From NCBI RefSeq assembly GCF_963678975.1, contig NC_089275.1, positions 18,240,220 through 18,304,219 of the forward strand: a stretch of DNA of 64,000 nt, written 5' to 3'. The DNA is from Dysidea avara. Its lineage: Eukaryota > Porifera > Demospongiae > Dictyoceratida > Dysideidae. The translations under genes and the position numbers were made by a program. Shown here piece by piece: positions 1 to 64,000 of this stretch (position 1 is the stretch's first letter; every line of letters starts with the position of its first letter). The notes under the pieces were generated by a model, which saw nothing but the letters and a program-made list of their open reading frames with translations, made no database searches and was not told the DNA's origin.

Positions 1-700
1 ATCCCAAAACAAACTGAAAAATGCACAAAATCTTTCGTTTTTTATTCGAGCTGGGTGGAGCTCCTGGTGAGCTGCTGGAATACTGCATCATATGAAATCA
101 CAGAAACACCAACTACTACTACTACCAAACGTTTTGAACCATCATTTATCATCATTCTAAACAAAATTAAGTGACCAGTGTGGCATCAGAAGTACCGGAA
201 AGCACTTTGGTACCATTGAGAGAATCCCTTGAAATGATGCACGAAAATTTTGACGTTCTTCACCCAGATGGTGAGAAGTCTCAGATCCTTTCCAAACTAA
301 CAGCATAGACAGACTATGCATCCAACCTTATCACATCACTATGAGGAAGAGTTGGCTTTTCTTGTCTTGGCTGGTAGGGCAGTTTGAATTCGAAAATTCG
401 TGTTTCGTTTTCTGCTTTTTGAGAGAAAGCAACCCTGTGCCGGGAACCCAGTGAATCATTTGCTTATTACTGTGCGTACTTTTAACTACATGAACTCTAG
501 ATAATATCTAGCTAAGCAGCAAGTTCTATCCTGTTCTTTGTGTGGAGCCAGAAATTTTAAAAGTGATTTTTGTATCTCACGAAATACTAAAATCGATAGT
601 TCTGTGAAGACAACAACCGTGCCTCCGGTTTCATGGTGGATCTAGCAATGGGATACTACAATGAACATCCCACAATGGTAGGGGGATCGATTTGTGAAAG
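1..700. other. No gene recognised; possible 5' remnant of repeat material
   Basis: No open frame or splice-supported exon was found. The last 30 bases before position 725 (TTTTTCGG followed by CGGACCCTA) resemble bases near 27685-27705, so this edge is probably also repeat-derived. Nothing else can be supported. Confidence 0.4.
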
Positions 701-1329
701 TTGATTTTTCGGATTGCGGACCCTAGCTTAGTTTCTTCGTTTTTTTTCTTCTTCTTCCTCTTTTCGCACACTTACAAAAACTGCTATAAAACGCAAACGC
801 CTTATCCGATCGCCTTGAAATGTGGCACACAGAAGGGGGGTATAAAGGCGCATCTCTGTACCAACTTTGGCTGGAATACGATAAACAGGCAAAGAGTTAT
901 GAGCGATTATTCACGAAAAATAACACCAATATGTTGTCACGCCTACAGGGTAAACCGCGTATGGGAAGAAGCTGAAAATCGGTGGGTGAATAGGTTAACT
1001 ATTGAACCTCAAACCTTTTGTGGTTTGAAAGAAATCGAGCTAAAAACCAGGAAGATACAACGAAAAAACCAACAGTGTGTAACAATTACGCAATCGAGAT
1101 TAGCTAATAAAAAACCACTGCTTGCCACGCCTACCAGGTAAACCGCTTGGGGTAATGCTTTGAAAATCGCTGTACAGATGGAGTTATCATCTTAGAAAGG
1201 CTCTTCAATGGTGTAGAAGAATCAGACTTAAAGCCACGGAGTTATAACACGAAATCCAACTTGGTGTAGCAAGTGCGAGATCGAGATACTCTAATAGAGC
1301 AGTCATCCTAATAGAGCAGTCACCCTGAA

Positions 1330-4060
1330 CAGAATTCAAGAGATCAGTTAGAAAAAAGTAACCTGTATAGAGATCAGCTACAAACAAATCACCCTGTAGA
1401 GAGTTCAGCTACAAACAATTCACCCTGTTCAGACATCAGTTTGAAGAAGTTTTCTTGTAGAGAGTTTAGTTACAAACAAATCACCCTGTTGAAAAATCAG
1501 CTAGAAGATGTCACCTTGTAGATAGTTCAGTTACAAAGATACCAACATGTAGAGAATTCAGCTACAAACTAGTGACCCTGTAGATACATCAGCTAGAAGA
1601 AGTTACCTTGTAGAGAGTTCAGCTACAAAGAAACCATTCTGTAAAGAGCTCAGCTGCAAACAAATCACCTATACAGAATTCAGGTACAAACAAATCACCC
1701 TGTAGAGAGATCAGCTAGAAGAAGTTACCTTGTAGATAGTTCAGCTACAAACAAATCATCCTGTAGAGAGATCAGTTAGAAGAAGTTACCTTGTAGATCG
1801 TTCAGCTACAAACAATTCACCCTGTAAAGAGATCAGCTAGAAGAAGTTACCTTGTAGAGAGTTCAGCTACAAAGAAACCATCATGTAGAGAATTCAGCCG
1901 CAAACAAATCACGTGTAGAGAGTTCAGCTACAAACAAATCTCCCTGTAGAGAGATCAGCTAGAAGAAGTTTCCTTGTAGAGAGTTCTGCTACAAACAAAT
2001 CGCCCTGTAGAAAGATCAGCTAGAAGAAATCACCTTGTAGAGAGTTCAGCTTCAAAGAAACAATCATGTGAGAGTTCAGCTACAAACAAATTGTCCTGTA
2101 AAGAGATCAGCTAGAAGAAGTTACCTTGCAGAGAGTTCAGCTACAAAGAAACCATCATGTAGAGAGTTCAGCTACAAACAAATCACCCTATAGAAAGATC
2201 AGCTATAGAAGAAATCACCTTGTAGACAGTTCAGCTACAAAGAAACCATCATGTATAGAGTTCAGCTACAAACAAATCACCCTGTAGAAAGATCAGCTAT
2301 AGAAGAAATCACCTTGTAGAGAGTTCAGCTACAAAGAAACCATCATGTAGAGAGTTCAGCTACAAACAAATCCTCCTGTAGAGAGATCAGCTAGAAGAAA
2401 TTACCTTGTAGAGAGTTCAGCTACAAAGATACCATCATGTAGAGAGTTAAGCTACAAACAAATCTCCCTGTAGAGAGATCAGCTAGAAGAAGTCACCTTG
2501 CAGAGAGTTCAGTTACAAAGAAACCACCATGTAGAGAGTTCAGCTGCAAACAAATCATCTGTAGAGAGTTCAGCTATATAGAAATAAGTCACCTTGTAGA
2601 GAGTTCAGCTAGAAGAAGTCACATTGTAGAGAGTTCAGCTACAAAGAAACTACCATGTAGAGAGTTCAGCTGCAAACAAATCACCCTGTAGAGAACTCAA
2701 CTACAAACAAATCGCCATGTAGAAAGATTAGCTAGAAGAAGTTACCTTATAGGGAGTTCAGCTACGAACAGATCACCCTGTAGAGAGTTCAGCTACAAAC
2801 AAATCACCCTGTAGAGAGTTCAGTTACAAAGAAACCACCATGTAGAGAGTTCAGCTGCAAAAAATCAATCACTCTGTAGAGAATTCAGCTAGAAGAATTC
2901 AGCTAGAAGAATTCACCTTGCAGAGAGTTCAGCTGCAAATAAATCACCCTGTAGAAAGTTCAGCTATGAACAGATCACCCTGTAGAGAGATCAGCTAGAA
3001 ACAAGTCACCCTGTAGAGAGTTCAGCTAGAAGAAATTACCTTGTAGAGAGTTCAGCTACAAAGAAACCACCATTTAGAGAGTTCAGCTGCAAACAAATCA
3101 CCCAGAGAGAAAGTTCAGCTATGAACAGATCACCCTGTTGAGAGTTCAGTTAGAAACAAGGAATCCTGTAGAGAGATCACCTAGAAGTATCACCTTGTAG
3201 AGAGTTCAGCTACAAACAAATCACCTGTAGAGAGTTCAGCTACAAACAAATCACCCTGTACAGAGATCAGCTAGAAGAAGTCACCTTGTAGAGAGTTCAG
3301 CTATAAAGAAACCACCATGTAGAGAATTCAGCTGCAAACAAACACCCTGTAGAGAACTCAGCTACAAACAAATCGCCCTGTAGAAAGATCAGCTAGAAGA
3401 AGTTACCTTGTAGGGATTTCAGCTACAAACAAATCATCCTGTAGAGAGTTCAGCTACAAAGAAACCATTCTTTAAAGAGCTCAGCTGCAAATAAATCACC
3501 TGTACAGAATTCAGCTACAAACAAATCACCCTGTAGAGAGATCAGCTAGAAGAAATTACCTTGTAGATAGTTCAGCTACAAACAAATCACCCTGTAGAAA
3601 GATCAGTTAGAAGAAGTTACCTTGGAGAGAGTTTAGCTACAAAGAAACCATTTTGTAAAGAGCTTAACTGAAACAAATCACCTGTACAGAATTCAGCTAC
3701 GAACAAATCACCCTGTAGAGAGATCAGCTAGAAGAAGTTACCTTGTAGATAGTTCAGCTGCAAAGAAATCACCCTGTAGAAAATTCTGCCAGAAACAAAT
3801 TGCCCTGTAGAAAGATCAGTTAGAAGAAGTTAGCTTTTAGAGAGTTCAGCTACAAATAAACCATTCTGTAAAGATCTCAGCTGCAAACAAATCACCTGTA
3901 CAGAATTCAGCTACAAACACATCACCCTGTAGAGAGATCAGCTAGAAGAAGTTACCTTGTAGATCGATCAGCTACAAACAATTCACCCTGTAGAGAGAGC
4001 AATTAGAAGAAGTCACCTTGTAGAGTGTTCAGTTACAAAGAAACCACCATGGAGATTTCT
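1330..4060. repeat. Long minisatellite, about 30-bp units
   Basis: This is an almost unbroken array of variants of TGTAGAGAGTTCAGCTACAA alternating with TGTAGAGAGATCAGCTAGAA, each followed by a short variable linker (AAATCACCC, AGAAACCATCA, GAAGTTACCT). The unit is about 30 bp. It is the reverse complement of the arrays at 38300-38960 and 48190-53110. Each unit holds a short imperfect palindrome (GTAG..CTAC). Frames through it are not coding. Confidence 0.93.
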
Positions 4061-4474
4061 GTAATCAATATATGTGACTGGATTTGCAAAAAGGGGTCTT
4101 CCACACTCATCCAATTCTGTAAACGTTGGAGACCATAACTCAGTGTTCAAGTAACATATTAAGCTGAAAATTTCACCATGTATTCAGCTATAGTGGTGCT
4201 CACCACTGTCCAAATTTCAAGGTAATAGCTCTTTCCAATCAGAAGTTATCAATTGTCAAAGTTGGCAAATTGGATGTGTGTGGAAGACCCCTTTCGCAAA
4301 TCCGGTCACATATGTATTATATATATAGTTTGTACATTTACTGATAAAATATTTAAAGTACATCTACTTCATCTTTTCTTCTTCCTGTAGTAAAGAAAAA
4401 AAACATAGGTTAAAAAAGTCCCAAAGCTGGCCATAGGCCGGCTTTGGGGTATACAAATACAAAAAGAAATGAAA

Positions 4475-4793
4475 TCTAATCCAAAACAGCTAAGCTGTAA
4501 AAAAAGTGTGCGGCCCTCAGAAAGGCTATGGTGAAAAAAGATGTGAAATCCAAGGTGGCGGCCAAGAAATGGCTGTGATGGTAGGTTAATGGTAAAAATT
4601 TTAATAACGACAATTCAGGTGAATTTTTGTGCCACTTCACAAAATTTACCTGAATTGTCATTATTAAAATTTTTACCATTAACCTACCATCACAGCCATT
4701 TCTTGGCCGCCACCTTGGATTTCACATCTTTTTTCACCATAGCCTTTCTGAGGGCCGCACACTTTTTTTACAGCTTAGCTGTTTTGGATTAGA
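4475..4793. repeat. Near-perfect palindrome (foldback), terminal module of composite element
   Basis: The arms run 4475 to about 4630 and about 4640 to 4793. They begin TCTAATCCAAAACAGC and are almost exact reverse complements around a short centre near 4635. The same palindrome, with deletions, recurs at 38075-38196, 47673-47995, 58582-58770 and as one arm at 63310-63440. A mirrored 67-codon frame on each strand is a by-product of the symmetry. Confidence 0.9.
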
Positions 4794-4958
4794 TTATTAA
4801 ATCTGTAAGCGCATGCATGTAGGCGTATCAAATATCGGACATTTATTGCCGCAAAAACTACAACTGCTGATTAAAGTTTTGTGCAAATTCAGATGATTTC
4901 AGCTTTTACACACTATAAAGAGCAAATAAATCACAACTGATTGCTATTTGAGAGCTCA
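4794..4958. repeat. Inverted repeat IR-1, partner of 13605-13767
   Basis: About 165 bp starting TTATTAAATCTGTAAGCGC matches the reverse complement of 13605-13767 with few differences. Its outer border coincides with the end of composite element A, so the full extent on this side is uncertain. The pair flanks the whole 22-exon gene. Confidence 0.85.
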
Positions 4959-5399
4959 CATGTCTTGTGACAGTCTGCAACTGCTCAGCTGACAAACTAC
5001 ACAGCGAAACTGGTAGTCTATGACGACCTTGTCCTTGTACGTATAACATACCGTCGTGGATTGGTTACGAGTGGATACAGCGTTCGTATCAGATTTCGTA
5101 TCATCAGTCGTCTTGCTTCGTCGTGGGACCATTTCTTGGAGACGGAATTCTGTCTGGCACCGTAACAGTAGCTCTCTATCAACACCCAGTACCTCCGTCG
5201 CGGTAGTATCAAAGCATCCTTTGCCGTATCAGCAGTCCTCTATTAACACCCAGCAACACCGTCGCAGTAGTATCAAAGCATGCTGAACTTCGTCCCAGTA
5301 AAACTAGATCCCGTAAAACTAGCCATTATCCGTATAGGTATATTAAATTTTCCGTATACTAGATATTACATTTTCCGTGCATTAAAAAGAAATAAAATG
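4959..5399. other. 3' flank of the 22-exon gene with a short tandem duplication
   Basis: No exon was recognised. Positions about 5170-5220 and 5232-5284 are two copies of one roughly 60-bp sequence (AACACCCAGYA..CCGTCGC..GTAGTATCAAAGCAT). The stretch just below 5400 would be the 3' untranslated region of the minus-strand gene; no clear AATAAA was seen close to the stop. Confidence 0.5.
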
Positions 5400-11222
<5,823 letters not shown>

Positions 11223-11457
11223 TGTGTTAATTAATCAAAATGCTCGAAGAATTGACCACTGGGATTTCTGATTCCACTCTCTAGGACTAGCCAATTTCCG
11301 AGCTGGTTGGACTGTACAGCTGGCTGTTTTAGCGGTTCAAACAACTCAAGTTGTATAAATTTTCTTTGATGGCGCTTATTTCTTGTCATCCCTCTCCAAT
11401 TTTCTTTCTACAACCAATTTCACGCTCACACATAACTCACGCTCACACATAACTCAC

Positions 11458-11639
11458 GTTAGATATCTCAACAAAGTCCTCTTCGTTTCCATTTTCGGGG
11501 AATTCCAGAAGTTCTCTACTTGCGTCCTCCTCGAGATCCGAGTCTTCTGTATGCATTAACTTGTGCCGATAATACGTAGACTTGGACACTTCTTTGTGGC
11601 AGTGATCACAAAACTGTCGCTTTCTATTTCGCTTGACTC
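11458..11639 (-). CDS. Zinc-knuckle-like coding exon, orphan
   Basis: A 60-codon open segment is bounded by a possible acceptor (CTAG at 11640-11643) and a good donor (AACGTGAGT). It encodes RQFCDHCHKEVSKSTYYRHK, a C-x2-C...H type motif, then an acidic stretch. Similar short fingers begin several transposon-derived proteins, by memory. An ATG at 11677 is one base out of frame, so the start is unclear. Its donor is phase 0, while the next exon downstream on this strand (exon 2 of the 22-exon gene) needs phase 1, so it does not join that gene as read. It could be a remnant or the first exon of a lost gene. Confidence 0.35.
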
Positions 11640-11689
11640 CTAGCTAGGCTTTGTGAAGACAAAGTTGTCTCGGCCATTTTATTATCGTG

Positions 11690-13604
11690 TCAAACCGTAA
11701 TAGTTACGGATTCTTATACGATTGGCGTATCCAATGTATCACGAAATTTATTTCGTATCCGTACGTCTAGCTCGTCTCGAGAAATGGCAGGTTTCAAGTA
11801 CGGAAATCGTGTCAACTCGTAACTATTAGTGAGTTTCGCTGTGCTAGCTATGCACAGAGAGCCACAGACACCTGCTGCATAGCCATAACAAACTGTAAAA
11901 TCTTTATTGGTAATATTCTCACATGAGAAATGATACAGCATACAAGAATTGTGAAGAGATTTTTACTGTATATAAGTGACTGTTCTATTAGGGTAGTTCA
12001 TTTTGTCTGACTGCTTTAGGGTATATCTTGTCTTTATACTTACAATATGATCAGATAATGCTAATAAATGTCATGTAAGAAGCCATACATTGTTTAACCG
12101 CCAATACATAGCTATACCAAGAGTTCATAATAATCCCTCCCTATATATGTATGAACTCTTGGCTATACCTATAGTGTGAAGAAGTTTCCTGAAAATGTAA
12201 CTCTTGAAACTAAGTATAAGAAGTTCACACTCTGAATTAGCTCTTCTCTTTTCTAAGTAAAATGGAATTGCTTGTAATCTTATAAGTTTTGTTAGATATC
12301 AAGGCAAAATAATTTGATACCAAGCATAAATGACTGCACAATTTGTTTAATGGACACATAGTGGAGGAAAAAAATAAATATTGTATAAATTGATTCTCTC
12401 ATGAAAGTTTGGAAACTGAACCATCCCTAGCATGTTGCCATTTTCAATCTTCCATTGCGTATATCCTGCAAAGATTAATTGTGTAGGACAGTGGCTGCAA
12501 TCAGGTGCTTACTTTTGATGAAGATTTGTACAGGGTGTATACATATATATAGCTATCAATAATCTCTTCTATGATCCAAGAGCTGGAAACTCATGATAAT
12601 ACATTATAGTAAATGGATCAATTTAGAGTCTATGTAATTGTTTTCCTAAAATCGTATGCATCATCCATGCAATTTTACATGCCTGTACATGTATTTTCCC
12701 TTATTAAAAGTATACTGTTGTAATATGAAACACTATTATTATGCTATGCAATTACTCAAGGTTTACTTGCTGTCATCATACAGAGTTCCAGTATGTTGAT
12801 CACTCTTCAATCCTTACAATGGTAAAGCCATCCATGGTCTAACTGAACTCCTTCCAATAATAACTTAATCAATGACCTTGAGTGCATGACCATGCATATC
12901 AAACACATACATCATCCCCAGAGCTATCGCGGAACTACTTACTGCGGGATGTAGTTCAACACTAGCAACAATCCGGGCTACATTGCATACTCTTCAAGCT
13001 ATACACTTCGCATTACATCTCAATCAAATTTTGTAGCTAAATAGTTGGTGTGAATGTATTCATTGCATTTCTGCACTTGTATACATATGCAAACTTATCC
13101 TATTTAAAATAAATGGATAAGGAAAACCAAAATCAGAATAGTTGAATACATGTGGGTAGCAATAGAGCTATACGTATGTTATGGCAATGTATCTCTTCAC
13201 TGTGTTATTGTCAAGCTATATTTATTTTATGAGATCTAATCTTGCAATTGCAAAGTGTCTATAAAATCTGGAAAATTCCACAGATTTTATAGGTGTTGGA
13301 CTGAAGAAAGGCATATACCAAATTACTTAGATGCACATCTATTGTAGTTGCCTGATTTTATAAGGAAGAGTGGCATGTATAAATTCATCAGTCAGGGCAT
13401 GCTATACCCACGCAGTTTTAAGTGGCTTCAGTACCCCTTTTAAGTTTATTTTAAGTTATTATAGCTACTTGCAAGGAGCAAGACAATATCAAGACTTCTG
13501 GTTCCAAAATCAAGGATCTAACATAAACAGAACACATTACAAATTTTATTTTAGTTGTAAGCAATGGTTTCTCACATGATATCGTATCAGTTATATTTAG
13601 TGGC
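11690..13604. other. Intergenic, no gene seen
   Basis: AT-rich sequence without supportable frames. A small hairpin at about 12119-12166 pairs CCAAGAGTTCATA with TATGAACTCTTGG. The short frames at 11714-11941 (minus) and 13370-13579 (plus) show no recognisable features. Confidence 0.5.
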
Positions 13605-13767
13605 TGAGCTCTCAAATAACAATCAGTTGTGATTTGTTTGCTTTTTATTGTGTGTAAAAGCTGAAATCATCTGAATTTGCTCAAAAATCTGATCAGCAGT
13701 TGTAGTTTTTCGCGGCAATAAATGTCCAATATTTGATACGCCTACATGCGCTTACAGATTTAATAAT
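13605..13767. repeat. Inverted repeat IR-2, partner of 4794-4958
   Basis: The reverse complement of the IR-1 sequence ends at the TTATTAAATC border. The two copies face each other 8.6 kb apart. Confidence 0.85.
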
Positions 13768-14989
13768 TACTGAGGCATAGAATCGATTTATAAGCTGAAA
13801 CTTGGTGGGCTGAACCTTGAGTGATTACCCTAGCTGCATGCCAAATTTCATTCAAATCCGTGTATGTATTGTGCTTTGCGAGCTACAGTCCGAAAATCCA
13901 TACTTTTGGCCAAAACGTCATGTGATTCGGACACATGCTTATTGGCTCGCCAAACACACAGTCCTTGAAGAAATCCTACGAAACTTGGTGGGCTAAATAG
14001 TGAAGGTCTAAGGTAATAGCAATGCAAAATGCAAGGGAATACGTTGCATATAGTTTCTGCGTACGAGCGTCCGATAATTCCTGGTGGCCGAACATCGGTG
14101 GCTTACTCTACCAAAATTGTGGACTTTTGCTAACATTGTGAACCTTGTTTTATTTAAATTGTGGACCTTTTCTCTAAGAAGGCGGTTCTTCAGGACCTTC
14201 TGGCTACGGGTCTGACTGCAGATGCATTAAAGTAACTCATGGTTGCTAGATACAAAGTGTCCGGAAATAGTGGTCGTTGGAGTAGGTAAACTTTAGCAAG
14301 CTGTATCTGCCAGTTGGTGTACATTTCAGACTCCAAATTTTTATCATGGTACTAACATAGACTAAAGTTATATATACTAGAGTGTAGTGGCAATCGGTTC
14401 TTTCCTTGCGGAATTATGAGCTGTTGTCCGGATATAGATTTGAGTTTTGTCCGGTAATCGATCGTTTTTTGTGCGGATGGACATTTGGGCTTCGTATTCC
14501 TACCTGCTTCAACCGATTGGAGTGATTTTTGGTATGTAAAGTGGCAACGCATATGTCCTCCTATGCTGCAAATATCAGGGCTATGGAACTGTTTGTTTGG
14601 TTGCTACAGGTGTCCGGATATAAAATCGTCCGGGAATCGATTAATGACTCTATACGGAGAATTTTTTTATTTAAAAATCTCGGATACTGGAATGCCTACA
14701 GTATGGGTCTAGTAGGTTTTATTACTTATAACTGAGCGTTGTAATACCTGTATATAGCTAGGCCTTTGCCAATAATTGTTCAAAAATCCTGTTGTGGCTT
14801 GTTAGTCTATACCGGGAGTAAACGAGTTAGTCCGCGAGTTCTCGTAAATTCTAAAATCCCCCTAGCTAATCTTATTAGTAAGGCTCTCCTTATTTAGAGT
14901 TATTCTAAATATAGTTAGTTTAGCGCTTGCATTCAACTGCATGCAAATAGCTAGCTATATGCAAAACAATAGAGTGCAAAGAAGAAAAC
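13768..14989. other. Upstream region of the TRIM-NHL gene
   Basis: No exon is supported. Phrases such as GTCCGGATATA recur near 14418 and 14610, together with CCGGTAATCGAT / CCGGGAATCGAT, a short imperfect duplication. The promoter of the TRIM gene presumably lies in the last few hundred bases, but no element could be assigned. Confidence 0.45.
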
Positions 14990-17900
14990 ATGGCGACTAA
15001 CTGGGAGAAGGTGAAAGAAGAGCTCACTTGTGCAATTTGCCAAGATCTTCTAAATGACCCCAAGATACTCCCCTGTCTTCATTCGTTTTGTGCCGGCTGC
15101 CTTAAAGAATGGTTGGGTCGATTGCCCTACTTGGATAGTTCGAAACGTGAGCTTGAGTGTCCACTGTGCAGAGGAAAGGTTGCACTATCTACTCCACGTG
15201 CTGTAGAAGATTTACCATCGCATTTTTCAGCCGTTCGTCTAGTGGAGATCGTGCGTCTACAACAGCAAGTAAGCAGTAAGAAGGTCACGCCCATTTGTCA
15301 AAGTTTCGATGAAGGAGAACCAGCAGTGTCGTATTGCAACGAGTGTGCTACGTTCTTATGTGAGTTTTGCGAGACGGCGCACCGACGACTAAGAAGCACC
15401 AGTGGGCACAAAGTCTGCTCAATGGATGAGTTAAAGAAAGGCAGTGCTACTGATATTCCATCCATCTTACCAGAGAAGGTTGAGATGTGTCTCGTCCACC
15501 CTACCAAACCACTGGAGTTGTACTGCAGGTGTGAAGATGTGTTGATCTGTCGAGACTGCATCATCAAGAAACACAAGGGCCATGACTATGATGTGATCTC
15601 TGATGTTGTTAATGGTGAGAAGAAGATACTGAAGGAAGCTCTTCCTAGTATCCAGCAACTAATAGATGAAGTAGAAGAAGCCATCAATGGAGTAAAGAGC
15701 AAAAGACAAGATGTGAAGAATAGGAAAGAAGAAAACATTCACAGGTTGGATGATGCCTTTCATACCCTCCATGCTGCCCTAGATGAACGAAAGAGACAGT
15801 TACAACAACAGATCAAACAGGATACAGAGGGAAACGATAAAGGCTTAGCAGTACAGGAAGATGAACTGTGTTTCTTATTAAGCCAGTTGAAGAGCTGCTG
15901 GAGTTTCATCGATGATAAACTACAACGAGGTGTTAACAAGGATGTGCTGGCCATGAAAAGATCAATGTTGGAGCGAAGAGATAAACTGAAAGAAACGAAG
16001 AGCAAAACAAAACTAAACCCTATCATGAAGGAACAAGTGCCCATCAACCTCAAAGGTATAGATAATGTGGTACATATAATTTCTAAGCTAGGGTCATTTT
16101 GTGAGGCTCAGAAATGCTACACATTAGGATTGAAAGGTATTCTACCTTTTACGTGCAAGAAAAATTCCTTTACAATACAACTAAAAGATCCATTGAGTAA
16201 TGACATTTGCAATTCCAAAGAGATAGATGTGATGGTACAATATTACAACAAAAATCAGATCACTGAGGCAGCTACTATCAGAGAAATTGGTGGTGGTAGT
16301 TATGAGGCTTCTTACATTTGTAAATTTGGTGGGAGTCACACTGTGTCTATACAGGTGGGAGGGGAACGCATTCCCGGTAGTCCATTTAAGTGAGTTGACA
16401 TCGATATCTCTAGCTCTGTGTATTGCGTAGCACATAATTATGTACTGATAAATAAATGTGACCAAATTTGACAAAAAGCATTGTGTAAAATGTGTAGGTC
16501 AATAGCTTACTGAGTAGTCAGGTTACAGTTGGTTAAAAGTCAGAAAATCAAGACACACGGTAGTGTGTCGTGCAGCCCAAGAAGCCGGCGCGCAACGCCC
16601 GTGAGTATATTGACAGGAAGAACGAAAATGCAATTTTCGCACCTCCGTGGCTCTGTGCTGCCTTGATGAAACAAGATGATTTTTGCTGCGGACACTCCCT
16701 CCAACTTCAGTACTCCACATTCCAAATTTGAGTGAAATCGCTTCAAGCGTTCCCGAGATATGCGACTTCAAAAATTGGCTTAGTTTCTTCATTTCTTTTA
16801 AAAAACAGGTGCGCGCCCACAGCTGGCCGAAGCAGTACTTACAATGCATTCTTCATGGATTTACCAGTGTCCTCCTTAGTGTCCCATTCTTCTTTGCTGG
16901 CAGCAAAAGGTGTCAAATTGTCAGTAGCACGTGATGGTTTCTCTTCATAATGGAAATTGTCTGTATTTTTCATAGTGGCTGCTTTGATTGCAGAGGTACT
17001 TTTGAAGAACAGTTCTTGATTCATACTGTTGTGTAACGGACTCAACATCGTTGACAACAAAATGTAAAATGGATACTCCACTTTTCAGACAATAATTGAT
17101 AGCTGGGATGTGCAGCACCATTCTTTCTTTTGATGTGGTATGCATGGGTTTACCAGTTATAATAATTAAATTTTTTACTTTACAACTAGAGTTAACAAAC
17201 AAGTACACAATTTTCTAGGGACCATGGCACATCGATAAAAAGTACTGAAGCAAGCTGGAGTATTAGTGCATGACATTAATCACAGTAAAACAATAAGCAG
17301 TGTTATATCCCTACTGTGCTCAAGGTATCATAATGGAAATGTACAGTAAGAATATAACATTTCTTATTGTTTTACTGTGATTTGTTTCAGTACTTTTTAT
17401 CAATGTGCTATTGTCCTTACTCTAGTTGAAAATTCCAAATCTTTTGTGTACTTGTGTCAATCCTGGTATCAGCCTATAGACAAGGGATCATATAACTCCA
17501 CAGACAGTGAAATTCAAATATGTCTACTGTGTACTATAGGCTTTTCAAATTCCTTATTGGGACAGTATACAGAGGTACATGTTTTAGTGCGTCACATTAC
17601 CGACACAACAAAACAAAGCAATGAAAATGAAGTTGAATAGCAGCACTATGAAAGAATGGTAGCACAGGCAGGGCAGGTCAGCCTTTCTACATTCACTAGT
17701 GGCATGAAATTACTTTGGTGGACTATTCCTAGTTGTTCCTTCGATTCAATGGTCTTCCTATTGAAACAGCACAAAGCAGCCCATTCTGAGTATCGCTGTT
17801 ATGCATAAGATTGGTGTGAACTTTTCTGTTCAGCAGGCATTTTCTGCACAGCCTTTTACTGCTTCTCAGCTTGCTCAACTTGTCTTTCCTTGCCTATTAA

Positions 17901-19610
17901 TTTTGCTTTTCTTCCATGGCAACTTTTAAAGTCCTTCTTGTTTTGCTCCTCCCTTTTGTAACAAGCCTTTTCATACAGCACATATAGCAATGAATTTAGA
18001 GGTTGATACAACCATAGCACCTTTGTGCCACAGTGGGGTGTATAAGAAGCACTGTTAGAGATGATTTTGTGGAAGATGCTGGATTTGTACAAGAGCATTA
18101 GTACAACATTTTGATGTAAAATCTAATCTGAAAACAAAAACATGCAATACAAAGCAGCTGAAATTTCATCCCTAGCTGCTTTAATGCTTTCCATTATTGG
18201 CAGTACCATAATTTTCCTTCTTTTCATTGTCAAATCCATTTTTGTATGCAACACTTGTACAAAAATTTTTACATAAGATTGAACTACTCTAATAGAGCAG
18301 TCATTTATGCAAATCATTTTTGCACGAAAATTTTTATCACAAAAAATTTGCACAAAAATAAAGCTAATTACGGTATAGTTTGTCCAAATCCAGAACAAGC
18401 AAAATGTTTGAGCCTGAGTTACATTGTTGTACATTTTCAGCATCCTTAGCAGCAACAAATTATGCCATCTTGAAAGCCAAGGGCAGTCCTGACTCATCAC
18501 AGTTACAAATGACTTTCAGACCAAAAGGTTTTTAAATTAACCATAACCTACAGAACATGACTGACAGTCTCTCTTACCACTGCATGTAGCAACCAGTGTC
18601 ACAAAATATAGAAATACTGTAATAAAGCAGTCACATAATTAATTTATACAAAATATCTTAATATGAAAACTTTTGCCATAGAATTGTTTGTATGAAAATA
18701 AAGTTACAGTATTGTCAAAAAGCAACATGTTACAGTTGGAGTAACTAGCACAATTGTGTACTGTTTTAGAGTGAGGACAACATTGAGAGATTACACTAAA
18801 ATTGATTCACAAAGTTGTCAACTGATCACACAATATGGAGGGAAGAAGTTTCATGCTCCTTTCAATGGAACCATGACAGCAAATGATGACATTGTATTGG
18901 TAGATCGAGAAAACCATGATGTAGTGGTGCTGGACAAAGAATTGAAGGTAATCAAAACATTTGGTCAAGGGAGTGGAGATAGTAAACTGAACGATCCTAT
19001 TGGTGTAGCCGTAGGTCATAGTGTAATAGCAGTCAGTGAATACAAAGATCATGTGGTGAAGAAGTTTACTCTACAAGGAGAATACCTATCACAATTTGGC
19101 TCTTATGGTAGTAGTAGTGGCCAATTTGATCATCCTCAAGGACTAGCCTTTAATAGTAAAGGTCTACTCTATGTGGTGGGCCGTACTAATTGCAGAGTTC
19201 AAGTATTTGATCACAGCAACAATTATTTATTTAAATTTGGTTCCAAAGGGCCTAATCCTGGACAGTTTCAGAGCCCTTGTTATATTGCCCTGGACAGCAA
19301 TGACCAAGTGTATGTGACTGACAACGTGAGTGGAGGTGGAATAAGCAAGTTTAGTGAAGATGGTCACTTTATTAGGAAGATAGATTGTAACAGTCCATTT
19401 GCCATTTGTCTTACTCCTGATGATTGCATAATAACTAATGATGTTAACTACCTCACAGTGTTCAGCCCCACCCACCAGTTGATTACTAAGTTTGGAACAA
19501 CAGGAAGTCAAAAAGGACAGTTCGATAGCATCACTGGTATAACAGTAAACAGTTCCAGTATCTGTGTTACAGAATATCTCAATCATCGTCTACAAATTAT
19601 TGCATTATAA
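14990..19610 (+). CDS. TRIM-NHL protein (RING, two B-boxes, coiled coil, filamin, NHL)
   Basis: Two exons, 14990-16389 and 18770-19610, joined in phase (TTT-AA|A) across a GTGAGT..TTTTAG intron; 746 residues. The RING finger is complete (C14, C17, C29, H31, C34, C37, C57, C60), so E3 ubiquitin ligase activity is likely. Two B-box-like zinc modules follow at about 100-150 and 160-205, a charged coiled coil at about 215-330, a filamin-type domain at about 365-467 ending GGERIPGSPFK at the exon end, and NHL repeats at about 495-746 (repeated FG..G...G.F..P..IA pattern). This is the TRIM2/3/71 architecture. NHL propellers of this class bind RNA or protein partners. Residues after the first exon would read into a stop within one codon, so the splice is essential. 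The Met at 14990 is preceded by AAAAC and matches the family start. It is cytoplasmic by family. Confidence 0.93.
16548..16806 (-). mobile_element. Composite-element tail fragment F
   Basis: Its reverse complement matches about 59400-59653: TATCTCGGGAACGC-like text, the CAAATTTGGAATGTGGAGTA block, CTTCCTGTCAATATACTCAC, then the terminal hairpin ACACACTACCGTGTGT and CTTGA before T. Only the last 260 bp of the element are present. Confidence 0.8.
16836..17452 (+). repeat. Repeat B, 5'-truncated copy
   Basis: Matches about 56736-57480 in the same orientation (GCATTCTTCATGGA, TTACCAGTGTCCTCC, ATCGATAAAAAGTACTGA). The last 230 bp form an internal inverted repeat around 17320 (TTTTTATCRATGTGC against GCACATCGATAAAAA); compared with the 56-kb copy, about 22 bp of the distal arm are missing. 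Confidence 0.85.
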
Positions 19611-19842
19611 TTTTATGAGTTTATGACCCAATCGTATTTTTTTTATGATTATAATAACCTTTACAGACAAATGTGTATTAGTATCTATTACTCTGTGTTG
19701 TACCATACACATTTCTGTATTGTTTTCTACATTGTTGTTATTACATCATCTTCAAGTATGATTATTGTGAAACCAACCATTGGGTGCATTGTATTGTGTG
19801 ATTGAGTTTTGGAATGCTTATGGTCATATTTGGTGTATTAAA

Positions 19843-19888
19843 CCACAAGGCTAGCAGAGGAGTGTCAGGTGACTTCTGGATCCATAGC
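19843..19888 (+). pseudogene. Fragment copied from the fibrinogen-related gene
   Basis: Forty-odd bases (CACAAGGCTAGCAGAGGAGT and onward to GGATCCA) match 23929-23974 inside the fibrinogen-related coding region, in the same strand and frame (KASRGVSGD then F/Y-W-I), with about two changes. No homology continues on either side, so it is a short stray copy or the rest of a decayed paralogue. Confidence 0.7.
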
Positions 19889-20319
19889 TACATATTTTGA
19901 TTTCTTGATTTTCATCAATAACAATAATAAATTTGTCAATACTATTATGAAGTGTGGATTCATTGAATTCCCCTTTTGTCAAAATTTTCTATCGTATGGT
20001 AGTACAGGTATAGTATTTTGGATTAATAGTTCAAATCCTTACATAAAGACAGGGCTAATGAATTTAAATTTGCTGTGGCACATATTACTTCATTTGTGAT
20101 AATTGTACTGAATTGTATATGCTTATATTTTAGCTGGGGGCATGTATAATTTATATGGAAGATGCATATAATTATGATAAACTGTGGTTTCCATAGAATT
20201 TCCATATTTCCTATAGTAGTGATCATCAATATCAACACCACAGTGCAAGCTACAATATTGTGAGATTTGCCCAGCAAAATCTATAGTAATTTATGTGTGC
20301 AAAAACGATTCACCATTTC

Positions 20320-21190
20320 CATACAACTACTACCAGATCTCAATCATATCACTCAAATGGCTTCCAGATTCAATCTCAGAGGCTCGTCACAGCTAGTTTC
20401 TAAAGTTCCAGACTCCCTAATTAGTGAGAACTCCCTTCAGCTCTCCCCAGCTCCTCTGGTACTTTGCAATACATCACTTTACTTATAAGGACAATAATGA
20501 CAGAATAATATAGAGCACAGAATACTGCAACCTAGTATGTGCAAACACAAAATTAATGATGCAAAATGCAAATTTTGCTTAGCTTCGACCGTCTATAGCA
20601 AATATCACCTCTAGTATCAGGTTAGGGCTAGTTGTATACATTTATATTTTAGCCACTAATGGACTTATGAGAATGACTGCAATGTAATAATAGTACCACA
20701 TCCATGTATTGTTAAATAACACATCAAGTAACTGCTTCACTATTTTCTAAGCAATCATATAAAAGTGATTGCACAGAAGTCCCTTTCCAGCTTTAGTAAA
20801 CAATACAGTTCACAAATTATTGCTCTCCATGCAATATTACTCCAATTTGCATACCATTATTTTGTACTGTATCCCAATAACTGCAGATATATGCACACGG
20901 TGAAAATATGCATGAAGATGTCAAAGTTTATAAAATGCTAAAAGGCCACATAACTTGTATTAGGCACAAACCTATTATGCTGGCCCTTACTGAATTAGAT
21001 GCTTTGAAACACTGACCTAATACTATAGCAATGCATATTGGGCAGATTTGGCCATACTGTAAAATTATTGTTATCATTGAAAAATTCATGTCATATCAAC
21101 ATAGCTACTTTATTTATATAGTCTTGTGTAGCCATACCACTGCTTTCCTACATTCCCTCCCAGGTGCATAAATATTTGTCTATTCTGTGA
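20320..21190 (+). repeat. Diverged direct duplication, copy 1
   Basis: Shares collinear blocks with 22370-23170: CTTCAGCTCTCCCCAGCTCC / TTCAGCCTCCCCCAGCTCC, TCAGGTTAGGGCTA, ATGGACTTA, GCACAGAAGTCCC, TATTATGCTGGC and CATATCAACATA. Identity is moderate. No coding frame is conserved between the copies, so it is probably a noncoding or repeat segment. Confidence 0.75.
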
Positions 21191-21635
21191 AATAAATAAT
21201 TTGTATTTAGCTTATTTTAAACAGTTGTTCTACTTGGATTTGACTAAAGTTCTCCAAGATCCAATCTTGTGATTGTTATTTTTCAAAATTTTTTTCTTGG
21301 TCGACCATTAATTTGATAAATAAAATGCCTTACAAAAATCTGCCATAGCTAAATACCTTTTAATTTTCACTTTTTTTCACTCCACTAATTTCCTTTATAA
21401 TACCATACCTGTTTCACTGCCCATACAAAAGTCTCAATAGTAGCAGTGAAATTTATCCCGTATTTCACTGGTAGCAGTGAAAAAGTTGTAATTGCAATTT
21501 CATTGGCTAGAATTTATGTTAACAATGTAGCGCCAATTAGTGTTGACACGTGTTTAGTACATAGTGACAAATTGCGTACATAGCAACGCTAATGCACAGC
21601 ATGCGCATATGCAGCGAGTATGGTATTAACTGGGA

Positions 21636-21791
21636 ATAGCATGGGTATAGCAGTGAAATTTGGGATAAATACCACTCTTTGTTGTATTGGAAACGGTAAA
21701 TTTCACTCGGCTTCGCCTCGTAAAATTTATTCCCATTTCCAATACAACACTTGTGATATTTATCCCAAATTTCACTGCTACCCATGCTATT
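21636..21791. mobile_element. Foldback element, about 155 bp
   Basis: Arms of about 70 bp (AATAGCATGGGTATAGCAGT against its reverse complement ending 21791) flank a centre around TCGGCTTCGCCTCG near 21710. A related half-arm (GCAGTGAAATTTATCCCGTA) lies at about 21444. Confidence 0.75.
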
Positions 21792-21899
21792 ACTAGTACT
21801 AATCACATAGTGATTTAATTTGCCATACATTAGTCTCAATAGTAGGAGTGCAATTAATTCCAAATCGCATGGCCTTGTTTCTGTAATTGCACTGTAAAG

Positions 21900-22085
21900 T
21901 AGCCAATAAAATAGCGGAATAACAGAAGCTTTTTAAGTGCAACAAGAAAGTGATATAATGAATAGCCAATCAAAGAAGCTGGCAATAGAAACGTTTTAAG
22001 TGCTACATCTGTAGACATTTTGAGTAGCCAATCAGAATTGCTGACATGTGAAGCCTTTTAAGTGCAACAACAAATGATGTAATAC
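21900..22085 (+). repeat. Short tandem repeat, three roughly 60-bp units
   Basis: Three units share AGCCAATMA...GAAGC then TTTTAAGTGCWACAWC, starting near 21900, 21964 and 22022. Spacing is irregular. Confidence 0.6.
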
Positions 22086-22369
22086 AAAGAAGGATGATGC
22101 AATCATCTGGTAGAAGTTAATGGCCACATAGAACTGGATAGATGTGTACTACAAACCACGAAGGGTGGTCACTATGTGATTAGTAGGCAATCACACGCAT
22201 TTTCGTGCAATTATGGAATAATTGTACTCAAATGTGTGTGATTACCTATACAAATCTAATAAAACAATTAGCTACAGTTTATGCAACCATGACTTGTAAC
22301 TACTGCTGTCATTTCATCTCCTTAGGTCCACCATTTTGTTAAAAGATCAATTATTTCTCCCCTCATTAC

Positions 22370-23170
22370 AGCTATTTTGCCAGAATTTCCTCGGTGCCCC
22401 CAGATTCTCTAGCTAGTTAGTGGGAATTCTTTTCAGCCTCCCCCAGCTCCACTAGCTAGCACTTTGCCACACGTCACTTAACCTGTTAGGACAATCATGA
22501 CAGGATACAGAACACATGCAGCCTATGTACTATGTACAAAAATATATATATTCATTGACAAACACAAATGACACAAAATGAAAATTTTGAACAAACATCT
22601 TCCCCCAGTCTCAGGTTAGGGCTAATTGTAAAAAAATAGTTATTTTCAGCTACTGATGGACTTACAAAAATGCTGTAATAGAGCAACACACCTTACTACA
22701 TGAAAAGTCCCTATGTAACTATAAAGACTTTGTTCAAATAGCATATCAAGTAACTGCTGAATCACTTTTTTCTGAGCACATGTACGGCTTTCACATCAAA
22801 GCGATTGCACAGAAGTCCCAACACATTCCAACCATTATTACTCTCTGACTTTCACTAAATTTTCTATCCATAGTTTGTTTCAATAACTTCACAGATACAC
22901 ACAGTGAAAACATGAATACAAAGACATCTAAGTTTACTAGTTTACAAACTAGTTTACTAGTTTTCCATTCACAGTTGCCTATTATGCTGGCTAATTAGAT
23001 GCTTTGAAACATCAAACACAATACTAGCATAATAGGTAGAATATGCCAGACTGTAAATTGTTATCAGTGAAAATCTATGTCATATCAACATATATAGCTA
23101 CTCTATTGTTAGTCTGGCACAGCCATATACTTTCTACATCCCCTCCCAGGTACATCAGTAAAGAGCTGTT
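22370..23170 (+). repeat. Diverged direct duplication, copy 2
   Basis: Partner of 20320-21190; see that entry for shared blocks. The roughly 1.2 kb between the copies contains the foldback element and the 60-bp tandem units. Confidence 0.75.
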
Positions 23171-23784
23171 AATACTTTTCTTTAAACAATTGCTTGCAAG
23201 CCAAAAACATTGTTAGCCGTACATTAAGTGCAAATTGTTAGCAAAACATGAAGGCCAAGACAAAATGTTTGAGCATATTTAATATTATGAGCATATTAAG
23301 TTATAAGTTTGAGCACTGCAACATACTGTTGCATAACAGGGGAAATTCAAAGCATGATAGGCAGGTGTTTAATCAATAGATTTTTTGTACTATTGGTAGC
23401 CATTGAACAACTTACTGAGTTAGTAAGTAGCAGTAGCAGGCTGATTATGAGTCATATAGCTAGCTAAGCTATATATAACTGTATCTAATTCAACCATTAT
23501 TAACAGAATATTATATGAAAGTTTGTTTTTGTGCATTGCTATTTTAGTAACTAAGAACTGTATTTTGCAGCTTGTATAGTTACCACATATAAAGTAATCC
23601 ACTACTTCTTACAGTACCATAACTTTTTATCACTGTAGAAATTTCCCTTACGTAAGGTTATCATTGATGGAATTTATTACCTGCTATATAAGTTTCCCTT
23701 CGATTGTGTATAAAACACATGACCAAGTTGTCAAGTATATACACATTAAGGAGCAGAGCATTGAAGTGGTTCTGGAATAGCAAG

Positions 23785-24708
23785 ATGATGACAGTCAGTA
23801 TTATAGTGACCATCCTAACAGGTTGCCTAGTAGCAGCACAACAGAAAACCTGTTCCAGTTTCTGTAGTAGCCTGGGAATATTGGAATCCAACCCTGGAAA
23901 ATCTTGTGATGACATCTATCAAATCAACAAGGCTAGCAGAGGAGTGTCAGGTGACTACTGGATCCAAACTGCTACAGGTGTACACCAAGTCTACTGTGAT
24001 ATGGAACTAGAGTGTGGTCAAAGTGGTCATAAGGGAGGTTGGATGAGAGTGGCTAACTTTAGTACCAGTTCAGGAGATGACTGTCCCACAGGATGGACTA
24101 AGATTACCACTCCTGCTGATGCTACATTTTCCAGCATTGATGTGTGTCGTTCACCAAATGATGCTGCTGGCTGTTACTCAGTAAACTTCTCTGTATGCGG
24201 AGTGAAGTATTACAAGATATGTGGAATGGCAAGAGGCTACCAAAAAGGAACTCCAGATGCTCTTAGCTTGCAAAATTCTAGACCGAGAAACATTAATGGT
24301 GCCTACGTGGATGGCTTATCCATAACTATTGGCAGCCCTCGACAACATGTGTGGACTTATGTTATAGCAATCAATGAGGATCCTGATGCATCACCCAACA
24401 TTTGTCCTTGTGCTGGTAATTCAGACACATCTGCTTATCCTGATCCTTTTATAGGTAGTCACTACTATTGTGAATCAGGGATTACACAAGGAATAGTGTT
24501 TGATAATTATTACACCAATGATCCTTTGTGGGACGGTGAAGGCTGTGTCAATCCTAACAGCAATTGTAGTACTAGTCCCGGAATGCCATGGTTTTTGCGA
24601 GATTTTCCAGTTGCCCAAAAGTCCAACATCGAAGCAAGGATTTGCACAGATGAAGTTTATGCAAATGAAGGAGTTGTAGTAGATCAACTTCAATTTTATG
24701 TTTTGTAA
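23785..24708 (+). CDS. Secreted fibrinogen-related domain protein
   Basis: A single exon. The frame is open from 23704, but the Met pair at 23785/23788 is preferred because it starts a good signal peptide (MMTVSIIVTILTGCLVAAQQ); 307 residues from there. After the signal, about residues 40-95 show the start of a fibrinogen C-terminal-like fold: SCDDIYQINKASRGVSGDYW, VYCDMELECG, GGWMRVANF. The rest (CGVKYYKICGMARGYQKGTP, GAYVDGLSITIGSPRQHVW, CPCA) resembles a long-tailed version that I recall from cnidarian and sponge predicted proteins; it is cysteine-rich and lacks the canonical fibrinogen calcium site as far as I can see. Probably extracellular, with a lectin-like recognition or adhesion role by family only. 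The stop is TAA at 24706. Confidence 0.85.
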   Translation: MMTVSIIVTILTGCLVAAQQKTCSSFCSSLGILESNPGKSCDDIYQINKASRGVSGDYWIQTATGVHQVYCDMELECGQSGHKGGWMRVANFSTSSGDDCPTGWTKITTPADATFSSIDVCRSPNDAAGCYSVNFSVCGVKYYKICGMARGYQKGTPDALSLQNSRPRNINGAYVDGLSITIGSPRQHVWTYVIAINEDPDASPNICPCAGNSDTSAYPDPFIGSHYYCESGITQGIVFDNYYTNDPLWDGEGCVNPNSNCSTSPGMPWFLRDFPVAQKSNIEARICTDEVYANEGVVVDQLQFYVL

Positions 24709-27084
24709 GACACTAAAGGATTCATACATTTAATGCTGTATCGATTCCTATATAACCATTTGTACATTACATATTTCTGACAAATAGTGTTAAAATACTA
24801 TATTATGAGATGATGTTATAATTCTCCTGCTGATCAGCTGAATTATTACAAGAAGGCATACACAAGCTTATATCACTTGGACTAACAATTTGGCAAATGA
24901 AGTTTATAGATAATGCCAACAAATGCTGCATTATGTATATGGTCTAAGCAAAATCACAAATTATAAGACCACACATTAGACATTTATTTTCCACTTCCAT
25001 TAACAATCACTAACATAGCTATATATACAGCTATACTAACACTGAGACATGTAAATGCATAACACAACTGCAGTATAGTGATACCATAACACTAATATAT
25101 TATACACATTTTCTGTTACATGCGCTTTTGTCATAGATTCTCTGCATGCACACCAATATTCACTTTACTGCATGTCGTAAAAAATTGCTGAGATTCTAAG
25201 GTAATCCAGTCTATTAATTAATTGTCTTTAAAATACATTACATATATATTCTGCCCCCTTAGGCCTGTTACATACAGGCTTTCAGTCTTTTGGTGTATAT
25301 AAATGCATTTGGTAGTAATTAAGAGTACTGCATGTATAATTATATTCAGTATGCAACTATTAGAGAGTTTGTGTAAGACTAGAATACTGTTATGGCTCAG
25401 TTTTACAGTCATATTGCAGAGCTTTAAGGAAAATATTGACCTGAACAGGCCAGATTTTAAAATATCTGTCCCTTTAGCAATCACCACTTCATGGATAATA
25501 ATACTAGTTTTATGTTTTCCATTTATCATTAATTTTTGTTTCACTTTTTTTATCAATGTTGCACCAAACCTATAACCATTATGCAATAATGAAATGTGTA
25601 ATTTAACACAGTGTGATATTATAATTATAAACTTGGTGGGGTGCAAAACTGCCAGTGTGCTTACTGGTGAAGCTGTGTGATACCTCAGGCACTTTCATAA
25701 ACCGCAAGTTTTCTGTAGATTAAGTTACCACCTGAGCAAACTCTGGGATTTTTATGCATTCAACATAGGTTTAGTCTGACTCTCTGCTCAATAGGAGCCT
25801 CCCTTGTAGGTCCATAATGAGATAAATAAACACAGAAACGTGTGGTATGCATAACACATTAATACTATAACACACTTCTGCAAAAACATGTACTGATAGG
25901 TATGACACAGGACTGAATGATAATGCTATAGCATCATGTTATGTTTTAATGCCATCAACACATTATGACAGAAGATTTGGCACTATAGCTCATTGCTTAC
26001 TGCACATAACAAAAATCAAATGGGCCAGATTTTAATCAAACTGCAGGCATTGAAGGTGAGAAAACCATCAAGCATTGTGCAATAGCATATCTGTAAGCTG
26101 GTAAAACTTTAATTTTATGCACCTGTGTTATATAAGGTGTCTTATTATGTTATGCATACTGCATCTTCCTGTGTATGTAAGTAGTTGGTATAGATTAGAT
26201 TTCCTTTGTTAATTTACAATGTGAACAATTACTGACCTCCAGGTATTTCCACTGCATTCAACCAATACTCAATATCATGCATGAGTTCTTGCATTTCATT
26301 AGAAGTCAGCATTATTACTATCCCACTAGAGACTTCCAATTATACAGTAGATGCTACAGTTATATCTATATAATATTATGCTGTGGGGAAGATGCAGAAA
26401 GCCACCTGTTAGTCTCATGGCAATTCCAGACTCTCTATTGATGCAACTATCAATGCTAATTTACAGGCAATATAAAAATTATTGGAATTAGATACAAATT
26501 TGCTCAGCAAACCCTACCCTCACTTCTATAATGGGACAATTTGTCCATTCCCCTATTTCAAATGAACATCACTATATATGGGAATGAAATATTGACCACA
26601 CTAATGTAGACTGTTCACTGGGTAGTTGAGTGATGGAGACCAAGACAATGGATACTGTATGTGAACTGTACGAAATACAACATTCTTGCAGTACTAATGG
26701 TACAGTACAAGAAGCCATTTCCTATTGAATGTGAACACAGCTTAAACACCAGCTTGAAAATGTGTACATGAGAAGTATACAACTAGCAGTGCGAATGCTT
26801 TGCACATCAGACCGTTTTTCATTGTACTTACATGATCATTGATGGATTTATGGGAGGGGTTCTCAGGGTTCCATCTGATTCAAATATTACTCTCAGTCAG
26901 TACCACATTTCATTGAATTATTTTTAAAGTTGCCATCAATGCAGCCCAAATCAGTTTATCACTAACAAGAATGCTGACCATATAAATTCAGTGGCATGTA
27001 TCCAAATGCATAGCTTTCTATGCTGTGTCACATTACAAAGCCTCACTGTGTATTTATTTGTGGGTTTTCACCCACTATTTGGTA

Positions 27085-27215
27085 GGGACCCGCCGATTAT
27101 GCTCATTATTTTACCTATTATGCTATGCTGCACTGCTCAAAATTTTGCCTATTATGCTTAAATTAATGCTCAATATTTACCTATTATGCTCAAATTATGC
27201 TCAATATTTATACCT
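27085..27215 (+). repeat. CCTATTATGCT degenerate tandem repeat
   Basis: Five or so copies of TATTATGCTC / CCTATTATGCT interleaved with CTCAATATTTA, following GGGACCCGCCGATTATGCTC. A low-order tandem repeat of irregular spacing. Confidence 0.7.
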
Positions 27216-27750
27216 CAGTTCCCATGACATGGAGGAATCTTTGCTAAATCTTGCGAGGCTGGTCTCAGCCAGATGTTCAACAAACTTCAATCCACACCAT
27301 ATTCTGCACATAGGTACTTGACTTGGAGGTGATCACTGCAGTAAATGTTGCAATTCCTGCAAGTCTGCTGTGCTCCAGATCACAAAATGTCTTTTTTTTT
27401 CGCCGATCGGCGATGTGCGCGACGCCACTACTAAATATTGTTTAATTATATTAAACTACCTATATTCCATAGTAAGCATGGACAGCCTCTCAAAGCTTGA
27501 GTGAGAGTTTTGGCCCCAAAAAATAATGCAAATTACTAGGGCTAAAAATCGATCGAATTCAAGGTATTTCGCGTTATTTTCACTAGAAGAGATGGATGAA
27601 ATTTGCTGCCACTCGAGTGTTTTCTTGATTAGACCTACCCCTACACATGACTATAGTTTATAAGTCAATTTGAAGATATCGATTTTTCGGTTTTCGGACC
27701 CTACCACTGCCGGGCTGCAGTGCGACTTCCACCCTGTACTTAGCAAGTAC

Positions 27751-27997
27751 CTTTAAAGAATGACGCAGAGCACAACTGCGGTCACTGGGTATTGATGAAC
27801 TAGCGCTCTATGTAGTTAATCAGTGTATATAGCCACAAAGAAGTGTGCTGCCATAGATTATAGTCCACAGATATAATCTATGGTGCTGCATACCATCGTT
27901 CGTTTTTTAATTTGAATTTAGTCGCCCCCACCGTGACGTAATTTGTCCTCTAAGGGCGCGGCTTAAAGAATGACACAGAGTACAACTGCCGTTACCA
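27751..27997 (+). repeat. Direct repeat pair of about 35 bp
   Basis: TTAAAGAATGACGCAGAGCA at 27752 and TTAAAGAATGACACAGAGTA at 27963, each followed by a similar CAACTGCSGT tract. The pair brackets about 175 bp that includes a palindrome over the ATAGATTATA / TATAATCTAT text near 27870. Confidence 0.65.
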
Positions 27998-28955
27998 GTT
28001 GTTGACACACGCTGCGAGTAATTAGCACATGTAGCTAGCCATTTGTCACCATGCATTATTGCATTTTATAGCACCCCCACACAAAAATTACACAACATAC
28101 AGAGGACACATGAATACCAAACACTTTTCAAAACAATAATGTAAGAATTGTACAATAATGACTGTAATATAACTGCTATGAAAATGTTTTCCAGTGGCCC
28201 GCCATGGTAGCAAGTCTCACATGACGGCATGTATATTCATCCAAACACAATGGGAGTAACGAGTAAGTATGATGACAACAAGTTGGTATGACTCCATTTG
28301 TAGAACCCAGATGAGTGGGTGTGGCTCCAGTATGTATAAACAGTTAACAAACATTCCTGTTATAAATACGTGCTAGAGTTGCAATATAATAGCATAGTAT
28401 TTAAATGCAACAATACATAGTCTCCATTGCATCACTATCAAACGACACTAAGTGGAGGATATTGTTGCATCTCTAGTATGTAAACTCTATCAATACAACC
28501 TGTCTTAATGGCCACCAGTATAGAAAGACAACCTCTCTTGAAAAGTCAATTCCAATTGAGAATTTATACACTGTTACCTGCTTATTAAGTGAAAGTGGCA
28601 ATAAACAAGTTCCACCGTAATTTATACACGTGATCTGATCTGTATATTCTGTCAGTGGATGAGATCCACTTGGCCAGGACAAAATGTGACTCAAATGTCC
28701 TGGATGATCCATACTCAACCCACTTATGGCCCAGTGGTACAATGGAACTGAGTATAGAGAATACAATTATATTTATTTCTAAGATGTGTGGATGTGTGGA
28801 CACATTACAATGCATTACATGTACATACAAGACATGCTACGTACTGTTTTAGCATTTCAAGTCACCACATTATGTACGGACCGGTCAATAATGCTTCATA
28901 GTGCCCATCAGTAAACCTGAAGAAAAGTTACGAAAAATAAAAATTCACATAAGTA

Positions 28956-29132
28956 CAATGAAACCTCATTAATATGGCCAGCTGTGGAACCAAAAAAATT
29001 GGCCTGAATAACAAGGTGGTCTTATTAATGAGGTCATAAAGTACTGCTTAGCTATATTTGGGATCTACTAGAGGTGGCCAATATAATGAGGTGGTCTTAT
29101 TAAAGAGGTGGCCACTAAGTGAGGTTTCACTG
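28956..29132. mobile_element. Tc1/mariner-type MITE with TA target duplication
   Basis: Ends CAATGAAACCTCATTAA and its inverse AGTGAGGTTTCACTG, each flanked by TA (28954-28955, 29133-29134). It has 177 bp and no coding capacity. Ends starting CAGTG-AACCTC are known from pogo/Tigger-type elements, so a pogo-like parent is inferred. Confidence 0.75.
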
Positions 29133-29134
29133 TA

Positions 29135-30473
29135 CATACAGTTCACAATGGTGAACAATATTAATGGTTAACAATATACACTGAAACCTGCAGGTCACTT
29201 CTTGTGGAAGATTGCTCTCTACACAAAATGACACATTCAGAGATTGTATTTAGATGGATGATACAGTAACGCATTGTGACTTCAATACTCGTGATGTGTC
29301 ACTGCTAGGCAGCAACCATATACACGGCACTGCCAATGCACAACATCGCACTTGCTCGCACACACAATTTCGCTCAAGATTTTACAAATTGATAATTAAG
29401 GGGTGTGGAAACTAACTGTTTGCTCGAAAGACTGTGTGGCAGCTGTTTCCCTTCTGTACAAGTGGCCACCAAGACAGGTCCACTGTGGATGAAAGCCAGG
29501 CATTAGATATTTGGTATTTCATGTGTTGAAGGCATTCCAGGGTTTCCGGTAGTCTCAAATCTCACCACAGTTTAACTCAGGCAGTGTTGTGGTCACCACT
29601 AAACCACTGGAATGCTGTGTTATGTTCATCGTATGCTTGGCTACTATATTGTAGAACTGAAATGGATACTCTGAAAAATATATCCTATGGATAATGACTT
29701 CATCACTTTCTTCATCAGGAACTTATAAGGACCAATAGTGAAACTTTTTACACTTTGGGCTGACAGCCAACTGCCTAAGTCTGAAGCAGTGCCTTTGGTG
29801 CTCTAACAGATTGGCTGCCCCCTTGCTGCCAGCACTCACTGTCTCATACGCTGTCACACACTAAATCCATCTCTATAGCCAGTTAGAACAGCATGCTTCT
29901 TACCTTTTTTAAGGCTGCAAAATGCAGCCACCTTTTTAAAAAGGCAGGTCAGAAAATTTGTCCCTACGGCCTGAATAATGACCAGTTTTCACTGTACTAT
30001 TAGTGATTAGTGATCATGGAGGATTATTTATTAAGATACTAAGATATACAAATGCTACAACCTCTAAATATAGCAGTAAATTTTTTACCCTGGTCCAATG
30101 TATAATAATCGTGAGAGACTCTACTGTGACAAATACATGTTTATCATGATATGTCCTAATTGCCTTTTTACAATTAAGTTTTACAACACAAATACATGTA
30201 TAGTTAAACTCACCAATTGTGACTAAATCCCTTCAACACGAAAAGACAAGTAATGAGACAACCTTGGAGACAACAGCCTCACAAGCCTATTCTGGTGTGC
30301 TTATTTAGTAGTAATATAAATTTTAAAAGCGTTTGTTTACAACAGGACATAATTACATGTCCCTCTATTGTCTCTGTACATACTTGCCTTTTCTTTGCTA
30401 TTCTCATTTCATTTCACAAGATCTCTTGGCAGGGGTGTAGCTTCTTCGCTTGAATTAGTCAATGCTTGAAGTA
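29135..30473. other. Intergenic with possible MITE debris
   Basis: No gene. An ACTGAAACCTGCAGG at 29187 and a GACCAGTTTTCACTGTAC at 29980 could be worn ends of a related TA-element about 0.8 kb long, but the inner arms do not pair well. Confidence 0.35.
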
Positions 30474-30638
30474 GATCGAGATACTCTAATAGAACAGTCA
30501 CATTTCTACAAGTGCCATATTTTTATATTGTAAAGTCTGTAAGTAGCTAGTACTTTACAATCTGATGCTAAGCAGAAGTTGTAACTATGCTAAATATTGA
30601 TAGCTGTTTTGTGACTGCTCTAATAGAGTATCTTGATC
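30474..30638. mobile_element. MITE with GATACTCTAATAGAG ends
   Basis: Terminal inverted repeats of 28 bp, GATCGAGATACTCTAATAGA... at 30474-30501 and the inverse at 30611-30638, enclosing 109 bp without coding frames. The end sequence is the same motif that sits inside the composite elements. Confidence 0.8.
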
Positions 30639-30729
30639 GTTTTAATGCAGTACAAGATGAAAGGTAAAGTGTTATTAAGGGTTTACTAGTTAAAATGGGT
30701 GTTAGTTGACTGCAGTTGCATGCCACTAA

Positions 30730-30920
30730 CAGGGATGCCCAGGGAAATTAGGGGGACCAGGAAAAAGAGTTAAAGAGGGGTCCAGGGGCAAGGAAGGGTC
30801 TAGATCCTGACTGCTCTATTAGAGTATATCGATCTTTCTTTAAACAGATATTTAAGGGGCCCCTTTCAGGCTGGTGCAGAGGGCAAAATACCCCAGTTAT
30901 CCCCCCCCCATGTGGGCGGC
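30730..30920. repeat. G-rich / C-rich dispersed repeat fragment
   Basis: A stretch with AGGGGGACCAGG, GAGGGGTCCAGGGGC, then AAGGGGCCCCTTTCAGG and a C9 tract (CCCCCCCCCATGTGGG). It is interrupted at 30808-30835 by another CTGACTGCTCTATTAGAGTA motif. Its composition differs sharply from its surroundings; probable repeat of unknown class. Confidence 0.4.
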
Positions 30921-31047
30921 CCTGGCCACTAAAATTACAGTTATATTTTAATATTCTGTCACTGTAATCTGGGGTTTCTGTCAAAACCATGGAAACTCAC
31001 CTACTGTTATCAACAGTGCATTGCTTATTCTAACAAAAAGTATTGAA

Positions 31048-31608
31048 ATCCCATCCAAAAACAGCTTATAGCTGTAAAAAAGGTGCGTGTCCAAGTAAAG
31101 CAGAGTTAACTGCGACAAAAAGTAATGATATCATAATGCGGCCATGTGCGAGGTGTGCAAGTTGTAAAATTAATATTAGCTAATCAGATAATACAATGTT
31201 ATTGTTAAAGTGTTAATGAGAACTATGTGACGCTGCTAGTTTTTAAGTGTGTGAGCATCTTCATAAATGCCACACAAATTTAATTCTCAATAAAGCAATG
31301 TGTATAGATTCTCTGGCTAAACTCAAACTATTTATTGCTATCAGAGAATCTATACACATTGCTTTATTGAGAATTAAATTTGTGTGGCATTTATGAAGAT
31401 GCTTACACACTTAAAAACTAGCAGCATCACATAGTTCTCATTAACACTTTAACAATAACATTGTATTATCTGATTAGCTAATATTAATTTTACAACTTGC
31501 ACACCTCGCACATGGCCGCATTATGATATCATTACTTTTTGTCGCAGTTAACTCTCCTTTACTTGGATGCGCACTTTTTTACAGCTATAAGCTGTTTTTG
31601 GATGGGAT
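31048..31608. mobile_element. 561-bp near-perfect palindrome (foldback element)
   Basis: Two arms of about 265-270 bp, 31048-31317 and 31343-31608, meet around a roughly 25-bp centre. Mismatches are only a handful. The ends ATCCCATCCAAAAACAGC...GCTGTAAAAAAGGTGCG resemble the composite-element palindrome ends (TCTAATCCAAAACAGC), so the two are probably related families. No protein is encoded. Confidence 0.92.
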
Positions 31609-33240
31609 ATGGTATTACACACTTCATGCATTGTACTGAGTCAGCAGCAGAACTATGTTGCTAGTATTGTACAGTTCTCACATAGTATTATCCAAGAACT
31701 GTGTGGTACAGAGCATTCAGTGAAGTTCTTTTTTTTAAAAAAAGAGGTGTTCTTTAATACCTTATGGGTGTACAGAAAAACCCCATGAGTGTAATGGAAC
31801 ACCCCATAAGAGTGTAACTGAACACCTGTGGGGAGCCCAGTTGTAATGGCAGATATAACACCCCAAAAGATGCTAATGTAAGAACCCATTTTTTACAGTG
31901 CACATGCACAAGGCTTCACACACCACAGAGACTGCTTAGGTCATTTGGAAGACTTCCAACTACCATTTATGGTTTAGCACCCTCCTCAAAGACACACGCA
32001 AATGTTAGAATACTGCAGGTAATTTATCCCAACTACTTTGTATCTCCAAATACTCATCTTGCAGCACGTCAATTGGAATCACCAATGTACGGCATATGTA
32101 TATAGCATGATAACATTAAAGTGTGTATGTGCCATTGATGACATTAAAAATCATTGCCTGCTCTATTATGCCAAACTCATAGACATTACAACACTTCTTT
32201 TAGCCAAGTTTCTAAGTTGATCACACCTGTATAAGCCAAGGCATATTGTGCACGTTAAACTATGACTTCAATTTCTGTCACAGTAGTCAAATAATGTAAC
32301 CTGGGTAAAGAACCGTGCAGTATACGTTTCGTACAAAAAAGTAACGTACATCACATCCTGAGAGTTGAATATATCTTCTCTCTTGTGTCCAAGCTTGTGT
32401 CTGTGTGTCTCGTATTATCATAGATAATATACGCGCTGGCACGCACCTCGTTTCGCGCGTCTTAGTGAAAACAATTCAGTCTCGCTATAAGACGTTGTGG
32501 TAAGCACCTTAAAATGTTAGATTATTGAATACATTTGTAACTTTATATTTTTGTCGCTTAAAGCGGGTCCATTGTATGTCAGCTTGCCAATACTAGTAAA
32601 AACGATTTTTTATCTTTTACGAGCGAGTGTTCGTCTTTTTGGCTTGTAAATCACACATTATAGGCCTTTGCTGGTGTTATGTGTATTCGTGGTGTAGTTA
32701 GCCGTATTCATTAACCTTGAATAATAGTGATGATCTCTGCACCATCTGATTTACCAGCATCTTTGCTTTGGTTTCCTTTGATAATATTCCACGTTGTTGA
32801 ATTGTCTTAGTTTTAGGCTACCTACTTTATGTATTCCTGGGTTAACAGTAGACATTGATCTGTTACTTTATATCTAATTTGTTGTTTTCTGCTATAGCTC
32901 AATTATTCATTGTATTTCTTGATTTCACCTGTTACACATAATGGTGTCAGTGTAACAACAGTTTATCTGGGTATGCCTGGTAAACCTAAAAGGCCAGGAG
33001 GTCATGGGTATGGTAGGAGAAGCAAGAAGTGCATTGGGCGACGGTTTAAATCATCAAAGAAGAGAGCAGTTGCTGCAAATGAAAGTACACCAGCACATGA
33101 AGAGGTATGCGACTTTGTGTGTTGCTGTGCAATCTTGAGCTAAAATATTAGGATACCCTTGCAAGTTTGTATCTATGGTATTATCGATCTTCATAGGCGC
33201 ACTGTAATCTCTGAATAATTATTTTTATAAAAGCGGCAGA
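31609..33240. other. Region 5' of the Ty3-type element
   Basis: Contains one plausible short exon (listed at 32971-33103). No 5' LTR could be matched to the sequence after 37086. GCGCTGGCACGCACCTCG near 32430 is locally GC-rich, but its role is unknown. Confidence 0.4.
32971..33103 (+). CDS. Short basic exon, possible orphan first exon
   Basis: ATG at 32971 opens 44 codons (MPGKPKRPGGHGYGRRSKKC, then RRFKSSKKRA and STPAHEE) and ends at a plausible donor (GAG|GTATGC). It is highly basic, like the N-terminal exons of some transposon-derived nuclear proteins. The retrotransposon remains begin about 150 bp downstream and no partner exon was found. It could be a real first exon cut off by the insertion, or chance. 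Confidence 0.3.
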
Positions 33241-36200
33241 GGCGCTTATGGACTCAACATGGGTGGACAAAACAATAGCCTGACCGCTGACATGAAAGAT
33301 GCTGACAAATGCCGTGTAATTCTACTGGGTGCCTGCGGACAACAAACTTACAAAGTGATTCGCAACCTTGTAGCACCAAAGAAACCAGCAGAATGTACGT
33401 TTGAAGACATAACAGGACATTTGGCAAGATACTTCAGTCCTAACTGAACCTTCGAAAATAGTACAATGATTTAAGTTTAACACTCGCTGTTGTCAGCAGG
33501 GAGAAAGCATCGCGAAGTTTGTAGCTGAACTGCGACAAATTGCTCAACATTGTGGGTATGAAGCTACCCTGCTTCGTGATCGTTTAGTTTGTGGTTTGAA
33601 TGACTCCCGAATACAGCGAAGATTGTTGTCAGAACCTGATCTAACGTTTAAGAAAGCCTATGAACTCGCACAAGCCATTGAAACTGCAGAAAAGGACACT
33701 AAGGATCTGGCAGCTGGAGCAGGTACAGGTCAGCATTCGATGCACAGTGTACAAAAGGGTGCTACAGTTCAGAAGACTTGCTACCATTGTTTTAAAGAGA
33801 CAACATAACCCTGACTCTTGTTATTACAAGGACAGTACTTGTCATGGTTGTGGTAAGAAAGGCCACATCCTGAAAGCTTGCAAGGCTTCTCCTAAATCAA
33901 TACCACCTGCTCCCCAACCCAAGAATCTTAAGACTTCGCTCAAAACCACAAAATGCAATACAAGCTGAAGACAGTCCTATTGTTACAGAATCGGCAGAGC
34001 AAGCTTATACATTGTTTCACATTGACAATCAGACTCACCCACCAATTAACATTGACTTGACAATTAACGGTCATCAGGTGAAAATGGAATTGGATACTGG
34101 TGCAGCTATTTCTGTGATTAGTGAACAGACTTTTAAGACTGTTCTTTTGCAACAGCTGCCATTACAAGTTTCCAGTTTACAATTACACACCTATACCGGA
34201 GAACAGCTCACAGTCCTAGGACAGATACATGTCAGTGTACAATACAATGACCAGTCATGTAGTTTACCTGTGATTGTTGTGAGTGGCACTGGACCCAACT
34301 TGATGGGCAGAGATTGGCTGAAACACATAAAATTGAATTGGCCTAAATTATGTGCTGTATCCATGCCCACACCATTACAAGAAGTTTTAAACCGGCACAG
34401 AACAGTTTTCCGTGATGAACTGGGTAAGTTGGATGGCACTCAAGCCAGTATTGTCGTAGACCCTAATGTTCAGCCACGTTTTTACAAACCCCGATCCTTA
34501 CCTTATTCATTCAAAGCTTAAGTTGAAACTGAACTTGACCGTTTACAGACTGAAGGTGTTATCACCCCTTTACAATTTTCTCCATGGGCAGCTCCAATTG
34601 TTCCCATCGTCAAGAGTGATGGCAACATCAGAATATATGGTGACTATAAATTAACAGTCAACCAAGCAGCAAGAGTAGACAAGTACCCGTTGCCAAAGCT
34701 GAAGATTTGTTTGCGTCTCTGACAGGAGGAACCACATTTAGTAAACTTGATCTTGCCCATGCGTATCAACAAATTTGTCTTGACGAATCATCCAAGACCC
34801 TAGTGACTGTCAACACTCATCGTGGTCTGTTTGTGTAGTTACCCTTTGGTGTTTCAACAGCACCAGCGATTTTTCAAAGAATTATTGATTCATTGTTACA
34901 AGGTATTCCTAATGTAGTTGCTTATCTTGACCACATTCTAATTACAGGAAGAAGTGACGAGCATTTACAGAACCTAGAAGCAGTTTTAACCAAATTGGAA
35001 GATGCTGGGTTACGTTTGAAACTATCGAAGTGCTCATTAATGTCAGTTTCAGTAGAGTATTTGGGTTACCGTATTGATAGTCAAGGTCTTCACCCTACCC
35101 AATTGCAAGCTAAAGTACAAGCAGTGAAGGATGCACCTGTTCCTACTGATGTTACTAAGTTAAAATCCTTCCTTGGGCTAATTAACTACTACCAGAAATT
35201 CCTTCCAGACCTCTCATCAGTGTTGGCACCCTTAAATGAACTGTTACAGAAAGGTCGCAAGTGGAACTGGACTAGTACGCAACAAACAGTGTTTGAGAAA
35301 GCCAAGAGTTTGTTACAATCGTCATCACTCTTAGTTCACTACGACCCCACCAAGCAATTGATTTTAGCCTGCGATGCGTCATCGTATGGAATTAGTGCCG
35401 TATTGTCACAATGTCAAGATGATGGCTCTGTGAGACCTGTTGCTTTTGCATCGAGATCATTATCAGAAGCAGAGAAAAACTACTCGCAATTTGAAAAGGA
35501 ATGGTTAGCCATTGTGTTTGGTGTAAAACGTTTCCATCAATACTTGTATGGTCGCCATTTCATTATATTTTCAGATCATCAGCCCCTGAGACATCTGTTC
35601 AGTGAAACCAAGGCAGTACCGCCTATGGCATCAGGGAGAATCCAGAGATGGGCTCTTACACTTAGCTCCTATGAGTATGAACTGAAATATAGACAAGGCA
35701 AAGACCAAGGAAACTGTAATGCACTAAGTCGACTTCCTTTACCGGACTACCCTAAGACTGTCCCTATTCTAGGAGACATCCTACAGTTAACTGAACAGTT
35801 GTCATTGTCACCAGTTACCTCCAAAAACATCCAAGTTTTGATGAAGAAAGGCAGAGTATTAACTAAAGTCTTAAATTTTGTGTTGCATGGTTGGCCACAC
35901 ACTAAGGTGGACGAAGAATTGAGATCGTATTTCTCAAGAAGGAATGAGTTAAGTCATTTTGATGGTTGTTTGTTATGGGGATCCAGAGTAATTGTACCCC
36001 CACCAGTCCAAGAAACTGTACTCAAGATCCTTCATGAAGGCCATCCAGGTAGCACTAGAACGAAGCAATTGGCAAGAGGTTATGTTTGGTGGCAAAATTT
36101 GAATGCTCAGTTGGAGAATACTGTAAGTTGTTGTGAGAAGTGTCAAGCAGTACAGCCAACACCTGCCAAGGCCCCACTCCATCCCTGGCAATGGCCGAAG

Positions 36201-37110
36201 CGACCTTGGTCCTATGACTATGCCGGCCCATTCTTGAACAAAATGTTTGTAGTGATTATCGACACTCACTCGAAGTGGATGAAAGTGATACCTGTTTCAA
36301 ATGCTACTACAGCTGTGACTGTTGAGAAACTGTGTTGAGTGTGTTTACTATTCATGGACTTCCACATACAATAGTGTCTGATAATGGATCAGTTTTCACC
36401 AGTTCAGAATTTGCCGAGTTTGTTAAACAGAATGGGATTGAACACATTCCCATACCACCCAGCTTCAAACGGCCTTGCTGAAAGGTCTGTACAAATCTTT
36501 AAGAATGGACTCAAATGAATAACTGATGATCCACTGGAGACCCGATTGAACCAGTTCTTGTTTAAATACCGTATAGCCCCACAGAGCACTACTGGGTTAT
36601 CCCCAGCAGAGATGTTGTTTGGTCGCAGACTCAGATCACATCTAGACCTACTCATGCCTAGTGTAGCAACTAGAATTCAAGCTAACCAGCAACAGCAAAA
36701 GGCTAATCATGATAGCAAGCGTAAGTTGTGTGAGTTTGATATTGATGATGCTGTTTATGTTAAGAACTTCATTGGAATTCCTGCCTGGTTACCTGGTGTA
36801 ATTGAGAAGTGCCGTGGGCCGTTGTCATATTTAGTAAAGTTACAGAGCAACAAAATGGTCTGTCGTCATGTAGACCATGTGAAGATTCGTATGTCGAACA
36901 ATGACGTTACTGACATTTCTGACTCTGATGATGATTTCCTTTAATTGGAGGCCAGTTGAACTCCCCAGCAGTAGAACAGTCAAACGCTGCTGAAGTACCT
37001 AACACTCATATGTCGCTCTACTAGAGTACAACATCCTCCAAATTGTTGGTCTCCAGATGACAATTCATCTTTATGAGGGAGGAAATGTAGTGACTTGAAC
37101 ATTAATTAGA
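33241..37110 (+). pseudogene. Decayed Ty3/Gypsy-type LTR retrotransposon (gag, pol)
   Basis: Collinear fragments in changing frames. Gag starts about 33259 and has a CCHC-type knuckle pair near 33780-33880. The aspartic protease has D-T-G-A at about 34093. Reverse transcriptase lies at 34530-35080, RNase H (with DAS) at about 35360-35720, an integrase HHCC finger at about 36030-36150, and an integrase core to about 36520 and 36546-36944. Breaks: stops in gag near 33445, at 34519-34521, about 34837 and 36336-36338, plus frame changes near 33800, 34690 and 36450. The RT box reads Y-L-D-H, so a catalytic Asp is lost. A purine tract (GAGGGAGGAAA at 37075-37085) followed by TGTAGTGAC fits a polypurine tract and 3' LTR start, but the LTRs themselves were not matched. 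Not functional. Confidence 0.9.
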
Positions 37111-38074
37111 ATAATCATGTAACTGTACACTTGCATATACCAGTTTTCCAGATTCTAACCTTTTCATGATTGTAACTTGTTCGTGATTGTACATGCTGTT
37201 TTTAATCCTTCTAATCTTATTGACTTGTGTTGTTGTTGGTCCGGTATGTGTGATAATGACTCACTGACTGAGTATATTACATTCTCCAAGTAAAATGAAG
37301 TTTCCAGCATACACAGAAATATACAAGTACCAGTACTAGATGCAATGAATAGTTTTTGTTTACCAGCTCTTTCTACTAGCAAGGAACTAGCTATCTTCAT
37401 AATGAGATTAGCAAAGGATGGCACCACTGAAAACCATATAGCATCTCGTACACTAAATTCTTAGGATTGTAGAACTATAAGACATAGCTGCTGTAGGTCC
37501 ACTCATTGCAGAAAGCACTTGAAGAGTGCAGCCTAAGAACACTGCATACAATACTTCCTAACCTTGCTATAGAAAATCCACCTGATAGATTGTATCATAC
37601 CTGTACAAGGAACACAAGTCTGTAATATAAAACCATCCATGGCTATATGTTGTGCTCTATAACAGCTACACATGTTACTATCAAGTTATCACACTGTATC
37701 TGTGATCAAGATTGCATTTGTAACTAAACATATAATGTGTATATATATATATATATACACACAAACATTCTTGACAGTGTGTGACTTGTCAGGGACACCT
37801 AATGCACTAGTCATGTGTGGGACAATAGCACTTATTCAGTTATTCTAACACTGTGATTTTCTCCTTCATGAAACAAGCAAGTAGCTATTGGAAGGAATAG
37901 AAGAGTTGCTTGTTAGACCTTATTTTCTTACCTTGTGAAGTAGCAAGACTCGTAAACCACTTAGCTAGAACAGATTGTGAAAATAGTCAATATTAAAATT
38001 GTCATCTTTTAAACTTATATGTTAATGGTATATGTACAACCCAATAATACATGAGATTAGTGGGTTAAAGTATA
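37111..38074. other. Possible 3' LTR remnant and intergenic sequence
   Basis: No gene. A short (TA)n tract lies at about 37738-37756. Whether 37086 onward is a full 3' LTR cannot be told without a 5' partner. Confidence 0.4.
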
Positions 38075-39806
38075 TCTAATCCAAAACAGCCAAGCTGTAA
38101 AAAGAGTGCGGCCTTGGATTTCACATCTTTTTTCACCATAGCCTTTCTGAAGGCCGCACTCTTTTATTACAGCTTGACTGTTTTGGATTAGATTTCACTT
38201 CTTTTTGTATTTGTATACCCCAAAGCCGGCCATAGGCCGGCTTTAGGGCTTTTTAACCTATCATTTTTTTCTTTACCACAGGAAGAAGAGAAGATGAAGC
38301 AGGGTGATTTCTTTGTAGCTGAACTGTCTACAAGGTAACTTCTTCTAGCTGATCTTTCTACAGGGCGATTTGTTTGTAGCTGAATTCTCTACAGGGCGAT
38401 TTGTTTGCAGCTGAACTCTCTACATGGTAGTTTCTTTGTAGCTGAACTCTCTACAATGTAACTACTTCTAGCTGAACTCTCTACAGGGTGACTTGTTTCT
38501 AGCTGATCTCTCTACAGGGTGACTTGTTTCTAGCTGAACTCTCCACAGGTGATTTGTTTGCAGCTGAACTCTCTTACATGGTGGTTTCTTTGTAGCTGAA
38601 CTCTCTACAAGGTGACTTCTTCTAGCTGATCTCTCTATAGGATGACTTGTTTCTAACTGAACTCTCTACAGGGTGATCTGTTCATAGCGGAACTTTCTAC
38701 TGGGTGATTTGTTTGCAGCTGAACTCTCTACACGATGGTTTCTTTGCAATTGAACTCTCTACAAGGTAACTTCTTCTAGCTGATCTCTCTACAGGGCAAT
38801 TTGTTTGTAGCTAAATTCTCTACAGGGTGATTTGTTTGCAGCTGAACTCTCTACATGATGGTTTCTTTGTAGCTGAACTCTCTATTGGGTACCTTCTTCT
38901 AGCTGATCTGACTACAGGGTGGCTTGTTTGTAGCTGAATTCCTACAGAATAACTTGCAATGTAATATCATTGAGTAAATTATAAACGCAACTGAATGCTT
39001 TATTAGGGTGACTGTTCTATTAGAGTATCTCGATCTCGCATTTGCTACACGAGTTGCCTTTCGAATCATAACTCAGTGGTTTGTAATCCAATTCTTCTGT
39101 ACTACTGCAAGGACTTTGTATGATGATTATTCCAGCTACATACTGCTTTTCAGCTCGTTGCTCTAAGCGGTTTGCCTGGTAGACACGAAAACTATTAGTT
39201 TTTTTATTCATAAAAATCGATCGCATAATTTTTAGACACAGGTTGGGTTTTGTGTCATATCTCCACGGTCTTTATCCCGATTCCTTTCTAACCACACAAA
39301 GGCACTCCTACTATGGTTGCTCTATCTACATATCAATTTTCAACTGATTCCTCCGAGGGGTTTACCCTGTAGGCGTGACAGACCTTCGACCTTATTGTAC
39401 GCAAATAATCGGTCATAACTCCGAGAATGTTCATCGTATTCCTACCAAAGTTGATAAGGAGATCCGCCTTAATGAGCCCTTTAAGTGTGCCAAATTTCAG
39501 CCCAATCCGAGCACGAATTCGTGTTTTATGGCGGATTTTTCGAAGTGTGCGAAATGAAAAAGTAGCGAAGAAATTAAAACGAAATTTTGTTCGCTCGTAT
39601 CTCGGAAATGACTGGAACGATTTTCTTCAAATTGGTATGGACTCCCCTTACTGGCTGGCATTTCTCTAGCAAATTTGGTTCCAATCGGATTAGGGATCAC
39701 AGAGCTACATAGGTGTGAAAATTACGTTTCCTTTCTTCCTGTTAATATACTCACGGTGTGGCGCGCCGGCTTCTTGGGCCGCACGACACACTATCGTGTG
39801 TCTGGA
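38075..39806 (+). mobile_element. Composite minisatellite-core element, copy B (complete order)
   Basis: Modules: terminal palindrome with internal deletion (38075-38196), hairpin AAAGCCGGCCATAGGCCGG (38222-38247), minisatellite (38300-38960), GTGACTGTTCTATTAGAGTA motif (39008), tail (39030-39806). The tail has GGCGCGCCGGCTTCTTGGG and the hairpin ACACACTATCGTGTGT, ending CTGGA before T. It starts TC after an A. Length 1732 bp. No transposase, Rep or helicase is encoded. Confidence 0.85.
38300..38960. repeat. Minisatellite of composite copy B
   Basis: About 22 units of the 30-bp GTAGCTGAACTCTCTACA-type repeat, in the opposite orientation to 1330-4060. Confidence 0.92.
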
Positions 39807-39959
39807 TTTGTAACTTAATGTGACAGAACTCTGCTTTAACACACAAAGCATTGTTAGTAGCAGTGGCAGATACGGGGTCTCTTGACCCCTCCAAACATTT
39901 TTAGTATACCAAGATCAAGATACTCCAATAGAGAAGTCACTCTAATAAAGCAGTCACAG
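39807..39959. other. Short spacer with two copies of the CTCTAATAGAG-type motif
   Basis: AGATACTCCAATAGAGAAGT at about 39912 and CTCTAATAAAGCAGTCAC at 39940 are diverged copies of the motif present in the composite and MITE ends. Confidence 0.5.
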
Positions 39960-40830
39960 TATTGGAGCAATGTGTAGTGAGCCTTTTTTTGGGCCTGGCA
40001 AAGACTTTTGATTGTGTTAATCATGACATTTTGCTACAAAAATTAGATCGCTATGGCATTGGGGGATGTGCTTTTGAGTGGATAAAAAGCTTTTTGTGTG
40101 GGAGAACCCAGCAATTGTGTGTACAAACACCCTTTCATCCAGGGAGTTAATAACAATTGGAGTTCCTCAAGGGTCTGTATTGGGATCTTTACTGTTTTCT
40201 ATATATTGTGCTAATGAATTACCAAATTCCATCAATATTTGTGACATTAATATGTATGCTGATGATACAGAGTTACACTACTGTCATAGTCAACTGCAGA
40301 GAGTAGAGCAGGTCCTTCAGACTGAACTTGAGCAAGTTTATAACTGGCTGGCAGTCAATGGATTCAAATTGAGTATTGCTAAATCGATGTGTATGCTGAT
40401 TGATTCACGACAAAGAATTGGCAGTAACACTTTATGTTTATCACTTAATGGCATGCAGTGTTTGAAACAAGTTTCGTCCACTGACTATATATATACATAG
40501 ATCAACATTTAGCTATATAACTTGGCAAAATCATATTGATTGTGTTTTGAAAAGAGTAAGAGGAAAGATTTATTCTATCAATTGTCTTGATCCTCCTTCT
40601 ACAGTCAGGAGTTATGATCAAGTATATCTTGCCAATTCTGGACTATATATTGTGATGTTGTGTGGGTACCACCCAATAATGCTAGCCAGACTAAAAGTCT
40701 TGAAAGATTTCATTCCAAATATATTTCTTCATGTACTGATTCATCTATCTTAAGATATTCTCTAACTGAGCGACGAAAGTTTCATACTACCTTACAAATT
40801 TATAAAAAATACCGCTCCAGTGTATCTCCA
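39960..40830 (+). pseudogene. LINE reverse-transcriptase fragment
   Basis: RT blocks in order across two or three frames: KTFDCVNHDILLQKLDRYGI, GVPQGSVLGSLLFSIY, and the catalytic box YADDTELHY (about 40254). A worn C-terminal tail follows with stops after about 40497 and LTERRKFHTTLQIYKKY near 40765-40815. There is no endonuclease domain and no 3' tail. It is a 5'- and 3'-truncated non-LTR copy of CR1/Jockey-like character by the RT pattern. Confidence 0.88.
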
Positions 40831-40961
40831 TAATGTTTGAGTATGCTATCAGTGTCATAGGACGTGTAAGCAGAAATGTAAATCGTTGGTTTGTTCCACA
40901 AATAAACACTAATTATGGGAAACCGCACAGTTTTTACTATCATGGAACCAAGAGTTCATAA

Positions 40962-41707
40962 GGCCACTACAATGAGATAACTTGTTTCTCATCAACTTCT
41001 CATAGAGTAACACATGCGGGCGGGCGGGTTATCTCATTATTGCACAAGCCATAGCTATAAATTGCAGGATGTATATATTTGTACAAAACCAGTATAATAA
41101 TCCTTTATTTTAGGTTATTGGCTGGGTGCACACCAAGCACTGGTGCAGACTAAGGGTAAAACTCCAACTGAATTCACATAAACTTCAACTTCAGTAACAA
41201 AGCTTTCAAGTCCTTTACGAGACTTCCACCAGTCTTGGAGTCATGTATCATACCCCAGTACAGCAGCGGTGTTAGGACGTGTAGGCTAGTCAATTTTGTT
41301 AGAGGGAGGGGCTGTGCAAGCTTGTGGCAGAAGTAGCAACACTAAAGCTACTATGACTTTTCAGTAAGATATGATGGCCCTCCTCCACATAGGGCATGCA
41401 GGTCACAGTACCAATGCTAGTGTATATACACTGTATCACTCACTGTTGATGCCTTGGTGGTTGTTGATGCTCCAGAAAGCACTCTAATCAACACAGAAGT
41501 AAAAAAAAGCCTCAAAAATAGTGTCTGTATCTCAATGGGATTGCGGTTTTCCATAGAAATAGTGCTTTTCTACGTGATAATTAAACCCACTAACACAACA
41601 CTCAAAAAAGCCATGCTGCAATCTCGTGCAATAATGAGTTTGCATGGGAAAAAGAAAATTTTAGTGCGGGCGGTTGATGAGAAACAAGTTATCTCATTGT
41701 AGTGGCC
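40962..41707. mobile_element. PIF/Harbinger-type non-autonomous element with TAA duplication
   Basis: Terminal inverted repeats of about 36 bp starting GGCCACTACAATGAGATAAC, exact target duplication TAA at 40959-40961 and 41708-41710. The GG-start plus 3-bp TWA duplication is the Harbinger signature. The 746-bp interior has no transposase; the frame at 41454-41702 runs through the right end. Confidence 0.85.
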
Positions 41708-42111
41708 TAATATAGCGGAGAGAGTGTCCAACTCTCAATATGACCCGTATAAAATCACCGCGTCGAGTATCCCGTGTTTCTCTGTATATTTCCGAAAATA
41801 TTTAATACCTTTTACCAAATCAGACACGTTGTTGATTGGCGTTGATGGAGTGGGGAATCCTTACTTACCACCATATTATACTGGATACTGCGCTTAAGTA
41901 AGACGTGCGCGTAACATAAAATTGCACGTGATGTTCAAAAATGGACGATGGTGACGGTACGCGCTCAAGTAGCGGGCACACTAGTACGCGGGAAGAAGCC
42001 TCGGAAGAAGCACGCACCCCAGTCCGTGATGCTGGCCATGGTAGCGGTAACAGACGCCTTGTGTTTAATGCCAGGCCAAGACTCTTGCCTAATGAACAGC
42101 CACTACTGAGC

Positions 42112-42561
42112 TAGTCTCGCGTGGCCAGACCGCTTTTTTCCGTATATTGGGTGAGGAAAAAAGGGTCTGGTGCAACTCCAATAGCTGTTTACTTCTAAGC
42201 CGTCCCCACATTCCGGGGACGCTAATTGAATAACACTGGTCACAAAGGAGGTGCCATGACGTCAGTAAAACTATGAAGTATTCCTACACTCCTGCTCCGG
42301 TTGTGAGTCTTGTTACACGATGAGGATTAATTTTCAAGACGCTATAAAAGAGACATCGGAGCAAATTAAGATTCGTTTAAAGGATAAACAGATCTCTAGT
42401 TAACTTACTGACGTCATGGCACCTCCTTTGTGACCAATGTTATTCAATTAGCGTCCCCGGAATGTGGGGACGGCTCAGAAGTAAACAGCTATTGGAGTTG
42501 CACCAGACCCTTTTTTCCCCACCCAATATACGGAAAAAAACGGTCTGGCCACGCGAGACTA
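42112..42561. mobile_element. 450-bp foldback element with 9-bp target duplication
   Basis: Arms of about 170 bp start TAGTCTCGCGTGGCCAGACC. The flanks are identical 9-mers CTACTGAGC (42103-42111 and 42562-42570). A 9-bp duplication with long arms suits Mutator-like elements; the class is inferred. It sits inside the first exon of the transposase gene. Confidence 0.88.
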
Positions 42562-45500
42562 CTACTGAGCCGTCTCAGGTAATATGACTCGTGACTACTG
42601 CAAGTATGTGCACGTACAGCTGGCCTTTTTTTCAGGAGTGCCTCATGTAATACCACTTTCCCATGCGTACCCTTTACGCTACAATGTGAGCTATCCTGCT
42701 GGTTCATACTACCAGACTGAATGCCACCTCACAGTACCTCTGTACAACTTGCCACCTGTGTTTGTGAGGCCAGCACAACCTTTCTTTCAATATGAAAGTG
42801 CATTTCCAATGGGCATAGGTACACAGCCACTTCAGAATGCAGCACTACTCAGTATTAGAAGCCAGTCATTGGTTCGACAGGGCATAGGTAACCAACAAGA
42901 AGATATAATGAATGGTCTTATTAATTGCTTTGCAGGAAACAGCTTCAATAGTAGCGCAAGTACTACTAATGTGAGTATCCAACCACTTGAAAATACAGAT
43001 GATAGCTTGGTGGCAATTGATCAGAGCACAGCTACAACAGGTAACTAAGAGATGTATAAAACCATTGTATAGTATTTACTATGAAGGAGATGTACCTGTG
43101 AATAACCAGCAAAGTTATGACATCACATCTAACCAGACACAAGAAGAGAGCAATGATAATGTAGCAGCCACCACTGAGCCAACCAATTGTGTTGAGTACG
43201 CTACTATCATAGACGAGGTTATTGTGAAAGGTCAACAGGCATATCCAGACCTTGTATTTGCTAAAAGAATGGGAGATGGTAGTACTATCTTAGATGTAAC
43301 ACAGAGTAAAATAAAAAACATTCCCAATGCTGGGTATATATCTGTCGCAAGAGTAATTTTTTATCAATCATCTACTACTTTATGTTATGATGTTCAAGTA
43401 CTCTTAACATCTGTGCAGAAAGGAACAGTGCACAATGTAGATGAAGCTATAATGGTGTGTCGTATAATATCCTGTGAAGGGGACCACAAATTTTGTCCAG
43501 GATTGAATGAGAGTGAGTATATATTTATTATGACAAATACTTTTCCATTATTCGATTCCACTTGGAAAGTGTCTGACTGTGGGATAGACCTTTTAAGCGT
43601 ATCGACTCCAAAGACTGCACCTTGTGGTATCAGCTTAAAAGTAATGCATCTGATATGCAGAAGAGCAGTGATGAAGTACTCTGCAGACCGTGCAAAAGAT
43701 TAAACAGTTATCTTGATCATCAGCGGAGAAGGTCAGATGTCAGTCCAGGAACGCGTCTGAAGAGGCAACAGCCGTCATCACGATATAAGTTGAAATATCT
43801 TTCACCTGCTAGTATTCGTAAAAGAAAAGCTGCAACTCAGAAAGAACGGTCAAATGACAAGGCAAAATTATCAAGGCTTAGTGAGTTTGATATTACCCTC
43901 GAAGATGACCAGTCGGATGAAGTTAGTGAAGTTCTCCAGACAATTGAACAACAATGTTCAGAAGAACTACACAGCATTCTCAAGGAGGCTGATACCCACT
44001 CATCTACTACTGGAAAATCAATTCGAAGTTCATGGGAACGGGACAAGGCAAGCTACAAGGCACAGTTTTACAGTGATCAAATACAGAATGGTAAACTTGT
44101 GCATAAATAAATATTTGTTTTGATATTTCATTATTACTAGACACCGGAAAGAAAGGAAATCGTTGGAGTCTAATTACAATTCGGATCGGTATGTCATCCT
44201 TAATACACTGTATGAATGTTTATTAACATGTGATAAACATTGTAGCACTTGCAGTCTATGTACGCAGCCCAGCAGCTTATGAAGCTTTAAAAAGCTTTAA
44301 TATTTTACAGTTACCATCCAAGTCCACCTTGCAATCCTATACTGGTGCTTTCTTGCATGAACCTGGAGCATGTGCTGAATCAATCATCAAACAAGTGGCC
44401 CAGTATAGGACTTTTCAACAGTCATTCCAGGATCAGAGTGGAGCCGTTCCTATGTCAGATGGGGCAGTCATTTTTGATGAGATGAAAGTCATATCTTCAT
44501 TAATATGGAACTCCCGAAGTCACCACCTGGTTGGTTTAGCGATGTCATCACAGGAGCAAGCTAATCTGCAAGATATTTTTGCTCTTTTCGACCCCACCAG
44601 TCGTTTAAAGCAAACTAGTTACATTTTGCAGTTCTTGTGGCGAGATCTAACCTCAAGTTTTGACATAGTGGGTCCGTATTTTACTAGTGAAAACCCGATG
44701 ACTGCTAAATTTGTCATGGCATGTGTTCTGGAGACTGTCAAGCTTTTTCAGGTACGTGTCAGGATAATAATCAATCTGTTACCATTCTTATTACAGGTTT
44801 ATGGCTTAAAAACTAGCATTTTGGTTTGCGATGGTGGAGCACCAAATTTAGCAGCTGTGAAAGCCAGCCATGGGTGCTTTGGAGCATATGGGAATAACAC
44901 TCATAGAAACCTGTCTGACCAACATGTTATAAAGCCATGGTTTACAAATCCATTTAATCCACCAAATCGTATTTTTTGGCTGATCTGTCCAACACGTCAG
45001 GTACACAATTAAGCAATCAATGTCATGTGAATTTTTTTTGCATACTGTAGCTCAAAAACATGATCAATGCTTTGTTTGCTTCTAAAGATGGTGGAGCTAG
45101 GAAATTTAAGACCCTTGAAGGCATTCAATTTGGATGGCAGGCAATAGTTGACATGTACCAACGGGAATGTCAGAGACGTGATGATGGTGTTGCCAGGATG
45201 ATTCCTAGGCTTCGTGAAATAAATCTTATAAAGGATTCTTGGACAAAACTGAATGTGACACCTGCTAAGATTATGCAGGTGAACTTTAATAAAAATTGAT
45301 ACAATACGTATATATCTGATATACTGTAAAACTCACAAAGCACTTGTAATATTTCTGATTGATGTACATGCATTTTGGCCTGCAGTGCTCATGTGTAAAT
45401 ACTCACTTGTCGTCTTTAATTTTATAGCAAGAATTAGTGTTGTCTGAGTTGTACCAGTATATTAACAGTATCCCAACACCCAATGATGCTGCCAACGTGA

Positions 45501-45773
45501 GATGTACCCCGGCATACCTTGAAGCATGTAATCAACTATTCGAGAAAGGTTTTCTGAGCCACTCTAAAATCTGTGATACCCAAGGAGATGTTTTGAAATC
45601 CATTGAACAGGGATATGAATACTTCAAGAAGTGGTACATTGATCTTTATGGTTAGTAAACAGTTGTATGTCACAGTTACTATTTTATATAATTGCAGGTA
45701 ATGCAGCTACAACTGATGCAAGATTTTTAAGTTGGCAAAGTTAGTTTATACCATGAGTTGTATACCATAATAT

Positions 45774-46073
45774 CAGAGGAGGTACAACACACTCACGTGA
45801 GCACATAGGACTTGTACAGAGCAATTAAAAACAGGTTTCATTGAAAACTTGGTACCAATTGAATGCTTTTCTTATGCATAATTTAACAGTGCAGTGAACC
45901 CACTGGTTTGATATTAATATACAAGGTGATTGGAGACATCGTCACGTGATGAAGAACTCATCATACGAAATGAAGGGCAAACGTAAAGCCAGATTAAGCA
46001 TCAGTTCAGAAGTTAAAACATGCCATTAACAAATTCTATTTGATTGTGCTTAAAGTGTGTTGTACCTCCTCTG
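45774..46073. mobile_element. 300-bp MITE, hAT-like ends
   Basis: Terminal inverted repeats CAGAGGAGGTACAACACAC (45774-45792) and the inverse (46055-46073). CAGAGG starts are common in hAT elements, but a clean 8-bp duplication was not seen. It lies wholly inside the last intron of the transposase gene. Confidence 0.7.
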
Positions 46074-46758
46074 CTATAACATATTGCAGCAAAATTTGGC
46101 CAACATATGGTCCCATTTATGAGTTAAGTAATAGTTGCTTTAGAACTATTTGCTAGTCATAATTAATGAAGCTGACTGGCACTATTTAAGTGTGGTTACT
46201 ATTCGAGGTGTAGCATCTAACCAAGTAAATACAGTATGTAGGCATTATGCTTATTTGTGTACAGTATTGTATACAACAGTTTACGTGTATGTTGTTTCTT
46301 GTAGCCTGGGATTTGTTACGAATCTGTGTGTAGGGAATGACTGGATTTGCAGAGTGGTTCCTACACAAGTATCCCAACCACTTCATCAGTCCAATTCGTT
46401 TGTCAGGCAATGCAGTGGAGACCCTGTTCAGCCAATTCAAGCACTGCTGTGGTGGAAAGCTGAGTTCATCCAACTATGCTGTGGCCAGAGCATCACACCT
46501 GATCAAACACACTGTATCTTCTCACCATAGCTCCAAGGGCTATAGAGATATACCATTAAATCTCCCAGAGTGTGCACTGCAGAAGAAGAAATATGGAAAA
46601 TAAACTAATTCCAATTATTATATAGTAATGTATGATACAACCAGTTCATAGTACACCCTTTTCATAAATATTACTACAAAATCTTGCTATATCCAAAAAC
46701 CTAGAATACAGTACTTAAACAAGGGTGAACTTTGTCTGTTTAATGACAAAACTTTATT

Positions 46759-47009
46759 TGTGACCGGGCCTGCGATAATAGGGCATGTGGGCACATGATT
46801 TTTGCCTACTTTTTCACACTTTCAGCACTCATAAAATTTTGTACCATTATGGTATGGAATTGCAATTTTCAGCTCTTAGTAAGAATGTAATTGGCATCAT
46901 GATGCAAGTTACAGAATGGAAATATACATTTCCAATACTGAGATATAGCCTATAGAGTGATGGGGTGTGGTTTGTGCCCACATGCCCTGTTTTCGCAGGC
47001 CCGGTCACA
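46759..47009. mobile_element. 251-bp foldback element
   Basis: Ends TGTGACCGGGCCTGCGA...AGGGCATGTGGGCACA paired with TGTGCCCACATGCCCT...CGCAGGCCCGGTCACA. The target duplication is unclear. It supplies the last 50 or so codons of the adjacent minus-strand frame. Confidence 0.85.
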
Positions 47010-47631
47010 TTTACTGATTTGAATTGAGGTTCACATGATGACCTAATAAACTGTCCCTCAGGTTCAGCCCACTTAAAGTAGCAGTTCCTTTTTTTTGCTG
47101 CAGCAGATTGCTTATATGAGTCAAGGAACTCCTGAATTCGTGTATGGCTCAGTTTACGAACCAACTCTGTGAAAATTCCATTTAGCTGCTTATACGGTAA
47201 AGAGATTGCTTCTGGTATTTTCCCCAATACAGTAGTGTAGAACATTGTCATTAGTTCTGTGTTGTTGTCCATGGCATCAGTAACTGACTTCACAAACTCA
47301 GTCCCCTGTTCACCAAATTGACTGACATTTGTGTGTTCTTTTGTCTTAACATCAACAGCTTTCAAGAAAGGCAACAGTTCTTGGCATGGAAAGTACATGT
47401 AGCCTTCATCTCGATATTTCAAATATGCCGGGATGTCAATCTTATCATTTTCCATGTGGACACTTAGTTTCTGTAACACTGTTATTTCTAAAGAAACTTG
47501 GTCTTTGTCTTTACTGGATGTTTTCATTTTATTGTATCTCGTCTTAAGCATATCTGCAAAGGCCCCTCCACCAAACCGGTAGTATACATCGTCAGTATCT
47601 TCATGAACTGCTGCCACTTGAATTGGTTCGG
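46847..47631 (-). CDS. Partial gene of unknown function (3' fragment)
   Basis: An open minus-strand exon from a good acceptor at 47632-47633 (CAAATTAG) to a stop at 46847. It encodes EPIQVAAVHEDTDDVYYRFG, then a helical soluble protein with LEITVLQKLSVHM and a repeated KLSHTRIQEFLDSY element. No active site, signal or membrane segment. I do not recognise it with confidence; comparable DDVYYRFGGGA proteins seem to me to occur in other sponges and cnidarians. The native frame ends near 47010: beyond it the codons come from a foldback insertion. The 5' part is missing, because composite element C begins 42 bp upstream. The fragment at 54039-54530 may be its lost N-terminal part. Confidence 0.55.
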
Positions 47632-47672
47632 CTAATTTGATTACATTTTGGCATTGCTGGAGTAATTCATTA

Positions 47673-50600
47673 TCTAATCAAAAACAGCCAAGCTGTAAAA
47701 AAAGGTGTGGCCCCCAAAAAGGCCATGGTGAAAAAAGATGTGAAATCCAAGGTGACAGCCAAGAAATGGCTGTGATGGTAGGTTAATGGTAAAAATTTTA
47801 ATAACGACAATTCAGGTGAATTTGATGCCAAGACCAAGTGGCACAAAATTCACCTGAATTTTCGTTATTAAAATTTTTACCATTAACCAACCATCACAGC
47901 CATTTCTTGGCCGCCACCTTGGATTTCACATCTTTTTTCACCATGGCCTTTTTGGGGCCGCACCTTTTTTTACAGCTTGGCTGTTTTTGATTAGATATCT
48001 CTTCTTTTTGTATTTGTATACTGCAAAGCCAGCCTATGGCTGGCTTTGGGGCTTTTTTAACCCATATGTTTTTTTATTTACCACAGGAAGAAGAAAAGAA
48101 CTTATAGAAGATTTTTAATACTTCAATTATTCTTGATTTTATTAGTAATTATAGAAATTATATACATATATTTATTACATGCTCATTATTCCCCACAGGA
48201 TATTTTTTAGCAGCTGATCTCTCTACTGGGTGACTTAAAATATAGCTGAACTATATACAGGATGGTTTCTTTGTAGCTGAACTCTCTACAAGATAAATTC
48301 TTCTAGCTGATTTCTCTACAGGGCGATTTGTTTCTAGCCGAACTCTCTACAGGTTATTTGTTTGCAGCTAAACTCTCTACATCCATGGTGGTTTCTTTGT
48401 AGCTGAACTCTCTACATGATGGTTTCTTTGTAGCTGAACTCTCTACAAGGTGACTTCTTCTAGCTGAACTCTCTACAGGGTGATTTCTTTGTAGCTGAAC
48501 TCTCCACATGATGGTTTCTTTGCAGCTGAACTCTCTACAGGGTGACCTCTTCTAGCTGATCTCTCTACAGGGTGATTTGTTTCTAGCTGAACTCTCTACA
48601 GGTGATTTGTTTGCAGCTAAACTCTCTACATGGTGCTTTCTTTGTAGCTGAACTCTTTACATGATGGTTTCTTTGTAGCTGAACTCTCTACAAGGTGACT
48701 TCTTCTAGCTGAACTCTCTACAGGTGATTTGTTTGCAGCTAAACTCTCTACATCCATGGTGCTTTCTTTGTAGCTGAACTCTCTACATGATGGTTTCTTT
48801 GTAGCTGAACTCTCTACAAGGTGACTTCTTCTAGCTGAACTCTCTACAGGGTGATTTCTTTGTAGCTGAACTCTCCGCATGATGATTTCTTTGTAGCTGA
48901 ACTCTCTACGAGGTGACCTCTTCTAGCTGATCTCTCTACAGGGTGATTTGTTTCTAGCTGAATTATCTACAGGTGATTTGTTTGCTGCTAAACTCTCTGC
49001 ATGGTGCTTTCTTTGTAGCTGAACTCTCTACATGACGGTTTCTTTGTAGCTGAACTCTCTACAAGGTGACTTCTTCTAGCTGAACTCTCTACAGGTGATT
49101 TGTTTGTAGCTAAACTCTCTACATGGTGCTTTCTTTGTAGCTGAACTCTCTACATAACGGTTTCTTTGTAGCTGAACTTTCTACAAGGTGACCTCTTCTA
49201 GCTGATTTCTCTACAGCGTGATTTGTTTCTAGCTGAACTCTCTACAGGTTATTTGTTTGCAGCTAAACTCTCTACATCCATGGTGGTCTCTTTGTAACTG
49301 AACTCTCTACATGATGGTTTCTTTGCAGCTGAACTCTCTACAAGGTGACTTCTTCTAGCTGAACTCTCTACAGGGTGATTTCTTTGTAGCTGAACTCTCT
49401 ACATGATGGTTTCTTTGTAGCTGAACTCTCTACAAGGTGACTTCTTTTAGCTGATCCCTCTACAGGGTGATTTATTTGCAGCTGAACTCTTTAGGTGGTG
49501 ATTTCTTTGTAGCTGAACTCTCTACATGATGGTTTTTTTGTAGCTGAACTCTCTACAAGGTGACTTCTTTTAGCTGATCCCTCTACAGGGTGATTTGTTT
49601 GCAGCTGAACTCTTTAGGTGGTGATTTCTTTGTAGCTGAACTCTCTACATGATGGTTTCTTTGTAGCTGAACTCTCTACAAGGTAACTTCTTCTAGCTGA
49701 TCCCTCTACAGGGCGATTTGTTTGTTGTTGAATTCTCTACACGGTAATTTGTTTGAGGCTGAACTCTCTACATGGCGGTTTCTTTGTAGCTGAACTCTCT
49801 ACAAGGTGACTTTTTCTGGCTGAACTCTATACAGAGTGATTTGTTTGCAGCTGAACTCTCTACATGATGGTTTCTTTGTAGCTGAACTCTCTACAAGGTG
49901 ACTTCTTCTAGCTGAACTCTCTACAGGGTGATTTCTTTGTAGCTGAACTATTTAGGTGATGATTTCTTTGTAGCTGAACTCTCTCCGAGGTAACCTCTTC
50001 TAGCTGATCTCTCTACAGGGTGATTTGTTTCTAGCTGAACTCTCTACAGGTGATTTGTTTGCAGCTAAACTCTATACATGGTGCTTTCTTTGTACCTGAA
50101 CTCTCTACATGATGGTTTCTTTGTAGCTGAACTCTCTACAAGGTAACTTCTTCTAGCTGATCCCTCTACAGGGCGATTTGTTTGTTGTTGAATTCTCTAC
50201 ACGGTAATTTGTTTGAGGCTGAACTCTCTACATGGCAGTTTCTTTGTAGCTGAACTCTCTATAAGGTGACTTTTCTAGTTGAACTCTATACAGAGTGATT
50301 TGTTTGCAGCTGAACTCTCCACATGATGGTTTCTTTGTAGCTAAATTCTCTATAAGGTGGCCTCTTCTATAGCTGAACTCTTTACATACAGTAGTGTCTA
50401 GTTTCTAGCTGATCTCTCTACAGGGTGATTTGTTTGCAGCTGAAATCTCTACAGGGTGATTTGCTTGTAGCTGAGCTCCTTACATTGTGTCTAGTTTCTA
50501 GCTGATCACCACAGTGTGATTTGTTTGTAGCTGATCTCTCTACAAGTTGATTTGTGTGTAGTTGATATCTCTACAGGTTGATTTGTTTGTAACTGATCTC

Positions 50601-53600
50601 TCTACAGGGCAATTTGTTTGTAGCTGAACTCTCTATAAGGTGATTTGATCTCTCTGCAGGTTGATTTGTTTGTAGCTGAACTCTCTAAAGGGTGATTTGC
50701 TTGTAGCTGAACTCCTTACATTGTGTCTAGTCTCTAGCTGATCTCTCTACAGGGTGATTTGTTTGTAGCTGATCTCTCTGCAGGTTGATTTATTTGTAGC
50801 TGAAGTCTCTACAGGGTGATTTGTTTCTAGCTGATCTCTCTACAGGGTGATTTTTTGTAGCTGATCTCTCTGCAAGTTGATTTGTTTGTAGTCGATCTCT
50901 CTACAGGGTAATCTGTTTGTAGTTGAACTGTCTATAAGGTGATTTTTTTGTAGCTGATCTCTCTGCAAGTTGATTTGTTTGTAGCTGAAGTCTCTACAGG
51001 GTGATTTGTTTCTAGCTGATCTCTCTAGAGGGTGATTTTTTGTAGCTGACCTCTCTTCAGGGTGATTTGTTTCTAGCTGATCACTCTACAGGTTGATTTG
51101 TTTGTAGCTGAAATCTCAACAGGGTGTATTGCTTGTAGCTGAACTCCTTACATTGTGTCTAGTTCCTAGATGATCTCTCTACAGGATGATTTGTTTGTAG
51201 TTGATTTCTCTGCACATTGATTTGTTTATAGCTGAACTCTCTACAGGGTGATTTGTTTCTAGTTGATCTCTCTACAAGTTGATTTGTGTGTAGCTGATCT
51301 CTCTGCAAGTTGATTTGTTTGTAGTCGATCTCGCTACAGGGTAATTTGTTTGTAGCTGAACTGTCTATAAGGTGATATGTTTGTAGCTGATCTCTCTGCA
51401 GGTTGATTTGTTTTAGCTGAACTCTCTACAGGGTGATTTGTTTCTAGCTTATCTCTCTACAGGTTGATTTGTGTGTAACTGATCTCTCTACAAGCTGATT
51501 TGTTTGTAGCTGATCTCTCTACAGGTTGATTTGTTTTAGCTGAACTCTCTACAGGGTGATTTGTTTCTAGCTTATCTCTCTACAGGTTGATTTGTGTGTA
51601 ACTGATCTCTCTACAAGCTGATTTGTTTGTAGCTGATCTCTCTACAGGGTGATTTGTTTCTAGCTGATCTCTCTACAAGTTGATTTGTGTGTAGCTGATC
51701 TCTCTGTAAGTTGATTTGTTTGTAGTCGATCTCTCTACTGGGTAAGTTGTTTGTAGCTGTACTGTCTATAAGGTGATATGTTTGTAGCTGATCTCTCTGC
51801 AGGTTGATTTGTTTGTAGCTGAAGTCTCTACAGGGTGATTTGTTTCTAGCTGATCTCTCTACAGGGTGATTTTTTGTAGCTGACCTCTCTTCAGGGTGAT
51901 TTGTTTGTAGCTGATCTCTCTGCAGGTTGATTTGTTTGTAGCTGAAATCTCAACAGGGTGTATTGCTTGTAGCTGAACTCCTTACATTGTGTCTAGTTCC
52001 TAGATGATCTCTCTACAGGATGATTTGTTTGTAGTTGATTTCTCTGCACATTGGTTTGTTTGTAGCTGAACTCTCTACAGGGTGATTTGTTTCTAGTTGA
52101 TCTCTCTACAAGTTGATTTGTGTGTAGCTGATCTCTCTGCAAGTTGATTTGTTTGTAGTCGATCTCGCTACAGGGTAATTTGTTTGTAGCTGAACTGTCT
52201 ATAAGGTGATATGTTTGTAGCTGATCTCTCTGCAGGTTGATTTGTTTTAGCTGAACTCTCTACAGGGTGATTTGTTTCTAGCTTATCTCTCTACAGGTTG
52301 ATTTGTGTGTAACTGATCTCTCTACAAGCTGATTTGTTTGTAGCTGATCTCTCTGCAGGTTGATTTGTTTTAGCTGAACTCTCTACAGGGTGATTTGTTT
52401 CTAGCTTATCTCTCTACAGGTTGATTTGTGTGTAACTGATTTCTCTACAGGGTGATTTGTTTCTAGTTGATCTCTCTACAAGTTGATTTGTGTATAGCTG
52501 ATATCTCTGTAAGTTGATTTGTTTGTAGTCGATCTCTCTACTGGGTAAGTTGTTTGTAGCTGAACTGTCTATAAGGTGATATGTTTGTAGCTGATCTCTC
52601 TGCAGGTTGATTTGTTTTAGCTGAACTCTCTACAGGGTGATTTGTTTCTAGCTTATCTCTCTACAGGTTGATTTGTGTGTAACTGATCTCTCTACAAGCT
52701 GATTTGTTTGTAGCTGATCTCTCTGCAGGTTGATTTGTTTCTAGCTGATCTCTCTACAAGTTGATTTGTTTGTTGCTGATCACTCTAAAGATTGATTTGT
52801 TTGTACCTGAACTCTCTGCAAAGTGTTTTGTTTGTAGCTGATCTCTCTACAGGATAATTTGTTTGTAGCTGAACTCTCTGCACAGTGATTTGTGTGTAGC
52901 TGAATTCTCTAGAGAGTAATTTAATTGTAGGTGAACTCTCTACAGGGTGCATGACTTGTTTATAGCTGAACTCTCTTCAGTGTGACTTGTAATGTTCTGA
53001 ATCTCTACAGTGATCTAATTGTAGCTTAATTCTCCACAGGGTGACTTGCTTCTTGCTGAACTGTCTATAAGATTAACTGTTTGCAGCTGAACTCCCTACA
53101 GAATAACTTGTAATGTAATAGAATTCTATAACGGAGTAAATAAATTAGCTGAATGCTCTATTAGGGTGACTGTTCTATTAGAGTATCTCGATCTCGCATT
53201 TGCTACACAGAGTTGGCTTTCGAATCATAACTCAGTGGTTTGTAATCCAATTCTTCTATACTACTGCAAGGACTTTCTATGAAGATTATTCCAGCTATAC
53301 ACCGATTTTCAGCTCATTGCTCTTAGCGGTTTGCCTAGTAGGCGTAAAAACTAATCCTTTTTTATTACTAAAAATCGATCGCGTAATTGTGACACAGGTT
53401 CGGTTTTGTGTCATATCTCCGTGATCTTAATCTCGATTCCTTTCAAACCACCAAAAGGCACTCCTACGATGGTTACTCCATCTACATAGCAATTTTCAGC
53501 TCATTCCATGAAGCGGTTTACCCTGTAGGCGTGACAACAAATCGATCTTGTTTTACGCGAATAATCGGTAATAACGCCTGAACCATTCATCGGATTTGCA

Positions 53601-53976
53601 CCAAATTTGATGCTAGGATGCGCCTTTGGACTCCCTTTCTGTGTGCCAAATTTCAAGGCGATCGGAGCTCGCGTTTGCGTTTTATAACAATTTTTGCAAG
53701 TGTGCGAAAAGACGAAGAAGAAGAAAACAAAAATGAAGAAAAAAAAACTAAACTTTGGCCGCTTATATCTCGGAAATGGCTTGAGTGATTTCCTTCAAAT
53801 TTGGAATGTAGACTCCCCTAGCTGGCGGGAAACTCTGTAGCAAATTTCGTTTCAATCGGATAAGCTATCACCGAGATACAAAAGTGTGAAATGACGTTTT
53901 CTTTCTTCCTGTCAATATACTCACGGTGTGGCGCGCCGGCTTCTTGGGCCGCACGACACACTATCGTGTGTCTTGA
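47673..53976 (+). mobile_element. Composite minisatellite-core element, copy C (6.3 kb)
   Basis: Same order as copy B: palindrome 47673-47995, hairpin 48024-48049, minisatellite 48190-53110, GTGACTGTTCTATTAGAGTA motif at 53166, tail to 53976 with GGCGCGCCGGCTTCTTGGG and hairpin ACACACTATCGTGTGT, ending CTTGA before T. The left flank base is A. It differs from copy B almost only in minisatellite length (about 4.9 kb against 0.66 kb). Confidence 0.88.
48190..53110. repeat. 4.9-kb minisatellite with higher-order structure
   Basis: About 165 units of roughly 30 bp. Up to about 50350 the units read mostly CTGAACTCTCTACAAGGTGA / CTACATGATGGTTTC. After that they are CTGATCTCTCTACAGGTTGA types. Block repeats overlie this: about 460 bp in the first part (GATTTGTTTGTTGTTGAATT at 49716 and 50176), and about 834 bp in the second (AAATCTCAACAGGGTGTATT near 51111 and 51945). 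Minus-strand frames are artefacts. Confidence 0.93.
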
Positions 53977-54038
53977 TATGTGGCGCTGAAATATGATATT
54001 AAAAAAGTTTTGCAGTATCACTGTTAACTGAGTAGCTG

Positions 54039-54530
54039 CTACAAACTTTGTGCCATTCGCTTCTGACTGTCACCACTTTCACTGCTAAGGGATCTGATGG
54101 GTGTAGACCTATATCTCAATTCACTGTTTTTCAACACAAGGAAATAACTGCAGTGGCTGTGCCACTTGAGTTGGAACTGTAAGTATCGCTCTTTTAACGT
54201 GGAACACTCATCATACAATCTTAGAAATGTTTCTTTCAAGTGCTCTGTGAAAAACGATAGAGCAACTGGAGTGACGGAATCACAAAATGCTTTTAGCAAT
54301 TCTCTTACCACTGAAACCTCCTTTATTGTACTAGACAAACTCTTCAGGGTAATTTCTTCGTTACTTGTAGACGAAATACGAGCTAAAACGTTTTTCTTTT
54401 CAGTTTTGTTCAAGACATGACGTCGTCGGGTGGTCTTACGCTCTCCTTCTTGCTTAGTCTTGCATCGCTCAGAAGTGGTTTTCTTCGATTTTCGTTTAGC
54501 GGGTGGTGGCTCTGTTTCATCGTAATCTTC
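54039..54530 (-). CDS. Partial gene of unknown function (N-terminal-type fragment)
   Basis: An open minus-strand stretch running from about 54530 to a stop at 54039. It starts with an acidic/basic tract (ECEDYDETEPPPAKRKSKK), then RRRHVLNKTEKKNVLARI, SSTIKEVSVVRELLKAF and LKETFLRLYDECSTLKERYL. It looks soluble, helical and possibly nuclear. No family recognised. The upstream side is cut by the poly(A)-like 3' end of a LINE fragment at about 54535; the downstream side ends 63 bp before composite element C. On the same strand across that element lies 46847-47631. Confidence 0.45.
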   Translation of the reverse strand, partial: EDYDETEPPPAKRKSKKTTSERCKTKQEGERKTTRRRHVLNKTEKKNVLARISSTSNEEITLKSLSSTIKEVSVVRELLKAFCDSVTPVALSFFTEHLKETFLRLYDECSTLKERYLQFQLKWHSHCSYFLVLKNSELRYRSTPIRSLSSESGDSQKRMAQSL

Positions 54531-54534
54531 GCAC

Positions 54535-55690
54535 TCTTTTTATTTATTTTTTTTCTTTCTTTTATAATACAGTTACAATACAAATTACTCTAAAACTAAA
54601 CTACAAACACAATTAATTACAACAGGGGTTTGGGGAAAGGAAAATCAGAGTCTTCACACTGCAAAGCCCAGTACCGTAAAATCATACGGGCATTGTTCGT
54701 CCATAAAGAAACTGAAAGTTGTTGTAACAAATGTTTACGAGCCTGTTTGGTTGATGCACCACTTCTGGCTGTGGTGCGTTCAGCGATGGTACGAAGGGTC
54801 TGAAGCGCAAATGGTGACCAAAAACCAAAAGTTTCTACAACAAGTGGGACAAAGTCACACCCTACCTCCTCTACAGCATCTTGATGTCTCTGGTCCTTGG
54901 CTAACTTACCTGCTGCAGCAGCTACCCCAGCACAAGAAGAAGAAAAAGAAATGTGAGAAGGCTGGGTAGTGCTACGAACAGACACATCAAAATAAGCTGG
55001 ACGACCATGCTGAAAGTCAGGGTGGTACACATCACCTGGGCGAGAATTATCTTCATAAGAAACACGTTGTTCCTTCAAAACTCCTGAGTGACTCTGGGAC
55101 AAAGCATGATAAACAATGTCAACTAGAGCATCATGGCGACAAATTCTCATAGGACCATGAGAACATTCTAGAAGATGGTCACCAAATTGGTCAATGGAAG
55201 TAAGACACACACATAATGGGGAAAGTGGAAATAGAGGGATTCCGAGCCACAAACGAAGGCCAACAACAAACTCAGGACCAGGAATAGCCAGAGCAAGGGA
55301 GACTTGAGGAATAGCTTTGAGCCATCCACTGCTAGTACCAGATGAGTGAGAGAGAGCAGTAAGTCGAGCACGGTTTCGGATGTTGAAAGAAGCAAATAGT
55401 TGGTCATACTGATTTTGATCTAACAGAGCCTGTAAGTCCTGCTGGGTAGCAGAGGGAATAAAGATATCAGATGTAAACCTTTCAAAGGTAGCAACAGCAA
55501 GTTCTTCATTTGGAAACACTAGATCATGAAAGTCCTGGGATAGAAGATGAGAAGTCAGGAGACGAACACTATTACATGAATCCAAAAAGGCCGCAGCAGT
55601 GCACTCTTCGTCTTGTTCCATTATCTCATCATCAAATACATCAGCTTGCCATGAGGCTTGTTGAGACATTTCAACATTGGCGCACAAATG
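54535..55690 (-). mobile_element. LINE 3' fragment with A-rich tail
   Basis: The coding region 54617-55687 is followed on the minus strand by a 3' stretch ending in an A-rich tail (AAAAGAAAGAAAAAAAATAA region, about 54537-54565). This looks like the 3' end of a retrotransposed copy. The 5' limit is unknown; no target duplication was found. Confidence 0.55.
54617..55687 (-). CDS. Retroelement C-terminal region with restriction-endonuclease-like domain
   Basis: An uninterrupted 356-residue frame. After an acidic start come LKAIPQVSLALAIPGPEF and LRLWLGIPLFP, then a zinc-like box (C-V-C ... GDHLLECSHG ... CRHDAL), then RPGDVYHPDF, PAYFDVSVRS and FVPLVVETFGFWSP. The order C-x-C..H..C..H, then RPGD...D-V-S...E matches the C-terminal region of LINE-derived proteins that are common in cnidarians and sponges (R/KPD...D-V/A type endonuclease fold). 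It lacks reverse transcriptase, so it is a fragment or a free-standing derivative. A frame this long without stops suggests a recent or constrained copy. The start at 55687 is simply the most upstream Met. Confidence 0.7.
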   Translation of the reverse strand: MCANVEMSQQASWQADVFDDEIMEQDEECTAAAFLDSCNSVRLLTSHLLSQDFHDLVFPNEELAVATFERFTSDIFIPSATQQDLQALLDQNQYDQLFASFNIRNRARLTALSHSSGTSSGWLKAIPQVSLALAIPGPEFVVGLRLWLGIPLFPLSPLCVCLTSIDQFGDHLLECSHGPMRICRHDALVDIVYHALSQSHSGVLKEQRVSYEDNSRPGDVYHPDFQHGRPAYFDVSVRSTTQPSHISFSSSCAGVAAAAGKLAKDQRHQDAVEEVGCDFVPLVVETFGFWSPFALQTLRTIAERTTARSGASTKQARKHLLQQLSVSLWTNNARMILRYWALQCEDSDFPFPKPLL

Positions 55691-56429
55691 GATTTAAGCA
55701 CTTTATTAAATAATTAATATATTGATAGCGCTTATTGAAAAGAGTCTGCATTATCACCTACTGTGCTGATCATGGATTGAAGCCATGACTTAACGCGGTG
55801 ATTTCTCAGAGGGTATTGACACTTGGACACTCTCTCCTCTTTCTATATTATGGACTCTTGATGGAACTACCTTGTGGAATGCTCGTACATGGCCCAAAAA
55901 CACTTATTCAATTTTGAAATAGTTATTTAAGAACATTTTTAGTGATGTTAGTTTGTACATAAGTAGTTACTGTATGTGTGTGTTTATGATGTACGTTTTT
56001 GCGCAGGGCATAGCTGAAAAGCAGCTTCGGCTGCCGCTGCCGCTGCCTCCCTGTTGAAATAACAATCGAAAAAAAGCTATGTAAAAATCATTTATATCAA
56101 TTCATTTTTGAAGTTCAAACTAAAAATACCGCATGTGACGTCTTGTTGTGGCGCAAAAGAACCGCTGTTTCTATGTCACGAGTGATCTTTGGCGGTAATC
56201 GTGCGGTTAGTCACACCACCGGGAACCGGTGGGAGCTGGGACGAGCTCGGAAAAGAGGAACAGGCAGGAATCACCTGTCAAGGTATTATAGTGCTGTTTT
56301 GTGCTATAGGATAGGTTTTGCGTTACCAGACCACTTTTACTGATTGAACTTTTCAAAGGTCTGGTCATAGATGATAATATATACTACCGGCGTACCGTTG
56401 TATCATACAGTACGATAGTAACTGTATAG
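55691..56429. other. Intergenic, no gene seen
   Basis: No frame with support. CGGCTGCCGCTGCCGCTGCC at 56028-56047 is a short GC-rich tandem. Near 56325-56356 ACCAGACC..AGGTCTGGT is a small inverted pair. Confidence 0.45.
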
Positions 56430-57480
56430 TAGGGACCACAAAGGAGTAGGCGTGGCCCACGAAATAATATCACCCAAAAACCAGCCTCGATTTTCCCTTA
56501 CGACGATGAGGCAGTATTGGTGAGGTAAAACTAAGCCCAAACAGGCTTCAGATCGACCCGAAACGAATTTTAAAAAATTTTATTCAACGGAATTTTCTAC
56601 TGACTGACTGAGTAACTGACTCACTGACTGATGCCTACAGACAAGCGTACCGCGATAACGGATAAGGCTACGGGCTTGATTTTTTCACTGTTCGACGTCA
56701 CTTCGGCCCTACAGGTACCTTTTGGCATACCGCAGTACGTGAAATGCATTCTTCATGGACTTACCAGTGTCCTCCTTTGTGTCCCATTCATCTTTGCTGA
56801 CGGGGAAAGGTGTCGATTTTTCGAAACGGAAATCGTCCGTATTTTTCATCGTGGCTATTTCGATTGCACAGGTGCTTTTCAAACAGTTCTTGATTCGTAC
56901 TGCTGTTAACAGGTTGAACATAGCCTACAGCGAAGCGTAATGGATACTTCACTTTTCAGACGATAATTAATATGATTGGGGCGCGCAGCACGATTTTTCT
57001 TTTGGTATGCGTGGATTGTAGAGGTGCTTTTCGAACAGTTCTTGATTCGAAATGCTGTGTATCGGGTTGAACATACCTGACAACGAAGCGTAATGGATAC
57101 TTTTAGGACGATGATTGATATAGCCGGGGCACGCAGTGCCTTTTCAGATGCGGTATGCGTGGGTTCACCAATCATAATAAAATTATTTACAAAAAAAGTT
57201 AACAAACAAGTACACGAAAAAATTAGGAATTTTCAACTAGAGTAGGGACCATAACACATCGATAAAAAGTACTGAAACAAGTTGGAGTAGTCCATGATAT
57301 TAAATCACTGTAAAACAATATATCCCTTCTGTGCATTTCCGTTATGGTATCTTGAGCACAGTAGGGATATAGCTAACACTTCTTATTGTTTTACAGTGAT
57401 TAATATCATGGACTACTCTAACTCGTTTCAGTACTTTTTATCGATGTGCTATGGCCCCTTCTCTAGTTGAAAATTCCTAA
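56430..57480 (+). repeat. Repeat B, longer copy
   Basis: About 1.05 kb starting GACCACAAAGGAGTAGGCG. It includes CTGACTGACTGAGTAACTGA and a block GTGCTTTTC-GAACAGTTCTTG that is itself duplicated (about 56870 and 57025). Its last 230 bp form an inverted repeat around 57350 with arms carrying ATCGATAAAAAGTACTGAAA. The 16.8-kb copy lacks the first 300 bp. Class unknown; no coding capacity. Confidence 0.8.
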
Positions 57481-58071
57481 TTTTTTTGTGTCCTTGTATT
57501 ATATTATCTATGGTCTGGTGAACGCAGTAGCTTATGAGCCCCATAGCTACAGTTTTGTTGTGGCACCCCTCTAGATTTATGGGATTGTCTTCGTTGCTTC
57601 TGATTTCCGTGACAAACTCGTTGATCCCTTATGAGAACTGTGCCGTTGGCTTCGTCTTGTTTCAAACTAGTCATGCGCATGCAATTCTCGCCAACCAGGG
57701 GTATGGCACGTCCACAATTAATCACATACGCCCTTCAGCTACCAAATAACAAATCTCAAGCAATTCGCCCATGCAAGTAATTAATGTTGGTTGAAAACTA
57801 GTCTCGAAGAAATACTTATAAACAATACAAGCTCACAGTGATACAATACTATGAACAGATGTCCTTCAAAACCCAGTAACAACCTTACAAATCATGCGTG
57901 GCATTTCAAATCACAAATCCAATTTCAAATCGGCACAAATCAAGATTCAAATCATGAAATGATTTCAAATCACGTACAGATTTGCGAAGGTGTCACACCC
58001 CTCGTCGCCAACTGCCAACACAGCAATGAGAAGGAACCCCAAAATTAGTGTCGTTCAGTCCCAGACCACTT
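57481..58071. other. Intergenic, no gene seen
   Basis: Short frames only. A run of ATTCAAATCATGAAATG / TTTCAAATCA text at 57895-57975 is a simple degenerate repeat of TTCAAATC. Confidence 0.5.
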
Positions 58072-58416
58072 TGATTTTTCTTTTTGTATGGGGACGGAGC
58101 ATAAAATGCTCTGGTTGATCTCTAATAGAATTTTCCTGTAGCCGGCCGTAGATCTAGCTGCAACTTTTGGGGATCATGGATTAGCAGTGGTAGTAAGTAG
58201 TAAATTAGGCTTGTTAACAAAGGAAATGACATGCATTTGCTTGGCAAGCCTGCATCCGAGGGCACATGTACCGTATTTCTCATCATTGCTTCGTAAAGAG
58301 ACCTTTGCTATTCATTACCACTAATCAATAATCCACAAAAGTTGTAGATCCGGCACAAAATCCTATTGGGGATCTACCAGACCCTTTTTTCTCAACCCCA
58401 CACAAAAAAGAAAAGT
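58072..58416. mobile_element. Foldback element, about 345 bp
   Basis: AGACCACTTT...CTTTTTGTATGGGG pairs with CCCCACACAAAAAAG...AAGTGGT, and inner GTAGATCTAGCTGCAACTTT pairs with AAAGTTGTAGATC. The arms are interrupted but clear. The CAGACCC-TTTTTTCTC text recalls the ends of the 42112-42561 element. Confidence 0.65.
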
Positions 58417-58581
58417 GGTGTATGTATGAGACTTCTATCGTACTTGTGATAGACTGACTAATATAGCTATAACCATGTGTAATGTTTTATGATGTCATTT
58501 ATGGTACCTGTATCTATGTATACTGTGTTTAACCTTGTAATCAGTTAGTTGTAGTTGTCTATGTTATTCCTGATATATCTA

Positions 58582-59653
58582 TCTAATCCAAAACAGCCAA
58601 GCTGTAAAAAAAGTCTGCGGCCCTCAGAAAGGCTATGGTGAAAAAAGATGTGAAATCCAAAGTGGCGGCCAAGAAATGGCTGCGATGGTAGGTTAATGGT
58701 AAAAATTTTAATAATGACAATTCAGGTAAATTTTGTGCCGCTTTTACAGCTTGGCTGTTTTGGATTAGATTTCATTTCTTTTTGTATTTGTATACCCCAA
58801 AGCCGGCCTATGGCCAACTTTGGGACTTTTTTATCCTATGTTTTTTTCTTTGCTACAGTATCTCGCACGTGCTGCACCAAGTTGGATTTCGTGTTATAAC
58901 TCCGTGGCTTTAAGTCTGATTCTTCTACACCATAGATGAGCCTTTCTAAGATGATTACTCCATCTGTACAACGATTTTCAAAGCATTGCCCCAAGCGGTT
59001 TATCTGGTAGGCGTGGCAAGCAGTCGTTTTTTTTTATTAGCTAATCTCGATTGCTTAATTGTTACACACTGTTGGTTTTTTCGTTGTATCTTCCTGTTTT
59101 TTAGCTCGACTTCTTTCAAACCACAAAAGGTTTGAGGTTCAATAGTTAACCTATTCTCCCACCGATTTTCAGCTTCTTCCCATACGCGGTTTATCCTGTA
59201 GGCGTGACAACTTATTGGTGTTTTTTTCCGTGAATAGTCGCTCATAACTCTTTGCCTGTTTATAGTATTCCAGCCAAAGTTGGTACCAAGATGCGCCCTT
59301 ATATCCTCCTTCTGTGCGCCAAATTTTAAGGCAATCGGATATGGCGTTCAAGTTTTATAGCAGTTTTTGTAAGTGTGCCACAAGAAAAAGAAAAATAAGA
59401 AAAAAAAACAACGAAGAAACTGAGCCAATTTTTGAAGTCGCATATCTCGGGAACGCGCCAAGCGATTTTGCTCAAATTTGGAATGTGGAGTACTGCAGTT
59501 GGAGGGCATGTCCACAGCAAAAATCGTCTTGTTTCATCAAGGAAGCACAGAGCTACGGAGGTGCAAAAATTGCATTTTCTTTCTTCCTGTCAATATACTC
59601 ACGGGTGTTACGCGCCGGCTTTGGGCCGCACGACACACTACCGTGTGTCTTGA
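58582..59653 (+). mobile_element. Composite element, copy D (no minisatellite)
   Basis: Palindrome with internal deletion (58582-58770), hairpin about 58798-58823, then directly the tail (58860-59653) with no minisatellite. It ends with the hairpin ACACACTACCGTGTGT and CTTGA before T, and starts TC after an A. It shows that the minisatellite is not needed for the element to be recognised as a unit. Confidence 0.85.
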
Positions 59654-59699
59654 TTGAGTTATTAACTAGGTCGTTCGTGTGCAAGCTATGATAGCTATT

Positions 59700-60287
59700 A
59701 GCTGTAAACAAGTGTCCTATTGCATCACTTCAGTCAGTGTTTATTAATTTTACGTCTTTACCTCTAATTGTCCACAAGAGGCTCATTGCATTACTGTGGG
59801 TTTCATTGTAGTCGTAAACAGTGTCTTATTACATCACTTCAGTTGGTGTTTATTAATTTTATAGCTATTAGCTGTAAATAAGCGTCCTATTGCATCACTT
59901 CAGTCAGTGTTTATTAAGTTTATTAATTTTATGTCTACCTCTAATTGTCCACAAGAGGCTCATTGCATTACTGTGGGTTTCATTGTAGTTGTAAACAGTG
60001 TCCTATTGCATCACTTCAGTTGGTGTTATTAATTTTATGTCTTAACCTCTAATTGTCCACAAGACGCTCGTTACATTATTGTGAGTTACATTATTGTGAG
60101 TTTCATTGTAGTTGTAAACAAGTGTCCTATTGCATCACTTCAGTTGGTGTTTATTAATTTTATGTCTTAACCTCTAATTGTCCACTAGAGGTTCATTACA
60201 TTATTGTGAGTTTTGTGGTAGTTGTAAACAAGTGTCCTATTGCATTACTTCAGTTGGTGTTTATTAATTTTATGTCTTAACCTCTAA
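59700..60287 (+). repeat. Minisatellite with units of about 110 bp
   Basis: Units share GTCCTATTGCATCACTTCAG, TGGTGTTTATTAATTTTATG, CTAATTGTCCACAAGAGGCT and GTGGGTTTCATTGTAGTTGT. Starts lie near 59710, 59826, 59885, 59999, 60127 and 60233, and the array resumes at 60885-61060. Lengths vary from about 55 to 128 bp. Confidence 0.9.
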
Positions 60288-60886
60288 CAGCCCATTTACA
60301 CTAGCCATCTAGTTCGAATTATCTCGAATTGGAGCGATTTCCAAGTCAGTGTAAACGTGTACTGTATCGAACTGAACTGTGTCAAACCGCTCTGAAATGG
60401 ACCTGCTAGGGATATGGGTCTGGTTCGATCTAGTTTGTTCTACTCGCCCAGACAATTGTGAACCTACAGCTCTAATAAGCAGAATAAGGATACAGAGAAC
60501 TACAGCTAAAATGGCTACTGTAATGATGAAATGAAGCAACAGCGAAGTATTTAGGGGACGATATGGAAGGACAGCCTCAAAAACAACAAAAGGACTCTGA
60601 AACAAACAAGTGCATGTATGAATGAATAGTTAACCAACTCCACAGAGTTGAGAGGTTGTTGCCAATGCTGAAAACTTTATCATGCCTACTAACCATGCAA
60701 TTACAGAGCACACAAATCCTTTAACTCCATCAACAATCTCTACTTCGATGAAAATTATGATTGTGAGTTTAAGTTATTTTGGTGATTGGAGCAGGTTGGC
60801 CTTTGTAGTATAAACAGGGCTAAAAAATCAATCTGGATCGAACTGAAACGATCTTGTCCAGAACGACCTGTAGTATAAACAGGCTG
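60288..60886. mobile_element. TIR element inserted in the 110-bp minisatellite
   Basis: Ends ACAGCCCATTTACACTAGCC and inverse ...AGTATAAACAGGCTGT split a unit between CCTCTA and GTTGTCCACAAG, so insertion is later than the array. About 600 bp. On the minus strand, 60309-60605 is a 98-codon frame with one clear membrane segment (LLLHFIITVAILAVVLCILI), origin unknown. Confidence 0.75.
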
Positions 60887-61060
60887 TAGTTGTCCACAAG
60901 AGGCTCATTGCATTACTGTGGGTTTCATTGTAGTTGTAAACAGTGTCCTATTGCATCACTTCAGTTGGTGTTTATTAATTTTATGTCTTAACCTCTAATT
61001 GTCCACAAGGGGCCATTACTGTGGGTCTCCTTGTGGCTGTAAACACTGTCCTATTGAGTC
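60885..61060 (+). repeat. Continuation of the 110-bp minisatellite
   Basis: Starts GTTGTCCACAAGAGGCTCAT and decays after about 61060 (GTCCTATTGAGTCAG). Confidence 0.85.
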
Positions 61061-61354
61061 AGATGTCTTAGTAAATAAGAGACCTCCACACATCAAAGTA
61101 AACTCTGCATACCATTTTCTAGTTAAGATCCTGTTCCAACTGGATACTTCAAGTTTAATGCTAGAGCTAGCATTGCAACTTGCATTTCCTTACTGCATTA
61201 GCCCTGTCCATCATAAGACCTAAAGAATTCAATTTCATGTAATTGTGAGAACGTACATCCGCAGTACTTTCCACAACTGGAGTCCACCATGAAGAGTGTT
61301 ACACTTCTTGCTAAATCGACCATATAGTTAAGAAAAATCTTTAACAGTATGAAA

Positions 61355-61880
61355 CTGTGGTTAGTGAGGTAAAGTCACTGAGAAATGCTGGAGATCACTG
61401 TGTAGTTTGTGGAAATCCTAAAGCAAAAGTCCCATCAGTTTCTTTCCATCATCTCCCAAGCCGACAGATCGATCTTAGCAAGAGGAACTACTGGATCAAG
61501 GAGTTTGAAATAACCCTGAAGCGTATCATGATCAGGAGTTGTGCTTGTGTCTGTTGTCGACATTTCAGGAATGGCGACACAAGCAACAAGGCTGACAAGC
61601 ATTTAGGGGTGTGATTTGCTTTGCCAAAAAAACAAGAGACACGGCCAGAGCAAAAAGGCTTGTGAAGCGAGCACGTACCCACTGATTTCGTGCTTCATTG
61701 CAGCACCCATCAGATATCAGCAGCTCATCGATGACAGAACAGAAAGAAATAGTACCAGACAGCATTTCGAAGGTTCTGGAGACTCAAGAAGAATTCCGCT
61801 GCCAGAAGTCCAATAATTGCAAGTGTTGTAGAACAAACTATCAGGTTATTAATACATACATAGCTAGTATACATCCATGA
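61355..61880 (+). pseudogene. THAP-type zinc-finger gene fragment
   Basis: Positions about 61355-61613 encode a THAP-like C2CH module: CVVCGNPKAKVPSVSFHHLP, a W in NYWIKEFE, and CVCCRHFRNGD. It has no ATG in frame at its start and follows an AG, so it is probably an internal exon. The expected basic tail (KKTRDTARAKRLVKRAR) continues in another frame from about 61616, after a one-base shift. A later stretch (HPSDISSSSMTEQKEIVPDS ...) follows a CTTCATTGCAG acceptor at about 61700. THAP domains bind DNA and occur in P-element-type transposases and host regulators. No downstream transposase core was found here. Confidence 0.65.
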
Positions 61881-62170
61881 ATCACTCTGAAGTGTGCCAC
61901 TTTTTAAAATTGTATAACTTGTAGCTGCTTAGCTCTATCTTCCACCAATATGAATAGAAAAGAATAGCATTTTGTGAGTTTGTAATATTGGAATATACAG
62001 TAGCATGTGTAAGTAACTGTTGTTAGAAATGACCATTTGTATTAGCTACTAGTGAGAAACCCATAAACTGCTGTAACAATGTACTCCAAAAGTGTAGTGA
62101 TTTCTTCTTAATTGCTCACTTGATGGCTTCACTGCATATTTCCTCTTATGATGGACAGGTCTAATTATGA
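61881..62170. other. Spacer, no gene seen
   Basis: AT-rich, without supportable frames. Confidence 0.5.
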
Positions 62171-62530
62171 TAACCTTTTGAAAACAGTGTTTCATAACAG
62201 GCTGGTGTGTGGCATGTATGACACCATTATCCAGCACTGAATGCTTGCCAAGAAAGAACTCACCTTCAAAGCAGCCATGGAATTGTTTCAAGGCAACATC
62301 AAGAAACTGACAGGCCAGCTAGCAAACTAGTGTTGACCATGCTACCACTTCTACTGGTTCAGATTCAATTCATAAAGTTGCAGTGAATCCTCCTCAGGAC
62401 CATTGCCATTACCTTTGTGGTAAACCTGGACATTGTGCCACTACCTATAAGTATAGGGATTCAAAGTGTCATAATATGGAAAAGTTGACACCATGTAGAA
62501 AAAGTTTGTCAGAGAAAGGCTAGGAAACAG
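62171..62530 (+). pseudogene. Decayed Ty3-type gag fragment
   Basis: In broken frames: FHNRLVCGMYDTIIQH, then KELTFKAAMELFQGN, then a knuckle CHYLCGKPGHCATTYKYRDS with following C-H. These parallel the gag segment at 33570-33880 (DRLVCGLNDSRIQRR, LTFKKAYELAQ, knuckle). Stops occur between the blocks. Only the gag end is present. Confidence 0.7.
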
Positions 62531-63305
62531 CATACAAAAATGCTTCCCAAGAAGCCAATGCAAATAACAAACAAGAAGTCTGACCAGCCAAACATACCCA
62601 ATGCTCAACATTCACACTTACAATGAGAAAACCACACCCTGAATTCCGTGGTCAGCATAAACAACTTGTCAGGAAATGTATAAACAGTGGAATGGACTGC
62701 TGCAATGGTGGAATAGTTGAATGGAACTTATTTAAAGTCCAACTTGGATTTAATTGAAGTCTAATTTTCCCTCAGTCAGTTTTTATAACCTTTGAGCCTC
62801 ATCATGCACAAAACTGATCTAGTTTATCATTGTAATTCACTTGACAGAATCAGTTACATACAATAGTAGTTTGATCTATTGTTTGGTATATATATCAACT
62901 GACATTCTGTTTCAAAATGGGAAAATAAACCATGAAATGTTGGCTGACTGATTACCTATATGGTGATGGATTTTTAGTAGTTGAGTATTCTTGAATAGTG
63001 GTTGTACCTATGTAACATGTTTTTTACCAAACCTTACATTTTCAGAAAGCAGCAATGGTTACCATGTGCACTGTATTCAAGTACTGTACTGATGTTATTG
63101 TTCCAGACAACTTTACCAATCGAACTCTACAATATTCACGATGTCATTTCATGATGACAAATACATTATATGTGCTGGGTTACAATCTGAATACCAAATC
63201 CTTAACGAGTACTTAGGAATGAAGCAATTCAACGAAGTACTTATATAGCTCTGACATGAAACACTTTGTGGAACATCATACAGTATCATGAATGGTCTAG
63301 TTTTG
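62531..63305. other. Intergenic, no gene seen
   Basis: No recognisable frames or repeats beyond simple AT-rich sequence. Confidence 0.5.
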
Positions 63306-63309
63306 TAAA

Positions 63310-63700
63310 AAAAGTTTTACCGTTAACCTACCATCACAGTCATTTATTGGCTGCCACCTTTGATTTCACAACTTTTTCACACAGGCTTTTTGGGGGCCAC
63401 ACCCTTTTTTCATAGCTTAGCTGTTTTTGTATAGATATCACTTCCTTTTGTATTTGTATACTCCAAGGCCGGCATGGCCAGCTTTGGAGTTTCTTTTACT
63501 TGTCTTTTTCTTTACTGCAAAAAGGAGGAAGACATCAAGGGCTAAATTCTGTGGATATTTTTATGATGCATTTTTTCTACAAAAATTAATACTGTATGAA
63601 AATTATCACATGTCCTCTCTCTTACAGGTAAACTCCCTAGGTTATAGCAGAAATATCTATAAGGAGACTTGTTTGTATTAGGGTTAAGACAAATAGTTCA
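63310..63700 (+). mobile_element. Composite-element fragment E (one arm, hairpin, worn minisatellite)
   Basis: One arm of the palindrome (GTTTTACCGTTAACCTACCA to GCTTAGCTGTTTTTG, about 63310-63436), the hairpin GGCCGGCATGGCC (63467-63482) and a trace of minisatellite (GTAAACTCCCTAGGTTATAG near 63627). No tail or terminal hairpin. Old or truncated copy. Confidence 0.7.
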
Positions 63701-64000
63701 AAGGTTCATTCGGTTTCATAACATTTGTATGCTGCTTTATCCCACCAAAGCTTCATTACCATGGATACTAACAAGCTAAACCAGTTGCACAAGTATTGTC
63801 ACTCCTTGTGGAAGCTGCCATTTACATATTTTCTGCTGTAGTTATAGTCTAAACAATAGTTATACTGGGGCTATAACAAAGTGTAGGAGTTTGTCCTACA
63901 GTGTACACCCTAATAACCATCAATTGTGTTCATTAATAATATTGCTGACATGACATTTGTAACCAAGCTCCTAAGCTTCGGTAACATTTTCAAAAGAAGC
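63701..64000. other. Intergenic, no gene seen
   Basis: Nothing recognised to the window end. Confidence 0.5.

Follow-up and report, generated by a model that had tools for sequence, protein, structure and literature searches.

The window analyzed here, a 64-kb stretch of the Dysidea avara genome (C4:18240220-18304219), raises the question of how a repeated element moves when it starts with TC and sits between A and T like a Helitron, while its 5' end is a long foldback and its 3' end is not the CTRR of a Helitron. Four copies (A to D) and two fragments of this element, which are listed in Table 1 with their modules, made up 21% of the window. An initial annotation of the sequence had placed all of these copies and fragments correctly; the two fragments turned out to end at 16799 and 63532, rather than at 16806 and 63700. 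The same annotation spoke of at least four copies, which was true of the window, and the genome-wide number was in the thousands (searched genome, 550.8 Mb in 108 contigs).

Table 1. The element family and a related palindrome in the window (positions count from the first base of the window; a slash marks an element-flank junction)
Feature	Position	Strand	Details
Copy B, complete element	38075..39806	+	A/TCTAATCC ... CTGGA/T
Copy B 5' palindrome, shortened, 118 bp	38075..38192	+	
Copy B GC-rich hairpin 3' of palindrome	38219..38248	+	fold z -5.6; T run and splice-acceptor-like CACAG next
Copy B minisatellite core, 31-bp unit	38300..38956	+	
Copy B CTATTAGAGTATCTCGATC motif	39017..39035	+	occurs outside the element too
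Copy B tail	39036..39739	+	39033-39808 versus copy D: 67% identity
Copy B 3' end block	39740..39806	+	subterminal GGGCCGCAC, hairpin GACACACTATCGTGTGTC, CTGGA
Copy A, 5' end full, 3' end absent	736..4793	-	319-bp palindrome at 4475-4793
Copy C, complete	47673..53976	+	minisatellite ~4.9 kb (48212-53101)
Copy D, two ends present, without minisatellite	58582..59653	+	
3'-end fragment, D-like copy	16548..16799	-	CTTGA/T end intact
Degenerate 5' fragment	63310..63532	+	second palindrome arm and GC hairpin
Stand-alone palindrome, 559 bp, separate high-copy family	31049..31607	.	A/TCCCATCC ... GGATGGGA/T

The full layout consisted of a palindrome of ~320 bp, a GC hairpin, a T run with CACAG, a minisatellite with a 31-bp unit, the CTATTAGAGTATCTCGATC motif, a tail of ~700 bp and a 3' block in which a hairpin was followed by CTTGA. 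The common order of modules that had been proposed held for copies B and C. Copy A kept the order with an extra insert ahead of the minisatellite, and its 3' end was gone (similarity ended at 726-736); copy D had neither the minisatellite nor the full CTATTAGAGTATCTCGATC motif. This motif had been counted among the modules of the element, but it was not element-specific, since five of its eight window matches at ≤3 mismatches were located outside the copies. These five matches (18277, 30474, 30620, 30816 and 39913) were found near 17-bp tandem units, and the motif was also present in the flanks of other copies. It is an independent dispersed module.

The ends of the element were sharp and read A/TCTAATCC...GTGTGTCTTGA/T. 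Copies A, B, C and D all started A/TCTAATC, in agreement with the annotated TC after an A. As also annotated, the four right ends, which belonged to copies B, C and D and to the fragment at 16548, consisted of a hairpin, CTTGA (three ends) or CTGGA (copy B), and a flanking T. In a genome-wide sample in which identical palindromes were counted once and loci were mostly picked by exact end matches, the left flank was A in 24/25 cases and the right flank was T in 43/44. The 44 right ends read CTTGA (42), CTGGA (1) or CTTAA (1). The first two bases, T and C, were invariant in 20/20 aligned 5' ends, which had been picked by a TC-containing pattern with one mismatch allowed. Helitron1 is defined by a CTRR end and a 16- to 20-nt palindrome ~11 bp from the 3' end, according to the part of the source available (PMC4067079). 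None of the sampled right ends was CTRR, and the 3' hairpin (18 nt) was located 4 nt from the end. When 3' ends of 67-69 bases were folded as single strands, the 18-nt hairpin was the predicted minimum-energy form in copy D, and a longer alternative fold through the same block was predicted for copies B and C.

Both ends are built on one plan, TC-hairpin-GTGCGGCCC. The 5' end contained TC, the hairpin ACAGC-CAA-GCTGT, an A run and GTGCGGCCC. Read on the opposite strand, the 3' end contained TC, AA, the hairpin GACACAC-GGTA-GTGTGTC and GTGCGGCCC. The shared GTGCGGCCC was a 9-bp subterminal inverted repeat between the two end strings of ~50 bases, and a repeat of equal length arose in 2/2000 base shuffles. 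This subterminal match was the only one between the two ends of the long element, which had no terminal inverted repeat.

Exact searches for the 25-bp right end and the 32-bp left arm yielded 6,711 and 7,141 genome occurrences, respectively, with two of the latter for each palindrome that had both arms exact; the reversed patterns yielded 0 in both cases. Ten left/right end pairs on one contig (C1) spanned ~2.1-5.2 kb. A near-full-length relative was present in the sample for 35/44 tails, with a mean nearest-neighbor identity of 95.0%, a mean that includes one 100% pair formed by two stacked ends of a single locus (L032). The closest tails from different loci were 98.9% identical, which indicates that the family was recently active. 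Pattern scans of the viral contig and genome contig collections gave no matches. A satellite array was ruled out by the fixed ends and A/T junctions, and a segmental duplication by flanks that differed between copies. Among the titles and abstract openings listed for sponge-focused literature searches, none described this family, and among those listed for foldback Helitrons, none described an element of this build. Finders based on CTRR would probably overlook thousands of copies.

One candidate source of the transposition machinery was the genome's own canonical Helitrons. Helitron Rep domains gave at least 150 matches in the genome (150 scored of 230 candidates), many of them in long open frames, and no matches in 14 control genomes. 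Among four proteins that were scanned, Helitron_like_N was found in three, PIF1 helicase in two and OTU in one. Of the 34 lowest-scoring Rep matches, 14 were located on contigs C14 and C15. The 3' ends of two autonomous Helitrons (L089 and L090), which were identified by eye, read hairpin...CTAG/T rather than CTTGA. These Helitrons might mobilize the family in trans despite their unlike 3' ends, and the numerous Rep loci and the T after both CTAG ends speak for this idea. We regard it as unlikely, since the family had no terminal sequence in common with the two CTAG ends, the only two examined.

A Rep gene linked to CTTGA ends was not found by end screens, Rep proximity or protein comparison, and the same searches failed to produce the longer copy encoding Rep/helicase for which the initial annotation had proposed a search. 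The end screens returned 10 right ends with unrelated upstream sequence, 23 3' blocks with unrelated upstream sequence and 43 left ends without the A run. These ends and the 87 head-to-tail junctions described below added up to 163 positions. A proximity check of 158 of them against 146 of the 150 Rep matches gave two pairs <20 kb apart (10.2 and 14.7 kb), which is about chance level by our own arithmetic. RepHel proteins had no match in loci L001-L068 or the window, and of the 23 loci L069-L091 only L083 contained element sequence. There, at 780-850, an L089-type hairpin with CTAG abutted TGTAATATAATTGAG, which is interior sequence of a B-like copy with a cut tail; a CTAG-ended Helitron was therefore nested in this copy, and L083 was no partner. 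This junction bore out the 3' end read in L089. Because the three pattern screens passed only about one-quarter to one-third of unrelated sequence by our own arithmetic, the absence of a partner is weak evidence. CTAG-type 3' ends occurred twice in L090 (230-290 and 2660-2730), and their spacing of ~2.4 kb resembled that of a tandem array. Because TCTATATAATAA directly followed both, the end in L090 may extend further.

We then looked at insertion sites. The initial annotation had named plain AT at the junction of empty sites as support for a Helitron mechanism, and joined flanks matched unbroken sequence at four empty sites, one of them less clean than the rest. The first was located inside the tail of another copy (TCTGA/TTCTTC), with ~299 aligned bases against many element copies. 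The second was found at 75-374 of the window (GAGAGAA/TCCCTTG; 300 aligned bases, 95%). The third was AT-rich, had small indels by the junction and matched for only ~30 bp beyond, and at the fourth (L006) the element interrupted one unit of a tandem repeat and the following unit was intact. In a half-sided fifth case, the left flank of copy A continued (AATAA/TTACTG) in an element-free repeat within 13560-13900. Neither poly-A nor a longer target duplication was present at the empty sites.

What the initial annotation had overlooked is that A/T empty sites by themselves are compatible with a 2-bp AT duplication. An AT duplication around an element C...G reads identically, so the empty sites alone cannot separate the two mechanisms. 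The family might thus be a cut-and-paste DDE element of the ISL2EU type, with the palindrome as a MITE-like foldback. ISL2EU makes 5'-AT-3' duplications and has AT at both junctions, according to the available part of PMC4482050, and the stand-alone palindrome in Table 1 has long inverted repeats.

The orientation of directly abutting copies offered a way to tell these mechanisms apart. If new copies entered the AT beside a resident copy, we reasoned that head-to-tail, tail-to-tail and head-to-head junctions should occur at ~2:1:1. We observed 87 head-to-tail junctions (CTTGA/TCTAATCC; two 25 bp apart), tail-to-tail junctions in two places and 0 head-to-head junctions. Head-to-tail junctions accounted for 87/89, compared with the two thirds expected (binomial p = 2e-13). 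Since a head-to-head junction brings two long palindromes together and may be unstable, the comparison is more safely based on the tail-to-tail junctions. This orientation bias favors rolling-circle or circular intermediates over AT-duplicating insertion. In addition, the A/AT/T target of ISL2EU did not fit the family, where the base before AT was A in 6/25 cases and T in 17/25, and the terminal inverted repeats of ISL2EU, which is described as having a DDE transposase (PMC4482050, available in part), contrast with the 9-bp subterminal repeat of the long element. We therefore consider a cut-and-paste origin decidedly improbable.

Not all loci carried both ends. Four of the 30 right-end loci examined (L009, L020, L030 and L035) had an intact CTTGA/T end (CTTAA/T in L030) with only ~45-390 bp of the element. 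As these short loci and the fragment at 16548-16799 showed, a copy can consist of the 3' end and lack the 5' part. The 3'-only loci are not readily explained by a rolling circle that is initiated at the 5' end. Such copies would suit an element of the non-LTR retroposon or SINE type that ends in a 3' hairpin and leaves 5'-truncated copies, an idea that is scarcely credible given the exact 5' arm common to thousands of copies, the A/T at both ends, the empty sites without poly-A or longer target duplications and the precise head-to-tail junctions. Tandem 3'-end pieces were observed as well, in L032 and in 6 of the 23 3' blocks with unrelated upstream sequence, where that sequence started with a right end. 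These pieces fit repeated use of 3' stops.

Together, the sharp ends, the A/T empty sites, the biased junctions, the conserved hairpins and the coupled evolution of the palindrome arms (see below) indicated that the family is a very high-copy non-autonomous Helitron-like element, which probably transposes by rolling circle with a head-to-tail intermediate and inserts between A and T; we give this reading a probability of about 0.83. The proposal of a Helitron-like or rolling-circle family in the initial annotation thus gained support from the empty sites and the 87:2:0 junctions. A RepHel-type transposase, presumably supplied in trans, would cut one strand at A/TC at the 5' end, and the strand would be peeled off until the 3' hairpin and CTTGA stopped the process. 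The strand, probably as a single-stranded intermediate, would then become a circle or concatemer in which its ends are joined head to tail, and would enter the target between A and T. We infer the enzyme and the single-strand intermediate, like the origin discussed below, from these features. In the available parts of the sources, Helraiser circles are described as having precise head-to-tail junctions (PMC4778049), and Helitron tandem arrays are known (PMC5876387).

To place the family among known systems, we compared it with published descriptions, which were available in part. Canonical Helitrons (Helitron1; Helraiser, PMC4778049 and PMC5876387) likewise have a 5'-TC, A/T insertion without visible duplication, a 3' hairpin and head-to-tail junctions. 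In contrast to them, the family has a CTTGA end, a hairpin 4 nt from the end, a palindromic 5' end and a subterminal repeat common to both ends. The HINE/DINE-1 elements (non-autonomous Helentrons; PMC4067079 and PMC7492417) resemble the family in their tandem-repeat core and 3' palindrome and in being non-coding and very high copy, and perhaps also in their subterminal inverted repeats and in a left inverted repeat that is complementary to the subterminal repeat. The central tandem repeats and 3' stem-loop of Helentrons and HINEs were thus present. These elements use a TT or T-rich target and have short left inverted repeats, whereas the family has an A/T target, a 5'-TC, a palindrome of ~320 bp and a 9-bp subterminal repeat (11-15 bp in HINEs).

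Helitron2/FoHeli elements (PMC5148889) are like the family in that each terminus has a hairpin, the inverted repeats are asymmetric, some elements start with TC and joined-end forms occur. Hairpins and inverted repeats were found at both termini here, including GACACAC-GTGTGTC at the 3' end. Helitron2/FoHeli is reported to insert between TTTT and T or C, and a long 5' palindrome and a minisatellite core are not among the features described in the available part of that source. The 24/25 and 43/44 A/T flanks matched neither this site nor the T-rich site of Helentrons and HINEs. Proto-Helentron-Pi (PMC4067079) also mixes Helitron-type A/T insertion with Helentron affinity, but it is autonomous and has TT...CTAG ends.

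The family acts like a Helitron and fits no described subgroup that was tested; it is best filed among the Helitron-like non-autonomous elements, as a variant with HINE-like architecture. One abundant family thus unites Helitron1-type target choice and HINE-type architecture. Because it inserts between A and T without CTRR, the textbook TC...CTRR would not define A/T-inserting rolling-circle elements.

The 5' foldback, which the initial annotation had flagged as a misfit along with the non-CTRR end, was as real as that end. The palindromes were 284-329 bp long in 20/25 sampled cases, and that of copy C (323 bp) folded as single-stranded DNA at -174 kcal/mol (z -34.7). Among 20 aligned palindromes, both sides had changed in 15/144 pairs, compared with 4.0 ± 1.3 in shuffles and 0-2 in slid controls; in this test, pair 87/249 was out of register, which slightly lowered the paired percentage. 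With the pairing corrected, the 58 distinct arm changes included 16 double changes that were complementary, where ~0.06 would be expected if the arms mutated independently; 13 of the 16 occurred in single copies. A further 40 changes affected one side (26 the left arm, 14 the right), and 2 affected both sides without being complementary, so the matching of the arms is incomplete. In L025, a one-base deletion was common to both arms. Over the first 140 bases, arm identity averaged 97.7% within a copy versus 95.5-96.9% between copies.

The simplest reading of these linked changes is arm-to-arm copying through a hairpin, and selection for pairing is a possible alternative cause of the arm matching. 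The changes point to actual formation of the hairpin, with one arm serving as the template for the other, and they would be a readable trace of hairpin formation in the life cycle. At three left ends (C5:27293267, C9:4132137 and C12:12029581), the palindrome had seemingly collapsed to its tips (~35 bp), as would be expected of deletion at the center of a cruciform.

The initial annotation also overlooked that the 5' foldback resembles the stand-alone palindromes. At each of its two ends, the palindrome at 31049-31607 had the layout seen in the element (A/TCCCATCCAAAAACAGCTTATAGCTGTAAAAAAGGTGCG...GGATGGGA/T), but neither a GC hairpin nor a tail followed it. A first look at the genome returned 879 candidates of this type. 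Of the 40 that were scored, 6 matched near the whole length and 30 were inverted pairs of ~294-bp arms ~40 bp apart; the rest had a partial second arm (2) or a single arm (2). The palindrome of the long element also read GA/T at its inner edge, both in eight sampled copies and in copies A to D, which points to a composite origin of this element. Its 5' palindrome may have arisen when the left end was duplicated in inverted orientation, and may formerly have been a complete TC...GA element of the 31049-31607 kind. In a scheme modeled by analogy on Helraiser terminator bypass, the stop signal would have been bypassed, and a downstream hairpin would have become the new 3' end.

A broader reading, which we offer tentatively and hold to be the lesser possibility, is that the family belongs to a separate rolling-circle class. 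In such a class, both ends would follow one rule (A/TC, short hairpin, GTGCGG...), an inverted left end would serve as the stop, palindromes and bypass composites would both be included, and hairpin-mediated copying would maintain the similarity of the palindrome arms. The stand-alone palindromes and the putative composites form a natural series in which to test how a rolling-circle element gains a new 3' end.

Other palindromes in the window had a different appearance. That at 42112-42561 was 450 bp long with the 9-bp repeat CTACTGAGC on each side, as would be expected of a Mutator-like MITE. Those at 17278-17382, 21619-21809 and 57206-57497 had ends unlike those of the element. A repeat of ~250 bp with inverted ends (TATGTGACCGGATTTGC...) was present in copy A (~4070-4313) and downstream of the autonomous Helitron in L090 (~1577-1830), and it is probably a separate MITE.

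Pfam searches with 10 of the 13 window ORFs of ≥150 aa revealed RING/B-box/Filamin, NHL, Gypsy-type protease, reverse transcriptase, RNase H, integrase and TNP-like RNase H domains and no Helitron protein, and an Rfam scan of the whole window gave no match. In copies A to D, the splice-acceptor-like sequence TTTTTTT(C/A)TTT(A/G)C(C/T)ACAG, with alternative bases in parentheses, was located 3' of the GC hairpin (e.g., 38262-38290, 48060-48090 and 58810-58850). When the flanks of copy C were joined, an open frame ran from just past a splice-acceptor-like sequence into the ORF at 46847-47677. Judging from this frame, copy C seems to have inserted into a host exon (46847-47677 and 54039-54539, minus strand) a few bases past the splice acceptor.
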